DNA of 64,000 nt, taken from the NCBI RefSeq assembly GCF_963664555.1, contig NZ_OY761461.1, positions 3,947,769 through 4,011,768 of the forward strand. Reading direction: 5' to 3'. The translations under genes and the position numbers were made by a program. This DNA comes from Labilibaculum sp. GTDB lineage: Bacteria > Bacteroidota > Bacteroidia > Bacteroidales > Marinifilaceae. Below are positions 1 to 64,000 of the stretch, piece after piece. Numbering within the stretch: position 1 is the stretch's first letter; every line of letters begins with the position of its first letter. The notes beneath the pieces were generated by a model. It saw only the letters and a list, made by a program, of their open reading frames with translations, was not told where the DNA came from and did no database searches.

Positions 1-1
1 C

Positions 2-2014
2 GAAGAGAATTTACAAAAAGAAGATTGTGTATCTGTTCACCTGTCAAAACAGGAAATAGACTTGTACTATGATGGTTTTAGTAACCGGACTATTTGGCCT
101 CTCTTTCATTATTTTGCGCAATACATTGATTATGCCCCCGAGCTGTGGGATGCTTTTGTAAGCGTGAATCAAAAATTTGCTGACAAAGCACTGGAAACCA
201 TAGAGGAAGGAGATACAATTTGGATTCATGACTATCAACTATTGCTGGTCCCTGAAATGATAAAATCGAAAAAACCTGGTGTTACCATTGGTTTTTTTCT
301 TCACATCCCCTTTCCTTCGTTTGAAGTTTTTCGAATTTTGCCTTGGAGAAAAGAATTGATAAAAGGTATGCTGGGTGCTGATCTGATAGGCTTTCACACT
401 TTCGATTATCAAAGACATTTTTGCAGTTCGGTACGTCGTTTAATGGGTTATGAAATTTCATTCAACCAAATTCACATCGAAGACCGGATTATACTTGTTG
501 ATTCCTTTCCAATGGGAATTGACTACAATAAATTTAGAGACGCTGCAACTCAAACATTTCAAAAGCCGCTTCAGGAAAAATCGAAGCTTCATCGTGAGCT
601 GGAAAAATATTTTCTGGTTTCACCTGAACGAAAGCTAATTCTCTCGATCGATCGAATGGATTACTCGAAAGGAATTCCAAACCGCTTACGGGCTTTCTCA
701 AAATTCTTAGAAGATTATCCTGAATTTATAGGCAAAGTAACACTGATAATGCTTGCGGTACCATCCCGTGGAACCGTGGAACACTATATCAACCTTAAGA
801 GAGAGGTGGATGAATTGGTTGGAACTGTAAATGGTAAATTCGGGAGTATTAACTACACGCCGGTTTGGTATTTTTACCGTTCGCTACCCTTCGAAAACCT
901 GATTGAATTGTACAGTTCATGTGATGTTGCTCTGGTAACACCTGTGCGCGATGGAATGAATCTGGTTGCGAAAGAATATGTAGCATCAAGAACAAATAGA
1001 ACAGGTGTTATCATTTTAAGTGAGATGGCAGGCGTTGCCAAAGAAATGGGGGAAGCTCTGATTATTAACCCGAACAATAGTAACGAAATTGCAAGCGCTA
1101 TTAATCAGGCCTTAATCATGCCGCTTGATGAACAACGGGAACGGATGATCTTTCTTCAGGACAGAATAAAACGATATGATGTTTTCAAATGGTCCAGTGA
1201 GTTTGTAAAATCTTTATCAAAAGTTGAGAAGATACAAAACTCCTTCTATGCGAAGAAAATCAATAGTAAAATCATGGAAAATCTTAGCTCGAAATACCAT
1301 TCTTCTGAAAAAAGAGCCATATTCCTTGATTACGACGGAACGTTAACCGGTTTCAGATCCAACCCGAATGATGCAAAACCGGATGAAGAGCTTCATAAAA
1401 TTCTTTTCAAACTGGAAGAAGATCCTCGTAATGTGATTACAATTATAAGTGGCAGAGATAGAGATAGTCTGGAGAAATGGTTCGACGGACACAAAATCAA
1501 TTTGATTGTTGAACATGGTGTTTGGCTTAGAAAAAATCAAAAAGAGTGGAAAATGCTAAGCAATGCTTCGGATATATGGAAACCAAATATTCGTCCTACT
1601 TTAGAAACCTTTGTTGACCAAACACCAGGGTCTTTTATCGAAGAAAAAAATTATTCTCTGGTTTGGCATTTCAGAAAAGCAGAACCTGAACAAGGAGAAC
1701 TTAGAGCAAATGAGCTTCGGGACGAGTTAACCACAATGATCGCCAATCACAACTTAGAAATATTAGAAGGCAATAAAGTAATTGAGGTGAAAAGCGGTGG
1801 AATTAACAAGGGAATTGCCGCGATGCAATTTCTTAAAAACCAAAATTTTGATTTCGTAATGGCTGTTGGAGATGATTGGACTGATGAATACATGTTCCGT
1901 GAACTTCCTGAATCATCACATACCATAAAAGTTGGACTTAAGAATACAGCGGCAAAATACAAAGTTGAATCTGTTGCTTCGGTTCGAAAACTACTTTCGG
2001 AATTCATTAAATAA
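2..2014 (+). CDS. otsAB: Bifunctional trehalose-6-phosphate synthase/phosphatase, 5'-truncated by window edge
   Basis: Makes trehalose-6-phosphate from UDP-glucose and glucose-6-phosphate, then dephosphorylates it to trehalose in the cytoplasm. The frame is open from base 2, so the first ATG-like codons inside the window are not the start; about 670 residues are visible. The N-terminal part is a GT20 glycosyltransferase, with HDYQLLLVP, GFFLHIPFPS, DRMDYSKGI and the sugar-nucleotide motif VRDGMNLVAKEY. The C-terminal part is a HAD-type trehalose phosphatase, with the nucleophile motif FLDYDGTL near nt 1322 and a late GDDWTDE acid motif. Both catalytic halves look intact. This synthase-phosphatase fusion is common in Bacteroidota. 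A strong terminator follows directly, so it ends its transcription unit. Trehalose suggests osmotic or desiccation protection (inference). Confidence 0.95.
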   Translation, partial: EENLQKEDCVSVHLSKQEIDLYYDGFSNRTIWPLFHYFAQYIDYAPELWDAFVSVNQKFADKALETIEEGDTIWIHDYQLLLVPEMIKSKKPGVTIGFFLHIPFPSFEVFRILPWRKELIKGMLGADLIGFHTFDYQRHFCSSVRRLMGYEISFNQIHIEDRIILVDSFPMGIDYNKFRDAATQTFQKPLQEKSKLHRELEKYFLVSPERKLILSIDRMDYSKGIPNRLRAFSKFLEDYPEFIGKVTLIMLAVPSRGTVEHYINLKREVDELVGTVNGKFGSINYTPVWYFYRSLPFENLIELYSSCDVALVTPVRDGMNLVAKEYVASRTNRTGVIILSEMAGVAKEMGEALIINPNNSNEIASAINQALIMPLDEQRERMIFLQDRIKRYDVFKWSSEFVKSLSKVEKIQNSFYAKKINSKIMENLSSKYHSSEKRAIFLDYDGTLTGFRSNPNDAKPDEELHKILFKLEEDPRNVITIISGRDRDSLEKWFDGHKINLIVEHGVWLRKNQKEWKMLSNASDIWKPNIRPTLETFVDQTPGSFIEEKNYSLVWHFRKAEPEQGELRANELRDELTTMIANHNLEILEGNKVIEVKSGGINKGIAAMQFLKNQNFDFVMAVGDDWTDEYMFRELPESSHTIKVGLKNTAAKYKVESVASVRKLLSEFIK

Positions 2015-2030
2015 TTAGAAGCTAATAGCA

Positions 2031-2061
2031 GGCGGTAAATTCTCAATTTACCGCCTTTTTT
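2031..2061 (+). terminator. Rho-independent terminator after otsAB
   Basis: Perfect 11-bp stem, GGCGGTAAATT (2031-2041) pairing with AATTTACCGCC (2045-2055) across a 3-nt loop, followed by six T. It lies 17 bp after the otsAB stop. Confidence 0.9.
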
Positions 2062-2137
2062 AGCTTTTCATGTATCTTAAAAGAGCATTATCACACAAAA
2101 AATCAACGAATACTATTCCTGTTCTTTAAAATTCGTA

Positions 2138-2145
2138 TAATTTTG
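2138..2145 (+). promoter_or_regulatory. Candidate -7 element for nadBC
   Basis: TAATTTTG matches the Bacteroidota -7 consensus TAnnTTTG and lies 52 bp upstream of the nadB ATG. No convincing -33 TTG was found at the usual spacing, so this is a moderate call. Confidence 0.5.
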
Positions 2146-2197
2146 CAACGAAATAAAATGAAATTCCCTAATTTCGCACGAACCAAGATTTTTAATA

Positions 2198-3781
2198 ATG
2201 CTACACAAACAGTTCGATTATTTAGTAATCGGAAGTGGACTGGCTGGTTTATATTCAGCCTACTATGCTTCCCGCTTTGGGAAAGTTGCCATTTTAACAA
2301 AATCGAAGATTGATGTTAGCAATTCTTACTACGCACAAGGAGGCATTGCTGCTGTTACCGATCCTGAAGATTTTCCTCAATATCATTTAGAAGATACTTT
2401 AACCGCAGGTCGTGGTTTGTGTGACCTTATTCCTGTGGAAATTCTCGTTAACGAGGGGCCGGATCGTATTCAGGATATAATCGATTTGGGCATGCAATTC
2501 GATAAAGAGAACGGCAAACTGGCTTTGGGACTTGAAGGAGGGCATCACCGAAGGCGGATTCTTCATGCCGGTGGTGATTCAACAGGAAAAGAAATGACTC
2601 TTTTTTTGATTAAACAGGTAGTGAATAATCCCAATATAGAAATATTTGAAAACCATATGGTTTTTGAATTGCTTGTTGAAAATAAAATTTGTGCCGGAGC
2701 AAAAAGCTACAATATCACCAACAATACCAATCTCCTAATTGAAGCTAAGAATACAATTCTTGCTTCGGGCGGAGCTTCTGCTGTCTATCAAAGAACAACA
2801 AACCCGCACACTACAGTTGGCGATGGAATCAACCTGGCTTATAAGGCCGGTGCTACAGTAGCGGATATGGAATTCATTCAGTTTCATCCCAGTTCGTTTT
2901 ATTCTAAGGAAGGATATACATTTCTGATTAGCGAAGCTGTTCGTGGTGAAGGTGCTCATCTTATAAATTCAAAAGGAGAACGGTTTATGTCGGCAATTCA
3001 TCCTTTGGCCGAATTAGCTCCCCGAGATATCGTTGCCCGGTCCATTTTCAATCAGATGAAACAAAGTCAAAGCAATCATGTGATTCTTAGCCTTAAACAT
3101 CTTGATGGAGAGAAAATAAAAAATCGGTTCCCGTCTATTAATAAAAATTGCGAATCTTCAGGCGTTGATATGACTCAGGAAATTCCAATTGCTCCTGCGG
3201 CGCATTATATGGTTGGAGGAATTAAAACCGGAATACACGCTGAAACCAATATATCGCGACTGTATGCCTGTGGGGAAATAGCTTCATCAGGAGTTATGGG
3301 CGCCAACAGACTTGCTTCAAACTCATTGCTTGAGTGTTTGGTTTTTGGTAAGAGAGCTATCGATCATGCCAGAAAAACTTCTTTGGTTAAAGATTCTTTT
3401 CCGTTGAATCAAACCCGGATGCATGTCAATACAAAACTCGAACAATCATTTCTAAATCACAGCAATGAAATTGCAAATGAGATGAATTTGAAGGCTGGAA
3501 TCGTGCGAAACCAAAAAGAATTGACAGAAGTTATTTCACTTTTAGAATCGATCGAAAATAGTTTCCCTTTCGAAAATTATGAATATTACAGCGTTCGTTT
3601 GCAAAATATTATTCGGGTATGTAAATTACTCTCAACGGCTGCTTTATCCAGACAAGAGAGTCGCGGTGGCCATTTCAGAGAAGATTTCCCGAAAGAAAAA
3701 TCAAGATTCCTTACTCACTCAATTCAACAAATCAATAAAGAAATTTATTTTGTTCCTGTAGATCGCCGATCTCAAGATTAA
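2198..3781 (+). CDS. nadB: L-aspartate oxidase
   Basis: FAD enzyme that oxidises L-aspartate to iminoaspartate, the first step of de novo NAD synthesis. At 527 aa it is full length for the family. The N-terminus holds the dinucleotide-binding motif DYLVIGSGLAGL (residues about 7-18) and the flavin-loop signature YYAQGGIAAV. Further family blocks are LEGGHHRRRILHAGGDSTG, EFIQFHPSS, the capping-domain HYMVGGIKTG, GANRLASNSLLE and the C-terminal SRGGHFREDFP. nadC follows after 10 bp, so the two are very probably cotranscribed. NadA (quinolinate synthase), needed between them in the pathway, is not in this window. Confidence 0.96.
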   Translation: MLHKQFDYLVIGSGLAGLYSAYYASRFGKVAILTKSKIDVSNSYYAQGGIAAVTDPEDFPQYHLEDTLTAGRGLCDLIPVEILVNEGPDRIQDIIDLGMQFDKENGKLALGLEGGHHRRRILHAGGDSTGKEMTLFLIKQVVNNPNIEIFENHMVFELLVENKICAGAKSYNITNNTNLLIEAKNTILASGGASAVYQRTTNPHTTVGDGINLAYKAGATVADMEFIQFHPSSFYSKEGYTFLISEAVRGEGAHLINSKGERFMSAIHPLAELAPRDIVARSIFNQMKQSQSNHVILSLKHLDGEKIKNRFPSINKNCESSGVDMTQEIPIAPAAHYMVGGIKTGIHAETNISRLYACGEIASSGVMGANRLASNSLLECLVFGKRAIDHARKTSLVKDSFPLNQTRMHVNTKLEQSFLNHSNEIANEMNLKAGIVRNQKELTEVISLLESIENSFPFENYEYYSVRLQNIIRVCKLLSTAALSRQESRGGHFREDFPKEKSRFLTHSIQQINKEIYFVPVDRRSQD

Positions 3782-3791
3782 ATTATCACAT

Positions 3792-4640
3792 ATGAAAGAA
3801 TCAGGATTTAATGTTCAGGAAATTGAACTCATCATTAATCATGCTTTTCAAGAAGACATAGGAAGTGGTGATATTACCACAAATAATATAGTACCCGAGA
3901 ATACTTTAGCCACAGCAAGTATGACTGCTAAAGCTGATGGGATAATAGCAGGTTTGGATATTGCCGAAATGGTATTTCGAAAGTTGGATGCAAATCTAAA
4001 ATGGAATCCTCAATTTAAAGATGGTGAGCGGGTATCAAAAGGTGATGTTATTCTGGAAATAAATGGAACATTCAGGGCTCTTTTAACCGGTGAAAGACTA
4101 GCCTTGAATTTACTGCAAAGAATGTCGGGAATTGCTACCGAAACAGCTAAATACGTTGCCGAGACAAAAGGCACAAAGGTGAAGATATTGGATACCAGAA
4201 AAACAGTTCCCGGGCTACGGACATTTGATAAATATGCAGTTAAAATGGGCGGAGGAACCAATCATCGCATTGGTTTATATGATATGGTAATGATTAAAGA
4301 CAATCACATTAAGGTTGCCGGCAGCATTGCCTCCGCTGTTGAACAGGTTCGCAAAGCCATTCCTTCGGATATTAAAGTGGAGGTAGAAACAACAAACTTA
4401 GATGAAGTTAAAGAAGCTGTTACTGCAGGCGCAGATATCATCATGCTCGATAATATGAGTAATGAATTAATGAAAGAAGCTGTTGACTTTATTGATGGCA
4501 GAGCTTTGGTTGAAGCATCGGGAAATATGAATTTAAGCAGGATTGCCGGAGTTGCTAAAACCGGTGTTGACTTTATTTCAATTGGTGCTCTTACCCATTC
4601 TGTAACTGCATTAGATATCAGTCAAAACATTGTTCTTTAA
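3792..4640 (+). CDS. nadC: Nicotinate-nucleotide pyrophosphorylase (quinolinate phosphoribosyltransferase)
   Basis: Converts quinolinate and PRPP to nicotinate mononucleotide, CO2 and pyrophosphate. The 282-aa length is typical. Family blocks are EDIGSGDITT near the N-terminus, LTGERLALNLLQRMSGIAT, the substrate-binding run TRKTVPGLRTFDKYAVKMGG, HRIGLYDMVMIKDNH, EVETTNLDE and the C-terminal phosphate-binding SGNMN and ISIGALTHS. It sits 10 bp behind nadB in one operon. The ATG at 3792 immediately precedes the conserved N-terminal helix, which supports this start. Confidence 0.96.
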   Translation: MKESGFNVQEIELIINHAFQEDIGSGDITTNNIVPENTLATASMTAKADGIIAGLDIAEMVFRKLDANLKWNPQFKDGERVSKGDVILEINGTFRALLTGERLALNLLQRMSGIATETAKYVAETKGTKVKILDTRKTVPGLRTFDKYAVKMGGGTNHRIGLYDMVMIKDNHIKVAGSIASAVEQVRKAIPSDIKVEVETTNLDEVKEAVTAGADIIMLDNMSNELMKEAVDFIDGRALVEASGNMNLSRIAGVAKTGVDFISIGALTHSVTALDISQNIVL

Positions 4641-5275
4641 TTTCCATAAAAAAAATAGTAAAGGGAAAAATATTCAAAATTAAACTCAAAACAATTTGAT
4701 GGCATCTTTGTTTCGCATGCAAATACTGTAGCTGAAAGAAACAAAAACCATCTATATTATGAATTTGGGTGTGAATATTTTTTCCTGTAAAAAAAAACAA
4801 TTCATTTTACTTACGAATTGCCGCTGTAGCATCAACCATCAATTCCGAATTCGTCTTAAGAACTTATTCTCAATCATCCCAATTTGTTTCCGGATCAATA
4901 ACTGAATTGCGCCGAAAACACTCTCACAAGGCACTTATAGACAAATAATTAAACACACACAAATTACTGCGTGTATTTTAAATAAATCCATTTATCATCA
5001 AAAAAATAGTGGAAGTTACTTAGGTAGTAATCAAAATATTTGTCCAATTCAAAACACTTTTTTACAAAAAAAAACGAAAAGATATAATATATTCCATCAA
5101 TAATTTATCAAAATAATAATACTATTATTTCAGCCAATATTAATTAGAATAATATTACTATATTTCGGCTCATTATTAGACAATTATGAATAAACAATAC
5201 CACAAAAAACCTCAACTAAACAATTAAAACAATCCGATTTAATAATAGCATCCAAACTTAAGATCCAAAACCACA
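4641..5275. other. 635-bp AT-rich intergenic region
   Basis: No credible gene on either strand. It is very AT-rich with many A/T runs. An imperfect direct repeat of about 22 bp is visible (5112-5133 and 5148-5169, core AATAATAnTACTAT followed by ATTTCRGC), 36 bp apart and 100-160 bp before the histidine kinase. It could be a regulator site, but nothing else supports that. No clear terminator is seen after nadC. Confidence 0.5.
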
Positions 5276-7408
5276 ATGCAATTTCCCCTACCACTTGTTT
5301 TGCTTTTTTATATTTCGTTCTCCAACACTCTATTTGCAAATAGGGTTTCAGATGACGTAAAGAATCAGGATAGTATTAAGATAGAACGATATCTAACCAA
5401 ATCAAGAACGTACTATACGGTAAAAACTGATAGTGCAATCTATTTTGCAAATAAAGCGTTACAACTATCCCTGAAAAATAATAACCATAAATTGATCATC
5501 GATTCCCAAATTGAATGTTTTTACAATTATTCTGTGAACAGAGATCTGGTACATGCAAAAGAAGCTCTTGATGAAGCTAAATTTATAGCTTATATACTGA
5601 ATGATTCTTTAAATATTTGTAGAGTACATTCCTGTTTAGGATACCATTATGTAATAGCCAGCCAATACGACAGTGCAATTTCCCACTACAATAAATCTCT
5701 GGAAATAAGCGAAGCAATCAAGAATAACAAAAATAAAATTCATAATCTTATCGGGCTTGGACAAGTGTACTATGAAAGAGGAGATTTTGAATTAGCACTA
5801 AGCAAATATGTAGAAGCATTTCAATATAATGAAGTGCAGGACAACAAAGATACTAAGCTTAGCATTCTCATTAATATGGCAAATATTTATGCCGATGAAC
5901 AACAAAGGGAAAAGGCAATATCCTATTACAATCAAGCCATGGAAATCACTTTAGAGATAAAGGATGAGGACACGCTATCAGTTCTTTACAACAATTTGGC
6001 AATTGTATATCAAGACGATTTAAATTTTAATAAAGCATTAACATTTTACGAAAAAAGTCTCGCAATATATAAGAAAGCAAATAATAAAGCAGGCGTTGCA
6101 TTGTGTCTGAATAATATTGGTGAAAATTATTTTAAAATGGGGAATACAGATAAAGCAATTGTATTCTTGCGCGAATCATTATCTACCAATCGACAATTAC
6201 AACTTGATACTGAAATTATCTATAATTTGGAGACCTTAATTCAAATACACCTTAGCTTGGGTAATTTCAATCAGGCTTACAAATATCTTGAAGAAGGAAT
6301 TTCTTTAACTAAAAAATTAAAGACAAAAGGCAAAAGAAGTGATTTATTAAAGCTCCTTGCTGAATATTACAATAAAACAGGGAAATACCAAAAAGCCTAT
6401 TCCTCAATGATAGACTACAACTCTCTTAAAGACAGCATACAACAAAAATCAAGAACCGAGAAGATAGTAGAACTTCAAACAAAGTTTGATTCTGAAAAAA
6501 AAGAGAAGGAGAACGAAATTTTAAGAGTGAAAAACCAATTTACTCAAGAAAAACTGGAACAAGAAAAAATGAGAGCAAAATACCTTTATATTTTCTCTTT
6601 CTTAGCGCTTGCTGTTATCCTTCTGATCATTATCCTTTTCCGTTCTAAAATAAAAATAAACAATCAAATAAAAATTATAAATGGCAAATTGGAAGATTCC
6701 AATTCCAAATTAAAAATCATGAATGCCACAAAGGATAAATTCTTTTCAATAATAGCTCATGATTTAAGATCACCCTTTAATGCCATATTAGGATTTTCGG
6801 AACTGATAAAATCGGAAATACAGAGAGGAAAAGATTTAGAGATCATAGAAGAATATAATGACAACATTAACGAATCGGCAAACAGTTTATTTACACTACT
6901 TGAAAACCTTTTACAATGGGCTAATGATCAACGTGGAATCCTTGAATTCACTCCAATCCAAATTGATTTATATGAATTAATTCAATCCAATCTTGCTATT
7001 TTCAAATTAAAAGCTGCCGATAAATCAATAAAATTATTTTCAGACATAAAACCAAACACTGTGGCATTTGGCGATGTAAACATGGTAAATACCATAGTTA
7101 GAAATCTAATTAGCAACGCATTAAAGTTCACAGATGAAAATGGCGAAATCTTCTTATCTTCTGTATTGGATGGTGATTTTATTCATCTTTCAGTAAAAGA
7201 CAATGGTATTGGAATTAGTAAAAACAATCAGGATAAACTTTTTCGATTAGATTGTAACTTTACAACTAATGGCACTATGGATGAAACCGGAAGCGGTCTG
7301 GGACTTATTCTCTGTAAAGAATTTGTTAAGAAAAACGGCGGCGAAATTTGGGTTGAAAGTGAAGAAAATAAAGGAAGCAAATTCATTTTCTCTTTAAAAT
7401 CAGCCTAA
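5276..7408 (+). CDS. TPR-repeat sensor histidine kinase, membrane-anchored, orphan
   Basis: Predicted two-component sensor of 710 aa. In order: a signal peptide (residues 1-22); a periplasmic region of tetratricopeptide repeats (about 90-390), with repeated blocks such as GDFELALSKYVEAF and DKAIVFLRESL; a charged coiled coil (about 395-435); one membrane helix (about 436-456); a HisKA dimerisation helix with phospho-acceptor His495 in SIIAHDLRSPFNAILGFSEL; and an HATPase domain with N box NLISNALKFTD, G1 DNGIGIS and G2 GSGLGL. It has no receiver or DNA-binding domain. No response regulator gene is adjacent, so the partner is unknown. This layout is frequent in Bacteroidota. The TPR region probably binds a protein or peptide signal (inference). 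Confidence 0.9.
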   Translation: MQFPLPLVLLFYISFSNTLFANRVSDDVKNQDSIKIERYLTKSRTYYTVKTDSAIYFANKALQLSLKNNNHKLIIDSQIECFYNYSVNRDLVHAKEALDEAKFIAYILNDSLNICRVHSCLGYHYVIASQYDSAISHYNKSLEISEAIKNNKNKIHNLIGLGQVYYERGDFELALSKYVEAFQYNEVQDNKDTKLSILINMANIYADEQQREKAISYYNQAMEITLEIKDEDTLSVLYNNLAIVYQDDLNFNKALTFYEKSLAIYKKANNKAGVALCLNNIGENYFKMGNTDKAIVFLRESLSTNRQLQLDTEIIYNLETLIQIHLSLGNFNQAYKYLEEGISLTKKLKTKGKRSDLLKLLAEYYNKTGKYQKAYSSMIDYNSLKDSIQQKSRTEKIVELQTKFDSEKKEKENEILRVKNQFTQEKLEQEKMRAKYLYIFSFLALAVILLIIILFRSKIKINNQIKIINGKLEDSNSKLKIMNATKDKFFSIIAHDLRSPFNAILGFSELIKSEIQRGKDLEIIEEYNDNINESANSLFTLLENLLQWANDQRGILEFTPIQIDLYELIQSNLAIFKLKAADKSIKLFSDIKPNTVAFGDVNMVNTIVRNLISNALKFTDENGEIFLSSVLDGDFIHLSVKDNGIGISKNNQDKLFRLDCNFTTNGTMDETGSGLGLILCKEFVKKNGGEIWVESEENKGSKFIFSLKSA

Positions 7409-7484
7409 CTTTTTAGAATACTTTTAAATAGGCAATTTCTTTACCAGAAACTGCTTTTTTTTCGGCTCTTAAGTAAGAAGCATA

Positions 7485-7492
7485 TATCTTTG
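7485..7492 (+). promoter_or_regulatory. Candidate -7 element for mntP
   Basis: TATCTTTG fits TAnnTTTG, with a weak TTCG about 20 bp upstream. It overlaps the TTG at 7490 that would otherwise extend the reading frame, so it argues for translation from ATG 7514. Confidence 0.5.
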
Positions 7493-7513
7493 CAATCCAA
7501 AAAATACGATTAC

Positions 7514-8080
7514 ATGGAATTATTAAGTATACTTCTTCTTGCCCTCGGACTTTCTGTTGACTCGTTTGCTGCATCTATATGCAGTGGATTGGCCATAAAA
7601 AAGATTCATTTCTTTCAAGCTGCTAAAATTGCTTTTTTTCTTGCTGTATTTCAGGGAGGAATGCCAATTATAGGTTGGTATACAGGTTGGGAGTTAAAAG
7701 ATTTAATCAAAGATTTTGATCATTGGGTTGCCTTTATTCTACTGGCAGGAATGGGTAGTAAAATGATATATGAAAGCATAACTTCCAAAGAAAAAGATTG
7801 CTCTTTTAACCCACTAAAACTGTTGGTTCTTATAGGCATTTCTGTAGCTACAAGTATAGACGCTTTGGTTGTAGGATTAAGCCTTGCCCTTATTGACGTT
7901 GTTATTTGGTTTCCAGCCATTATAATTGGTATAATAACCTTTATCGTTTCAATGCTCGGGATGTTGCTGGGCAAGAAAATTGGTAGTAAAATGAGCAAAC
8001 GATTTGAGATAATTGGAGGTGTTGTTCTAATTCTTATTGGATTTCGAATTTTAATCGAACATATATTCTTTCTAGCTTAG
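7514..8080 (+). CDS. mntP: Manganese efflux pump MntP family
   Basis: Inner-membrane Mn(II) exporter, 188 aa, the usual length. It is strongly hydrophobic with six predicted helices. Two pseudo-symmetric halves each carry the family's conserved acidic motif: LSVDSFAAS in helix 1 and SIDALVVG in the second half. The start is set at ATG 7514 because the preceding in-frame TTG lies in a promoter-like element and the family normally begins just before this helix. No yybP-ykoY Mn riboswitch is recognisable in the short upstream gap. The 3' end overlaps the convergent FMN-binding gene by 4 bp. Confidence 0.9.
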   Translation: MELLSILLLALGLSVDSFAASICSGLAIKKIHFFQAAKIAFFLAVFQGGMPIIGWYTGWELKDLIKDFDHWVAFILLAGMGSKMIYESITSKEKDCSFNPLKLLVLIGISVATSIDALVVGLSLALIDVVIWFPAIIIGIITFIVSMLGMLLGKKIGSKMSKRFEIIGGVVLILIGFRILIEHIFFLA

Positions 8081-8631
8081 ATTTCCCCTTTAGCTTTTAG
8101 CTCGCTTAAAAGCAGACTAAGAGTTTTTATTCCTTTAGCCATTGCCGGAGCTGAAATAGTGGCTCCGGAAATTCCATCAATATCTTTTCCAAATTCCATC
8201 TCCTCTCCTCCTACTTTTCCAATAAACTGCTTCAACCACGATTTAGCCATAATTTCGCCGCCATAGGAAGATCTGTAAATTAGTACCACTACTTTTTGAA
8301 TCTCCAGTTTTTGATTGAACAGAACCATATAATCAAAAAAGTCATTCTTCCCTTTTGATGATGCAAAACAAGCAAATCCCATTAATTTATCCGCCTCCTT
8401 TAGGGTACTCAAATGTAAATCTCTTAGCCCCTCACAATTAAAAGTATCCAAATTTAGATTGTCAATATCATCCATTATCAAATCTTCAGAAGTGAATATT
8501 TTCTGAACTTCTTTTTCAATTTTTTTCTGTATTGATTTAGGAAAACTACTTGCCCTTGCACTAAACACTCCACTAATCAAAACAAAAATAACCACTGGCT
8601 GCAGAATACTTATCCATCTTTTCATCAACAA
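8077..8631 (-). CDS. Exported FMN-binding domain protein
   Basis: 184 aa with an N-terminal signal or anchor helix (about residues 5-28, ending ARASS; ATG 8625 is an equally possible start). The C-terminal half resembles the FMN_bind domain of RnfG/NqrC-type proteins. It carries DGISGATIS at about residues 152-160, matching the [ST]GAT flavinylation motif in which the Thr takes FMN covalently from ApbE. It is probably a small periplasmic electron carrier (inference); no Rnf/Nqr genes and no ApbE are nearby. It lies 79 bp downstream of the porin gene on the same strand. The stop overlaps that of mntP. Confidence 0.75.
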   Translation of the reverse strand: MLMKRWISILQPVVIFVLISGVFSARASSFPKSIQKKIEKEVQKIFTSEDLIMDDIDNLNLDTFNCEGLRDLHLSTLKEADKLMGFACFASSKGKNDFFDYMVLFNQKLEIQKVVVLIYRSSYGGEIMAKSWLKQFIGKVGGEEMEFGKDIDGISGATISAPAMAKGIKTLSLLLSELKAKGEI

Positions 8632-8710
8632 ATCTCCTTTACTTAAAAAACCTCAAAGCACAATGGAAAAACCAAAATGCTTTGAAGTAAATATTTTAAT
8701 TGTTTTAGTT

Positions 8711-9883
8711 CTAGAACCAAACGCCTACACCAAAATTCACAAAATTCTTTTTCTCATCATTACCGTCTTTTGACATTTGGTAATCAGCTTTAACAACAGC
8801 ACCTTTTGCCAAATGATAGCTTAATCCAAAGAATACTTCTTCTCGATCGTAAGCCTTATTAGCAATCATGTTTCCTGCTACCTTATGATGAGTGTTATAA
8901 TTTTCGTAGCGTACAAATGGAACTAAAGCCTGCTCTTTTCCTTGCAATAAATCATATCCTGCTTCTAAATAATAACCTTGCATTTGCTTTCCCAGATCCT
9001 TACCCGTTTTATCGTTGTATTCGGCTGCATCACTAATAAAAGAATGAATGTACTGACCTTTTAATTGCAAAGCGTTCACTTTGTAACGCACATCCATTCC
9101 GAACATGCTTATCCCAACACGAGTTGAATCAGCTGCGGCTTCAGCAAAATCATCATTCTTATCCAATCCGTTGAAAGCAGATGACTGTGTTTTTCCAAAA
9201 TATCCTGCCAAACCAATATTTAAACCTTTAACTCCGTAATAATCAAGTTTAGCAGATAAAGATGGAGATGTAAATGTAGATTCAGCACCTTTCTGACGAC
9301 CTTTTCTAAATCCATCAGAACCTCTTAATACGCCTGCTCCGTTGTATCCGTTAAAACCATTCATTACATACAATTGATACTTTAATGGAAATGAAGGCAT
9401 ACGACCGCTAACACCAACTCCAATTTCGCGCCATGTAGTAGGAACAATGCTGTTATCCACACTCGGACGTTCAACACCATTAAAAGTAGTTGGCTCGTGA
9501 TATTCATTCACAATACCCATTGGCACCAACATTAAACCTGCTCTCAAATTTGTATTTGGACGAACATTGTAATTTAAAAATGCTTGCTCAACGTACAATT
9601 CCTTTACGTGTTCATATTCAATTTCCGTAACAAATGAGGTTTTATCATTAAATTGATATCCAAAAAACAACACCATTCTGTGAACATCCATATTTCCATT
9701 GTAACGGGTATTGCCACTAATTTGTTGATTGTAATGAATCTCCCCATATCCGCCAATACTTAATTTCTCATCTTTTACTCTTTCCAAAATGGTTGTGCCA
9801 ATACTTTTTGGTTCCTGAACCTCCTGTGCTTTTGTTGTAATAAAAGCAGCAATCACAGCCATAAATAGTAATCCCTTTTTCAT
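8711..9883 (-). CDS. Outer-membrane beta-barrel porin (phosphate-selective O/P-like)
   Basis: 390 aa with a clear signal peptide (residues 1-19, cleaved after TTKAQ) and alternating aromatic/polar strands throughout, ending in the C-terminal VGVWF expected for recognition by the BAM machinery. Blocks such as SIGGYGEIHYNQ, LRAGLMLVPMGIVNEYHEP and VPFVRYENYNTH resemble putative porins of Bacteroidota related to the OprO/OprP family. The substrate cannot be read from sequence. It is transcribed divergently from the metal permease gene across a 239-bp AT-rich gap. Confidence 0.8.
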   Translation of the reverse strand: MKKGLLFMAVIAAFITTKAQEVQEPKSIGTTILERVKDEKLSIGGYGEIHYNQQISGNTRYNGNMDVHRMVLFFGYQFNDKTSFVTEIEYEHVKELYVEQAFLNYNVRPNTNLRAGLMLVPMGIVNEYHEPTTFNGVERPSVDNSIVPTTWREIGVGVSGRMPSFPLKYQLYVMNGFNGYNGAGVLRGSDGFRKGRQKGAESTFTSPSLSAKLDYYGVKGLNIGLAGYFGKTQSSAFNGLDKNDDFAEAAADSTRVGISMFGMDVRYKVNALQLKGQYIHSFISDAAEYNDKTGKDLGKQMQGYYLEAGYDLLQGKEQALVPFVRYENYNTHHKVAGNMIANKAYDREEVFFGLSYHLAKGAVVKADYQMSKDGNDEKKNFVNFGVGVWF

Positions 9884-10122
9884 CAGTTTAAATAATTAGG
9901 TTTTAGTTTCACTGCTCGAATAATGAGCATTATTTTAGGATGCTAAATTAGATTAAGACTGAATAAGTAGAAATACCTACATGTTGGTATTCTTAGACCA
10001 TCAGCTCTTTTATTACTAATATACCTTATATACTTATCCAAATATTTTAATACTTTTGAATTTGAAAATTCACCGTATTTGCTTTTTACGATAGCATTTC
10101 GGTTACTTAATAGAAGCTTACT

Positions 10123-11454
10123 ATGGAATATATCAATCAGTTTTTTATAGATTTTATTGATATCTTAAACGAGATGTCACCTTACCTAATGCTAGGATTT
10201 TTATTTGCAGGAATCTTAAAAGTAGCTTTCCCACAAAAATTTATCGACAAATATTTAGGTCCAAAAAATGGGAAATCCGTTTTATATGCAGCACTTCTTG
10301 GCATTCCTCTCCCATTGTGCTCCTGCGGAGTAATCCCAACCGGTATTTCATTTTATAAGAGTGGCGCTTCCAAAGGTTCTTCTGTATCATTTCTAATATC
10401 AACACCTCAAACTGGTGTTGACTCAATTTTAGTAACTTATTCGCTGTTAGGCTTGCCTTTTGCAATCATTCGACCATTTATAGCTTTGCTAACCGGACTA
10501 TTTGGTGGATTTCTCACCAATCATTTTGATAAAGATGAGAAACCCATCCCTGTGCAAGCATCCGATTCCTGTTGCTCAACAAAAAAAGAATCGAACTGTG
10601 GCTGTGAAGGAGAATGCAATACTGAAACTAAAAAGAAAAGATCGCCAATCTACACAATGTTTAAATATGCATTTGTAGATTTTCTGCAGGACATTTCGAA
10701 GTGGCTAATTATTGGCCTTTTATTAGCTGCTGTAATTTCAGTGTTAATTCCAAACGATTTCTTCTCAGCTTATATTGGAAATGATTTCATTGGAATGCTG
10801 GTAATCCTTGTAGCCTCTATTCCTCTTTACATTTGCGCAACCTCATCGGTTCCGGTTGCTGCAATTTTAATGATGAAAGGTATTTCTCCTGGTGCCGCCT
10901 TGGTATTTCTGATGGCTGGTCCGGCAACCAATGCTGCAACCATTACGGTACTAAATAAAGTTCTAGGCAAGAAAACGATGTGGTCTTACTTAATCTCAAT
11001 TATTTTGGGAGCATTGCTTTTCGGATTATTAATTGATAATGTATTCCCACGGGAATGGTTCACTATGGGACCATTGCATGATCATATGGGGGCACATGAA
11101 GGTCACTGGGAACTTCCTAACTGGCTGAAATGGGGAAGTAGTATTTCCTTAGTACTATTGATATTTAATGGCTATTTACAAAAGTATATTTCTGGGAAAA
11201 GTGAACTTAAAACTATTGAAACCAAGAAAAGAAGTACTGAAAAACTGGTAATAGTGAATGGAATGAGCTGTAACCATTGTAAAAACAGTGTAGAAAAACA
11301 CATTGGAGCCATTAAAAACATTGCTTCCGCAGAAGTGAATCTGGAACAAAAACTTTTACGCTTAGAAGGAAATAATATCGATTTACAAATCATAAAAAAA
11401 GAACTGGAAAGTCTTGGTTTTGAATTTGGTGGAGAGGTAAAAAACGAAAACTAA
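10123..11454 (+). CDS. SO_0444-type Cu/Zn efflux permease with C-terminal HMA domain
   Basis: 443-aa inner-membrane permease of the DUF318/ArsP-like superfamily. The N-terminal helices contain the conserved LPLCSCGVIPTG motif. A Cys-rich cytoplasmic loop follows (residues about 145-165: SCCS, NCGCEGEC), then a second membrane block with ICATSSVPVAA and GPATNAATI. A short His-rich stretch HDHMGAHEGHW lies before the last helix. The C-terminal about 65 residues form a heavy-metal-associated domain with GMSCNHC, the metal-binding CxxC. It probably exports a soft metal such as Cu or Zn (family knowledge); arsenic-related transport is an alternative. It is monocistronic as far as seen, with no ArsR-type regulator adjacent. 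Confidence 0.85.
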   Translation: MEYINQFFIDFIDILNEMSPYLMLGFLFAGILKVAFPQKFIDKYLGPKNGKSVLYAALLGIPLPLCSCGVIPTGISFYKSGASKGSSVSFLISTPQTGVDSILVTYSLLGLPFAIIRPFIALLTGLFGGFLTNHFDKDEKPIPVQASDSCCSTKKESNCGCEGECNTETKKKRSPIYTMFKYAFVDFLQDISKWLIIGLLLAAVISVLIPNDFFSAYIGNDFIGMLVILVASIPLYICATSSVPVAAILMMKGISPGAALVFLMAGPATNAATITVLNKVLGKKTMWSYLISIILGALLFGLLIDNVFPREWFTMGPLHDHMGAHEGHWELPNWLKWGSSISLVLLIFNGYLQKYISGKSELKTIETKKRSTEKLVIVNGMSCNHCKNSVEKHIGAIKNIASAEVNLEQKLLRLEGNNIDLQIIKKELESLGFEFGGEVKNEN

Positions 11455-11896
11455 GCCATTCTCCGGGTCTAAATATTCATTTTACAAGAAGAATATTTGT
11501 GAAAACTGCTAAAAACTTCCTCCTTTTCATCCTTATTATTGCCTCAATTCACTAAATTCTTAGAAATCCCATCCTTGTTCTGCAACATAATTGGCGGATT
11601 TCACCCATTTTAAGATTTTTTTGAACTGAAATTCTTACACTGTTAGACAACAAGCTCATAAACCCTTGATTTACAATTGCATTCAACACCTTAAATCAAG
11701 GGTAATTTATGATCAACACATGCATACATCTTTATATTTAATTACTTGAAAACTTCGAAATTTTGATTACATTTAAATGTTCTACAACATATCTATGCTG
11801 TACATTATTCTTTTTGGAAAAATATTTTTCTAACTATCAGATAGATTAGTTGATTAAAAACAAAGCCTTTACAGGCTTTTAAACGAAAACCAAAAT
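11455..11896. other. 442-bp leader/intergenic region before the carboxylase operon
   Basis: No gene seen. It holds a perfect 12-bp inverted repeat (11662-11673 and 11692-11703) and a small hairpin just before the accC start (11862-11879: AAAGCCT, TTAC, AGGCTTT, then T). The rest is AT-rich and featureless. Confidence 0.6.
11662..11703. repeat. Perfect 12-bp inverted repeat, possible operator
   Basis: ACCCTTGATTTA at 11662-11673 and its exact complement TAAATCAAGGGT at 11692-11703, with 18 bp between. It is 194 bp upstream of accC and 208 bp downstream of the permease stop. There is no T-run typical of a terminator. It may be a dimeric regulator site or an RNA hairpin. Confidence 0.5.
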
Positions 11897-13420
11897 ATGA
11901 TCAAGAAGATTTCAAAAGTCCTTGTTGCAAATCGAGGAGAAATTGCTCTGCGCGTTATGCGATCATGCAGAGAATTAGGAATTCTTTCTGTTGCTGTTTA
12001 CTCCGATGTCGATCGAACATCTATGCATGTGCGATATGCCGATCAGGCAGTTCATATCGGAGCTGCAACATCAGCCGAAAGTTATTTAAATATTGATAAA
12101 ATCATAAACGCAGCAAAACGTGTTAAGGCTGACGCCATACATCCCGGCTATGGATTTTTAAGCGAAAATGCTGAATTCTCAAAACGCTGTGAAGAAGAAG
12201 GTCTCATTTTTATAGGTCCAACTCCCGAAGTAATTGCGACAATGGGTGACAAAATCACTGCTCGCCAAACCATGATTGCAAGTGGCGTTCCTGTAGTTCC
12301 AGGGACTAAAGAAAACCTAAAAGATGAATCGACAATACTTAAAACTGTTCGGGAAATAGGTTTGCCCGTAATGATTAAAGCTTCAGCCGGAGGTGGTGGA
12401 AAAGGAATGCGAATGATCGACAAAGAAGAGAATATTCTGGAAGGGCTAAGAGCTGCAAAATCAGAAGCCATGGCATCATTTGGTGATGACGCTGTTTATA
12501 TCGAAAAATACATTTCTTCTCCTCATCACATCGAATTTCAGATACTTGGTGACAAACACGGAAATGTAATTCATCTTTGCGAAAGAGAATGCTCCGTTCA
12601 AAGACGACATCAGAAAGTGGTGGAAGAAACTCCGTCTCCGCTGATGACCGCTGAATTAAGAGCACAAATGGGAGAACATGCTGTTGCTGCCGCTAAAGCA
12701 GTTAATTACCATGGAGCAGGCACCATTGAGTTTCTGGTAGACAATAACCACAACTACTATTTCCTCGAAATGAATACACGATTACAAGTCGAGCATCCTA
12801 TCACCGAAAGGGTAACCGGATACGATCTTGTGAAACAACAAATTTTAATTGCAGAAGGACATGAATTGAAAATGAAACAAGAAGATATTTTTCAATTTGG
12901 ACACGCAATCGAATGCAGAATTTATGCGGAAGATACAGACAATAACTTTATGCCGAGCCCCGGAGTGATAACCCACATTACTGAACCAATGGGTTTAGGG
13001 GTTAGAACCGATGGTTACGTTTATGAGGGATACGAAATCCCAATTCACTACGACCCAATGATCTCAAAATTAATTATTTGGGCCAGAACAAGAGAGGAAG
13101 CGATTGAACGAATGCGGCGGGCTCTTTTCGAATATAAAATTACAGGTGTAAAAACCTCAATCAAATATCTAGAAAAAATCATGGATTGTCCTGACTTTAG
13201 AAACGGCACCTATGATACTCACTTTATTCAAAAAAACGAAGATTTTCTTCTTGGTGCCGATGAAGCCAAAAAGTCTTTTGAAGATCTGGCCATAGTTACC
13301 GCCTTTGTCAATTATCACAACAAATTGAAAAGCTCTCAAATTTGTCCAAAAGCATCGATGCAAAACAAGTGGAAAGAATTTGGACGCAGAAGGGGAATGT
13401 TTAGAGCAAGTGAAAACTAA
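11897..13420 (+). CDS. accC: Biotin carboxylase subunit of an acyl-CoA carboxylase
   Basis: ATP-dependent carboxylation of biotin on the carrier protein. 507 aa, about 55 residues longer than classical AccC, with a C-terminal extension typical of propionyl/acyl-CoA carboxylase alpha chains. N-terminal KVLVANRGEIALRVMR, the ATP-grasp glycine loop KASAGGGGKGMRM (residues about 157-169), ERECSVQRRHQK and the active-site EMNTRLQVEHPITE are all intact. The carrier and carboxyltransferase genes follow on the same strand (gaps 22 and 99 bp), so the enzyme is a three-subunit complex. Propionyl-CoA is the likely substrate given the PccB/MmdA-type third subunit; acetyl-CoA cannot be excluded. Confidence 0.92.
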   Translation: MIKKISKVLVANRGEIALRVMRSCRELGILSVAVYSDVDRTSMHVRYADQAVHIGAATSAESYLNIDKIINAAKRVKADAIHPGYGFLSENAEFSKRCEEEGLIFIGPTPEVIATMGDKITARQTMIASGVPVVPGTKENLKDESTILKTVREIGLPVMIKASAGGGGKGMRMIDKEENILEGLRAAKSEAMASFGDDAVYIEKYISSPHHIEFQILGDKHGNVIHLCERECSVQRRHQKVVEETPSPLMTAELRAQMGEHAVAAAKAVNYHGAGTIEFLVDNNHNYYFLEMNTRLQVEHPITERVTGYDLVKQQILIAEGHELKMKQEDIFQFGHAIECRIYAEDTDNNFMPSPGVITHITEPMGLGVRTDGYVYEGYEIPIHYDPMISKLIIWARTREEAIERMRRALFEYKITGVKTSIKYLEKIMDCPDFRNGTYDTHFIQKNEDFLLGADEAKKSFEDLAIVTAFVNYHNKLKSSQICPKASMQNKWKEFGRRRGMFRASEN

Positions 13421-13442
13421 AAGACAAACAAAAAATAATAAA

Positions 13443-13952
13443 ATGGCAATTGAAATAAAATTGGGCGAACGCATGGCAAAAGTTGAACTTTTAGCCGAAG
13501 AGGGAAATCAAATTAAGATAATGGTTGACTCCAAAGAGTATGATTTGGATATGCTGCAGGTTGAAAATGGCGTATACTCTGTTCTATATAAGGGCAACTC
13601 CTATAATGTGGAATTAATTGAAACTGATTCTCCAAAAAAGTATTCAGTCAACACATTTTACCATTCCTATGATGCTGAAATTATTGATGCTGAAACCAAA
13701 TATCTGCAAGCACGAAACTCGGGCAACCTTGAAGCTGCGGAGAGTACAATCACCTCACCAATGCCCGGAAAGGTAGTTAAGATTCCTGTTGAATTGGGCA
13801 GTGAAGTAAAAAAGGGAGACACCGTAATTATTGTATCAGCAATGAAAATGGAGAGCGAATACAAAGCCATGAAAGATGGTATTGTAAAAGAAATCTATGT
13901 TCATGAAGAGGATATCATCGACGGAAATCAACCTTTGGTGTTTATTGACTAA
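13443..13952 (+). CDS. Biotin carboxyl carrier protein of acyl-CoA carboxylase
   Basis: 169 aa. The C-terminal about 70 residues form a biotinyl domain (TSPMPGKVVKIPVELGSEV, then the biotin-attachment motif SAMKMES, whose second Lys-side residue is the biotin acceptor). The N-terminal half is a beta-rich linker domain seen in acyl-CoA carboxylase carriers. The ATG at 13443 is chosen over an in-frame upstream ATG at 13380 because the latter lies inside accC. It sits 22 bp after accC in the same operon and swings carboxybiotin between the two catalytic subunits. Confidence 0.9.
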   Translation: MAIEIKLGERMAKVELLAEEGNQIKIMVDSKEYDLDMLQVENGVYSVLYKGNSYNVELIETDSPKKYSVNTFYHSYDAEIIDAETKYLQARNSGNLEAAESTITSPMPGKVVKIPVELGSEVKKGDTVIIVSAMKMESEYKAMKDGIVKEIYVHEEDIIDGNQPLVFID

Positions 13953-14051
13953 GTAAAATTACGAATTAACAATTATGGGTATTAATTGATGAATTCCCCA
14001 ACTTGAAAAGACATTCATAATTTATCATTCAAAATTTATAATTATAAAGAA

Positions 14052-15587
14052 ATGTTGACACTTGAAGATAAAATTAAAAAATTTGAAGAATTAAATAAAG
14101 CCGCCGAAGCTGGTGGTGGACAAGATCGAATTGCCAAACATCATGCTGATGGTAAAAAAACTGCCAGGGAGAGAATTCTGGACCTTATGGATCCCGAAAC
14201 TTTCGTGGAAGTAGACAAGATGGTTACGCACCGTTCTACCGATTTTGGTATGGAGAAAAACAAAATACTCGGAGATGGAGTTGTCTGTGGCTATGGCAAA
14301 ATCGATAGTCGTTTGGTTTATGTTTTCGCCCAGGACTTTACTGTTTTTGGTGGTTCGTTGAGTAGTGCCAATGCCGATAAGATTGTTAAAATCACCAAAT
14401 TAGCCATGAAAATGGGCGCTCCAATTATTGGTTTGAATGATTCAGGAGGAGCACGGATTCAGGAAGGAGTGCAGAGTTTAGCCGGATATGCTGATATCTT
14501 TTATCAGAACGTTAGAGGTTCCGGGGTAATTCCGCAGATTTCTGCCATTATGGGGCCATGTGCCGGTGGGGCAGTCTACTCTCCTGCTCTTACCGATTTT
14601 ATTATGATGGTGAAGGATACAAGTTATATGTTTGTAACCGGACCCGATGTGATAAAAACAGTGACTCACGAAGAAGTTACCAAAGAAGAACTGGGTGGAG
14701 CAATAACTCACAATTCTAAAAGTGGTGTTGCTCACTTTACTGCCGATAACGACGAGCAGGCAATGATAATGCTTCGTGAATTAATTGGTTTTCTTCCATC
14801 AAACAACATGGAAGATCCTCCCATAAAACCTTGTACTGATAATATTCATCGCGAAGATGAAAAACTTCAAACAATGGTTCCCGTTGATCCAAATAAACCT
14901 TACAACATTAAAGATATTATCGAGACTGTAGTTGATGACCATAACTTTTTTGAGGTAATGCCGCTATATGCTCAAAACATATGTATTGGTTTTGCCAGAT
15001 TGGGCGGAAAGCCTGTGGGAATTGTAGCTAATAATCCTGCTTTTATGGCTGGAGTTTTAGATATCAATAGTTCGGTTAAGGCAGCAAGATTTGTTCGTTT
15101 TTGCGATGCTTTTAATATTCCGTTAATCACTCTCGTTGATGTACCCGGTTTTCTTCCGGGAACGGCTCAGGAATTTGGTGGAATTATTAAACATGGCGCC
15201 AAGCTGTTATATGCTTTCGCAGAAGCTACGGTTCCAAAAATCACCTTAATCACCCGTAAAGCATACGGTGGTGCTTATGATGTAATGGCTTCGAAGCACA
15301 TTGGGGCAGATATTAATTATTCCTATCCAACCGGCGAAATTGCCGTTATGGGCGCCGAAGGAGCTGTTAATATTATGCACAAAGGACTTACAGAATCGGA
15401 AAGAGCAGATGCTATTGAGGATTACCGTGATAAATTTGCCAATCCGTACAAAGCTGCAGAATTGGGATATATTGATGAAATTATTCAGCCCAAACAAACC
15501 CGCTACAAACTGGTGCAGGCTTTGGATATGTGTGCGAACAAAAGCGAACAGAATCCGCCTAAAAAACACGGTAACATTCCATTGTGA
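14052..15587 (+). CDS. pccB: Acyl-CoA carboxylase carboxyltransferase subunit (propionyl-CoA type)
   Basis: 511-aa crotonase-fold carboxyltransferase. N-terminal [17 protein letters not shown], first oxyanion block [27 protein letters not shown] and [14 protein letters not shown]. The C-terminal half has [26 protein letters not shown] and [16 protein letters not shown]. This is the PccB/MmdA architecture, not the split AccA/AccD. With the two genes upstream it would carboxylate propionyl-CoA to methylmalonyl-CoA; methylmalonyl-CoA decarboxylase is the alternative but would need membrane Na+-pump subunits, which are not here. The 99-bp gap before it holds degenerate AT-rich inverted repeats. 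Confidence 0.9.
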
Positions 15588-15613
15588 TAAAAAGTTTAAA
15601 AATTCCAAAAGGA

Positions 15614-15646
15614 AAACACTGCGAATATTCGCATTGTTTTTTCTTT
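15614..15646 (+). terminator. Terminator after the carboxylase operon
   Basis: Stem AAACA-C-TGCGAA / TTCGCA-T-TGTTT with one mismatch and a 2-nt loop, followed by a T-rich tail. It lies 26 bp after the carboxyltransferase stop. Confidence 0.75.
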
Positions 15647-15871
15647 TTCCAATTTATTCGTAAATTGAATCTGCAAGCTGAAACGTTTATTTACTAACTT
15701 TTGATATTCTTACATCTATAGCGCAAACCATTGTGATCCATATCGAAAACAATTTCGACATGACAAATATAAATTTACATAAACAAAAACACAAAGATTA
15801 ACATATTAACAACTCTCCAGTAACAATTATTCCGTAAATTTAGTTAGATATTAACTTTTAACCCAAAAGCT

Positions 15872-16144
15872 ATGGATACAAAAAATGAAGAACTTAGAGA
15901 TGTTTGTCAAGAAGCATTAGAGTGCTTGAATAAACCCGGAAATGAAGCATACAACGATCTAAAATCAAAATTAGAGTATGTAATTGGCAGCTACAACTAC
16001 GACAAAAATCCTGTTGGTCTTTTCGAAATTGGTAATCTTGCCCTAATTGCTCTGGAAGAAATTAGTGCTGATAAGCCACGCAAAGTAAAAAAATCATTAC
16101 TCAAAAATTTAAAAGAAAGCTTACTTCAAAAAGTTGAGGCCTAA
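15872..16144 (+). CDS. Small conserved-looking hypothetical protein, 90 aa
   Basis: Not recognised. A soluble, mostly helical protein with no signal peptide or membrane helix. The N-terminus is acidic (MDTKNEELRDVCQEALECL) and the C-terminus strongly basic (KPRKVKKSLLKNLKESLL). Two Cys lie near the N-terminus (residues 12 and 17). It is a single gene bracketed by terminators on both sides, with its own upstream gap of 284 bp. Codon use looks like its neighbours. No function proposed. Confidence 0.65.
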   Translation: MDTKNEELRDVCQEALECLNKPGNEAYNDLKSKLEYVIGSYNYDKNPVGLFEIGNLALIALEEISADKPRKVKKSLLKNLKESLLQKVEA

Positions 16145-16154
16145 AACTGAAGCG

Positions 16155-16195
16155 AAACAAAAGAGCTGGTTCACTAAAAACAAGCTCTTTTGTTT
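16155..16195. terminator. Bidirectional terminator between convergent genes
   Basis: Perfect 13-bp stem, AAACAAAAGAGCT (16155-16167) and AGCTCTTTTGTTT (16183-16195), between the 90-aa gene (+) and the S9 hydrolase (-). A/T-flanked arms make it usable from either side. Confidence 0.75.
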
Positions 16196-16213
16196 ATTCT
16201 AACAACCTATTCG

Positions 16214-17299
16214 TTAAAAACGATATCCTGCCTTTTGTAATTCCTTGATACTATTAATTGGTCGGTTTGGATTCAATTGTTTTGCTAAAAACTGATAGAT
16301 CTTCACCCGAATTTCTTTAGCTGTTTTTGTATCCATTCTATCGAAAGAATGTCCACCCGGAATGTCCTTAAAAATCTCATATTCAAATTTCTTTCCATCT
16401 GCTTTCAAAGACTTAATAAGATGTTCAACTTCCAAAACATTTACATCATCATCATTGGTATTGGTATGAATAAGCAATGGTGTATTTTGAAACTTGTGTG
16501 TATTCCAAACCGGAGAACGACGTCGGTACTCAGCCAAATTATCGTGAGCTGTTTTTCCAATATGGTAATCGGCTGAATACAGCTCTCGGTAATCTTCGGT
16601 TTGGTAACCCATTCTCGCCACTAAATCACTCACCGGAACACCTGCAAATCCAACCTTATAATCCTTTGGATGGTTAAAAAGATTAAAAAGTGCAATCATT
16701 CCTCCGTGACTCCATCCCATAATTCCAACACGTTTCTCATCCACAAAACCATAGTTTTCAATCATATAATTTCGACTGGCATAAACATCTTCATTTTCCA
16801 ATCCACCGTAATCGATCTTTTCGTAATGACTTTTTCCATATCCTGTGCTTCCCCGGTATTCTGCCGCCACAACAATATATTCCTGTGAAATCAGCTCACG
16901 AACAATATGCGTGTAATAAGTCGTAAAATCGCCATGAACACCACCATGTGGCAGTACTATTAAAGGATATTTCCTGTTTACATCAATATTTTTCGGAACA
17001 AAAACATAGGTCCAAAATTTAACAGGATTACCTGCACCTAATGCTGTTTCATTTTTTTCTTTCCGTTTTGGCGGACCATAAATGTATAATTTGTCGATAT
17101 GCGCAACATCTCCTACCCGCTCAAACCAAATTAAATCATCTGCCATTTTTTGCAGCTGATCCATTCGTTGATTAAGATTTTCGTTGTATTTCTTAAGATT
17201 CTGAAGTTCTTCATGAATAGAATTTTCCGTTTGGGCAATACAAAATCCTGATAACAGAATAAAAAGGGAAAAGGCAATGCATTTTTTTACTTGTATCAT
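16214..17299 (-). CDS. Exported S9-family alpha/beta hydrolase (prolyl-oligopeptidase-like)
   Basis: 361 aa with an N-terminal signal peptide (residues 1-22, ending FCIAQ) and a short coiled-coil stretch (30-55). The C-terminal about 270 residues form an alpha/beta hydrolase of the S9 peptidase type: PLIVLPHGGVHGD oxyanion region, nucleophile elbow GWSHGG, Asp in TNDDDVNV, and His in GGHSFDR. The usual beta-propeller of full prolyl oligopeptidases is missing, so this is a catalytic-domain-only form; the substrate may be a peptide or an ester. Its own transcription unit, ending at the bidirectional terminator. Confidence 0.85.
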   Translation of the reverse strand: MIQVKKCIAFSLFILLSGFCIAQTENSIHEELQNLKKYNENLNQRMDQLQKMADDLIWFERVGDVAHIDKLYIYGPPKRKEKNETALGAGNPVKFWTYVFVPKNIDVNRKYPLIVLPHGGVHGDFTTYYTHIVRELISQEYIVVAAEYRGSTGYGKSHYEKIDYGGLENEDVYASRNYMIENYGFVDEKRVGIMGWSHGGMIALFNLFNHPKDYKVGFAGVPVSDLVARMGYQTEDYRELYSADYHIGKTAHDNLAEYRRRSPVWNTHKFQNTPLLIHTNTNDDDVNVLEVEHLIKSLKADGKKFEYEIFKDIPGGHSFDRMDTKTAKEIRVKIYQFLAKQLNPNRPINSIKELQKAGYRF

Positions 17300-17395
17300 G
17301 TTTAAGGTATTTTGATTAGTTGTTTAATATGAAAGAACTAATTTATAAAATTGCGGGCACAAATTTCCGTCTAAATCAGATTTCATTTAACACGA

Positions 17396-18718
17396 CTAAA
17401 CCAATTCCAATCGATATATCTTGGTGGTGTTGCCTGCAATTTTAAATCGATCATCCATGCGGTGACCAACAATCCACACAATTTTACTGCCCGAAAGCAA
17501 CAACCAGGTATTCTCTTTCTCCTGAAGAGAGAATTTTTGGTCGATAAAAAAATCGGAGATCTTCTTCTTGCCTTTCATACCGATTGGATGAAATGAATCT
17601 CCTTCCTTCCATTTCCGTAACTTAAGAGGGAACTGAAGTTTGTTCGCATCAAAACAGGCAATTTTAGTGCTGTTGGGGAACTGAAATCCAGGCGTCCGAT
17701 CCAGAAACGAAATCTTTAGCTCTACTGGTAATTTAAGTTTAGATTCCTCATCCGAAATTAAATATTCATTAGTATTTCCTTCTGAAATCTCCGTAAGAAT
17801 TAAATATTCCCTATCGCGCAGCAATTGATGGCTTGCCGAATAAAATAACTTACCCGAAATTCCATGAATAGATTCTGCAATTTTGCGGACATCACGATGA
17901 TGAAAGCCGTAGGGAGAAAGCAGTTCGTACAAATGAGACACAGGTGCCAACAGCTCTTTCAACTTAGGAATTGAAATTAACAACTGATTATTTCGTGTGA
18001 AAACCAAATGCAAACGGTTCTGTTCAATTACCCTGTTGTAAATCTGTTCCACTTCACGAAAACACTGTACATTCTCGGTCATGGTCGCACGAATAGCAGG
18101 ATTAATCTCCTCCAACACAGGCATGATCTGATGGCGGATTTTATTCCGCACATAATCGGTTTCCGCATTTGTTCTGTCCTCACGAAAATCAAGAGAATGC
18201 TTTTTTGCATACGCAAGTAACTGCTTACGCGTAAACGACAGCAGTGGACGCACAATCTTACCTAACTTCGGTTTAATTCCCGATAAACCATGAATCCCCG
18301 TTCCGCGAGCCAAATTGATAAGAACGGTTTCCGCAACATCATCAGCATGATGGCCAACAGCAATGTATTTGTAACCAGAAGTTTCCCGTACCTGTTCAAA
18401 CCAATTGTAACGCAGGTCGCGGGCCGCCATTTCAATGGAAATTTTGTTCGTGGCAGCATACTTTTTAGTGTCAAAATCTTTTGAATAAAACGCCAGGTTT
18501 TTCTCTTTGGCCAAATTTTTCACAAACTCAAAGTCACCATCTGACTCCTCGTCCCGCAAATGAAAATTGCAATGAGCAACCCCACACTCTACTTCCATTT
18601 TACAGAGAAGATCAAGCAAAACAACGGAATCGACTCCACCGCTTACCGCAACCAAAATTTTTTCATCGCGGTAAAATAAATTTTCCTCTTCTACAAAACG
18701 GACAAGTTTACGTTGCAT
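17396..18718 (-). CDS. tilS: tRNA(Ile)-lysidine synthetase
   Basis: Attaches lysine to C34 of the CAU-anticodon tRNA-Ile, so that it reads AUA. 440 aa from ATG 18718 (an in-frame ATG 39 bp earlier adds 13 atypical residues). The N-terminal N-type ATP pyrophosphatase domain has the P-loop VAVSGGVDSVVLLDLL; downstream blocks are GHHADDVAETVLINLARG, RPLL and REDRTNAETDYVRNKIRH. The C-terminal about 180 residues contain the TilS substrate-binding domains, with the terminal block FPLKLRKWKEGDSFHPIGMKG in which IGMKGKKK is characteristic. Essential in most bacteria. Confidence 0.94.
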   Translation of the reverse strand: MQRKLVRFVEEENLFYRDEKILVAVSGGVDSVVLLDLLCKMEVECGVAHCNFHLRDEESDGDFEFVKNLAKEKNLAFYSKDFDTKKYAATNKISIEMAARDLRYNWFEQVRETSGYKYIAVGHHADDVAETVLINLARGTGIHGLSGIKPKLGKIVRPLLSFTRKQLLAYAKKHSLDFREDRTNAETDYVRNKIRHQIMPVLEEINPAIRATMTENVQCFREVEQIYNRVIEQNRLHLVFTRNNQLLISIPKLKELLAPVSHLYELLSPYGFHHRDVRKIAESIHGISGKLFYSASHQLLRDREYLILTEISEGNTNEYLISDEESKLKLPVELKISFLDRTPGFQFPNSTKIACFDANKLQFPLKLRKWKEGDSFHPIGMKGKKKISDFFIDQKFSLQEKENTWLLLSGSKIVWIVGHRMDDRFKIAGNTTKIYRLELV

Positions 18719-18778
18719 CAAATAATATTTAATTGTAACCAATGAGTTTTTGCTCAAAGTTTAAAGATAAAAAATCCC

Positions 18779-20089
18779 TTACTCTTTTAACACTTTCATA
18801 ATGGCTTTTGCCTTCAACATACATTCCTCATATTCCTTTTCAGGATTTGACTGCATGGTGATAGCCCCACCCACCATAAAAGACAGGTAATGGTTCATTG
18901 CATTATACTGAATACTTCGAATTACCACATTAAAATCAAAATCACCATCAGGAGTGACATAACCAACTGCTCCGGAAAACAGTCCTCTTTTGGTTGATTC
19001 GTATTTCTCAATCAATTTCATAGCTCTAACCTTTGGTGCACCGGTCATCGATCCCATTGGGAAAGTCTGACGAATTGCTTCTACAAAATGAACATCTTCT
19101 TTCAGCTCCGAAACTATGGTAGATATCATTTGATGAACCTGCGGAAATGTATAAATACCGCACAATTCCTCAACAATTACTGAGTCCTTTGCTGCAGTTC
19201 TCGATAAATCGTTGCGAACTAAATCCACTATCATGATGTTCTCGGCTCTCTCCTTAGGATCAGAAAATAAATTCTCTTTAATTAACTTATCTTCTTCTTC
19301 ATTCGCACCTCTTTTAGCTGTTCCCTTAATGGGTTGAGATATAATTTTCCGTCCCACTTTTTTAAGATATCGCTCAGGACTTGCCGATAACAAATACTTC
19401 TCTCCCATTCGGTAAAAACATGAATATGGCGTAGGCGAAACCTTCATTAATTTTCGAAACGTTTGCCTTGGCCGGATATAAGTATCCTCCGCATAAAATT
19501 CCTGACAAAAATTGACTTCGTATATATCGCCTATTCGGATGTGTTCCTTCAATTGCCTGATTGCTTTTAAATACTCTTCCCGGCTGATTCTGTATTTTAT
19601 TTCCGCAACAGTAACCTCTTTCTCTTTTGGTACAGATATATTCTGAATATTCATGACCAAATTATAAATATCCTCTTCGGAAAATTCCTCTTCGAAATAA
19701 TGAATCAATAAAGTATCCACATCCAAAAGAAACACCCAACGCGGACGAAAAAAATTCATTTGCGGCATGTCCAGTCCATCCTGATTATCTGAACTTAAAT
19801 TCTCAATCTCATTTTTAAGATCATAACCCAAATAACCAAACCACCAATCTTTAGCAAAATCAATCTCAGCTTTTAGGCTATCAAAGCAATTCTGCGCTGG
19901 TTCAATAATTTGAAGGGCATCAATACCGGCAATCAACTCGTAAGTATTGTATTCCATTTTCGAATTCTCCTTCAGGTTCACTTCGTGACTGTCAAGAATA
20001 CACACGCACTGAAACTTCTTGCTCCAAAAAAGCAATTGTTCTTTAAATTTTGTTGTGTCGGATATGTGGAAAGTAAGCCTTTTTCGCAT
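18779..20089 (-). CDS. pabB: Aminodeoxychorismate synthase component I
   Basis: Chorismate-utilising enzyme, 436 aa, that with a PabA glutaminase makes 4-amino-4-deoxychorismate for folate. Conserved C-terminal blocks are GDIYEVNFCQEF, SASPERYLK, PIKGTAKRG, IMVDLVRNDLSR, FPMGSMTGAPKVRAMKLIE, RGLFSGAVGY and the final GGAITMQSNPEKEYEEC. The start PIKGTA points to the PabB rather than the TrpE group. The N-terminal domain is short and divergent. A TAAATTTG motif lies only 5 bp upstream of the ATG, so the mRNA could be nearly leaderless. PabA and PabC are not adjacent. Confidence 0.88.
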   Translation of the reverse strand: MRKRLTFHISDTTKFKEQLLFWSKKFQCVCILDSHEVNLKENSKMEYNTYELIAGIDALQIIEPAQNCFDSLKAEIDFAKDWWFGYLGYDLKNEIENLSSDNQDGLDMPQMNFFRPRWVFLLDVDTLLIHYFEEEFSEEDIYNLVMNIQNISVPKEKEVTVAEIKYRISREEYLKAIRQLKEHIRIGDIYEVNFCQEFYAEDTYIRPRQTFRKLMKVSPTPYSCFYRMGEKYLLSASPERYLKKVGRKIISQPIKGTAKRGANEEEDKLIKENLFSDPKERAENIMIVDLVRNDLSRTAAKDSVIVEELCGIYTFPQVHQMISTIVSELKEDVHFVEAIRQTFPMGSMTGAPKVRAMKLIEKYESTKRGLFSGAVGYVTPDGDFDFNVVIRSIQYNAMNHYLSFMVGGAITMQSNPEKEYEECMLKAKAIMKVLKE

Positions 20090-20341
20090 GTGGCAAATTT
20101 AAAGAAAAGATGCGTAGAATCACTTCTCTTCTGCAAAATAGAAGAAATATTGCAATACGATATGAAGTGAATATTAATTGAAAGGGATCTTCCGGGAATT
20201 TATATGATCATTTTATTCGAACGACTTTTAGATCCTGCATAGAAGATATTTTTGTTTTTTTGTTCCATTGCCATCAATAGAATACTTACTGCGGGTTTTT
20301 CATCCTGTAATCACCAGATTTAAACAATTTCTTATTTGTTC

Positions 20342-20797
20342 TTATCTCCATTTTGGTTCAACAGGAACTCTTTCTCCATCGGCAACAGTATGCTCTTCCA
20401 ACGAATTTTCTTTAGACTGGATCACCATATATATCATTGTTTCGTTGGAAGAATTACAGATGCCTCGTTTCCCTTGAGGTGCAACCCGTATTGTACTTCC
20501 TTCTTTTATACTAAAACAATCTTCGTCCACTTGAAAAAAACCAGAACCTTTAATAATTATATAGGTTTCTTCATTTTTTCTGTGAATGTGAAAATAAGAT
20601 TGCTCAGATTGCGGTGGAAGCGAATTAAACGAAATTTCAGTGCCGGTTGCTTTAGTCGCATCTTTTAAAAAAACTTTGCCTTCTATTAAGTTTTTACTTG
20701 CAGGATGTATTAGAGAGTAATCCATTATATCTTTTAAATCACCCAAATTAACTGCACTGTAATTAGTACTTTCTGATAGCTTTTCAACTTCTTTCAT
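20342..20797 (-). CDS. Cupin-domain protein
   Basis: 151 aa. The central region forms a cupin_2 barrel: metal-site motif FHIHRKNEETYIIIKGSG (HxH followed by E and G), then VDEDCFSIKEGSTIRVAPQG and the second half ending in MVIQSKENS. The second-motif His is not evident, so the metal site may be incomplete. The N-terminal about 50 residues are unassigned. No partner gene gives a substrate; sugar-epimerase-like or sensory roles are possible. Flanked by 245 bp and 86 bp without genes. Confidence 0.75.
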   Translation of the reverse strand: MKEVEKLSESTNYSAVNLGDLKDIMDYSLIHPASKNLIEGKVFLKDATKATGTEISFNSLPPQSEQSYFHIHRKNEETYIIIKGSGFFQVDEDCFSIKEGSTIRVAPQGKRGICNSSNETMIYMVIQSKENSLEEHTVADGERVPVEPKWR

Positions 20798-20883
20798 TCC
20801 TATTTTTTTTGATTTACCTTCTTAATACAAACGAGTATTTTGTCAAAATATCAATTAAAGACTAAAGTAATAAGAATAATATT

Positions 20884-21417
20884 TTATTCCATCTTCATGA
20901 TTAACTCCTCCATTGAATTGTACTCTAATAAACCTTTAAAATCAGCAAACTCAATTATTTTTGAATCCTGTTCAACAGTCATTTCATCAATCATACTCTT
21001 TGTTGCCAAACCACTTAAAAGAACACGACTATCAGTATTAACATGAACAAAAATGCAATTACTTACATGATCAGCACTGAATTTTGGTAACGAATCGCCC
21101 GCGAATAAAACTAAATTCAGAGTCTTATTTTCGAAAACATACTTTTTTCTCTTGTAATTTTTTTTAGTTCGTTTATCCCAATCAAATTTCCGCAGACCAA
21201 TTATATTCTCAAAAGCATATTCTGAGAATATATCATCTCTCAACCGACTATAATATAGCTGCCCTTCCATTCTATCCCTTAATTTGCCCATATCAGACAA
21301 TTCAAGATGCTTTAGTGCTATTGATTGAATATTAGCTTCTATATATTTAGGGATATTTACTCTTTTAAAATAAACTAATTGATTTAAAAGTACTTTATTC
21401 ATCTTGGCAAAATTCAA
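20884..21417 (-). CDS. Unknown protein next to DNA methyltransferase; possible restriction endonuclease
   Basis: 177 aa, not recognised with certainty. No signal peptide or membrane helix. The N-terminal half is basic and helical. The middle has acidic/basic blocks DDIFSEYAFENIIGLRKFDW and KRKKYVFENKTLNLVLF, followed by a strand-rich run CIFVHVNTDSRVLLSGLAT, which resembles the pattern of PD-(D/E)xK nuclease folds (inference; a catalytic set cannot be assigned securely). It lies 42 bp downstream of dcm on the same strand, the usual place for the endonuclease of a type II system. Alternative: an unrelated accessory protein. Confidence 0.55.
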   Translation of the reverse strand: MNFAKMNKVLLNQLVYFKRVNIPKYIEANIQSIALKHLELSDMGKLRDRMEGQLYYSRLRDDIFSEYAFENIIGLRKFDWDKRTKKNYKRKKYVFENKTLNLVLFAGDSLPKFSADHVSNCIFVHVNTDSRVLLSGLATKSMIDEMTVEQDSKIIEFADFKGLLEYNSMEELIMKME

Positions 21418-21459
21418 TATATGTATTCGTTTTCATTAATTATTTTCCTGCAAATGATA

Positions 21460-22686
21460 TCATAAAACCATACAAATTTGCTTAGCGATTCGCTCAATTA
21501 AGCTTGTTGTAACCGAATTACCTGCCTGCATATACAAATTACTGTTCGCTAGCTTGGGCAAGATATAATCATGAACAGGATAGCCTTGAAATGCAAAGCA
21601 TTCTTTTGGAGTTAGTTTTCGTATTCCAAAATCATCTTTAATAAGCGGCACATTATGTCCACCGGTACCCATATTTGCAGTTAAGGTCGGACAAACATTA
21701 TTTTTATTTTCTCTCACATAAACCCTACGCCACTGATAAACGGTATCTTTCGATATCATTGATCTCTCCAATTCCGGGTAATATTTATGATCCTTTTTGT
21801 AATAATAAATTTCATCCTGCTTCCCTTTTTCTATAAAATCGTGAATGGTCTTTGTTAATTTAATCTCTTCGGGAAATTCAAAATTCAAATAATTTTCAAC
21901 CTGATTCGGATCAAAAGCTACAATAAAAATCCGTTCTCTGTTTTGAGGAACATTTGCATGTGTTACCGAATTTAAAACTTTGTGAGACACTTTATATCCT
22001 AACTTTACTTCTAATGTTTCAAGAATTACTTTAAACGTATTTCCTTTATCATGAGATACCAGATTCTTAACATTTTCTAAAAAAACAACTTTGGGTTGAT
22101 GTCTTTTGATAATTTGTTCTACATCGAAAAACAGAGTTCCCCGTGTATCAGCAAAACCTTTTCGGTTCCCGGCAATTGAAAATGCCTGACAAGGAAAGCC
22201 CGCACATAAAATATCAAATTGATCGGGAATGTAATTTTTATTTTTCTCTTTGGTTATATCTCCAAACGGTACCTCTCCAAAATTCGCACGATAAGTCTTT
22301 TTAGCATTACTATTCCACTCACTGGTATAGATACACTTCCCTCCAACATTTTGCAATGCAAGTCTAAACCCGCCAATACCGGCAAAAAGATCAATAAATT
22401 TAAACTTGTAATTTTCAGGAGTTGGGAATGGTACATTTTCAACTTCAGATAAGAGTTGTTGTAATGTATTTTCAAGCAAAACAGGGAAATTATCGCTTTG
22501 CTCTTCGCATTCCAAGTAATTATTTAGAGTTAACAGAGCATCCTTTTCATAGTGCTTTTTCACACCATTTTGATAATTATGCAGATAATGAGTTAAAACG
22601 GCTTTGTTTTCAGCCTCTTCAACAAGCTTTAGCTGGGATTTATCCCTCCCCAAATTATCTATACTTATTGCCTGAATTGAACTCAT
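21460..22686 (-). CDS. dcm: DNA (cytosine-5) methyltransferase
   Basis: 408-aa C5-MTase that methylates cytosine in DNA using SAM. All core motifs are in order: motif I FIDLFAGIGGFRLAL (about residue 87), IV with catalytic Cys GFPCQAFSIAGNRKGF, VI FLENVKNLV, VIII QNRERIFIVAF, IX RKLTPKECFAFQGYP and X YMQAGNSVTTSLIE. The target-recognition region between VIII and IX is about 95 residues, so the site cannot be predicted by eye. The N-terminal about 80 residues precede the catalytic domain and are unassigned. It is followed by the 177-aa ORF, suggesting a restriction-modification pair; no Vsr gene is visible. An IS copy sits 233 bp upstream. Confidence 0.93.
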   Translation of the reverse strand: MSSIQAISIDNLGRDKSQLKLVEEAENKAVLTHYLHNYQNGVKKHYEKDALLTLNNYLECEEQSDNFPVLLENTLQQLLSEVENVPFPTPENYKFKFIDLFAGIGGFRLALQNVGGKCIYTSEWNSNAKKTYRANFGEVPFGDITKEKNKNYIPDQFDILCAGFPCQAFSIAGNRKGFADTRGTLFFDVEQIIKRHQPKVVFLENVKNLVSHDKGNTFKVILETLEVKLGYKVSHKVLNSVTHANVPQNRERIFIVAFDPNQVENYLNFEFPEEIKLTKTIHDFIEKGKQDEIYYYKKDHKYYPELERSMISKDTVYQWRRVYVRENKNNVCPTLTANMGTGGHNVPLIKDDFGIRKLTPKECFAFQGYPVHDYILPKLANSNLYMQAGNSVTTSLIERIAKQICMVL

Positions 22687-22918
22687 TCTAATTTCCTCAA
22701 TAATTTAGGGGGCAAGATACAAAAAAATAGTTGCTTTCAGACTGAAAACTCTTGACTCCAATGTTTCAATCACTTGCATAATCAATACTTTTAAATGATT
22801 AACTATTTTTTGAATCGCTATTCTTCTGCCAAATATTTGACTTGTATTGCCAACAACAATACATTAAAAGCACTCTCTTGCTACAGACCTCTAAGACCAA
22901 TTTGCTTTTAAATCAAAA

Positions 22919-22954
22919 GAGGATGTCTCATAACAAAGTAGACATCCTCTTTTT
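22919..22954 (+). terminator. Hairpin at the left end of IS copy 1
   Basis: Perfect 10-bp stem GAGGATGTCT / AGACATCCTC with an 11-nt loop, followed by five T. It would stop transcripts entering the element and may also end the transposase mRNA on the other strand. An identical structure is present in copy 2 (33726-33761). Confidence 0.7.
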
Positions 22955-23089
22955 CATGATCTTTTGTTTTTTTGAGATTAAACTGCCTTATACTGCTTAT
23001 TTGTTTTTGGAAGTCTTTTTTACCTCCAATATGCAAAACAGAGGTTTCATATAGAGGAAATAGGACTTCAAAAGAATTAAGAAAGGCCG

Positions 23090-24640
23090 TTAGGCCACTT
23101 TTCTACTATTCATTTTCTTAAGATTTATGGCTAGAGCCAATAATCCCATTTCGATTTCTACTTTTTCTTTGCCACGAAGTAAAAATCGTTTAAATCCTTT
23201 ATTGTGTTTAAGGTTACCAAAAGCGGCCTCTACATCAACCGGTCTTTGACTCCTGTGCTTCAATCCTTCTTCTGAGGTTAAATGTTCTCGTGCTTTACTT
23301 CTTAATTCGTTAAGTCGGTGATTAATCTGAATCGTTCGATTACCTTTTGCTTTGTGACACATCCCCCTAAGTGGGCATCCGTTACAGTTTTGAGCTTGAT
23401 AAACATGGATTGTCTTAAAATGACCGGCTTGGCTTTTTTCCTTTTTTATCTTCTTAAGATTCATTACTTGTCCCATTGGGCAGTAGTAAATATCCTGTTT
23501 AGAGTCGTAGAATAAATTGTTGGGGTGAAACTCGCAATAAGTTTTGGCTCCCTTCTTTTGTTCTTTATGAAAGTAATTGTATTTCACAAAAGAGGTTAAT
23601 CCTTCCGCTTCAAGAAATTCATAATTCTCCTCAGACCCATAACCGGAATCTGCACATACGCTGTTTAGTTTGTCTGGATACAACTGTTGAACCTCTTTCA
23701 TATGAGGTATAAAGGTTTTTGTATCGGTTGGATTATTATGGTTTGAATAATTTACAATGAATTGATTTTGTGTGCTAAACTGCAGGTTATATCCTGGTTT
23801 TAGCTGACCATTTTGCATATAGTCATCCTTCATTCGCATAAAGGTTGCATCCGGATCCGTTTTTGAATAACTATTTCGCTCTTCCAATATCTTTAGCTTT
23901 TGCTCGTTTTTTCGGAGATTATCAGCATAATTCTTCTTGGCATAGTTGAGTTGCCGGCGTTTCTTAGCATCCACTTTCTTATCCCTCAAGGCCTCATTAA
24001 TTGTCTCAATGGTCTGCTCTATTTTTTCTGGATCAACATCACTTAAATCGGGCTTACTTACATTTGCTAAATCCGATTTGGCTACCTGCTCTGTATAATC
24101 CCAAAGTTCCCCCAACCGATCCTTCATGCGTTGGATATTCTTTTGAATGGCTTTACCCCAAACAAACGAAAACTTATTTGCATTGGCCTCGATCTTGGTG
24201 CCATCGACATATATGGTTTGTAGATCAATATGTCCGGAATCTACCAGTAACAGGACTACTTGACTGAACACTTCCTTTAAAACACCTTTTAATCGACTGC
24301 TTCTAAAGCGGGCAATCGTATTGTGATCTGGCTTTTGCATCCCTGACAACCACATGAAATGTACATTTTCTGATGCCGCCTGCTCTATTTTTCGAGAGGA
24401 ATATACATTACACAAATAGGAATAAACTAATAACTTAAGCATCATTTTGGGATGATAGGCCTTTGCTCCCGTATAACTGTATTTTTCAAGGATACGATCT
24501 ATCTGGACACCATCAATAATACTGCTGATGGTACGAACAGGGTGTTCAGATGATATGAAATCCGAGAGAGAAGGCGGAAAAAGAATCATCTGGTTTTGAT
24601 GATAGGCTTTGAAATGAGATTTTTGAGGGACTAATTTCAT
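23090..24640 (-). CDS. IS1182-family transposase
   Basis: 516-aa DDE transposase. The N-terminal domain (FPPSLSDFISSEHPVRTI, MMLKLLVYSYLCNVYSSRKI) is the DUF772-type block. The first catalytic Asp is in TIYVDGTKIEANANKF. The second acidic region is SVCADSGYGSEENYEFLE. A Cys cluster YYCPMG...CNGCPLRGMCHKAKGN follows, and the C-terminal Glu block is RPVDVEAAFGNLKHNKGF. All motifs are intact, so it is probably active. The protein is identical to that of copy 2. Confidence 0.95.
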   Translation of the reverse strand: MKLVPQKSHFKAYHQNQMILFPPSLSDFISSEHPVRTISSIIDGVQIDRILEKYSYTGAKAYHPKMMLKLLVYSYLCNVYSSRKIEQAASENVHFMWLSGMQKPDHNTIARFRSSRLKGVLKEVFSQVVLLLVDSGHIDLQTIYVDGTKIEANANKFSFVWGKAIQKNIQRMKDRLGELWDYTEQVAKSDLANVSKPDLSDVDPEKIEQTIETINEALRDKKVDAKKRRQLNYAKKNYADNLRKNEQKLKILEERNSYSKTDPDATFMRMKDDYMQNGQLKPGYNLQFSTQNQFIVNYSNHNNPTDTKTFIPHMKEVQQLYPDKLNSVCADSGYGSEENYEFLEAEGLTSFVKYNYFHKEQKKGAKTYCEFHPNNLFYDSKQDIYYCPMGQVMNLKKIKKEKSQAGHFKTIHVYQAQNCNGCPLRGMCHKAKGNRTIQINHRLNELRSKAREHLTSEEGLKHRSQRPVDVEAAFGNLKHNKGFKRFLLRGKEKVEIEMGLLALAINLKKMNSRKVA

Positions 24641-24740
24641 ATCTCTAAAATAAGAAATCAGTGATAAATATAAAAAACTATAAAACGAAAAAGAGACTAT
24701 CTCATTTGAGACAGCCTCTTCTCTTTTAATATTTAAAAAA

Positions 24741-25739
24741 CTATAGTTTCACAATAACTCTCCCGCGACTCTTCTTTGCCAACATTAAATCAATATAGGT
24801 ATCCAATTCTTCTAAAGATGACTCAATAACCTGCTCTTTGTTGCTGTAAACATTCCAATCGGAAGCCAACTTGTTCCAAACTTTTTGGCGCAATTCCATT
24901 GGGCAATTCTGAGAATCAATACCAATTAAACTAATTCCGTTTAGAATGAAAGGGTAAACCGTCATTGCTAAATCTCCTGAGCCAACATTACCACAACAGG
25001 TCACATTTCCCAATGGTTTGCAAGCTTTAAGAAGTGTATGCAAAGTATTTCCACCAATAACATCAATGGCTCCAGCCCAAAGTGGCTTTAATAATGGTCT
25101 TCCCGATTGATCATCAGTAATTTCACTACTAATGCGACTAGCAACACCTAATTCGTGTAATTCATCTTCACCACCACTGTTTTCGAAAGTCGCTGCAATT
25201 ACTTCAAAGCCTAAACTAACCAATATACTAATAGCAATACTACCCACTCCACCTAAGGCTCCTGTAACCACTACCGGCCCCATTTTTGGAGTTTGTCCTG
25301 CCGACAACAAGCGATACACTGATAAAGCAGCCGTAAATCCAGCAGTTCCATAAATCATGGCTTGTTTAAAGTCCAATTCTTTTGGCATTGCAACGACCCA
25401 AGATTCCGGCACCCGAATATATTCTGCAAAACCACCATCGGTATTCATGCCCAAATCGTAGCTGGTTACAATTACTTCATCGCCGGCTTTAAACCTTTCA
25501 CTCGCTGAATATTCCACAACTCCTGCCGCGTCAATACCCGGCGTATGCGGATATTTTCGAGTCACTCCTTTATTTCCTGAAACCGAAAGTGCATCTTTAA
25601 AATTCAAAGAAGAATACTTCACTCTCACAATTACTTCTCCATCCGGAAGATCTTCAATTTTCCTTTTTTCAATTCTTCGAATGTATTTCCCTTCTTCTTC
25701 GTAAATCCGCAGCGCTTTAAATTCTCTCTTAGTATCCAT
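24741..25739 (-). CDS. YhdH/AcuI-type acryloyl-CoA reductase / quinone oxidoreductase
   Basis: 332-aa zinc-free medium-chain dehydrogenase of the YhdH (AcuI) group. It reduces acryloyl-CoA or related electrophilic enoyl compounds with NADPH (family knowledge). Blocks: SSLNFKDALSVSGNKGV, PHTPGIDAAGVV, the nucleotide-binding VVVTGALGGVGSIAISIL (residues about 153-170), DVIGG and the C-terminal SRGRVIVKL. It is transcribed divergently from an HxlR regulator across 136 bp, which suggests control by that regulator. IS copy 1 inserted 22 bp after its stop. Confidence 0.88.
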   Translation of the reverse strand: MDTKREFKALRIYEEEGKYIRRIEKRKIEDLPDGEVIVRVKYSSLNFKDALSVSGNKGVTRKYPHTPGIDAAGVVEYSASERFKAGDEVIVTSYDLGMNTDGGFAEYIRVPESWVVAMPKELDFKQAMIYGTAGFTAALSVYRLLSAGQTPKMGPVVVTGALGGVGSIAISILVSLGFEVIAATFENSGGEDELHELGVASRISSEITDDQSGRPLLKPLWAGAIDVIGGNTLHTLLKACKPLGNVTCCGNVGSGDLAMTVYPFILNGISLIGIDSQNCPMELRQKVWNKLASDWNVYSNKEQVIESSLEELDTYIDLMLAKKSRGRVIVKL

Positions 25740-25770
25740 TTCTTATCCTGATTTAATTCTTATCTTGCAC

Positions 25771-25801
25771 CAAAGCTACAATCATTTTAATTACTAATCA
25801 A
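25771..25801 (-). promoter_or_regulatory. Candidate promoter of the acuI-like gene
   Basis: On the minus strand, TAGCTTTG (-7, plus-strand 25771-25778) is preceded by TTG at 20-nt spacing (25799-25801). It starts 31 bp upstream of the ATG, inside the divergent region shared with hxlR. Confidence 0.5.
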
Positions 25802-25875
25802 GAACTTACACTTTGGAAGGCTACTAACATTTTGTTCGGAATCACTGATTATCAGCTCATAAAAACTTTTTAATT

Positions 25876-26190
25876 TTGAAAAAAGGAGATTGTCCAATAG
25901 ATACATTTATCAATTTCGTTAAAGGAAAACGAAAAGCAACCATCATTTTGCATCTGATACAAGGAACCAAGCGGTACAACGAATTGGTGAAACTTTTGCC
26001 GGACATCAGCGACAGAATGCTTAGCAAAAACCTAAAAGAATTGGAAGAGGATGGTTTGGTGATCCGTAAGGTTTACCCTGAAGTTCCGCCTAAAGTGGAA
26101 TACAGCCTTACTGATTTGGGAAAAGAGATTCATCCCATTTTAAAAGCCATGTTTTTAGGTGGAAGGATATTCGAAAAATTAATGGAATAA
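25876..26190 (+). CDS. HxlR-family transcriptional regulator
   Basis: 104-aa winged-helix DNA-binding protein. Family marks are DCPIDTF at the N-terminus with Cys6 (the redox/electrophile-sensing Cys of this family), the recognition region GTKRYNELVKLLPDISDRMLSKNL and the wing DGLVIRKVYPEVPPKVEYSLT. No ATG is available in frame upstream of Cys6, so the start is taken as TTG 25876, although this TTG overlaps a TAATTTTG promoter-like string. It is divergent from the acuI-like reductase and probably senses an electrophile or quinone and controls it (inference). Confidence 0.85.
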   Translation: MKKGDCPIDTFINFVKGKRKATIILHLIQGTKRYNELVKLLPDISDRMLSKNLKELEEDGLVIRKVYPEVPPKVEYSLTDLGKEIHPILKAMFLGGRIFEKLME

Positions 26191-26191
26191 A

Positions 26192-26213
26192 AAAAGACAA
26201 TTGTCTTTTGATT
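26192..26213 (+). terminator. Palindromic terminator after hxlR
   Basis: Uninterrupted palindrome AAAAGACAATTGTCTTTT (26192-26209) immediately after the hxlR stop, followed by GATTTT. Confidence 0.55.
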
Positions 26214-26302
26214 TTACTTCACATTAATTTTGTCCGAAAATTATTTTCCAAGCTTTCTCCTATCTGTCAAAAAAGAATTCATTGCTGCAATAAAATTCCT
26301 CT

Positions 26303-26671
26303 TTATTCTTTAAACATAAAGTATACGGCCAAAATCAGTAATAGAAATGCAATGATATGGTTCATTCTAAATGTTTCTGTTTTAAATACCGCAAGCGTAA
26401 AAATGGCAAAGATTACCAAAGTTATAACCTCTTGCAATACTTTCAATTGAATTAAGGTAAACGGTCCATCATTCCCTTTAAAACCAATTTTATTAGCTGG
26501 CACCTGAAATAGATATTCAAATAAAGCAATTCCCCAACTGATCAGAATAATTGAAATCAAGCCAAGTTTACCAAACCATTTCCACTCAGAAAATTTCAAA
26601 TGCCCGTACCATGCAATTATCATGAATGTATTGCTAAGAATTAGCAGCCCAATTGTTAATAAACCTTTCAT
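26303..26671 (-). CDS. DMT-family (DUF486) small membrane protein
   Basis: 122 aa with four predicted membrane helices (about residues 3-22, 34-54, 72-95 and 102-120). The motif AWYGHLKF after helix 1 and ALFEYLFQVPANKIGF between helices 2 and 3 fit the DUF486/DMT-like group, found as single genes in many bacteria. No transport substrate is known to me. It stands alone: hxlR is convergent, and pepT lies upstream on the same strand behind its own terminator. Confidence 0.8.
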   Translation of the reverse strand: MKGLLTIGLLILSNTFMIIAWYGHLKFSEWKWFGKLGLISIILISWGIALFEYLFQVPANKIGFKGNDGPFTLIQLKVLQEVITLVIFAIFTLAVFKTETFRMNHIIAFLLLILAVYFMFKE

Positions 26672-26749
26672 TTAAAATTCTTTTTGATAGATTATTTGTT
26701 TCTGTATATTTTCTTCATATTATATAGATAATCCGGAAATTGATCACCC

Positions 26750-26775
26750 AAAAAAGGCAACCAAACGGTTGCCTT
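26750..26775 (-). terminator. Terminator after pepT
   Basis: On the minus strand, stem AAGGCAACC / GGTTGCCTT with loop GTTT, followed by T-rich TTTTGG. It begins 22 bp after the pepT stop. Confidence 0.85.
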
Positions 26776-26796
26776 TCTCTTTGTATATTTATTCAA

Positions 26797-28023
26797 TTAT
26801 CGCTTCGAAATCAGTTCTACAATTTTTAAAATCACCTCTACCGATTTTTCCATTGATTCTACCGGTACGTATTCAAATCTTCCGTGGAAGTTATGTCCCC
26901 CTGCAAAAATATTTGGACAAGGCAGTCCCATATAAGATAAACGGCTTCCATCAGTTCCGCCACGAATTGGAATAATCATTGGCTCAACTCCAACTTGCTT
27001 CATTGCCTCCTCTGCAATATCAACAATGTATTTCACCGGCTCAATTTTTTCGCGCATGTTGTAATACTGATTGGTTATTTCCAGACTAACACTTCCCTCG
27101 CCATATTTCTCACAAAACTCATCGCAAAGAGACTGTACAAATTGTTTTCTTTCTTCGTACTTCTTCATTTCAAAATCGCGGACAATATATTGAAGGTTTG
27201 AATTCTCAACATTTCCTGTCATCGAAATTAAATGATAAAAACCTTCGTATCCTTGTGTTTTTTCAGGCACCTCATCTTCCGGCAAACGTGTCAGAAATTC
27301 ATTGGCAATCAACATCGAGTTAATCATTTTATCTTTTGCCATTCCAGGATGAACATTGCGGCCTTTAAAGTTGATTTTTGCAAATGCTGCATTAAAATTC
27401 TCATACTGTAACTCACCTATTTCTCCACCGTCCATTGTGTAGGCAAACTCAGCTCCAAACTTCTTCACATTAAAAAAATCGGCTCCTTTTCCAATTTCTT
27501 CATCAGGCGTAAAACCTACATGAACAGCACCGTGTTTTATTTCAGTATGTTCGGTAAGATATTCTATAGCAGTCATGATCTCAGCAATACCTGCTTTATC
27601 ATCGGCTCCTAACAGTGTAGTCCCATTTGTTGTTATTATTGTTTGACCTTTGTATTTCTTCAATTCCGGAAAATCAGCAACTTTCATCACAATATCCTTT
27701 TCTTCATTCAAAACAATATCTTTGCCGTCGTAATTTTCCCAAAACTGAGGCTTTACATGTTTTCCTGAAAAATCAGGACTTGTATCCATATGAGCTACAA
27801 AACCAACAGTAGGAACTTCATGATCCAAATTGGATGGAAGTACAGCCATAATGTATCCGTTCTCGTCAAGACTGATATTTTCCAATCCCATCTCTTCCAA
27901 TTCCCGGGTCAATTCTTTTGCCAAAAACATTTGTCCGGGTGTACTGGGAGTTAACCCGGTTTCGGTATCCGATTGAGTATCGAATTTTACGTATCGTATA
28001 AATTTTTCTATTAAGGCACTCAT
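26797..28023 (-). CDS. pepT: Peptidase T (tripeptide aminopeptidase)
   Basis: 408-aa cytoplasmic M20B metallopeptidase releasing the N-terminal residue of tripeptides. Zinc ligands and catalytic motifs are visible: [12 protein letters not shown] (His and Asp), [14 protein letters not shown] (bridging Asp), [14 protein letters not shown] (catalytic Glu pair), [14 protein letters not shown] and the C-terminal [15 protein letters not shown]. Between these is the dimerisation lid domain. The length matches E. coli PepT. Single gene ending at a strong terminator. Confidence 0.95.
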
Positions 28024-28153
28024 ATCTGGTGTTTATATTAAAAAATGCACACATAACCACTTCCAAAAACTATTTGGTGAAGCGTTGCAATATTACTAAA
28101 ATGATGTTTGAAAATGAATTTGATTCAGGTTTTCTTATTGCGAATCTTAACTG

Positions 28154-28837
28154 TTATACATCATCGGATTTAAACTGAAAACCCAATCGTTTACCCGTTG
28201 GGATTCTTGCATTCTGAATTTTCTCGAACATCTGTCCTACTGACATGATCTTCACATTATCGTATGGAGGAACCAATAAATCGAAATTCAAAGAATAATT
28301 AATGGCAGTTTCCACAATGTTTCGCAGGTTATCATGATCGGCAGTAGAAACCGATAAATCCGTTTGCAGCAAACCCAATTGTCTTTTCCCCTCAACAATG
28401 TAATGCTTTTCTCTGTTGATAAAAATTCGGGCAACCAAATATCCTAAATCCTCATATCGAGTATATTTAAAAGAATCGGCCAAAAAATTATAGACATTGA
28501 TAATGCCTGAGTAAGCATTGTCAGGATCTGTTTTCACGTAAGCTTGCTTCCACACATTATGATCTCTGTTAAATTGAAATACATTGGTATGCAAACTAAA
28601 AACTAAAATATCGGATGCAATCTTAATTTGATATTCAAATTCTCCTTTGTCCTCAAAAGAAAGAAGTATATTTTCATCGACCTCACCCAATTCTGAATTG
28701 TACTCTTCAATTAGATTTTTAACTACAGTTCGTAATTCCTCGAATATTTCCTTGGTATTTTTATAAACAACCTGCTTTAATGAAGCTTTGTCCATAATTG
28801 TTGATAGTATGGCTGCTTTTGTGTTTAAGATATTCAT
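28154..28837 (-). CDS. Conserved-looking hypothetical protein, 227 aa
   Basis: Not recognised. Start ATG 28837 (MNILNTKAAIL) is preferred to an in-frame ATG 48 bp upstream, because the upstream stretch is a hydrophobic T/A-rich string adjoining the proS terminator. Soluble, no signal peptide. The N-terminal half is helical (KEIFEELRTVVKNLIEEYN). The middle has strand-like blocks (FEYQIKIASDILVFSLHTNVF) and GYLVARIFINREKHYIVEG. The C-terminus is GKRLGFQFKSDDV. Proteins like this occur in Bacteroidota genomes without known function (recollection, not searched). Confidence 0.65.
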   Translation of the reverse strand: MNILNTKAAILSTIMDKASLKQVVYKNTKEIFEELRTVVKNLIEEYNSELGEVDENILLSFEDKGEFEYQIKIASDILVFSLHTNVFQFNRDHNVWKQAYVKTDPDNAYSGIINVYNFLADSFKYTRYEDLGYLVARIFINREKHYIVEGKRQLGLLQTDLSVSTADHDNLRNIVETAINYSLNFDLLVPPYDNVKIMSVGQMFEKIQNARIPTGKRLGFQFKSDDV

Positions 28838-28870
28838 TGTGTTATTGTTTAAAAATGAAAAGTAAATATA

Positions 28871-28905
28871 CAAAAAAACAGTCATCAGATACCTGATGAC
28901 TGTTT
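28871..28905 (-). terminator. Terminator after proS
   Basis: On the minus strand, a perfect 13-bp stem AAACAGTCATCAG / CTGATGACTGTTT with loop GTAT, followed by four more T. It lies 29 bp after the proS stop. Confidence 0.92.
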
Positions 28906-28933
28906 GATAATATTTACAATTAACTTTTCTTAA

Positions 28934-30409
28934 TTAATAAGATTTTGCGAATACCACTCTTTGCTTTGAAGGTTTACCGGTTACCATACAAACCCCTTCT
29001 TCTCCATCTCCTTCGAAAGGAATACAGCGAATTGTTGCTTTAGTCTCCGTTTGAATTTTCTCTTCTGTTTCGGCTGTACCATCCCAGTGAGCAAGGAAAA
29101 ATCCGGTTTTGCTTTCCAAAAGTTCCTTGAACTCTTCGTAAGTATCCACTTTAGTCGTTTTTTCTGTTCTAAAATCTAATGCTTTCTGGAAAATACTATT
29201 CTGAATTTCTTCCATTAAATTTTCAATCAAATCTTCTACACCTTCAATAGAAACTGTTTCTTTTGTTAGGGTATCACGACGGGCCAACTCGATGGTTCCA
29301 TTCTCCAAATCGCGGGCACCAATTGCCAAACGAACAGGTACACCCTTTAATTCGTATTCAGCAAATTTCCATCCCGGCTTGCGATTATCGCTATCATCGA
29401 ATTTAACTGAAATGCCTTTGGCTTTTAGTTTTGCAACAATAGGATTTATAGTTTCTGCAATTTTCTCCAACTCTTCAGCTTTGCGGTAAATAGGTACAAT
29501 TACCACCTGAATAGGAGCCAGTTTTGGAGGCAAAACCAAACCATTATCATCGGAGTGAGCCATTACCAAAGCACCCATTAAACGAGTTGAAACCCCCCAT
29601 GAAGTTGCCCAAACATAATCCTCTTTGCCTTCTTTGTTAGTAAATTTTACATCAAATGCTTTTGCAAAATTCTGTCCTAAAAAGTGAGATGTTCCTGCCT
29701 GAAGAGCTTTACCATCCTGCATTAAGGCTTCAATACAATAAGTATCCAATGCTCCTGCAAAACGCTCAGATTCTGTTTTATGTCCCTTTAACACGGGAAC
29801 AGACATCCATTTCTCGGCAAATTCACCGTAAATATCAACCATTTGTTTGGTCTCGATCAATGCCTCTTCTTTAGTTGCATGTGCCGTATGGCCTTCTTGC
29901 CATAAAAATTCTGATGTACGCAAAAATAAACGGGTCCGCATTTCCCAACGCATAACATTCGCCCACTGATTACAAAGAATTGGTAAGTCGCGGTACGATT
30001 GAATCCAGTTTTTATAAGTACTCCAAATAATCGTTTCAGAAGTTGGCCGAATAATTAACTCTTCCTCCAACTTAGCATCCGGATCAACAATCACTCCTTT
30101 TCCGTTCGGATCATTTTTCAAACGGTAATGAGTTACCACTGCACATTCCTTTGCAAAACCTTCCACATGATCAGCTTCCTTACTCAAAAATGATTTAGGA
30201 ATTAAAAGAGGAAAATATGCATTTTGATGACCTGTCTCCTTGAACATTCTATCCAATTGAGCCTGTATCTTTTCCCAAATAGCATAGCCATAAGGTTTAA
30301 TAATCATACATCCCCTTACAGGAGAGTTTTCTGCTAAATCTGCCTTGATCACCAAGTCATTATACCATTGCGAATAATTTTCGCTTCTACTGGTTAAAAC
30401 TTTTGCCAT
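28934..30409 (-). CDS. proS: Prolyl-tRNA synthetase (short, archaeal/eukaryote-like type)
   Basis: Charges tRNA-Pro. 491 aa, without the about 180-residue editing insertion of the long bacterial form, hence the type 3 ProS found in Bacteroidota. Class II motifs: [17 protein letters not shown] (motif 1 region), [12 protein letters not shown], motif 2 [20 protein letters not shown] with GHTAHAT, and motif 3 [19 protein letters not shown]. An anticodon-binding domain follows from about residue 300, then a C-terminal zinc-like domain ending in the characteristic Tyr (FAKSY). Essential gene. A tRNA-Pro(GGG) is present at 47421. Confidence 0.96.
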
Positions 30410-30463
30410 TATATATTGTTTTGGTATGGTATTTGCTACTTTTAGGGTAGTTATAATTCTTTA

Positions 30464-30471
30464 CAAAAGTA
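30464..30471 (-). promoter_or_regulatory. Candidate -7 element for proS
   Basis: TACTTTTG on the minus strand, 54 bp upstream of the proS ATG, matches TAnnTTTG. No clear -33. Confidence 0.45.
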
Positions 30472-30510
30472 AAAAATAATCTTAGATAATTCATTATTGG
30501 AGGACAAGCG

Positions 30511-32031
30511 ATGAAAACCTATTTAAAAATTCTACTCGTTACAGCATTCTTTGCAGCCAGTTGCTCCCCATCTTATATGGGAACAGCGGTTTACGAAGAT
30601 GATTTGTATTACAACCCAAATCAGGCTCCTTTATTAGTTCAAAAAGTTGAAGCCAATTCCCCTGCTGTTCAAAAGAGCAATTCTTTAGCTCCGGCAACAG
30701 CAACACAATCATCAACAAAAACCAATCCAAATATTGAATCGGAAGCTCTTGATGATCGTAATTTTGATGCATTACAACAAAAATACACCGAAATATTAAA
30801 TGATGAGTCAATTGGTAGTGTTGACACAGTAATTTATGAAGGTGATTCAGGTTATTACTTAGGTGGATTTACTGGTTCGGAAAGGGATCAGGAAGAAGCT
30901 CAACGTTTACGGGAAATGTATCCTCAGGGATTTGGTTACTACGATAACAGCGGTTACAATACCGCGATGTGGCTGGCCGGAGATCCTGACTGGAATGTTT
31001 ACGTAGATGGAAACAATGTATGGTGGACACCAACATGGACCAATTACCGCTTTTACAATGGCTATAACTATTCCACAATGAGATACGGCAATCTGTTTGC
31101 TTACAACTATCCATACGGATACTATGGCAATAATTCCTATTGGGGATTTAATTTGGGCTTTGGCGACAGTTGGTATTGGGATTTGAATTTCGGCTGGGGA
31201 TTCTCAAATCATTATTACGGACATTACTATCCATACTATGGTTACTACGGACATCATGGATATTATGGTCACCACGGATACAATAATTATGCCTCTTCAA
31301 CTTATGATGGAAAAAGAAGATCAAATAATTATAAAGCAGGAACTGTAACTAATACAAGTGCCTCCAGAAGAACAAACACAAATGCAACTTCGGCATCAAC
31401 CAGAAGGTCAGCAGTTTCGAGCACAAAAACTGGTACTGTAAGCACAACCAGAAGATCAACAAGCTCTGCTGCCGATGATATCAGAAGAAGTAATGCTGCG
31501 GCCCGTTACAGCTCAGGCAATGGAAATTCTTATGGAACAAGAAGAACTGTATTAAATGGTACTTCAGGCAGAAGATCTACTTATGGAACTAATCCTGCAA
31601 CAAGAACAGAGACTAATAGCAGAAGTAATTATTCCAACGGAAATACCAATCAAAATAGAAACAGTTATTCCAATACCCGTAGAAGTACATCACCAAGCTA
31701 TAATAAGCCACAAACGAATACAAGACCTTCTTACAACCGATCTTCAAATTCTAACAATTCGAGTTATTCAAAATCGTCGACAAGATCGTCTTATTCTAAA
31801 GTGAACAGTAATTCGTCCAAATCAACTTACAGATCAGGTTCTTCAAGATCTAATTCCGGTTACAGCAACAGCGGAACCAGAAGATCATCAGGATCATCAG
31901 GATCATCGGTTCGTTCCTCGAGAAGCAGTTCCGGATCATCAGGAACTTCAACAAGATCATCAAGTGGAAGTTCCAGATCATCGAGCGGAAGTTCAAATTC
32001 CAGTAACTCAGGAAGTACCAGAAGGCGATAA
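30511..32031 (+). CDS. Low-complexity lipoprotein with Tyr/Gly/His-rich core and Ser/Arg-rich tail
   Basis: 506 aa. Lipoprotein signal with lipobox FAASC (Cys18). Residues about 20-150 are acidic and ordinary, with LREMYPQGFGYYDNSGYN. Residues about 150-265 are rich in Tyr, Trp, Gly, Asn and His (repeated YYGHHGYYGHHGY). From about 270 to the end the protein is almost only Ser, Arg, Thr, Asn and Gly, ending in Arg-Arg-Arg. The tail would be highly basic and disordered and may bind polyanions or the cell wall (inference). Bacteroidota carry similar 'prolyl-tRNA synthetase-adjacent' hypotheticals, but I cannot name a family. A 28-bp hairpin-forming repeat follows the stop. Confidence 0.75.
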   Translation: MKTYLKILLVTAFFAASCSPSYMGTAVYEDDLYYNPNQAPLLVQKVEANSPAVQKSNSLAPATATQSSTKTNPNIESEALDDRNFDALQQKYTEILNDESIGSVDTVIYEGDSGYYLGGFTGSERDQEEAQRLREMYPQGFGYYDNSGYNTAMWLAGDPDWNVYVDGNNVWWTPTWTNYRFYNGYNYSTMRYGNLFAYNYPYGYYGNNSYWGFNLGFGDSWYWDLNFGWGFSNHYYGHYYPYYGYYGHHGYYGHHGYNNYASSTYDGKRRSNNYKAGTVTNTSASRRTNTNATSASTRRSAVSSTKTGTVSTTRRSTSSAADDIRRSNAAARYSSGNGNSYGTRRTVLNGTSGRRSTYGTNPATRTETNSRSNYSNGNTNQNRNSYSNTRRSTSPSYNKPQTNTRPSYNRSSNSNNSSYSKSSTRSSYSKVNSNSSKSTYRSGSSRSNSGYSNSGTRRSSGSSGSSVRSSRSSSGSSGTSTRSSSGSSRSSSGSSNSSNSGSTRRR

Positions 32032-32033
32032 AA

Positions 32034-32075
32034 TATAATCACCGGAGTTTCGTTCTCCAAGCTCCGGTGATTATA
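32034..32075. terminator. Hairpin after the Ser/Arg-rich lipoprotein gene
   Basis: Perfect 14-bp stem, TATAATCACCGGAG (32034-32047) and CTCCGGTGATTATA (32062-32075), 14-nt loop. No T-run follows, so it may act as an mRNA end-stabiliser or weak terminator. Confidence 0.6.
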
Positions 32076-32200
32076 AACAGAACCAACAAAAACGAATTTA
32101 CGATCATCCTAAATCTGATATAACTTTTCAGCTTACTCTCTTAATTGAATGATTGCAATTTTTGATCAGAATAACACAAGACATTTTAAAAATCTTTTTT

Positions 32201-33658
32201 ATGAAACGATATACTTTTTTGCTCATCTTGTCCCTAATAGCAGGAACTTCATATTCTCAGAGTGTAGATAATGCACTAAAATATTCGAGACAAGAATTTA
32301 ACGGAACTGCGCGTTCAACCGCCATGGGTGGTGCTTTCGGTGCCTTAGGAGGCGACTTTTCAAGCCTAAGTATAAATCCTGCAGGTATCGGTGTTTACAG
32401 AAGTTCAGAATTTACATTTACTCCTTCCATTGAATATACTGAATCAAAAAACAATGGTTTTTCTGAGGATAAGTATAGTTTTACCATAGGGAATGTTGGC
32501 TATGTAGCTAGTTTTATTCCAAGAATAGCACCTGAAAAAGGATGGCAAAATTTCAACTTTGGGATTGGCTACAACCGAATTGCTAATTTCAATAGAGAAG
32601 GTTATTTATTCAATTTAAATTCAGGAACATCATTGCTTGATAAATGGGCCGAATTGGCCGCTGGCAATTCTCCAGACAATCTGTACTCTTTTGAAGAAAA
32701 ACTTGCTTACGACACTTACCTAATCAATAATGATGATGATTTAAACTATCAATCGGTGCTCTTCGGAAATGATCGTATGGATCAGCAAAAAAGGGTTGAC
32801 GAGAAAGGATACATTGGCGAATATGTAGTGTCTTTTGGTGCTAATTACGGACACAAATTGTACTTAGGAGCAACTGTTGGAATTCAAGACCTATACCACA
32901 AATCAACAACCTCTTATTCAGAATTTTCCCTTGCTGATAACATTACATCATTGAATGAATTTACTTTTAATGAATACATGACAACATCTGGTGTCGGTGT
33001 TAACTTTAAATTTGGAGCTATTTATAAAGTCACAAACAGTTTGAGATTAGGTGCAGCAATTCACACACCTACATTTTATAATCTTGACGAAACTTACGAT
33101 ACATCAGTAAGTTCAGAATTTGATCCAAATATTCCTGATGCATTTCCTGAAGACGGGGAAGCATATCATGCCTACGAGTCGGAGTTTGTATCAAGAACCA
33201 GTTATGATTTTGAAACTCCATTCAGAACAATCCTTAGTGCCGCTTATTTATTCGGACAAAAAGGCGTACTTAGTGTAGATTACGAAATGATTGACTACTC
33301 TAATGCCGAATTTAACGATAGTGACGCTGGAGATTTGATGAACGAAAATCAAGACATTGCAAACTCATACCGGTCAACTTCTAATTTAAGAATTGGTGCC
33401 GAATACCGACTTACACCTAACATAAGTATACGCGGAGGATACGCTAAAATTGGAGATCCTTACAAAAGTTTTATTGATGAAGGTTACAACACTTACTCTG
33501 CAGGTTTTGGAATTAAACAGAACAACTTCTTCTTTGATATGGCCTATCAATATAAAGAGTACGATGAAGATTTTGTTATCTACTCAGGCAGTAATGATAT
33601 CATAAGCCTGAACAATACAAACCATCAGGTTCGAATGACCTTTGGATTCAAATTTTAA
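32201..33658 (+). CDS. FadL/TodX-like outer-membrane transport protein
   Basis: 485 aa from ATG 32201; an earlier in-frame start adds a non-signal-like stretch. A signal peptide (1-19, ending TSYSQ) is followed by the N-terminal plug-type block TARSTAMGGAFGALGGDFSS and SINPAGIGVYRSSEF, typical of the OmpP1/FadL/TodX superfamily. Amphipathic strands continue to the C-terminal VRMTFGFKF (terminal Phe). The substrate, probably a hydrophobic compound, is not predictable. Single gene with its own terminator. Confidence 0.85.
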   Translation: MKRYTFLLILSLIAGTSYSQSVDNALKYSRQEFNGTARSTAMGGAFGALGGDFSSLSINPAGIGVYRSSEFTFTPSIEYTESKNNGFSEDKYSFTIGNVGYVASFIPRIAPEKGWQNFNFGIGYNRIANFNREGYLFNLNSGTSLLDKWAELAAGNSPDNLYSFEEKLAYDTYLINNDDDLNYQSVLFGNDRMDQQKRVDEKGYIGEYVVSFGANYGHKLYLGATVGIQDLYHKSTTSYSEFSLADNITSLNEFTFNEYMTTSGVGVNFKFGAIYKVTNSLRLGAAIHTPTFYNLDETYDTSVSSEFDPNIPDAFPEDGEAYHAYESEFVSRTSYDFETPFRTILSAAYLFGQKGVLSVDYEMIDYSNAEFNDSDAGDLMNENQDIANSYRSTSNLRIGAEYRLTPNISIRGGYAKIGDPYKSFIDEGYNTYSAGFGIKQNNFFFDMAYQYKEYDEDFVIYSGSNDIISLNNTNHQVRMTFGFKF

Positions 33659-33681
33659 GAACACTGCGACTATATCTAAAA

Positions 33682-33711
33682 AGAGATTGCCAAGATAGCA
33701 ATCTCTTTTTT
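33682..33711 (+). terminator. Terminator after the FadL-like gene
   Basis: Perfect 9-bp stem AGAGATTGC / GCAATCTCT, loop CAAGATA, then a T-run. IS copy 2 is inserted 15 bp beyond it. Confidence 0.92.
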
Positions 33712-33725
33712 ATTGCAAAAAAAAT

Positions 33726-35525
33726 GAGGATGTCTCATAACAAAGTAGACATCCTCTTTTTCATGATCTTTTGTTTTTTTGAGATTAAACTGCCTTATAC
33801 TGCTTATTTGTTTTTGGAAGTCTTTTTTACCTCCAATATGCAAAACAGAGGTTTCATATAGAGGAAATAGGACTTCAAAAGAATTAAGAAAGGCCGTTAG
33901 GCCACTTTTCTACTATTCATTTTCTTAAGATTTATGGCTAGAGCCAATAATCCCATTTCGATTTCTACTTTTTCTTTGCCACGAAGTAAAAATCGTTTAA
34001 ATCCTTTATTGTGTTTAAGGTTACCAAAAGCGGCCTCTACATCAACCGGTCTTTGACTCCTGTGCTTCAATCCTTCTTCTGAGGTTAAATGTTCTCGTGC
34101 TTTACTTCTTAATTCGTTGAGTCGGTGATTGATCTGAATCGTTCGATTACCTTTTGCTTTGTGACACATCCCCCTAAGTGGGCATCCGTTACAGTTTTGA
34201 GCTTGATAAACATGGATTGTCTTAAAATGACCGGCTTGGCTTTTTTCCTTTTTTATCTTCTTAAGATTCATTACTTGTCCCATTGGGCAGTAGTAAATAT
34301 CCTGTTTAGAGTCGTAGAATAAATTGTTGGGGTGAAACTCGCAATAAGTTTTGGCTCCCTTCTTTTGTTCTTTATGAAAGTAATTGTATTTCACAAAAGA
34401 GGTTAATCCTTCCGCTTCAAGAAATTCATAATTCTCCTCAGACCCATAACCGGAATCTGCACATACGCTGTTTAGTTTGTCTGGATACAACTGTTGAACC
34501 TCTTTCATATGAGGTATAAAGGTTTTTGTATCGGTTGGATTATTATGGTTTGAATAATTTACAATGAATTGATTTTGTGTGCTAAACTGCAGGTTATATC
34601 CTGGTTTTAGCTGACCATTTTGCATATAGTCATCCTTCATTCGCATAAAGGTTGCATCCGGATCCGTTTTTGAATAACTATTTCGCTCTTCCAATATCTT
34701 TAGCTTTTGCTCGTTTTTTCGGAGATTATCAGCATAATTCTTCTTGGCATAGTTGAGTTGCCGGCGTTTCTTAGCATCCACTTTCTTATCCCTCAAGGCC
34801 TCATTAATTGTCTCAATGGTCTGCTCTATTTTTTCTGGATCAACATCACTTAAATCGGGCTTACTTACATTTGCTAAATCCGATTTGGCTACCTGCTCTG
34901 TATAATCCCAAAGTTCCCCCAACCGATCCTTCATGCGTTGGATATTCTTTTGAATGGCTTTACCCCAAACAAACGAAAACTTATTTGCATTGGCCTCGAT
35001 CTTGGTGCCATCGACATATATGGTTTGTAGATCAATATGTCCGGAATCTACCAGTAACAGGACTACTTGACTGAACACTTCCTTTAAAACACCTTTTAAT
35101 CGACTGCTTCTAAAGCGGGCAATCGTATTGTGATCTGGCTTTTGCATCCCTGACAACCACATGAAATGTACATTTTCTGATGCCGCCTGCTCTATTTTTC
35201 GAGAGGAATATACATTACACAAATAGGAATAAACTAATAACTTAAGCATCATTTTGGGATGATAGGCCTTTGCTCCCGTATAACTGTATTTTTCAAGGAT
35301 ACGATCTATCTGGACACCATCAATAATACTGCTGATGGTACGAACAGGGTGTTCAGATGATATGAAATCCGAGAGAGAAGGCGGAAAAAGAATCATCTGG
35401 TTTTGATGATAGGCTTTGAAATGAGATTTTTGAGGGACTAATTTCATATCTCTAAAATAAGAAATCAGTGATAAATATAAAAAACTATAAAACGAAAAAG
35501 AGACTATCTCATTTGAGACAGCCTC
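33726..35525 (-). mobile_element. IS1182-family insertion sequence, copy 2 (1800 bp)
   Basis: Same length, orientation and ends as copy 1. Only two differences were seen by eye, G instead of A at 34119 and 34131, both silent. The flanks are AAAT on the left and ATTT on the right, so here the inverted repeat extends 4 bp outward; no direct target duplication. The element lies between the FadL-like gene's terminator and the end of cysN (23 bp away). Confidence 0.93.
33897..35447 (-). CDS. IS1182-family transposase (copy 2)
   Basis: 516 aa, identical in sequence to the transposase at 23090-24640, with the same intact DDE-type motifs (YVDGTKIEAN, CADSGYGSEEN, VEAAFGNLKH) and Cys cluster. Expected to be functional. 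Confidence 0.95.
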   Translation of the reverse strand: MKLVPQKSHFKAYHQNQMILFPPSLSDFISSEHPVRTISSIIDGVQIDRILEKYSYTGAKAYHPKMMLKLLVYSYLCNVYSSRKIEQAASENVHFMWLSGMQKPDHNTIARFRSSRLKGVLKEVFSQVVLLLVDSGHIDLQTIYVDGTKIEANANKFSFVWGKAIQKNIQRMKDRLGELWDYTEQVAKSDLANVSKPDLSDVDPEKIEQTIETINEALRDKKVDAKKRRQLNYAKKNYADNLRKNEQKLKILEERNSYSKTDPDATFMRMKDDYMQNGQLKPGYNLQFSTQNQFIVNYSNHNNPTDTKTFIPHMKEVQQLYPDKLNSVCADSGYGSEENYEFLEAEGLTSFVKYNYFHKEQKKGAKTYCEFHPNNLFYDSKQDIYYCPMGQVMNLKKIKKEKSQAGHFKTIHVYQAQNCNGCPLRGMCHKAKGNRTIQINHRLNELRSKAREHLTSEEGLKHRSQRPVDVEAAFGNLKHNKGFKRFLLRGKEKVEIEMGLLALAINLKKMNSRKVA

Positions 35526-35548
35526 ATTTACAATCCAATAATTGGATT

Positions 35549-36823
35549 TTATAAGATCATACCAGCAGCAACCGTTTCATTGGTTCCTTCATCAATAAGA
35601 ATAAAACTTCCCGTTAAGCGGTTCTTTTTGTACGAATCGAAAAACAATGGTTTTGCAGCTTTAAAAGATACACATGCTATATCATTTAATCCTACCACTT
35701 TATCATCTGTTACTTCATCCAAAGTATCTACATTTACCTTAAATTTCACATCCAGAATCATACAACGGGTTTCGTTGGTAGTATGCTTAATTGTATATTT
35801 TCCACGGGGCATCATGGCCCGTTCGTTCATCCAGCAAAGCATTGCTTCAAATTCCTGACTTACATTCGGTACATTATTCGCATCAACAATCATATCCCCT
35901 CTTGAAATATCAATATTGTCACTTAATCGTAATGTTACTGATTGAGGAGTAAAAGCAACCTCTTGTTCCCCGCTAAAAGAATCAATTGCCTCAATAGTTG
36001 TTTCAATTCCCGAAGGCAAAATCCGAACCTTATCGCCAGGATGAAAAACCCCACTTGCGACCCTACCCGCATATCCACGGTAATCGTGAAACTCGTCAGA
36101 TTGCGGACGGATTACATACTGCACAGGTAGTCTTGAGTCTCCATGATTACGATCATCAACAATTTTAATGTTTTCTAATAAATCCAACAATGGCGTACCA
36201 GAATACCAATCCATTTTCGTTGATGCATCAACCACATTATCACCCAATTTTGCCGAAATAGGAATAAAACGAACATCTTTAATATTCAATTTATCAACAA
36301 CCATTTTCTGGTAATCGGCCTTAATTCTTTCGTAAGTTTCTTGAGAAAAATCAACCAGATCCATTTTATTGATACACACAATAATATGCGGTATTTGCAA
36401 TAAGTTGGCTATGTATGAATGACGAAGCGTTTGTTCAATTACACCATTACGTGCATCAACCAAAATTAATGCAGCATTAGCGGTAGACGCACCGGTAACC
36501 ATGTTGCGGGTATACTGAATGTGTCCCGGAGTATCGGCGATAATAAACTTTCGTTTCGGGGTTGCAAAGTAACGGTAGGCAACATCAATAGTAATTCCTT
36601 GTTCACGTTCGGCTCTTAAACCGTCGGTTAGTAAAGCAAGGTCGACTTCTTCATCGCCTCTTTTTTTACTGCTGATTTCGATAGCTTCCATTTGATCTTC
36701 GAAAATAGCTTTGCTATCATATAATAATCTTCCAATAAGGGTACTCTTACCGTCATCAACACTTCCTGCAGTGGTGAATCGTAAAAGCTCCATATCTAAA
36801 TATCCTGCTGATTTTTCTGACAT
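35549..36823 (-). CDS. cysN: Sulfate adenylyltransferase subunit 1 (GTPase)
   Basis: 424-aa EF-Tu-like GTPase that drives APS formation by CysD. G1 TAGSVDDGKSTLIGRLL, switch region REQGITIDVAYRYF, G3 DTPGHIQYTRNMVTGAS, G4 NKMDLVDF and G5 SAKLGDNV are present, followed by two beta-barrel domains. The CysC fusion found in some CysNC proteins is absent; a separate cysC is in the same cluster. The cysD-cysN gap (57 bp) contains short TTAGC/TAGCT-type degenerate repeats. An IS copy lies 23 bp after the stop, so any former downstream operon member has been separated. Confidence 0.94.
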   Translation of the reverse strand: MSEKSAGYLDMELLRFTTAGSVDDGKSTLIGRLLYDSKAIFEDQMEAIEISSKKRGDEEVDLALLTDGLRAEREQGITIDVAYRYFATPKRKFIIADTPGHIQYTRNMVTGASTANAALILVDARNGVIEQTLRHSYIANLLQIPHIIVCINKMDLVDFSQETYERIKADYQKMVVDKLNIKDVRFIPISAKLGDNVVDASTKMDWYSGTPLLDLLENIKIVDDRNHGDSRLPVQYVIRPQSDEFHDYRGYAGRVASGVFHPGDKVRILPSGIETTIEAIDSFSGEQEVAFTPQSVTLRLSDNIDISRGDMIVDANNVPNVSQEFEAMLCWMNERAMMPRGKYTIKHTTNETRCMILDVKFKVNVDTLDEVTDDKVVGLNDIACVSFKAAKPLFFDSYKKNRLTGSFILIDEGTNETVAAGMIL

Positions 36824-36880
36824 ATCTGTATTTTTAGCTCTTAGCCGTTAGCTTCTAGCTTTTAGCCTCACATTCTATTT

Positions 36881-37786
36881 TTAAAAATATCCTTCTTTCT
36901 TACGATCTTCCATCGCAGCTTCCGACCTTCTATCATCAGCTCTTGTTCCACGCTCGGTTGTTCTTGTAGCTGCAACTTCTTCGATAATTTCCTCTAGAGT
37001 ATCAGCTTTCGATTCAACAGCTCCTGTACATGTAGCATCTCCAATGGTTCGGAATCTAACAATTCTTTTCTCTGTCTTTTCGCCTGGCCGCATGGGTATG
37101 CAATCGCTTTTCGCTAAAAGCGTTCCATTTCTTTGAAAAACTTCACGTTCGTGAGAAAAATACAAATTAGGAATTTCAATATTTTCAAGGTAAATGTATT
37201 GCCACACATCCATTTCGGTCCAATTCGAAATAGGAAACACTCTAAAATGCTCTCCCATATTTTTCTTCCCGTTAAACAAATTCCACAATTCAGGACGCTG
37301 ATTTTTTGGATCCCACTGACCAAACTCATCCCTATGAGAGAAAAAACGTTCTTTAGCTCTGGCTTTTTCCTCATCGCGACGACCACCGCCCATTGCACAA
37401 TCTATCTTTAAATCCTCGATACCATCTAAAAGAGTAACTGTTTGCAACTTATTTCTACTAGCATTAAATCCAGTTTCTTCTGCAACTTTTCCCTGATCAA
37501 TAGAATCCTGAACGTAACGCACAATGATACGAGTTCCTGTTTTCTCCATCAACATATCTCGAAACTCGATGGTTTCTGCAAAATTATGTCCTGTATCTAT
37601 ATGCATCATTGCAAATGGTACTTTCGCAGGTGCAAAAGCCTTACGAGCCAAATGAAACATGATAATAGAATCTTTTCCTCCGGAAAATAACATGACCGGA
37701 TTTTCAAATTGAGCAGCAACTTCACGAATCACAAAAATAGATTCAGCCTCCAGTTCTCTTAAATGATTAATATTGTATTCCTTCAT
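36881..37786 (-). CDS. cysD: Sulfate adenylyltransferase subunit 2
   Basis: 301-aa catalytic subunit of ATP sulfurylase (PAPS-reductase-like fold). P-loop-type VMLFSGGKDSIIMFHLARK, then MHIDTGHNFAETIEFRD, CAMGGGRRDEEKARAKERFF, FPISNWTEMDVWQYI and the C-terminal RTTERGTRADDRRSEAAMED. Works with CysN to make adenylyl sulfate. It lies between cysC and cysN in one minus-strand operon with gaps of 81 and 57 bp. Confidence 0.95.
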   Translation of the reverse strand: MKEYNINHLRELEAESIFVIREVAAQFENPVMLFSGGKDSIIMFHLARKAFAPAKVPFAMMHIDTGHNFAETIEFRDMLMEKTGTRIIVRYVQDSIDQGKVAEETGFNASRNKLQTVTLLDGIEDLKIDCAMGGGRRDEEKARAKERFFSHRDEFGQWDPKNQRPELWNLFNGKKNMGEHFRVFPISNWTEMDVWQYIYLENIEIPNLYFSHEREVFQRNGTLLAKSDCIPMRPGEKTEKRIVRFRTIGDATCTGAVESKADTLEEIIEEVAATRTTERGTRADDRRSEAAMEDRKKEGYF

Positions 37787-37867
37787 TCGAAAATATTTTA
37801 TTTGCTTTCTAACAGACCATTTATTAAAATAGTCATATAAATAAAGTCTACTTGGTTTTCAATTTCA

Positions 37868-38479
37868 CTAATTTCTTATTAACTGAGGTAAAATTGCATT
37901 CACAACTTTTTCTACCGACTCCTCAGGTGTCATTTCAGAGGTTTTGATTTCTAAAAACGGATTCTCAGGTGGCTCAAAAGGAGAATCAAGACCTGTAAAA
38001 TTTTTAATTTCTCCATTTCTGGCTTTCTTATACAATCCTTTTACATCCCTCTCCTCACATACTTTATAAGATGCATTTACATACACCTCTAAAAAATCCT
38101 CTTCCCCAATTGTTTCCTTTGCAACATCCCTAATGTCAATAGTAGGACTCACAAAACAATTAATTGTAATGATACCACAATTCAAAAACAACTTAGACAC
38201 CTCAGCAATACGTCTGATATTTTCAGTTCTGTCTTCTTCCGAGAAGCCTAAATTTTTATTTATTCCTGTCCGAATGTTATCTCCATCTAGAATTTGAGTC
38301 AAAAAACCTCTCTTCTGAAGTTCCTTTTCCAATCCAATAGCAATAGTGGTTTTACCTGATCCGGAAAGTCCAGTCATCCAAATAACCTTAGAATTTTGAT
38401 TTAAAAACCCTTCTTTATCTTCCCTTCCTAAAATCCGATCAAACACAGGATGGATATTTGTTGCTTTTGTGGTCATCAA
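37868..38479 (-). CDS. cysC: Adenylyl-sulfate kinase
   Basis: 203 aa. Phosphorylates APS to PAPS. Walker A GLSGSGKTTIAIGLEK, DGDNIRTGINKNLGFS (APS site), RTENIRRIAEVSKLF, the lid CFVSPTIDIRD and the C-terminal FTGLDSPFEPPENP. First gene of the cysC-cysD-cysN operon. With PAPS reductase not visible here, the PAPS could serve either assimilation or sulfation. Confidence 0.95.
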   Translation of the reverse strand: MMTTKATNIHPVFDRILGREDKEGFLNQNSKVIWMTGLSGSGKTTIAIGLEKELQKRGFLTQILDGDNIRTGINKNLGFSEEDRTENIRRIAEVSKLFLNCGIITINCFVSPTIDIRDVAKETIGEEDFLEVYVNASYKVCEERDVKGLYKKARNGEIKNFTGLDSPFEPPENPFLEIKTSEMTPEESVEKVVNAILPQLIRN

Positions 38480-38531
38480 CTATTTTTTGTTTTGCTATTT
38501 TTTTACGATTCTGATTTTTGAAAAGTAAGGG

Positions 38532-38539
38532 CAAATGTA
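38532..38539 (-). promoter_or_regulatory. Candidate -7 element for cysCDN
   Basis: TACATTTG on the minus strand, 52 bp upstream of the cysC ATG, fits TAnnTTTG; no clear -33 at normal spacing. Confidence 0.45.
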
Positions 38540-38593
38540 CATATTATCAGTAGATTTTAAAAATCTGAGCATTTTTCAATTCATGATTTTTCG

Positions 38594-38625
38594 CAAAAAA
38601 AAATCCGGATTTTTCAATCCAGATT
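38594..38625 (-). terminator. Terminator after fabI
   Basis: On the minus strand, stem AATCTGGATT / AATCCGGATT (one G-U pair), loop GAAA, then a run of T. It separates fabI from the cys operon. Confidence 0.9.
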
Positions 38626-38649
38626 CAAAAGATAATATTTAGCTTTTTA

Positions 38650-39489
38650 TTATTCTTTACAATCACAAGGATCAAAACTCTTATTGTATTGGCTCATAGC
38701 TCTATAACTCATGCCCATACTTGAAAAACCTCCATCGTGAAATAAATTCTGCATGGTAACTTTCTTCGTTAAATCAGAGAACAAAGTGATACAATAATTA
38801 GCACATTCTTCAGCTGTAGCATTCCCTAAAGGTGACATTCGCTCCGAAAAATCAATCAAAGAATTGAATCCTTTAACTCCGCTACCAGCAGTAGTCATTG
38901 TTGGTGATTGAGAAATGGTATTGATACGAACACTTTTTTCGCGTCCGTAAATATATCCAAAACTTCTGGCGATCGATTCCAGCATCGATTTAGCATCAGC
39001 CATATCGTTGTATTCGTACATTGTTCTTTGTGCCGCTGCATAAGATAGAGCAACTACAGATCCCCACTCAGCGATTGCATCAAGTTTTTTAGCTGTTTGC
39101 AGCACTTTGTGAAATGAAATAGCCGAAATATCCAATGTTTTTTTCAAGTACTCGTAATTCAATTCATCGTAAGCAAGTCCTTTTCGAACATTTGGCGACA
39201 TACCGATTGAGTGAAGAACGAAATCAATTTTACCACCCAAAATCTCCATCGATTTTGTAAACAACACTTCCAAATCCTCAGGACTGGTAGCATCAGCAGG
39301 AATTACCTGAGCATTACATTTTTTAGCCAATTCATCAATTGTACCCATTCGGATGGAAACAAGAGTATTTGTTAAAACAATCTCAGCTCCTTCTGCCACG
39401 GCTAGTTCTGCAACTTTCCATGCAATAGACATTTCATTCAAGGCACCAAAAACAATCCCTTTTTTCCCTTTTAATAAATTATACGACAT
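38650..39489 (-). CDS. fabI: Enoyl-[acyl-carrier-protein] reductase (NADH)
   Basis: 279-aa SDR enzyme completing each cycle of fatty-acid elongation. N-terminal nucleotide-binding region GIVFGALNEMSIAWKVAE, DFVLHSIGMSP, the catalytic region SYAAAQRTMYEYNDMADAKS (Tyr and Lys of the YxxMxxAK type) and the substrate loop NTISQSPTMTTAGSGV. The C-terminal Cys-containing tail FDPCDCKE is slightly unusual. A promoter-like TATCTTTG is 29 bp upstream. This enzyme is the target of triclosan-type inhibitors in other bacteria. Confidence 0.95.
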   Translation of the reverse strand: MSYNLLKGKKGIVFGALNEMSIAWKVAELAVAEGAEIVLTNTLVSIRMGTIDELAKKCNAQVIPADATSPEDLEVLFTKSMEILGGKIDFVLHSIGMSPNVRKGLAYDELNYEYLKKTLDISAISFHKVLQTAKKLDAIAEWGSVVALSYAAAQRTMYEYNDMADAKSMLESIARSFGYIYGREKSVRINTISQSPTMTTAGSGVKGFNSLIDFSERMSPLGNATAEECANYCITLFSDLTKKVTMQNLFHDGGFSSMGMSYRAMSQYNKSFDPCDCKE

Positions 39490-39517
39490 ACTTTGTAATT
39501 ATCATTTTTTTCAGCTT

Positions 39518-39525
39518 CAAAGATA
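39518..39525 (-). promoter_or_regulatory. Candidate -7 element for fabI
   Basis: TATCTTTG on the minus strand, 28 bp upstream of the fabI ATG, agrees with TAnnTTTG. Confidence 0.5.
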
Positions 39526-39607
39526 ACACATTAAATTAAGAATGATCCTAAATAAGCTCATTAATTAAGACTGAATAAATTCTTTAATTCGATCACCCAC
39601 ATAATAA

Positions 39608-41263
39608 TCAATTAGATAACAGTACCTTAGCATTCTCCAAAGCTGCCTGTGTGAGGTCTGCTCCACTTAGCATTTTAGCAAGCTCTTCTATTCTGCTTTG
39701 TTGGTCGAGAAGTACAATATTTGAATAGGTTTCCAACTCATCATCTGCCTTATAAACCTTATAATGATTTTTACCTTTCCCTGCTATCTGAGGAAGATGA
39801 GTGATACTGATTACCTGAATATTTTCTGCCATTTTATTCATCATAGTTCCCATTTTAGCTGCAATTTCACCGGAAACTCCCGTATCAATTTCATCAAAAA
39901 CGATGGATGGCAATGCGGTTGATGATGAGATTAAATACTTGATACTCAACATCAGACGAGACAACTCTCCCCCTGAAGCAACCCTTTGCACTTCCTCTAT
40001 CTGACCATTCTTATTCGCACTAAACAGAAAGCTTAAATAATCACGTCCCAAATACTGAAAATCTTCTTTAATCTGTGTCGAAATCTTAAAATTTGCATTG
40101 GGAATTCCGAGCTGAACAAGCTGGGAAACTATTGTTTTCTCGATAGCAGGAATCACCTTTACCCTACTATCTGTAAGCTTTTCAGCTGATTTAAGAACCA
40201 ATTCCTCCTGCGTTTTCAATTGCTTCTTCAAATCTTCAATGAAATCATCACCAGAAACAATTTTATCCACTTTTTGTATCAATTCTTCCCGGATTTGAAT
40301 TAATTCTTCAACAGAATTTACATGATGCTTCTGCTGTAAGGAATAAACAGCATCTAATTTCTGATTTAAAAATTCAATTCGTGAAGGATCCAATTCAACA
40401 GATTCATTACTTCGATCTAATTCCTGTGCCAGATCATTCAATTCTATATATGCACTCTCCAATCGCTCAAAGAAACTTTCAGCATCTGAAAATACGTTTT
40501 TGATTTGAGCAATTGCGTTCCGTGCCTCTTTCAGCTGTATAACAATCGGAAATTCACCTTCCGACAAATTTTCATACGCTTTAACCAAACCCGACTTAAT
40601 TTCCTCGGCATGAGTCAGAGTTTCCAACTCAGCTTCCATTTCAACCTGTTCCCCGGCGACTAACTTTGCATCGAGCAATTGCTCCAATTGAAACTGAAAA
40701 TAATCCAAATCAGCTTTTTCCTTAGCGGCTAATTCTTCCTGTTTACGAAGCTCCTGTTTTAGCTTTTGAAATTTATCAAAACACTCCTGATACTTTTTTA
40801 AGATCTCCGAATTGCCTGCATAAGTATCTACAATGCCTACCTGATATTCGAAACTTCCAATCACTAAATTCTGATTTTGGCTGTGCACATCAATCAGGCG
40901 AAAACCTAACTCTTTTAAAATTTTTACACTTACAGGAGAATCGTTCACAAAAGCCCGGCTCTTGCCATTAGGAAGAATTTCTCTTCGCAGCAGAGTTTCC
41001 TTTTCGTAATCCAATTCATTGTCGGCAAAAAACTTCTCCAATTGATATCTTTCAATTGAAAATGAACTTTCAATTATGCACTTTTGTTCTTTATCCTTAA
41101 GCACATTCACCTCCGCTCTTTGACCTAAAACTAAGGACAAGGCTCCTAAAAGTATTGACTTACCAGAACCTGTTTCTCCCGTTATTACTGAGAAACCATC
41201 TGAAAATTCAATATCCAGCTTTGTAATTAAAGCATAATTCTGAATTGATATGGATTGAAGCAT
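39608..41263 (-). CDS. recN: DNA repair protein RecN
   Basis: 551-aa SMC-like ATPase acting in double-strand-break repair. The N-terminal head half has Walker A GETGSGKSILLGAL (residues about 30-43) and RAFVNDSPV. A long coiled coil runs from about residue 150 to 370, rich in Glu, Lys and Leu. The C-terminal head half has the signature VASGGELSRLMLSIKYL, Walker B SIVFDEIDTGVSG and the H-loop ISITHLPQIA. Downstream of DUF4835 and coaBC on the same strand, the usual Bacteroidota order. Confidence 0.96.
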   Translation of the reverse strand: MLQSISIQNYALITKLDIEFSDGFSVITGETGSGKSILLGALSLVLGQRAEVNVLKDKEQKCIIESSFSIERYQLEKFFADNELDYEKETLLRREILPNGKSRAFVNDSPVSVKILKELGFRLIDVHSQNQNLVIGSFEYQVGIVDTYAGNSEILKKYQECFDKFQKLKQELRKQEELAAKEKADLDYFQFQLEQLLDAKLVAGEQVEMEAELETLTHAEEIKSGLVKAYENLSEGEFPIVIQLKEARNAIAQIKNVFSDAESFFERLESAYIELNDLAQELDRSNESVELDPSRIEFLNQKLDAVYSLQQKHHVNSVEELIQIREELIQKVDKIVSGDDFIEDLKKQLKTQEELVLKSAEKLTDSRVKVIPAIEKTIVSQLVQLGIPNANFKISTQIKEDFQYLGRDYLSFLFSANKNGQIEEVQRVASGGELSRLMLSIKYLISSSTALPSIVFDEIDTGVSGEIAAKMGTMMNKMAENIQVISITHLPQIAGKGKNHYKVYKADDELETYSNIVLLDQQSRIEELAKMLSGADLTQAALENAKVLLSN

Positions 41264-41321
41264 AGGAATCTAAAAAATGATCATGGTAACTCGGCAAAAC
41301 AAACTTATTCCTAAAATAGAA

Positions 41322-42227
41322 TTACTTCTCTTTTTGCCCTATTATTTTATTATATTTTGAAATATTGGCAGGATCTATTTCGCTGAGGATATTAAAAACT
41401 CTTTTCTTTTCATCCGTGAAAGATTCTGAAAAAATATTCACCAACTCATCTGCTTTTGCATCAAAAAATATTTGAAGAATAAATGATCCTGGTTTTGCTC
41501 TATATGCTTTCTGAAGCAAACGCAAACTTTCGGCTATTTCGGCTCTGGATTCAGTTAAACGCTCTGCCATATTATCCAAGCCCAAACGATGATAACGATA
41601 TAAACACTCGCGAACAGGACTATATGCATTGTTTAATATATTCTCGACTAACCAATATCTGTTTTTTCTACTTTCAAAAGCCTTCCAGCCTTTTACATTT
41701 GAATTTTGCATCTTATTTACAATCTCCTCGGCTTTTGCGTAGTAAACACTCCCACCATCCATAGAATAGGTGTCGTAATCCAAACCTAAAACAATATAAG
41801 CATAGTACGACAACAATGCAGTTAAACTGGAAGGCGTAGTTGCCTCGTTAAACTCCAACGCTTCATACTCTACATACTTAAACTGTACATCATCATCTTT
41901 AAAATTTAGCAATACACTATTATAAGATGAATTGTATACTGGTCGGCTAACCTGAACCTGAACAGTTCCTTTGAACTCATCAGCCGATATTTGATTGGTC
42001 AAATTAATTAGAATTGTACATTCTATTCTCTCATCGTAACTATAAACATGATCTGTCCATCTGGTGGTATTCATAAACTCGTAAACCGAAGTCTGAAGTG
42101 TTCTAAATACCTGCTTATTGGTTCCCTGAATTTGCTGACTCACAACCTGAACATTGCACCTTAACTCCTGAGAAAACAAAGGAATAGAGATGATAAAAGA
42201 AAATAGCAATACAATGAGTTTTCGCAT
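41322..42227 (-). CDS. DUF4835 family exported protein
   Basis: 301 aa with a signal peptide (1-19, ending IPLFSQ). The N-terminal block ELRCNVQVVSQQIQGTNKQVF and NTTRWTDHVYSYDERIEC, with VYNSSYNSVLLNFKD, is typical of the Bacteroidota DUF4835 family. This gene nearly always sits between coaBC and recN. Members have been linked to the type IX secretion/cell-envelope context in the literature (PorE-like naming is not certain), so no enzyme function is claimed. No catalytic motif seen. Confidence 0.88.
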   Translation of the reverse strand: MRKLIVLLFSFIISIPLFSQELRCNVQVVSQQIQGTNKQVFRTLQTSVYEFMNTTRWTDHVYSYDERIECTILINLTNQISADEFKGTVQVQVSRPVYNSSYNSVLLNFKDDDVQFKYVEYEALEFNEATTPSSLTALLSYYAYIVLGLDYDTYSMDGGSVYYAKAEEIVNKMQNSNVKGWKAFESRKNRYWLVENILNNAYSPVRECLYRYHRLGLDNMAERLTESRAEIAESLRLLQKAYRAKPGSFILQIFFDAKADELVNIFSESFTDEKKRVFNILSEIDPANISKYNKIIGQKEK

Positions 42228-42286
42228 AATTGGATTTCAAAAGTTAACAGCTAAAGTTAAAAATTTAAACGGAAGTGAACCAATAT

Positions 42287-42880
42287 TTATTCTTCATAAT
42301 ATGCAATCAATTCATTAACGATATCTTTTGCCACCTCTGATTTGCTTTTCAACTCGTAGTTTTTGCACTCTCCGCTCTTATTGATTACCGTTATCTTATT
42401 GGTATCATGTTGAAATCCGGCTCCTTTATCATTCAAAGAATTAAGAACAATAAAGTCTAAATTTTTCTTCTCCAATTTCAATTTGGCATTGGTTTCTTCA
42501 TCATTTGTTTCCAATGCAAAACCGACCAAAAACTGTTCTGTTGTTTTAATGGCACCCAAAGATGCTGCAATATCCTTTGTGGGAGTAAGCTCTATGATAT
42601 AATTTTCCTTTCCTCGCTTCACCTTTGTATTTTCGGGTGTAAGAGGTGTAAAATCGGCCACTGCTGCAGTCATAATTCCCCCATCGCAAGATGGAAATGC
42701 CTTTAGTGATGCCTCGTACATTTCCTGAGCAGAAACAACATCAATACGTTTAATATTTGGATTTTGAGTACTTAAAGAGGTGGGACCACTTACCAAAACT
42801 ACCTGAGCTCCCTGAGAAGCTAATTCTTCGGCTATTGAAAAGCCCATTTTTCCGGATGAGAAATTGCCAATAAAACGCAC
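42287..42880 (-). CDS. coaB: Phosphopantothenate-cysteine ligase half of CoaBC (frame-shifted)
   Basis: C-terminal half of CoaBC: couples cysteine to 4'-phosphopantothenate using CTP. The annotated start is a GTG with no separate ribosome-binding site. The same frame is open upstream to 42937 and encodes LSSKKILITTGPTYEKIDPV, the conserved beginning of the ligase domain, so translation must begin before this GTG in a functional protein. Downstream blocks RFIGNFSSGKMG, DGGIMTAAVADF and NDKGAGFQHDTNKI are intact. It is out of frame with the decarboxylase half because of the 11-base T run at 42938-42948. Confidence 0.85.
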   Translation of the reverse strand: MRFIGNFSSGKMGFSIAEELASQGAQVVLVSGPTSLSTQNPNIKRIDVVSAQEMYEASLKAFPSCDGGIMTAAVADFTPLTPENTKVKRGKENYIIELTPTKDIAASLGAIKTTEQFLVGFALETNDEETNAKLKLEKKNLDFIVLNSLNDKGAGFQHDTNKITVINKSGECKNYELKSKSEVAKDIVNELIAYYEE

Positions 42881-42933
42881 AGGATCAATTTTTTCGTAGG
42901 TTGGTCCTGTGGTAATTAAAATCTTCTTACTGC

Positions 42934-43491
42934 TTAGTTTTTTTTTTTAGATTCAAAGAACTCAATAATTTTCTGAACAATAATCTCCGGTTCTTCCATC
43001 CTCCCCTTTCCGTAGAGTCCACTAGCCAGCTCACCACTCGAAGGTTCAATAAACAGATCTCCATAAGATCTTAAAATTTCCATATTTCGCAATGTGGCAG
43101 GATGCTTAAACATATCCAAATCCATTGCAGGAGTATGAATAACCGGACATTTAGCTGAAAGATAGGTTGTTAAAAGTAAATTGTCACAAATACCATTGGC
43201 CATTTTAGCCATTGTATTGGCTGTTGTTGGTGCAATAATCAATAAATCTGCCCAAATACCAAGATCTACATGACTATTCCATGATCCATCATCATGTTTA
43301 AAGAAATCTGATAATACGGTATTTTTGGATAAGGTAGCCATGGTTACCGGAGAAATAAACTCCTTTGCATAGGTAGTCATGATCACTTTTACATTTGCTC
43401 CTTCTTTCACTAATAAACGCACTAAAGAAGCCGCTTTATAAGCCGCAATACTTGCAGTAACTCCAAGAATAATGTTTTTATCTTTTAACAT
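42934..43491 (-). CDS. coaC: Phosphopantothenoylcysteine decarboxylase half of CoaBC (frame-shifted)
   Basis: N-terminal half of CoaBC, 185 aa: FMN-dependent decarboxylation to 4'-phosphopantetheine. NIILGVTASIAAYKAASLVR, HVDLGIWADLLIIAPTTANT with the ANTxAKMANGICDNLL block, and TPAMDLDMFKHPA (active-site region) are present. It ends at a stop (KKKN, then TAA) directly after the homopolymer 42938-42948. Adding one A or losing two would join it in frame to the ligase half. Most bacteria, including Bacteroidota, have a single CoaBC polypeptide of about 400 aa. Confidence 0.88.
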   Translation of the reverse strand: MLKDKNIILGVTASIAAYKAASLVRLLVKEGANVKVIMTTYAKEFISPVTMATLSKNTVLSDFFKHDDGSWNSHVDLGIWADLLIIAPTTANTMAKMANGICDNLLLTTYLSAKCPVIHTPAMDLDMFKHPATLRNMEILRSYGDLFIEPSSGELASGLYGKGRMEEPEIIVQKIIEFFESKKKN

Positions 43492-43504
43492 AAACCATAT
43501 TTAA

Positions 43505-43537
43505 AAATAAAAAGTTCCCTTTTACAACAAAGGGAAC
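43505..43537 (-). terminator. Terminator-like hairpin between omega and coaBC
   Basis: On the minus strand, perfect 9-bp stem GTTCCCTTT / AAAGGGAAC, 6-nt loop, then TTTTTA. It lies between the rpoZ-like stop and the coaC start, so coaBC may have its own promoter or depend on readthrough. Confidence 0.75.
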
Positions 43538-43555
43538 GATTAAACTATTTTGTAA

Positions 43556-43891
43556 TTAATCTTCTGCTTGTACCTCTTTTGCAGGATTTCTGTAGTAGAT
43601 TTCTCCGCTAATAAATTCCTCAACTGCGATTAATGATGGCTTTGGCAATCTCTCGTAATACTTAGAGATTTCAATTTGCTCCCGATTTTCAAAAACCTCT
43701 TCCAAGTTATCTGTATAAGATGCAAACTCCTGCAACTTCTTATTCAGTTCACTTTTCAGTTCAACAGCAATCTGATTAGAACGTTTTGCCATAATCACTA
43801 CAGATTCGTAAACATTACCCACTTCTTCACTTAACTCAGTCATGTTACGGGTAATTGTAGAACTTGCTGCATTTGTTTTCTTGTAATCCAT
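43556..43891 (-). CDS. rpoZ: RNA polymerase omega subunit (Bacteroidota type)
   Basis: 111 aa. Stabilises the beta-prime subunit in RNA polymerase. The Bacteroidota-type omega is recognised by the conserved helix region NVYESVVIMAKRSNQIAVELK (the RAxQI-type core), with an acidic C-terminus ISGEIYYRNPAKEVQAED. Position between bamD and coaBC matches the order in this phylum. It starts 24 bp after bamD's stop and is followed by a terminator. Confidence 0.88.
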   Translation of the reverse strand: MDYKKTNAASSTITRNMTELSEEVGNVYESVVIMAKRSNQIAVELKSELNKKLQEFASYTDNLEEVFENREQIEISKYYERLPKPSLIAVEEFISGEIYYRNPAKEVQAED

Positions 43892-43914
43892 ACTATAAAA
43901 GAATTAGATCTATT

Positions 43915-44718
43915 TTAAATATTCGTATTAAACTTACTCAAGTAGGCCTCTATACCTTCAATCATTTTTTCAGTACGTTTTTGGTACTTACTTTCAGGGA
44001 ATTCGTCTACAAAAGAATAATATTCTTCTTTTGCGAGATTATATCTTTCTCTTTTTTTGCCTTCAACACTTAACAATGCCAATTCGAACCGGGATTCCAA
44101 AAGCATAAACATTAAATCTTCACGATATGATGAGCCGGGATAATCTTTGATGCCATTTTGCAAAGAAACAATTGCAGCAGGAAAATGCCCTCTGTCGTAA
44201 TAATTCTTTGCACTCAAGAATGATTTATATACCAACTTATCCTGCATTTCATCAATATAATCGTTGCATTTTGGAATTCGGGTAGAATTCGGATAGCGAT
44301 TAATGTATAATTGAAAAGCATCAATAGCATCTTTTGTTGATGTCTGATCCAATCTTGGTTTTGGTGACTCCAAATAGTAGCAATATGCACTCATATACAA
44401 ACTCTCTTCTGAATACGGACTATCCGGAAATGTTTTCAGGAAATTCCTGAAGAAATATCCTGCAGAAATATAATCTCCCGAACCATACGAACAATAGGAA
44501 ATATAATAGCTAATTGTTTCCGCCTTACTTGTTCCCCGATAAATAGGTAACAACTCCTCGAAAAGAGTTGACGCTTTTACATATTCTTCCGCATTATAGT
44601 ATTCAACAGCCTTCTTATATTTCAAAGGATTATCGTTACTCTTAAGAAGTTTTTGATACTCACTGCATCCACCTAAAACAAAGGCGAACAGTAAAAAAAG
44701 ATAAACAATTTTTCTCAT
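43915..44718 (-). CDS. bamD: Outer-membrane assembly lipoprotein BamD
   Basis: 267-aa lipoprotein of the beta-barrel assembly machinery. Signal with lipobox VLGGC, then TPR-type repeats (YNAEEYVKASTLFEELL, YSEESLYMSAYCYYLES, DAFQLYINRYPNST, YDRGHFPAAIVSLQNGIKDY) as in BamD/YfiO. The start at ATG 44718 is chosen over an in-frame ATG 27 bp upstream because the signal peptide begins there (MRKIVYLFLL). First gene of the conserved bamD-rpoZ-coaBC-DUF4835-recN block. Confidence 0.92.
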   Translation of the reverse strand: MRKIVYLFLLFAFVLGGCSEYQKLLKSNDNPLKYKKAVEYYNAEEYVKASTLFEELLPIYRGTSKAETISYYISYCSYGSGDYISAGYFFRNFLKTFPDSPYSEESLYMSAYCYYLESPKPRLDQTSTKDAIDAFQLYINRYPNSTRIPKCNDYIDEMQDKLVYKSFLSAKNYYDRGHFPAAIVSLQNGIKDYPGSSYREDLMFMLLESRFELALLSVEGKKRERYNLAKEEYYSFVDEFPESKYQKRTEKMIEGIEAYLSKFNTNI

Positions 44719-44749
44719 AGGTATAGCTACTCTATTTTTTTGCATTTTG

Positions 44750-44757
44750 CAAAGATA
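44750..44757 (-). promoter_or_regulatory. Candidate -7 element for bamD
   Basis: TATCTTTG on the minus strand, 31 bp upstream of the bamD ATG; fits TAnnTTTG. Confidence 0.5.
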
Positions 44758-44817
44758 TAGTTTTCAAGCGAAATATAGGATACTTTCTACTCATATTATA
44801 CAATTCTTTATAATTTA

Positions 44818-44847
44818 TTGCTAAAATTCTAAAAAAGATTACTTTTG
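44818..44847 (+). promoter_or_regulatory. Complete Bacteroidota-type promoter for the alpha-oxoamine synthase gene
   Basis: TTG (44818-44820), exactly 19 nt, then TACTTTTG (44840-44847). This is the consensus spacing. It includes the TTG at 44845 that would otherwise be a possible start codon, so translation is assigned to GTG 44884. Confidence 0.75.
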
Positions 44848-44883
44848 CACAATTACAATGAAATAAATCAAAAAGCATATATC

Positions 44884-46134
44884 GTGGATATTTTTGACAA
44901 AATTAAAACACAAAAGGGGAATATCGGGCAGTACGCGAAGCAGGCTCATGGCTATTTTGCTTTCCCAAAACTAGAAGGAGAAATCGGATCTAGAATGAAA
45001 TTTCGTGGAAAAGAAGTTTTGACATGGAGTTTGAATAACTATATCGGATTGGCAAATCACCCTGAAGTGAGAAAAGAAGATGCTGAAGCATCTGCAAGAT
45101 GGGGATTAGCATATCCAATGGGTGCTCGTATGATGTCAGGACAAACCAGTCGTCACGAGGAATTAGAAGCTCAACTAGCTGAATTTGTTGGGAAACCAGA
45201 CGCATTTCTTTTGAATTTTGGTTACCAGGGTATGGTTTCTATCATTGATGCAATGGTTGGTCGTCATGATGTGATTGTTTATGATTCTGAATCACATGCA
45301 TGTATCATGGATGGATTGAGACTTCATGTTGGAAAACGCTTCGTTTATCCGCATAACGATATGGACAATCTTCGTAAAGAATTAGAGAGAGCTACCAAAT
45401 GGACTGAAAAAACAGGTGGTGGAATTCTTGTAATTACTGAAGGTGTGTTTGGAATGGCTGGTGACCTTGGTAAATTAGATGAAATTTGTGCTCTTAAGGA
45501 TGATTTCAATTTCCGTTTACTTGTTGACGATGCTCATGGTTTTGGTGTAATGGGAAAAACCGGTGCTGGTACTATTGAGCATTTCGGTGTTGAAGATAAA
45601 GTAGATTTACATTTCAGTACTTTCGCAAAAGCAATGGCCGGTATCGGTGCTTTTATCGCCTGCAGCGAAGAAGTTGGTACTTACCTAAGATACACAATGA
45701 GATCTCAAATTTTTGCGAAATCATTGCCAATGCCTATCGTGGAAGGATCTATTAAGCGTTTGGAGTTGTTGAAAAACTCTCCTGAATTGCGTGAGAAACT
45801 TTGGAACGTAACCAATGCTCTACAAACTGGTTTAACTAAAGCAGGATTAAACATTGGTGTAACAGAGTCTCCTGTAACACCAGTTTATTTATCAGGTAGT
45901 GTGGCTGAAGGAACTCAGGTAACTATGGATTTAAGAGAAAATTACAATATTTTCTGTTCTATAGTTGTTTACCCTGTAATTCCCAAAGGACAATTACTGC
46001 TTAGATTGATTCCTACTGCTATGCACACCTTAGAAGATGTTGAATACACTGTTAATGCATTTAAAGAGGTTGCTAAGAAATTGAACGAAGGCAAATACAG
46101 CAACGAGAAATTTGCTGATATTTTCAATCAATAG
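44884..46134 (+). CDS. Alpha-oxoamine synthase family PLP enzyme (serine palmitoyltransferase-like)
   Basis: 416 aa from GTG 44884 (VDIFDKIKTQKGNIGQ); a TTG at 44845 lies in the promoter and is rejected. PLP-dependent acyl-CoA:amino-acid condensing enzyme. LTWSLNNYIGLANHPEV and YPMGARMMSGQTSRHEELE at the N-terminus, SHACIMDGLRLH, EGVFGMAGDLG, DDAHGFGVMGKTG and the Schiff-base region HFSTFAKAMAGIGAFIA (Lys in FAK). The family includes serine palmitoyltransferase, KBL and BioF. In Bacteroidota sphingolipid synthesis the Spt assignment is plausible, but the sequence differs from the well-known Bacteroides Spt and may be a sister group of unknown amino-acid specificity. Confidence 0.85.
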   Translation: MDIFDKIKTQKGNIGQYAKQAHGYFAFPKLEGEIGSRMKFRGKEVLTWSLNNYIGLANHPEVRKEDAEASARWGLAYPMGARMMSGQTSRHEELEAQLAEFVGKPDAFLLNFGYQGMVSIIDAMVGRHDVIVYDSESHACIMDGLRLHVGKRFVYPHNDMDNLRKELERATKWTEKTGGGILVITEGVFGMAGDLGKLDEICALKDDFNFRLLVDDAHGFGVMGKTGAGTIEHFGVEDKVDLHFSTFAKAMAGIGAFIACSEEVGTYLRYTMRSQIFAKSLPMPIVEGSIKRLELLKNSPELREKLWNVTNALQTGLTKAGLNIGVTESPVTPVYLSGSVAEGTQVTMDLRENYNIFCSIVVYPVIPKGQLLLRLIPTAMHTLEDVEYTVNAFKEVAKKLNEGKYSNEKFADIFNQ

Positions 46135-46154
46135 TATTCTAAACAATACAATAC

Positions 46155-46184
46155 AAACGACATTCTTTCGAATGTCGTTTTTTT
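46155..46184 (+). terminator. Terminator after the alpha-oxoamine synthase gene
   Basis: Perfect 11-bp stem AAACGACATTC / GAATGTCGTTT with loop TTTC, followed by TTTT. Confidence 0.93.
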
Positions 46185-46189
46185 ACGCA

Positions 46190-46225
46190 AAAAAAATTAC
46201 CCGACCAGCAAGTAGTCGGGCAATT
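46190..46225 (-). terminator. Terminator after trxB
   Basis: On the minus strand, stem AATTGCCCGAC / GTCGGGTAATT (one G-U), 9-nt loop, then a T-run. It faces the preceding plus-strand terminator. Confidence 0.9.
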
Positions 46226-46247
46226 TAATTAGGTATAGAATTTTTTC

Positions 46248-47240
46248 TTACTCCCTTTCGGAAAGGAATCTTTCAGCATCCATAGCTGCCATACAACCAG
46301 AGCCCGCCGAAGTAATTGCCTGACGGTAATGAGGATCTTTTAGATCACCCGCAGCAAACACTCCAGGGACATTTGTTTTAGTCGAATCCGGCTCAGTTAA
46401 CACATAACCTTGCTCATCAGTTTTTAAATACTTACTAAATATCTTTGAATTAGGTGTGTGTCCGATTGCGACAAAATAACCATCTATTTTGATGTCTACT
46501 TCAGTCTCATCGGCCTCTCCCATTCGCTTTATCAACTTAGCCCCCTGCACTACACCGTCACCATAAAGCTCTTTGGTGTTGTGCTCATAAAGAACTTCAA
46601 TATTTTCTGTTCGTGCAACACGATCCTGCATTGCTTTGGAAGCACGTAAAAAAGGCTTACGTACAATCAAATATACTTTTCTGGCTAATCCTGCCAAATA
46701 AGTTGCTTCCTCGGCAGCGGTATCGCCGCCACCTACTACTGCTACATCCATTCCACGGTAGAAGAAACCATCGCAGGTTGCACAAGCGGAAACTCCCGAG
46801 CCCATGTATTTTTCTTCGGTTGGAAAACCTAAATATTTAGCAGTAGCACCTGTTGCTAAAATAACTGTCTCTGCCATAATAATTTTCTTCCCATCAACAA
46901 TTACCTTGTGAGGATAAGAAGAAAAATCTACTTCCGTTACCAGTCCCCAACGACAATCTGTACCAAATCTCTCTGCTTGTTTTTTTAAGTCAGCCATCAT
47001 AGCTGGTCCAGTAACACCATCAGCATATCCAGGGAAATTGTCTACTTCTGTTGTTGTTGTCAATTGTCCTCCGGGTTGCAAACCTTCAATTAAAACAGGG
47101 TTTAAATTTGCTCTTGCGGCGTAAATTGCTGCAGTATATCCGGCAGGTCCAGATCCAACAATCAGACATTTTACATTTTCCACATCCCCTTCAGGTGTAG
47201 AAGGATTGGTATCCTTCAGATTCATTGACTTAAATTCCAT
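46248..47240 (-). CDS. trxB: Thioredoxin-disulfide reductase
   Basis: 330 aa, NADPH:thioredoxin oxidoreductase in the cytoplasm. FAD motif GSGPAGYTAAIYAARA, PGGQLTTTTEVDNFPG, redox-active CATCDG, NADPH motif GGGDTAAEEATYLA and the C-terminal FAD block GVFAAGDLKDPHYRQ. The N-terminus has about 15 extra residues before the FAD fold, so a start a few codons downstream (MNLKDTN) is possible. A good promoter lies about 40 bp upstream. Confidence 0.95.
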   Translation of the reverse strand: MEFKSMNLKDTNPSTPEGDVENVKCLIVGSGPAGYTAAIYAARANLNPVLIEGLQPGGQLTTTTEVDNFPGYADGVTGPAMMADLKKQAERFGTDCRWGLVTEVDFSSYPHKVIVDGKKIIMAETVILATGATAKYLGFPTEEKYMGSGVSACATCDGFFYRGMDVAVVGGGDTAAEEATYLAGLARKVYLIVRKPFLRASKAMQDRVARTENIEVLYEHNTKELYGDGVVQGAKLIKRMGEADETEVDIKIDGYFVAIGHTPNSKIFSKYLKTDEQGYVLTEPDSTKTNVPGVFAAGDLKDPHYRQAITSAGSGCMAAMDAERFLSERE

Positions 47241-47280
47241 ATATATTAATTATTCTGTTTCTAAATAAGTTTTCGAGTAG

Positions 47281-47310
47281 CAAATCTACAAAATATCTAG
47301 ATAACTACAA
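47281..47310 (-). promoter_or_regulatory. Promoter of trxB
   Basis: On the minus strand, TTG (47308-47310), 19 nt, TAGATTTG (47281-47288): the Bacteroidota consensus with ideal spacing, 40 bp upstream of the ATG. Confidence 0.7.
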
Positions 47311-47420
47311 GTGTGTTTATTCATAGAAAAAGTAGATGCCACCATCAATTAACTCGAATCTTTCAACGCAATTCTTTTTGACAATTCTTAGACATAAACT
47401 ATATTTGTTGCCTACAATAT

Positions 47421-47496
47421 CGGGGCGTAGCTCAGCCAGGTTTAGAGTACACGTCTGGGGGGCGTGGGGTCGGAAGTTCGAATCTTCTCGCCCCGA
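47421..47496 (+). tRNA. tRNA-Pro(GGG)
   Basis: 76-nt cloverleaf. Acceptor stem CGGGGCG / CGCCCCG, D arm with GCTC / GAGT, anticodon stem CACGT / GCGTG around loop CTGGGGG (anticodon GGG, reading CCC), and T arm with TTCGAAT between GGAAG and CTTCT. Discriminator A at 47496. CCA is not encoded. It is followed by a terminator and then an integrase remnant, so the gene is a probable integration site. Confidence 0.95.
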
Positions 47497-47517
47497 CAAT
47501 GTAAGATTAATGATTAT

Positions 47518-47552
47518 AAAGCGGTTACACTCCCAGTAACCGCTTTTATTTT
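47518..47552 (+). terminator. Terminator after tRNA-Pro
   Basis: Perfect 11-bp stem AAAGCGGTTAC / GTAACCGCTTT with 7-nt loop, followed by T-rich sequence. Confidence 0.88.
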
Positions 47553-47647
47553 GGCTTATTTTCTCTTACATATTGCGGTTTAAGATGCTTTTTGCAGCTT
47601 TAAAAGTATAAAAACACGACAAAAACGAGACAATAATACAACCTGAA

Positions 47648-47735
47648 ATGGCTACTTCAAGATACTGGACAACCGAAAAGACAAGAAAAATGGCACTTAT
47701 CCAATAAAACTCACTATTGAATATTTTGGTGTAAT
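47648..47735 (+). pseudogene. Decayed N-terminus of a phage-type integrase
   Basis: Starts with ATG GCT ACT; after a 1-base loss the frame reads FKILDNRKDKKNGTYPIKL, which resembles the arm-type DNA-binding domain at the start of Bacteroidota tyrosine recombinases (pattern LD.R..KKNGTYPIKLR). The similarity fades after about 30 codons and no catalytic domain exists nearby. It lies 152 bp downstream of tRNA-Pro on the same strand. Judged by eye only. Confidence 0.6.
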
Positions 47736-47812
47736 TAGGTTCTTACTTAAATTGCAGAATATACTTCCTTTAAAAACTCCATATAAAACACTTAAAAAGA
47801 GCTGTCAGCGTT

Positions 47813-48199
47813 TTATTCATGACCAATTCTGTTCTTCAATAAAATTATACCAAACGAAATCCACAATACAGTTTCAAAACCAATGGCTATAAAAATTGAA
47901 GAATTTACAGATCCTCGAATAAACTCATAACTGCCCATAAAAGCCAATCCAAATAAAGTAATACCTGTTGCGATACAAATAATTTGTCTTGCTTTTGAAG
48001 GAGTTAAATTTCTTGATGCAAACATCAATATTGATATTCCTAACATAAACATTGCGGCCCTTTTTGCAAGAACAGATGCCGTTTCTGATGGTTGCAGTCC
48101 CATGCCGGAAACAAAAGAATCAGACATAAAAACAAGCTGAATTGTCAAATAAATGAATAATACAGATGTTGTGACACTTACAATTTTATAAAAGTTCAT
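47813..48199 (-). CDS. Small membrane protein, 128 aa
   Basis: Four predicted membrane helices (about residues 5-25, 47-62, 71-90 and 100-122). The motif LAKRAAMFMLGISILMFASRNL in and before helix 2 (KR...G) is seen in small membrane proteins of environmental bacteria that I cannot name with certainty. No catalytic residues. It is preceded on the same strand by a DUF2867-like gene (14-bp gap), so the two are probably cotranscribed. Such pairs suggest a lipid or oxidative-stress role only by association (weak inference). Confidence 0.65.
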   Translation of the reverse strand: MNFYKIVSVTTSVLFIYLTIQLVFMSDSFVSGMGLQPSETASVLAKRAAMFMLGISILMFASRNLTPSKARQIICIATGITLFGLAFMGSYEFIRGSVNSSIFIAIGFETVLWISFGIILLKNRIGHE

Positions 48200-48213
48200 A
48201 ATTCATTTAAGTA

Positions 48214-48744
48214 TTAATGTTTTTCTATATTTATAATCATCTCTTTTAGCGTTTCTTTCACTATAAGTTGATGAAATGGTTTAACTGGAATAAAATAAAG
48301 TCTTCCAAATAGATTTTTGAATTCGACCATCGTAGTCAAAATAATTCTCTTTTTATTAACATCGTCATTTATGCTATCGAGCAATAATGAAACCCTAAAA
48401 CTAAGGTGCTTATCATCCTCTCCTAATATGAGTTCATTTTCTGTTATATTATACAATTTAAAAATATCAAGTTGAGCACCTGGTTCAAACTTCAAATTAT
48501 CAACATCTTGCATTGCCTTTAATTGAGCTGAAGTTTTTAAGCCAAACACTCCTACTAATTTATCCCTGATAGCCATTAAATTATCTACCCATTTCGGACT
48601 GCTTGATAAAAATGATTTTCCAAGATAAATTATATCAAATTCAGACGCTATGTATTGACTTTGAAAACTATCAATGTAATGATATGATTGCTCTTCTTTT
48701 TTTAGTAATGATTGCTCTGGAATTATTTTTAATTTTTCGATCAT
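48214..48744 (-). CDS. DUF2867-like protein
   Basis: 176 aa, soluble, no signal. The block HLSFRVSLLLDSIN and the C-terminal TTMVEFKNLFGRLYFIPVKPFH, where a Phe/Leu-rich run is followed by a Pro-Phe-His, resemble the DUF2867 family, whose members are often found next to small membrane proteins or as domains of NAD-binding epimerases. No function known to me. It leads the 128-aa membrane gene by 14 bp. Confidence 0.7.
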   Translation of the reverse strand: MIEKLKIIPEQSLLKKEEQSYHYIDSFQSQYIASEFDIIYLGKSFLSSSPKWVDNLMAIRDKLVGVFGLKTSAQLKAMQDVDNLKFEPGAQLDIFKLYNITENELILGEDDKHLSFRVSLLLDSINDDVNKKRIILTTMVEFKNLFGRLYFIPVKPFHQLIVKETLKEMIINIEKH

Positions 48745-48762
48745 AGATTCTGATTATTTAAT

Positions 48763-48927
48763 TTACTGAATTATTTTATCTGCATCTGCTCCAGCAAACA
48801 ACATCGTATTTTGAGGTTTTCTCAATGATTTAAATCCAAGTTGTTCATAAAAGCCATGTTCATGATTCATTCCAAGTCCCAATACTGAATATTTTTTCAG
48901 CTTTTCATGATCCATTATTTCGCTCAT
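48763..48927 (-). pseudogene. C-terminal remnant of a GNAT acetyltransferase
   Basis: 54 codons beginning MSEIMDHEKLKKYSVLGLG and containing HGFYEQLGFKSLRK, the C-terminal motif-B helix of GNAT acetyltransferases (GFY..LGF). The acetyl-CoA-binding part is missing, apart from a degraded KSHCGKGNSKKP-like stretch upstream in the same frame. It ends 19 bp before the DUF2867-like start, on the same strand. A dead gene or a very short leftover. Confidence 0.6.
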
Positions 48928-49516
48928 TGGCTTTTTACTGTTTCCTTTCCCACAATGACTTTTGAAACTAGATTGGAGTAAAAAATATTGTTATTACCAG
49001 TTAAGTTTCACTTATCTGTAAGCTTTCAACAAAATACAGAATGCAAATTGCCCCTTTACCATACAATAAGCTTAACGAAAAAAAGCTTTGCTAAAGTTTC
49101 AAATGTACTGCGTTTAAAAGATAATCTGATCATTTCCACTGGAAATTTATGATCCACACATCTACAACTGATTAAAATAGCCGTATGATATAATATGTTT
49201 CATTTATAATATCATTAATGAAGCCTATTTGGAAAATAAGCGGAATGCCCGATCCCGATGATCGGGAAAAACCCCTGACCGACTTTTGCCGATGCCCCGG
49301 GGAGAGAACGCCATATTTCCTCTTTTCATAAACTTGGCACATTTGACAGGTTAAAATTTTATTAATTCTACTTAACTTGCTTACCTCACCATACAAAATA
49401 AAAAAAAAGCACTGTATTACAGTTAATTAAAACCACTAAAAAAAAACAAAGCAATATAAAAATATTATCATATGACAATTGATTTATTATAACATATTAC
49501 TTAAAACCGTATCGCA
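48928..49516. other. 589-bp non-coding region upstream of the cas operon
   Basis: No credible gene; a short frame here reads as nonsense. Mostly AT-rich, but 49241-49310 is a GC-rich island including a perfect palindrome-like arm pair TCCCGAT-G-ATCGGGA (49253-49267) and CCCCGGGG (49295-49302). The last 100 bp before cas6 are very AT-rich and probably contain its promoter, but no consensus match was clear. Confidence 0.6.
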
Positions 49517-50299
49517 ATGAGATTTGAATTGACATTAAACCGCACCACAAAGCAACGCATGTTACCCATGGATTATCAGTATTACATTAGTGCGTGGATT
49601 TACAAAGTATTGAAACATGCTGATGCCGACTTTGCCAATTTCCTGCACAACAAAGGCTATGGGAAGAACGAAAACGACAGCAAACTTTACAAACTGTTCT
49701 GCTTTTCGAGATTGAACTTTGGAAAACCTAAACTCTGGAAAGAGAAAAAACTGTTTGAAATTTCTGCTCATGAAATTAAACTGCAAATTTCGTTCGATGT
49801 GAACAAGGCGGCCAGTAATTTTATTAAAGGACTGTTTATGGCACAGGAATTTTATCTGGGCGATAAATTCAATGGAATCGATTTTAAGGTTTCCAATGTA
49901 GCTGCCTTACCCGAACCTGAGTTTACTGAAAATATGCACTACCATTTGCAAACGCCGTGGGTGGTGAGCTATCAAAAAGAAAATGACAAACACCCACAAT
50001 ATCTTTCGCCTAAGGATAAACTATTCGATAGCCTGACAGTAAAGCATCTGACTGAGAAATACAACAACACCCGCCAGCCAAAATTAATTAGCCCCGTACA
50101 AATCAATGCTAAAAGACTAAACGATTTTAAACGTGCTGGTTTTGTAATGAAACCCGGAACCAAAGAACAAAGCCGCATTGTTGGTAATTTATTTGAATTT
50201 GAACTAAATGCTCCTCTTGAAGTGCACAAAATGATTTGGAATGCCGGATGCAGTGAGAAAAGTTCGAGTGGTTTTGGTTGGGTTGAGAAGATTGATTGA
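49517..50299 (+). CDS. cas6: CRISPR-associated endoribonuclease Cas6
   Basis: 260 aa. Cuts the pre-crRNA within each repeat, leaving an 8-nt 5' handle (family knowledge; here the repeat 3' end gives ATTGAAAT). N-terminal RAMP-type strand MRFELTLNRTT, then YYISAWIYKVLKHADADFANFLH, and the C-terminal Gly-rich loop CSEKSSSGFGWVE typical of Cas6. First gene of the cas operon. The next cas gene is separated from it by 964 bp containing the 215-aa ORF, which is unusual. Confidence 0.9.
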   Translation: MRFELTLNRTTKQRMLPMDYQYYISAWIYKVLKHADADFANFLHNKGYGKNENDSKLYKLFCFSRLNFGKPKLWKEKKLFEISAHEIKLQISFDVNKAASNFIKGLFMAQEFYLGDKFNGIDFKVSNVAALPEPEFTENMHYHLQTPWVVSYQKENDKHPQYLSPKDKLFDSLTVKHLTEKYNNTRQPKLISPVQINAKRLNDFKRAGFVMKPGTKEQSRIVGNLFEFELNAPLEVHKMIWNAGCSEKSSSGFGWVEKID

Positions 50300-50331
50300 G
50301 GAAATGAGTTTACGAAACCCCTGCCTGCAGC

Positions 50332-50481
50332 AAAGAAATAAGCGCTTACAGTGAAACAGTAAGCATTTACAAACAAGAGACAGGTGCTGACAAGAAAGAA
50401 ACAAGTACTAACACGAAAGAAATGGATGCTTACAATAAGGAAATAGGTAGATGCAACAAAGAAATACCTGTACGCAGCTAT
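50332..50481 (+). repeat. Degenerate 21-bp tandem repeat, about seven units
   Basis: Units starting with GAAAT/GAAAC/GAGAC occur at 50335, 50353, 50377, 50398, 50419, 50440 and 50461; spacings are 18, 24, 21, 21, 21 and 21 bp. A typical unit is GAAATGGATGCTTACAATAAG. Read in frame it gives heptads such as KEMDAYN and KEIGRCN, but a stop lies just upstream and there is no ATG before the fifth unit, so it is probably a decayed coding repeat. It is located between cas6 and the 215-aa ORF. Confidence 0.7.
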
Positions 50482-50552
50482 GAATTAACTCCCCTCCGTA
50501 TGGAATTGTTCATCCATGGGGATAAATCAATAATTTTAAATTACACAGTATT

Positions 50553-51200
50553 ATGAATCAAAGACAAATGAACAGCAAGCACATGTTGGATGTCTCGCTA
50601 TCCTATCTCAATGCAAATTCTGCAATTTGGCAAAGCGTTGCCAAAATCGGCGAAGTAAAAAACCAACTTGATGCCATTAGTCTGGCCATAGACAATGCTG
50701 CCGACGAGCAGGAACAATCGCAGGTGGCGATTGGGAAAATTAAACTGACACTTAAACACACAATCTGCGAAAAGGCCGATATTTTAAACGATGTTGTTGA
50801 GGTATTTGCCCTGATGAATGATAAGCCTGAACTGGCCGACAAAATGAGCGATAGTGCTTCCGACTTGTTTAAAATGAAAAACGAAGACATGCTGCGCCGT
50901 GTAAAACAGATTATTAGCGCAGCCAGCGAAAATCAAGAAGCACTAACTGCCGGTTACGGACTTACTGCCGAACAAATTACCGATCTGCAAGCCGACTGCG
51001 ACCACTTTCTGGAACTGAACGGACAACCGCGCGAATACCAAATTAAATCGGGCATGGCTACAAAAAGCCTCGAAGAACTTATTTCGGAAGCAAATAACCT
51101 GCTTTCGAATCAGCTCGATAACCTGATGAAAATTTTTAAACGCCACAACTCTTCCTTCTATAACGGTTACCTAAAAGCCCGCATGGTGGTGGATTATTAG
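50553..51200 (+). CDS. Helical Bacteroidota hypothetical protein inserted in the cas operon
   Basis: 215 aa, almost entirely alpha-helical and rich in Ala, Leu, Glu, Asp and Lys; no signal or membrane helix. Blocks IGKIKLTLKHTICEKADILND, MLRRVKQIISAASENQEAL and EANNLLSNQLDNLMKIFKRH resemble a family of uncharacterised Bacteroidota proteins that I remember as often multicopy (not verified). It is not a known Cas protein: no RAMP, nuclease or HEPN motif seen. Its base composition is slightly more GC-rich than the cas8b gene that follows. A strong hairpin between it and cas8b (51216-51248) suggests it may be its own unit. Either passenger or new component. Confidence 0.7.
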   Translation: MNQRQMNSKHMLDVSLSYLNANSAIWQSVAKIGEVKNQLDAISLAIDNAADEQEQSQVAIGKIKLTLKHTICEKADILNDVVEVFALMNDKPELADKMSDSASDLFKMKNEDMLRRVKQIISAASENQEALTAGYGLTAEQITDLQADCDHFLELNGQPREYQIKSGMATKSLEELISEANNLLSNQLDNLMKIFKRHNSSFYNGYLKARMVVDY

Positions 51201-51215
51201 ACTGAATACTTAAAT

Positions 51216-51248
51216 AAACCTTCAAGAACTATTTGTTCTTGGGGGTTT
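51216..51248. terminator. Hairpin between the 215-aa gene and cas8b
   Basis: 14-bp stem AAACCTTCAAGAAC / GTTCTTGGGGGTTT (two G-U pairs), 5-nt loop. There is no long T-run on the plus strand, so it may attenuate rather than end transcription. It starts 16 bp after the 215-aa gene and stops 15 bp before cas8b. Confidence 0.6.
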
Positions 51249-51263
51249 AAAAACTGCAAATAT

Positions 51264-53081
51264 ATGCTAGATACAGTTATAAAAATTGGAAAACTTTACC
51301 GCGAAGCTCCTGATGCCCATAAATATCATGAGCAAATAAACCATGTTTGGAGCGAAGTTGAGAATCTACGAAAACAGAAAAACAAAGACGGCAATCCTAT
51401 TGATGTTGTTTTTTACGAATTACCTGTTTTAGATAAAGGAGATTCGTTTGAATTTGATTTCGATAACTTAATGGAAATCGAAGATGAAGATAAACAAAAA
51501 GGGCTATATAGGCTTAACTTTAAAACATCCTCTAATGATGCAACATCTAAATATTTATTCGGTGATATTGTCCATTCTTTCGTTAATGAGAAAAAGAAGA
51601 ATGGTAACATTGTTACAGATGATAAAGGCTCATATAAACTATATTCAAAAAGTGATAACAGTATTATCGAGAAACCCTCATTCATCCGATGCAATGATTT
51701 TGCCACAAAAGTTGAAAATCCTGTGATTTATAAATTTAGGAATGAGTTCAATAAGCATATTTTAAAAATACATTCTCTTTTCAAAGTAGATCACATCACT
51801 ATTCTTCACTTTAAGTTTAATGAAGGAAGTTGGCTTCAATTATCAGGAATAGTAAAATTTATTGATTCTGTAATTGCTCAAGAATTTGTTGAAAAAAGCC
51901 CTAAAGATGGAACGTTTATTCTAAAGAAAAGCTTGTATAAATCTTTAATAGGAGGAGAACATAATTATTACGGCGGAATACCAAACTTCAATCGAGAAAA
52001 AAATGCATATAAAGGCAGAACATTTAGTGAAGAAGAACTCATGAATATTGTTTATGCCAAGAAAGCATATGCAAATCCAACAATAAATTGTGGGGCTTAT
52101 AAAGTAAACGTAATGCCATATCATGATACTATCACAAAAGATATACTTGAAGACTTTTATTCTAGAGATTCTTACGCACTAAGCAACGAAATTAAGAGTG
52201 AAATTAATATAATCAACGAATTTGAAGAAGAGAATCCATTCGATAATTTTTTTGCTCCAATGCTTGATAAAACTTTTCATGACAAGACAACATTTGATGT
52301 TACGTTCATTTGGTTTAACGGAACCAAAAAGAGTTATGAAGATTTTGTAGAAGTCGGAACTATGGAACAAAGTCTTATAAAGAAAGTAGCACTTCAAGTA
52401 TTAGATGCAAAAAATAACATCAAGGATTTGTCGGAAAAAGATGGAGTTTTAAAACACCCTTATAAGACAAATATTTTAAATTCATTAAAAAACTTATTGG
52501 CAAATGTGAAACGAGGAGATTCATTCCTGAACTCACACTATTTGAATATAATACCCAAAATCTATACAAATACTTATTATCAGGATATTGTATTGCTACC
52601 TTCATTCATTGAACAACTTGAGTTAAAAATACGCGATGCTGAAAAACACTTAAAACTATATGAATTCTATATCCTTAAATACGACTTCTATTTTTTAATG
52701 AACATCCAAAAAAATAATAATCTTATGAAGATCACAGAAACAAAAAGCTATGCTTTGGGTAAAAACCTAGGCATAATGGCAGAGCAATTTGCCGCATGGC
52801 GTAAAGATTGTCCGATTAAATCATTTGAAAAAGCTTATGTTGGAAACCTTTCCCGAAGAATCACCACAATAGATGAATTGGTTAAGTTTTCTGGTTTTAT
52901 TAATGAAAAACTTACTATTCACGGCAGATTATATCCTGATGTGAAAAATGCCTATTTGCAATTGGTCGAAACCATCAATCTTTTTGAAGGCGAAAAATAT
53001 AATCGCAACAATTGTGCATTAGGCTTTTTTGAAAGTTACTATGGCAAAACAAATTCAAACAACGAACAACAAAACAATTAA
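51264..53081 (+). CDS. cas8b: Type I-B Cascade large subunit Cas8b (TM1802/Csh1 group)
   Basis: 605 aa. Large subunit of the type I-B effector complex; contacts the PAM in related systems. Recognised by position (before cas7-cas5-cas3), size, and blocks in the N-terminal part (ELPVLDKGDSFEFDFDNL) and C-terminal part (LGKNLGIMAEQFAAWRKDCPIKSF) as seen in TM1802-like proteins. Low overall conservation is normal for Cas8. The ATG at 51264 follows a 16-nt spacer with a purine-rich stretch. It precedes cas7 by 12 bp. Confidence 0.85.
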   Translation: MLDTVIKIGKLYREAPDAHKYHEQINHVWSEVENLRKQKNKDGNPIDVVFYELPVLDKGDSFEFDFDNLMEIEDEDKQKGLYRLNFKTSSNDATSKYLFGDIVHSFVNEKKKNGNIVTDDKGSYKLYSKSDNSIIEKPSFIRCNDFATKVENPVIYKFRNEFNKHILKIHSLFKVDHITILHFKFNEGSWLQLSGIVKFIDSVIAQEFVEKSPKDGTFILKKSLYKSLIGGEHNYYGGIPNFNREKNAYKGRTFSEEELMNIVYAKKAYANPTINCGAYKVNVMPYHDTITKDILEDFYSRDSYALSNEIKSEINIINEFEEENPFDNFFAPMLDKTFHDKTTFDVTFIWFNGTKKSYEDFVEVGTMEQSLIKKVALQVLDAKNNIKDLSEKDGVLKHPYKTNILNSLKNLLANVKRGDSFLNSHYLNIIPKIYTNTYYQDIVLLPSFIEQLELKIRDAEKHLKLYEFYILKYDFYFLMNIQKNNNLMKITETKSYALGKNLGIMAEQFAAWRKDCPIKSFEKAYVGNLSRRITTIDELVKFSGFINEKLTIHGRLYPDVKNAYLQLVETINLFEGEKYNRNNCALGFFESYYGKTNSNNEQQNN

Positions 53082-53093
53082 AATATTTATATC

Positions 53094-54095
53094 ATGGAAA
53101 ATACAATAGAAAAATCAGAAATTTTATTCCTTTTCGAAAGCAAATACACTATCCCAAACGGTGATCCTTTTACGGGAGAACAACGTTACGATGAAGAAAC
53201 CAAAAAAGTATTGGTATCCGATGTACGAATTAAGAGGTATGTACGCGACTATTTTATTGAGCAAAACTTTCTGTTTCCGAACACTTTTGAAGTGTATGTA
53301 TTCAACGACAAATCACAAGTTGCTGAAGGAAGCAAAGAATCTGGTTCTTCTGCCCGAATGAAATCCTTGTGGGCAAAATATATTGACAAGGAGTGTGCTG
53401 GCCAAGAAATGACTGATGCTGATAAAAAGAAAGAAGCCAAGAAAATAATGGATGCATTAAAAAAAGATAAAAAACTCGACAAAACTGCTCTTGAACTACT
53501 AACAGGCTGTATCGATGTTCGATTATTTGGAGGCATTTCGACAGAAGAAGGTGCCGCTGTTAATTTAACTGGACCTGTTCAGTTTGCTCTTTTAAACCCA
53601 TCATTAAATAAATCGGAATTACGTATCCATCAAAACACGTCTGTATTCTCCTCAAGTGCTGACAAATCCCGTGGTTCAATTGGAACGACAACCGTGGTTC
53701 CCTATGCTATCAACCAAATTCAAGGATGGGTAAATCCTTATTCCGGCAAATTAAGTGGCTTAGAAACAAAGGATATTAACGACTTATTCAAAGCCATGTG
53801 GAACAGTGTAAACAACATTAATACCCGAAGTAAATCGAACCAAAGCTCGGTTTTGATGCTCCAAATTGTTTACAAAGAAGCAACGGATAAATTATACGGC
53901 ACAGACAGGCTAATAGGTATTGAGTCGGAAAAAGAAGATGAACAAATCCGTTCAATGGAGGACTATACTTTAAATTTTGAAAAACTAAAGGCGATTACCA
54001 GCTCTCCTAAAATTAAAGAGATTCGTTTCTATACAGAAATTGAATCCATTAAAAACGAATTGAAAGGAGATAAATTCAAAGAAATGACACTCTAA
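53094..54095 (+). CDS. cas7: Type I-B Cascade backbone subunit Cas7 (Csh2)
   Basis: 333 aa. Forms the helical backbone on the crRNA. N-terminal EILFLFESKYTIPNGDPFTG and RYDEETKKVLVSDVRIKRYVRD (conserved DVRIKR-like thumb start), CIDVRLFGGISTE, LTGPVQFAL and the Ser-rich TTTVVPYAINQIQGWVNP fit the Csh2 branch. ATG 53094. cas5 begins one base after its stop, so translation is likely coupled. Confidence 0.93.
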   Translation: MENTIEKSEILFLFESKYTIPNGDPFTGEQRYDEETKKVLVSDVRIKRYVRDYFIEQNFLFPNTFEVYVFNDKSQVAEGSKESGSSARMKSLWAKYIDKECAGQEMTDADKKKEAKKIMDALKKDKKLDKTALELLTGCIDVRLFGGISTEEGAAVNLTGPVQFALLNPSLNKSELRIHQNTSVFSSSADKSRGSIGTTTVVPYAINQIQGWVNPYSGKLSGLETKDINDLFKAMWNSVNNINTRSKSNQSSVLMLQIVYKEATDKLYGTDRLIGIESEKEDEQIRSMEDYTLNFEKLKAITSSPKIKEIRFYTEIESIKNELKGDKFKEMTL

Positions 54096-54096
54096 G

Positions 54097-54792
54097 ATGA
54101 AAGCGATAAAATTAGAAATAAAAGGCAATTGGGCGCAATTCCGTAAGGCCGAAACTAATAATAATCCGCTTTCGCACGATTTCATTACTAAAACTGCCTT
54201 TATTGGAATGATTGGAGCGGTGCTTGGGATTGAACGAAACGATATGAAACCCTTGTTCCCCTTGCTAAGTGAAGGTTTTATGTATTCTGTTCAAGTGAAC
54301 AATGAAGTTGTAAAACAATCGTGGGGTTTTACTTTAAGAAATGTTTCTAATTGCTGGGATAAAGCACCGAAACAGATGGAGTTTATCAAACATCCCAGCT
54401 ATACGGTTGTACTGGCATTAAAGAATACGGAATGCAAAGACTACTTCGATCGGTTTTGTTCGTTTTGCAAACAAGGGAAAGCTTGCTATACACCTGTTTT
54501 AGGTTTGCACAACTGCCCTGCAGAGATTAAGTTTCTTGAAGAAGGTGAGATTGTTGAGAAGAACGGAACATTTACAACTTTCGGTTTTATTACAGATAAT
54601 TATCCACCGTTAATGGACGATTTAACTTCGTTCAGAATTGGATTTGATAAGATTCCAACCTTTCAGAACGACGATTTTTGGAATTTGCCTGAAAAGTTTT
54701 GCAAGGTGGTATATCCTTCAAATCAATCCACATTAAAATCGGAAGGAATCTATTTTGAATTTAATAACAAATCACAATGGTGCATGATTTAA
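54097..54792 (+). CDS. cas5: Type I-B Cascade subunit Cas5
   Basis: 231 aa. Caps the 5' handle end of the crRNA. N-terminal RAMP-type strand AIKLEIKGNWAQFRKAETNNNPLSHDFITKTA, cut here to its family parts: GNWAQFRKAE and PLSHDFITKTAFIGMIGAVLG (the conserved Cas5 N-terminal Gly-rich turn), then CYTPVLGLHNCPAEIKFLEEG near the middle. The 3' end overlaps cas3 by 16 bp. Short Cas5h type. Confidence 0.9.
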   Translation: MKAIKLEIKGNWAQFRKAETNNNPLSHDFITKTAFIGMIGAVLGIERNDMKPLFPLLSEGFMYSVQVNNEVVKQSWGFTLRNVSNCWDKAPKQMEFIKHPSYTVVLALKNTECKDYFDRFCSFCKQGKACYTPVLGLHNCPAEIKFLEEGEIVEKNGTFTTFGFITDNYPPLMDDLTSFRIGFDKIPTFQNDDFWNLPEKFCKVVYPSNQSTLKSEGIYFEFNNKSQWCMI

Positions 54793-57200
54793 AATTTGAA
54801 TCGCATCCGGGTAAATTATTGGAAGAACATATAAGGGGAGTACAAAAGGGTACTCTTCTTCGTTCTGCTTTGCCTATTGCGGAAGTAGCAGCTTTGTTTC
54901 ACGATTTGGGTAAAATTAACCCGAATTTTCAGAACAAACTGTATGGGAAAAGCAATGGATATGCAAATCACTCCTATTTATCGGTAATTGGCTGGGTTAA
55001 TTATGCCTTGGTCAATATGAAAGATATAATGAATAATCAAGGTCTAAAAAATCAAGAAGAACTTTCTTTGTTTATTTTACAAATTGCGGTACTTATAGGT
55101 AAACATCACCAAAACCTGCCAAATTTCGACAAAGTTTTCATTGGTTCGGAGGAATTAATTAGGGCTACTGAATTTGCTAAAGAAAATGGACGTAATCTCC
55201 CTATGAATGAATTTCTAAATAAAACATTGAAGTTAGATTGTGCATCATTCGAATTAAAGTGGGGAAAACAAGAAAATATGTTTGTTTCTTTTTTGTCCAA
55301 GTATCAAAAGAAAGCATGGAAGCAATCGCCTTTAAAATCCTTTATGGATACTCAGGAGGCTTTTGCTGCATTAGTTGAATCAGATAAAAGAGATGCAGGA
55401 AAAAATAAAGATTTCTTTTTTGACGAAAATATCGAAAAAAACACGATACAGCTCTCTGAAAATCTGGAACTCACTTTTGACAAGTTTGAAAAGTCCCCCA
55501 ATAATTCAAAACTTAATATTCTTCGTACACAAATACGATTACAAGCCGTTGAAAGAATCAAGAGTAAGTTAACTACAGATGAACGTGTTTTTACACTTAC
55601 TGCACCTACCGGAGCAGGAAAAACGTTTACAATGCTTTCTGTTGCTAATGAGATTCGAAAGCAAAAGGGAAATCTTGGCATCATTTATTCTCTTCCCTTT
55701 TTATCAATCACTGAACAGGTACAAAAAATTGCCGAAGAACTTCTAGATGATGTACTTTCCGTAAACTCAAAAACAGAAAATGAGCGCATCAAAAAAGCAC
55801 AACAATCGTATGAAAACGATCAATCGAACAATAATTTAAAAGAAATATTGAAAGAAGACTTTATTCACAATACATTCGACCATCCTTTTGTAATAACAAC
55901 GTTTATTCAGTTTTTTGAAACGCTTTTGAGCAACAGAAATTCCACTTTACTAAAGCTCCCAAACTTTAAAAACCGCATTTTCTTAATTGATGAAGTACAG
56001 GCGCTACCACCGCGTTTGTATATTTTCTTTTCGGCATGGTTAGATGAATTTTGCAGGAGGAACAATTCTTTTGCAATACTATCAACTGCAACCATGCCCA
56101 AGTTGGCCATTCCAATTAAAGATACAGATGAAGACTGCAGAGCAGATTTGTTATTTCAGGATTACTCGGTGCCGAATGAACTAATCGATTGCAAAAAATA
56201 TTTTGCAGAAGATATTTTTAATCGCTACCAAATAGAAGTGCTTTCCGATCAACAAACCAATGAATCGTTGGTAAACCATATCCTTGAATTAGACAGGTCT
56301 TGCTTAGTAATATTAAATACAATTGCCGATACAAAAAAACTTTACAATGAACTGAAGGGAAAATCGGTAAATATTCTTCTGCTGAATACACATTTTATTC
56401 CCGATGACAGAACAAGAATAATAGAACAAGCTCAAAATTTACTAAAAGTCAACAAAAAAGTAATTTTAATATCAACGCAGCTAATTGAAGCAGGTGTTGA
56501 TATCGACTTCCCTGTCGTTTATCGTGACATGTGTCCCTTACCAAGTCTTATTCAAAGTGCAGGCCGTTGCAATAGAAATAATAATTTAGATAAAGGACAG
56601 GTGTACTTCTTTGAATTGGTTAGCGATAATGGTCGCTCCCGAGCAAGACTAATTTATCGGGATGAAGGAAAAAAGTTTCTTGATTTCTGTCGCAAAGAGA
56701 TACCAGCATCAATAAATGAAAACGAGTTGTTTGAGGTGCAATCAAAATTCTTTGAAAGCATTCGCCAAAATCTCACAATAGGTGAGTTTAAATCTATAGA
56801 AAACACCGAAAAATCATACAATATGATTAAATGCATAAATAATGCTGAATTCGAAAACCTTGGGAAATTCAAACTCATCAATAATAATATTGGAGAACAA
56901 GTACAATACTATATTTTAGAAAATGAAGCTGACTCCTGCTATGAAAGGCTTAACGAATTACTTACTGAGCTTAAGACACAAGAAGATTATGCAAATACCA
57001 AACGCATAAAAATCAAAATCAGCGACTTTATTAAGCAATTAAGTGGTCGTATATTGAACATCCGAGTTAATCAATACAATAAAGCTCAAATGCCTCAACA
57101 ATATCTAGCTGACATTATGGATATAAAATTCATCACAATGGATAATTACTCTTCCACCGAAGGATTGATTCTTGATAACATTGAAAACTGCTTCTTATAA
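54777..57200 (+). CDS. cas3: Type I-B Cas3 helicase-nuclease with N-terminal HD domain
   Basis: 807 aa. Degrades target DNA after Cascade recruitment. The HD nuclease domain is N-terminal (residues about 1-230) with HDLGK at 42-46 and a second HH in GKHHQNLP. Helicase domain: Walker A APTGAGKTF (about 276-284), DEVQ box IDEVQALPP (about 404-412) and motif VI SAGRCNRNN (about 594-602). The C-terminal accessory domain follows. Start ATG 54777 lies inside the end of cas5. Cas3'' and Cas3' are fused here, unlike some I-B systems where they are split. All core catalytic residues visible. Confidence 0.95.
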   Translation: MVHDLKFESHPGKLLEEHIRGVQKGTLLRSALPIAEVAALFHDLGKINPNFQNKLYGKSNGYANHSYLSVIGWVNYALVNMKDIMNNQGLKNQEELSLFILQIAVLIGKHHQNLPNFDKVFIGSEELIRATEFAKENGRNLPMNEFLNKTLKLDCASFELKWGKQENMFVSFLSKYQKKAWKQSPLKSFMDTQEAFAALVESDKRDAGKNKDFFFDENIEKNTIQLSENLELTFDKFEKSPNNSKLNILRTQIRLQAVERIKSKLTTDERVFTLTAPTGAGKTFTMLSVANEIRKQKGNLGIIYSLPFLSITEQVQKIAEELLDDVLSVNSKTENERIKKAQQSYENDQSNNNLKEILKEDFIHNTFDHPFVITTFIQFFETLLSNRNSTLLKLPNFKNRIFLIDEVQALPPRLYIFFSAWLDEFCRRNNSFAILSTATMPKLAIPIKDTDEDCRADLLFQDYSVPNELIDCKKYFAEDIFNRYQIEVLSDQQTNESLVNHILELDRSCLVILNTIADTKKLYNELKGKSVNILLLNTHFIPDDRTRIIEQAQNLLKVNKKVILISTQLIEAGVDIDFPVVYRDMCPLPSLIQSAGRCNRNNNLDKGQVYFFELVSDNGRSRARLIYRDEGKKFLDFCRKEIPASINENELFEVQSKFFESIRQNLTIGEFKSIENTEKSYNMIKCINNAEFENLGKFKLINNNIGEQVQYYILENEADSCYERLNELLTELKTQEDYANTKRIKIKISDFIKQLSGRILNIRVNQYNKAQMPQQYLADIMDIKFITMDNYSSTEGLILDNIENCFL

Positions 57201-57712
57201 TGCAAATAACTGGAACTCTTATATCATATTACTTTTACTGTCATCGAAGAATGTGGTTACATGCCAATGATATCCGGTTTGAGGATAATTCGGAAGATGT
57301 AGCCATGGGAGTATTAATTGAAGAAACCTCTTACCAACAACGCTCATCCAAATATGAACAAGTTGAAATTGGCCCCATAAAAATCGATTTTTACGATGCA
57401 AAAAACAAAGTAATTCATGAAGTTAAAAAGTCAAGTAAATTTCACGAAACACATATCTGGCAGGTAAAGTACTACATCTATGTATTGGAATTAAATGGTA
57501 TAGAAGGTGTAACCGGCATACTCGAATATCCGAAGGAACGCAAAACGGAAGAGGTGTTTTTGAGTATCCCCGATAAAGAGAGAATTGTTGAATTACTTGA
57601 GGAAATTGATAAAATTATACACTCCGATAAATGCCCTGAAGCCATAAATCAGCCAAAGTGTAAAAAATGCTCTTACTACGATTTTTGTTATAGTTCTGAA
57701 GAAGAGAACTAA
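57200..57712 (+). CDS. cas4: Cas4 nuclease
   Basis: 170 aa, RecB-type nuclease with an iron-sulfur cluster, trims prespacer ends during adaptation. YYFYCHRRMWLHAND holds the first cluster Cys; catalytic HEVKKSSKFHETHIWQVKYYI contains the (D/E)xK and Q motif, and the C-terminal QPKCKKCSYYDFCYS gives the three remaining Cys. The start codon overlaps the cas3 stop (TAATG), so the two are translationally coupled. Confidence 0.93.
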   Translation: MQITGTLISYYFYCHRRMWLHANDIRFEDNSEDVAMGVLIEETSYQQRSSKYEQVEIGPIKIDFYDAKNKVIHEVKKSSKFHETHIWQVKYYIYVLELNGIEGVTGILEYPKERKTEEVFLSIPDKERIVELLEEIDKIIHSDKCPEAINQPKCKKCSYYDFCYSSEEEN

Positions 57713-57743
57713 TATCATTATTACTTGAATTTAATCGTTGAAA

Positions 57744-58748
57744 ATGAAAAAAACATACTACCTATTCAATCCTGGCCGTTTATCGCGAAAGGATAACACA
57801 CTAAAATTTACACCTGTTGATGAGGAAGGAAATGATTTGAAACCCCGCTATTTGCCAGTTGAACAAGTTGACCAATTGTATGTATTGGGATCGTTGGATG
57901 CCAATTCGGCTCTTTATAACTTTTTAGGTAAAAATGATATTGCCGTGCATTTTTACGATTACTATGAAAACTACACCGGATCGTTTGCTCCGAAATGTAA
58001 ATTGCTTTCGGGAAAAATGCTGATAGCCCAAACCCAGGCCTATTTAAAAAAATCAAAACGTATTGTTGTTGCCCAGTCTTTTATCGAAGGAGCTTCGTTT
58101 AATATGCTTAAAAACCTGAGGTATTACGATAACAGAGGTAAAGATTTGATGCCAGTAATTGATAGTATTGAGCTCCTTCGGGAAAAAATTGGTGAAACAA
58201 AGGAAATTGATGAATTAATGGGCATTGAAGGAAATATCCGGAAAAATTATTACGATGCGTTCAATTTAATTATCAATGATCACGAGATGGGAATACGCAC
58301 CAAGCGCCCTCCTTTAAATATTGTAAACTCTCTCATCTCATTTGGCAATATGATGTGCTATTCGGAATGTTTGCGTGCCATTCAGAAAACTCAGCTGGAG
58401 CCTACCATTAGTTTCCTGCATGAACCCGGAGAACGGCGATTTAGTCTGGCTTTGGATTTGGCTGAAGTTTTCAAACCTTTTTTAGTAGATCGGGTTATTT
58501 TTAAGGTTTTAAACAAAAAAGAAATTCAGGAAAATGATTTCGAAGAAAAATTGAACCGAATTGTTTTAAAAGAGAAAGGAAAGAAAAAGTTTATACAGGC
58601 TTTTGAAAAACGATTGGAAGAAACCATAAAACACCGAAGTTTAAATAGAAGTGTGAGTTACAAGCATCTGATAAAATTAGAATGTTATAAATTGCAAAAA
58701 CATTTGTTGGACATAGAAGAATATAAACCGTTTAAAATTTACTGGTAA
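57744..58748 (+). CDS. cas1: Cas1 integrase (type I-B)
   Basis: 334 aa. Metal-dependent integrase that inserts new spacers at the leader end, with Cas2. ATG 57744 is preferred over a TTG 6 bp upstream, since it matches the usual N-terminus KKTYYLFNPGRLSRKDNTL. Catalytic acid in MGIEGNIRKNYYDAFN (Glu), then LHEPGERRFSLALDLAEVFKP (His and Asp). These are the expected E-H-D residues. 31 bp after cas4. Confidence 0.96.
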   Translation: MKKTYYLFNPGRLSRKDNTLKFTPVDEEGNDLKPRYLPVEQVDQLYVLGSLDANSALYNFLGKNDIAVHFYDYYENYTGSFAPKCKLLSGKMLIAQTQAYLKKSKRIVVAQSFIEGASFNMLKNLRYYDNRGKDLMPVIDSIELLREKIGETKEIDELMGIEGNIRKNYYDAFNLIINDHEMGIRTKRPPLNIVNSLISFGNMMCYSECLRAIQKTQLEPTISFLHEPGERRFSLALDLAEVFKPFLVDRVIFKVLNKKEIQENDFEEKLNRIVLKEKGKKKFIQAFEKRLEETIKHRSLNRSVSYKHLIKLECYKLQKHLLDIEEYKPFKIYW

Positions 58749-59014
58749 TGTATGTAATTTTGGTTTACGACATGGGCGAAAAGCGTGTAGGAAAAATGTT
58801 GAAATTGTGCAGACAATATTTAAATTGGATTCAGAATTCGGTTTTCGAAGGCGAAATAACAGAGGTTAAATTAAAAGAACTAATTTTGAAAGCTGAATTT
58901 ATTATGAATGAGGAAGAACGCGATAGTTTGATCTTATTTAAAAGCAGAGAACAAAAATGGTTGGAAAAAGAAGTAATTGGACATGAAAAAAATGATTTGG
59001 ATCAATTCTTATAG
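58748..59014 (+). CDS. cas2: Cas2
   Basis: 88 aa. Dimer scaffold for Cas1 in spacer integration. MYVILVYDMGEKRVGKMLKLCRQYL begins with the usual beta strand and Asp (VYDMGEKR), then WIQNSVFEGEITEVKLKEL. Start overlaps the cas1 stop (TAATG). Last gene before the leader and array. Confidence 0.95.
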   Translation: MYVILVYDMGEKRVGKMLKLCRQYLNWIQNSVFEGEITEVKLKELILKAEFIMNEEERDSLILFKSREQKWLEKEVIGHEKNDLDQFL

Positions 59015-59237
59015 TTGTCGATAAGTCATTACAGGTCATCCCTCTCCCCTTTTAAAACATGTGACTTCGACCTTAACGTTCTTTGACATATCGAAAAAAC
59101 TAATGTTTCGTCCATGTTGTCGAAACCCTATCTTTTTTATACTTTTACACATCGACAACTAAAGCTTGTTGTTTTAGCCACATCTTAGAATCTTAATTTA
59201 TTGATTTTCAGATGTTTTTTTTTGAGTCGTCGGTCGA
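59015..59237 (+). promoter_or_regulatory. CRISPR leader with candidate promoter
   Basis: 223 bp between cas2 and the first repeat, with no gene. AT-rich. It has GTTCTTTGACATATCG at 59080-59095, a motif like those in other Bacteroidota leaders, and a candidate promoter TTG (59117-59119), 20 nt, TACTTTTA (59140-59147). The array would be transcribed toward the right, in agreement with the repeat orientation ending in ATTGAAAT. Confidence 0.75.
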
Positions 59238-62200
59238 CTCTCAATCGCACCATACTGGAATTGAAATAAAGATCTAAACGTGTTGAAAAACATATGGTCG
59301 AAGCTCTCAATCGCACCATACTGGAATTGAAATCTATTGAACGAATACAAAGGAATTGATTATTTAGGACTCTCAATCGCACCATACTGGAATTGAAATG
59401 ATTCAGAGTTTGTGTCAAGAACATGGTGAAGATTACTCTCAATCGCACCATACTGGAATTGAAATATTATCTCAACACACTTATTATCGTTTTTAAAGGC
59501 CTCTCAATCGCACCATACTGGAATTGAAATAAGTATCATTTATTGATGTTGACACTCTAACCGGAAACTCTCAATCGCACCATACTGGAATTGAAATATG
59601 CGATACATCAAAGGGGTATATCTGCAAAATGTTCTCTCAATCGCACCATACTGGAATTGAAATCACGAAGCGATTCACGGATACGTAAAGAATTACGGAC
59701 TCTCAATCGCACCATACTGGAATTGAAATATGAATCAATTAGGCGTGTATATGAACCTAATGGACTCTCAATCGCACCATACTGGAATTGAAATAAAGTA
59801 ATATTAGCCAGTACTCCCCGGGGAAAGAACTCTCAATCGCACCATACTGGAATTGAAATAATGTTTCAAATATAATCGAAGTGATAAACAGTGATACTCT
59901 CAATCGCACCATACTGGAATTGAAATAAGTTGGAAGTGTAGCTTTAAAAGGAATTGGAACGGCTCTCAATCGCACCATACTGGAATTGAAATAGAAGAAT
60001 ATTGCTGATTTTGAAAGCTGGATATCTGCTCTCAATCGCACCATACTGGAATTGAAATGTAGTCCTTATTGATTAACTCCTGTTCGGCCTTGATTCTCTC
60101 AATCGCACCATACTGGAATTGAAATGGCAGATTTAAGGTTTCGATGGTGCCGGAGCGTTGTCTCTCAATCGCACCATACTGGAATTGAAATTCCCATCGA
60201 CTGCGTTTTGTAACCTTTCGTTACGTCCTCTCAATCGCACCATACTGGAATTGAAATATGATCGAGTTAGGTCGCAGACCTGATCGATTAGGTACTCTCA
60301 ATCGCACCATACTGGAATTGAAATAAAATTAAAGCATATACAGATTCTAATAATGCTCAAACTCTCAATCGCACCATACTGGAATTGAAATCTACCAATC
60401 CTGATTACATCGTCACCAACCGCAGGACTCTCAATCGCACCATACTGGAATTGAAATTCATTTCATTAAAACACTCTTTAAAGATGGCTAAACTCTCAAT
60501 CGCACCATACTGGAATTGAAATACAGGAATAATTGACGGCGGGGACATTATTGTAGCCTCTCAATCGCACCATACTGGAATTGAAATAAAATCTGTAAGT
60601 AAACGTGCCGGTTATGCACTTAGCTCTCAATCGCACCATACTGGAATTGAAATATTACCAATGGCACCTCAATAGATATATCTGCATCCTCTCTCAATCG
60701 CACCATACTGGAATTGAAATCACAACAAACCTTACTATAATGTATTCAACAACAAGCTCTCAATCGCACCATACTGGAATTGAAATTGCCAATGCGGGTT
60801 GCCGATGATGGTCAGATAGAATCTCTCAATCGCACCATACTGGAATTGAAATTTTTAAATTCTTTATTGGGAAGTTTTTGGGAAGTTTCTCTCAATCGCA
60901 CCATACTGGAATTGAAATGCGAATGGGGATTTTACAACCCACCAATTTTTTAGTCTCTCAATCGCACCATACTGGAATTGAAATTTGTCTAGATTGGAGG
61001 CGTTATTTACAATGAATATGCTCTCAATCGCACCATACTGGAATTGAAATAGACTCTCAATTTATAAGCTGAATTAATACCACCGTCTCTCAATCGCACC
61101 ATACTGGAATTGAAATATTGGTATTGTAACAAGGTTTTGTGGCGGCCCTATCTCTCAATCGCACCATACTGGAATTGAAATATTACTACTGTCAGAGATC
61201 GTAAGGAAAAAGAGAAGCTCTCAATCGCACCATACTGGAATTGAAATAGGATAAAACGTGAGCAACTATTGAAAACTATGGAGGCTCTCAATCGCACCAT
61301 ACTGGAATTGAAATCACATAAATAATGTGAGTGTGACGTGGGTTTACAAGCTCTCAATCGCACCATACTGGAATTGAAATACTATTAATGTTTGTCCGGC
61401 TGAACTACTTACGCAGCTCTCAATCGCACCATACTGGAATTGAAATATCAGAACAGGAGCATACCGTTTCATTAATGCCGTTCTCTCAATCGCACCATAC
61501 TGGAATTGAAATCATGCAAAGGATCATCCTCATTTTCAACATTCCCAGCTCTCAATCGCACCATACTGGAATTGAAATTCGGAATCCGTACTCTCTCTCG
61601 TTTTCTGCAAAAGCTCTCAATCGCACCATACTGGAATTGAAATAATTTAATGCAAATGCAGGGGCGTAGGTTTGCGGTACTCTCAATCGCACCATACTGG
61701 AATTGAAATAACCAACTCACCTCACACCCAAAAAGAAGAAAAGGACTCTCAATCGCACCATACTGGAATTGAAATATTTTAATGAATGATGAAGATGATG
61801 CAGCCTATGACTCTCAATCGCACCATACTGGAATTGAAATGTTCTTGATGGTAGGGCACTAAATCCAATCCTAAACTCTCAATCGCACCATACTGGAATT
61901 GAAATACTTGAAGTATTCTGCTGTTAATGTCAGACATGCTAACTCTCAATCGCACCATACTGGAATTGAAATTAAGCAGCAAAAAGATCTTTCTCCCCGG
62001 CAATATGAGCTCTCAATCGCACCATACTGGAATTGAAATCCAACAATGTATTCACGATTGGCACCTACAAACATGCTCTCAATCGCACCATACTGGAATT
62101 GAAATATGCATCAAGCAGATCATCATCAATTGAATCGCTATCTCTCAATCGCACCATACTGGAATTGAAATACGTTCACTTTAAAGTTAAGAACCGGCAA

Positions 62201-64000
62201 CCAGGTAACTCTCAATCGCACCATACTGGAATTGAAATCATTTACCAACATGGGGGCACCTACATTTTCGAGGCTCTCAATCGCACCATACTGGAATTGA
62301 AATCGATTAACAACAAAGGCAGTGTATACCAATGCTTTAACTCTCAATCGCACCATACTGGAATTGAAATGGTCATCGTAAGAAGTCTGACCCGTTCCGT
62401 TTAAAATCTCTCAATCGCACCATACTGGAATTGAAATAGCTTTTCAATGTGTTTATTCAAAGAATCATGCGAACTCTCAATCGCACCATACTGGAATTGA
62501 AATAATACTTTAACATCGTAGTTTTCACCTTGCATGAACTCTCAATCGCACCATACTGGAATTGAAATTTACGATGGTGTGAATGATGTATTTACCGCAG
62601 AAGGCTCTCAATCGCACCATACTGGAATTGAAATAGAAGATTGTTGTATTGGGAGAACTGAAATGTCATACTCTCAATCGCACCATACTGGAATTGAAAT
62701 CGACATATTGTGTTCTGTAATGGTATCTCACAGTCAACTCTCAATCGCACCATACTGGAATTGAAATGTAAGAAGAAGACCGTATTCAATCGTAGTATTT
62801 GATCTCTCAATCGCACCATACTGGAATTGAAATACCAATACAAGCCCAATGATGGCACAACAGTCACAGCCTCTCAATCGCACCATACTGGAATTGAAAT
62901 AAAGGATACAAAACCTGTATTATCGATGATCACGATCTCTCAATCGCACCATACTGGAATTGAAATTCAATATAAACAAATTGGTAATGCTGTTCCTGTC
63001 AACTCTCAATCGCACCATACTGGAATTGAAATTTAATTCGTCCGGGATTAACAATCTATTTGGTTGGCTCTCAATCGCACCATACTGGAATTGAAATATT
63101 TACGTAGGCTGCACACCAGGGATAACCTTTCCCTCTCTCAATCGCACCATACTGGAATTGAAATGGAGCATACTCAACAATAAAATCTGGCATAAAGAAT
63201 CTCTCAATCGCACCATACTGGAATTGAAATTCCGGAAAAACAACTTCTCTGAATGTAAACTTTGGTTCTCTCAATCGCACCATACTGGAATTGAAATTAA
63301 GCGATCAGCAATTGGCCGATTACTGGTTGTTAACTCTCAATCGCACCATACTGGAATTGAAATCCTTCGACAAAGCAACTGCTAAAGGGCAAAGCTTTTC
63401 TCTCAATCGCACCATACTGGAATTGAAATTACCCCGCGCCAAAGACTCAAACGTATTTTCATTGCTCTCAATCGCACCATACTGGAATTGAAATAAATTT
63501 GCAGGTTGAGTTTGGAAACATTCAAAATTCTCTCAATCGCACCATACTGGAATTGAAATATTGCCGTAAGCTTGTTTACTATATGGCGCGATATCTCTCA
63601 ATCGCACCATACTGGAATTGAAATCCGAAATCACCGCCTCGCAGTTGGAGGGCATTTTTCTCTCAATCGCACCATACTGGAATTGAAATCTTTGTTCTAC
63701 ATTATTGTCCATCATCTCAATAGCTCTCTCAATCGCACCATACTGGAATTGAAATAAACCCAGTTCTTAATACGCTTTTTATTTGTCTTCTCTCTCAATC
63801 GCACCATACTGGAATTGAAATATCATCACCAAAGCTTTAGCAAAATCATTTTCTGATGCTCTCAATCGCACCATACTGGAATTGAAATGATGTAACAGAC
63901 CCAAAACATCTAAAGAAGATGTTACTCTCAATCGCACCATACTGGAATTGAAATTAATCATTAAGCTTATTTCTCTTAATATTTTCTCTTGCTCTCAATC
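59238..64000 (+). CRISPR. Type I-B CRISPR array: 72 full repeats and start of a 73rd; 72 spacers; continues past the window
   Basis: 30-bp repeats starting CTCTCAATCG and ending GAATTGAAAT, first at 59238-59267, last full at 63925-63954, partial 73rd at 63992. Spacers are 35-37 nt, unit about 66 bp. All repeats counted by eye look identical, without the degenerate terminal repeat (that end is outside). Repeat 3' end ATTGAAAT is the expected Cas6 handle for I-B. Many spacers are open in a forward frame. Short frames found on both strands here are translations of the repeat (SQSHHTGIEI, FNSSMVRLR) and are not genes. Confidence 0.98.

Follow-up and report, generated by a model that had tools for sequence, protein, structure and literature searches.

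Tandem repeats of constant size were described by Subirana and Messeguer as noncoding arrays of 20–21 nt units whose sequences are unrelated between arrays (PMC8161180). Their paper treats Bacillus and mentions 20–23 nt repeats in individual species of many bacterial groups; its main text contains no word starting with Bacteroid. Such fixed-size noncoding repeats are presented there as having no known function, and a hypothetical protein partner requiring a constant repeat size is proposed in section 4.1 without a partner gene being named (PMC8161180). The arrays reported here resemble those repeats in their length fixed at 20–21 nt, their unrelated sequences and their noncoding character (stops in all three forward frames in 30 of 47 arrays), and differ in lying upstream of the genes of one protein family. 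This pairing of a gene family with 21-bp arrays is seen throughout the phylum Bacteroidota and is so far unexplained. A protein family encoded directly downstream of such arrays offers a testable handle on the puzzle.

Modular exchange of CRISPR–Cas effector modules is known. The locus studied here shares with it the retention of the adaptation genes and the CRISPR repeat next to a different interference module; it is distinguished by a left border that, in near-identical loci, sits immediately after a non-Cas unit; one of these loci (G059) carries two cas6 genes. Another likeness is to REP-associated tyrosine transposases, as single genes for REP-associated or IS200-like transposases, identified by eye, occupy the cas6–cas8 gap of related loci (L102, L108, L110, L113 and L117); the gene in our locus, in contrast, has no transposase domain and is accompanied by a 21-bp array. 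A last point of contact is with CHAD-domain proteins (PF05235). The family members L095–L097 stand immediately behind a CHAD-like gene in an operon-like arrangement (the gene at L097 matches Pfam CHAD at 1.8e-22, and there are three CHAD matches among the neighbours), whereas our protein itself has no CHAD match in Pfam.

The locus lies in a 64-kb stretch of Labilibaculum DNA, called the window and analysed at its full length of 64,000 nt. The 964 bp between cas6 and the gene at the cas8b position are filled by a 21-bp-period array, a 215-aa gene, for which we coined the label helP, and a hairpin. The features are as follows, in window coordinates.

49517 to 50299, forward strand: cas6, which precedes helP in each of the five loci with helP (Pfam Cas_Cas6_C, 3.6e-18; NCBIfam cas_cas6, 2e-23; synteny).
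50323 to 50499, no strand assigned: degenerate 21-bp-period tandem array upstream of helP (autocorrelation at lags 21 and 42; TRF core 50375–50422).
50553 to 51200, forward strand: helP, whose all-helical 215-aa product belongs to a Bacteroidota family that has no model in Pfam or NCBIfam (ORF, orthologues, dN/dS, AlphaFold2 model).
51215 to 51249, forward strand: terminator-like hairpin of the helP unit, whose end (about 51250) is the left breakpoint of the putative interference-module swap.
51264 to 53081, forward strand: gene at the cas8b position, first of the apparently exchangeable interference module (no library model matched).
53094 to 57200, forward strand: cas7, cas5 and cas3, the rest of that module (Pfam; other genes stand at this place in G059 and G005).
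57200 to 57712, forward strand: cas4, with the right putative swap breakpoint inside it at about 57350–57450 (identity to G059 rises from 0.52–0.74 to 1.0 between 57300 and 57500).
57738 to 59014, forward strand: cas1 and cas2, the adaptation module common to the window and G059 (Pfam; in G059 both proteins are the same from the second residue onward).

The initial annotation had placed here an intact gene for a helical protein with no known Cas domain, in the same direction as its neighbours and accompanied by a degenerate 21-bp repeat and a hairpin, and this description holds in every part. The helP reading frame runs from ATG to TAG in the direction of cas6 and of the cas8b-position gene. 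Orthologues with 81–97% identity, dN/dS values of 0.09–0.29 among the five helP genes of cas loci, and an all-helix AlphaFold2 model of mean pLDDT 94.3, with one helix of 59 residues, establish that helP is a real gene and is under purifying selection. It has no match above the Pfam cut-off, none among NCBIfam families at E≤0.01, and no recognised Cas domain in either library. Pfam does match Cas6, Cas7, Cas5, Cas3, Cas4, Cas1 and Cas2 of the same locus. Neither Pfam (E≤1) nor NCBIfam (E≤0.001) has a match for the cas8b-position gene, so that its name reflects position and size only. In fold searches with the helP model no DNA-binding fold stood out: Foldseek returned no solved or viral structure significant at E≤0.001, and VIA-align matched it only to various long helical bundles, with Z no higher than 8.8. 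The best PDB match by sequence (E 0.00034) was a designed helical repeat and was read as chance. The protein is acidic, with a pI of 5.1 and a net charge of −8. Rfam over 49300–51600 produced one match, far under its gathering score.

The extra gene is probably not a CRISPR gene but a copy of an undescribed bacterial family that is usually paired with upstream 21-base repeats. At 1e-5 as many as 349 of 393 genomes match, a tally inflated by a C-terminal CarboxypepD_reg-like domain that is common to other proteins and often extends the members; membership was therefore defined by a match to the helical domain, using a profile built in this analysis. Across the whole helical part, most aligned members have 17–28% identity to helP, and three reach 47–68%. 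The family reaches other orders and classes of Bacteroidota: of 395 genomes sampled, 16 match at 1e-8 (the genome of the window counted in, some matches partial). Many genomes hold several scattered copies, the surroundings are varied with no common neighbour, and most members sit among housekeeping genes. The pI of the members has a median of 7.7, with 33 of 60 above 7; a basic paralogue type, that of L093, has a pI of 8.95. Weak matches to NCBIfam PQLLE_fam occur in 7 of 60, under the cut-off where seen. The genome of the window has one distant paralogue, whose upstream flank aligns between Labilibaculum species and whose array has different units and a period of 84 bp, four times 21. Open-licence papers yielded no description of the family or of its association with arrays, and we do not claim its absence from print.

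The TRF core of the window array (50375–50422) comprises 2.3 copies with a score of 61, and lag analysis extends it to about 50323–50499, the sole array at lag 21 or 42 reaching 0.6 in the whole window. Among lags from 10 to 60 bp, 21 or 42 scores best, and above 0.6, upstream of 38 of 52 family genes; two others give 41 or 43, one gives 12 and 11 have none above 0.6. Downstream, 0 of 48 family genes has an array at lag 21 or 42. Both counts derive from 54 listed genes, from which two with less than 400 bp upstream and six with less than 400 bp downstream were dropped, the duplicates L051, L054 and L056 being omitted. The asymmetry recurs outside the order, with arrays upstream of 17 of 22 genes and downstream of two (28 loci with six partial matches dropped, several sharing a genome, scored over 900 bp at lags 20–22 and 41–43 by a slightly wider rule). 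When surroundings of up to 20 kb are scanned, an array stands upstream of 41 of 58 genes and downstream of one, and seven, the downstream one included, lie elsewhere in 1,079 kb; these 58 genes, in 59 loci picked for long contigs, overlap the set of 52. A quarter to a third of family genes lack a clear array, the CHAD-linked L095–L097 among them.

The repeat length of 21 is constant: lags 21 and 42 dominate, other lags are few or none, and the exceptions are 41 and 43. Array length has a median of 234 bp. The sequence of the units, on the other hand, mostly changes. Over distant pairs, consensus units, obtained by plain folding at 21 and poor where indels occur, match at 9.8 of 21 positions against 9.6 when shuffled, and the likeness is 9.78 on the same strand against 9.50 on the opposite one (pairs not independent). 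Between the window and its 81%-identical orthologue 11 of 21 positions match, the background mean being 9.8, and the period is kept. Some close pairs, 67–88% identical in protein, share 13–20 of 21 positions, and some pairs at 63–81% are at background. The close-pair and same-strand likeness would be compatible with a sequence component. Sequence-specific co-evolution of protein and unit is not needed, though it may contribute. The hexamer GAAATA is present in 8 of 44 units, with a shuffled mean of 0.8 and a largest shuffled maximum of 7 for any 6-mer. A coding array, specifying a heptad peptide upstream of helP as G060 suggests, was rejected as a rule in view of the 30 arrays with stops and the periods near 41 or 43; one open frame is kept in 17 of 47.

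The reading of arrays as a general mark of family-bearing genomes is not supported. Twenty control pieces from 19 such genomes contained five arrays in 400 kb, some of them maybe coding and one (L153, 19791–20000) extending into the upstream region of a family gene, against two in 20 pieces, again 400 kb, of eleven genomes considered to lack the family (best match no better than 1.6e-11, or none in G004 and G013). Only G231 is rich. In this satellite-rich genome (L130–L148), regularly spaced pieces totalling 380 kb contain 21 arrays of period 21 or 42, whose units differ; by eye most fall between genes, one is inside an acidic ORF and none is beside a family gene, and each of 12 other lags gave 0 or 1. 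Arrays thus exist without an adjacent family gene.

The hairpin behind helP has a stem of 15 bp and −20.0 kcal/mol, and ends 14 nt ahead of the next ATG. A hairpin occupies the equivalent place in all five helP cas loci, its sequence common to the window and G059 and different in the other three; the distance to the next ATG is 14–17 nt in four of the five, and in G059 the first gene begins further downstream. This closeness suggests that expression of the interference genes would require either read-through of the hairpin or a promoter within helP. Strong terminator-like hairpins (z<−2 against mononucleotide shuffles) follow 38 of 59 family genes within 75 nt. The repeat and the hairpin had earlier been taken as separate oddities of the cas gap; both are there, and both recur at family members unlinked to cas genes.

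What might a helical protein do with an array of this kind? We propose, with about even confidence, that array, gene and hairpin form a stand-alone unit of Bacteroidota, kept in the cas locus by selection as a resident and not as a Cas part, whose protein reads the phase of its own array. Copies of the unit, each made up of a mostly noncoding array of 21-bp period, a single helical-protein gene and a hairpin resembling a terminator, would be spread through the phylum. One such unit may have arrived between cas6 and the interference genes, in a single event followed by losses or transfers or in two events, and selection would have maintained it there without its joining the machinery of Cas6 or that of any single interference complex. 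Its protein, possibly oligomeric, would act on the array upstream of its own gene, reading the spacing of two helical turns and not the base sequence. Twenty-one bp corresponds to two turns of B-DNA; together with the largely variable sequence and the position ahead of one gene, this constant step suggests that what counts is spacing along one face of the helix. The array would then serve as a phased DNA platform that sets the expression of the unit or local DNA structure. The acidity of helP and the array-less CHAD-linked members are points against a simple DNA-binding view. A wider and more speculative version, which we regard as rather unlikely, makes the family the protein partner of constant-period 21-bp bacterial satellites, recognising, maintaining or generating arrays by counting two turns regardless of sequence, and doing so genome-wide in genomes like G231. 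If true, it would amount to a phase-reading chromosome-structuring system that acts first at its own gene and, in G231-like genomes, throughout the chromosome.

The strongest competitor invokes RNA: the array could be a transcribed leader or small RNA, with the protein binding the repeat RNA or the repeats tuning translation. In favour of this are the position of the array upstream of the gene (a median of 193 bp before the ATG), the terminator-like hairpin at the other end and the distribution of TANNTTTG, which we take to be a promoter-like pattern: it is found 0.98 times per kb ahead of the array and more rarely, 0.46 times per kb, from the array to the ATG. The promoter scan is weak, however, with TANNTTTG present in 11 of 47 loci in the interval from −200 to +20 bp around the array start and no clear strand bias; moreover, the units have no clear excess of self-complementarity (mean z 0.5), and RNA alone does not account for a strict 21-nt period. 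We consider it an unlikely explanation.

Could helP be instead a true accessory component of CRISPR–Cas, for example a partner or scaffold of Cas6? Full-length helP at 81% identity or more is found in five loci, the window included, and in each of them cas6 comes immediately before it. The four others are G059 (L030; helP 97% identical), Labilibaculum manganireducens (G005, L032; 92%), G060 (L031; 88%) and a member of the Salinivirgaceae (G061, L033; 81%). These genomes represent two bacterial families; in the distant pair helP is more conserved than cas6 (81% against 65%), and it is under purifying selection. Conservation at the locus across two bacterial families would also be compatible with a function connected to Cas. 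Yet a survey of cas6 speaks against such a component. There were 59 other matches at E≤1e-30 in 393 genomes of the order, of which 29 were read with flanks of up to 1.5 kb. Three of these (L111, L112, L119) have too little sequence after cas6 to be judged, leaving 26. The genome of L111 is G356, whose first piece ended inside cas6; with its second contig (L258) added, helP is absent from 27 of 27 other judged cas6 loci. Three loci (L107, L117, L122) hold only 333–587 bp after cas6, and another gene follows there. On the G356 contig cas6 is followed after about 25 bp by cas8-like, cas7-, cas5-, cas3- and cas4-like genes, named by eye, with no helP. Furthermore, helP is independent of the type of interference module: the five loci carry three different modules, and homologous cas8 genes are found both with and without it. 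The third cas8-like gene, in G061, has homologues (37–43% identical) at L101 and L104, and that of the window has a 49% homologue over 204 aa at L108, all of them loci without helP. Family members elsewhere are mostly unlinked to cas genes, and the array and hairpin are like those of the unlinked members. An accessory role is in our judgement improbable.

The initial annotation had weighed a passenger against a component of adaptation, interference or regulation, and had looked to scattered homologues and absence from sister loci as the signs of a passenger; its interpretation is supported in part. Scattering was found: linkage to cas genes is no rule for the family, with five loci linked and the other members examined mostly unlinked. 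Absence from the nearest sisters was not, helP being present in all five loci; it is missing from the 27 other judged cas6 loci, among them that of G356, where cas6 is joined directly to cas8. From these 27 loci, and from homologous cas8 genes with and without helP, we infer that helP looks like a maintained resident of the locus rather than a part of adaptation or interference. On the cas6 tree its presence needs two changes, as the Salinivirgaceae row groups with rows lacking helP; on the helP tree a member outside cas loci (L055, 68% identical) falls among those of cas loci with weak support, a topology compatible with one origin.

For CRISPR biology the locus provides a natural case of near-identical loci in which the whole interference module differs, cas6, cas1, cas2 and the repeat are kept, and one border lies at a non-Cas unit. 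Over 5,711 aligned positions, starting at kbl and ending at window position 51252, the window shares 97.9% identity with G059. Beyond it, identity falls from 1.00 to 0.46 in one 50-bp step, returning to 1.0 within cas4 by 57500. Past this point Cas1, Cas2 and the 30-bp CRISPR repeat are shared (72 exact copies in the window, 18 in the G059 contig), and the left border of the differing module is the helP hairpin. A long CRISPR array with this 30-bp repeat at a spacing of about 65–67 occupies 59237–63888 and runs past the window into L038. The module of G060 is the one in the window. The alternative in G005 and G059 consists of a second cas6 (TIGR01877, 5.4e-28), a 204-aa protein, cas3, a 466–530-aa protein, a protein with a weak DevR/Cas7 match (under cut-off) and a REP-transposase-like gene (NF047646 at 6.4e-16 in G005, under its cut-off), the models having been run on G005. 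As the alternative module (L045/L046 in G059, L036 in G005) brings its own cas6, each of these loci has two different cas6 genes. Interference modules may have been exchanged behind the helP hairpin by recombination, with a second crossover in cas4.

Such an exchange raises the idea that the unit is chiefly a recombination hinge, a conserved module-border sequence for the exchange of defence cargo. The module difference begins right behind the hairpin, and in G047 (L035, contig G047:C79) three helP 3' ends of about 55–62 codons each (7995–8222, 11069–11359 and 13400–13825) separate defence-like cargo genes. Copies 1 and 2 have 155 bp in common at 89% identity, a preceding segment of 173 bp repeats at 91%, and the cargo matches the PADLOC candidates PDC-S22 (4e-126), PDC-S02 (3e-25) and, weakly, PDC-M50A (1e-6), together with an HNH effector domain. 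Among the first 25 of 45 matched families, at least four or five of the 117 nearest neighbours of 59 family loci match models judged defence-specific, against 0 of 117 control genes (one-sided Fisher p 0.03 if five). But most family genes lie among housekeeping genes, and selection acts at the level of the protein, which a passive anchor would not need; a hinge can be a by-product. We regard the hinge as a long shot beside the maintained phase-reading unit. A selfish or mobile element seems very improbable: the scattered copies with no common neighbour, a tyrosine-recombinase-like gene (by eye) near the close relative L083, and a distribution in cas loci that does not follow the cas6 tree point that way, but helP has no transposase or integrase domain in Pfam, no close relative was found among 72,556 plasmids, 50,697 phages and the IMG/VR contigs, and the upstream flank of the Labilibaculum paralogue is aligned between species.

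Overall, the helP family does not count as one of defence genes, its link to them being weak. The neighbour matches counted were Avs2, a SAVED-HNH effector, type IIG, type I restriction and PDC-S15, two of which may be one protein; generic matches (mad3, DndA/SspA, E1-E2 and others) were set aside by judgement. The nearest helP relative outside cas loci (L055 in G412) adjoins a divergent Avs2 gene, and downstream of the family gene at L099 lies what appears by eye to be a CBASS-like operon, with an HNH effector, a nucleotidyltransferase and an E2-like gene.
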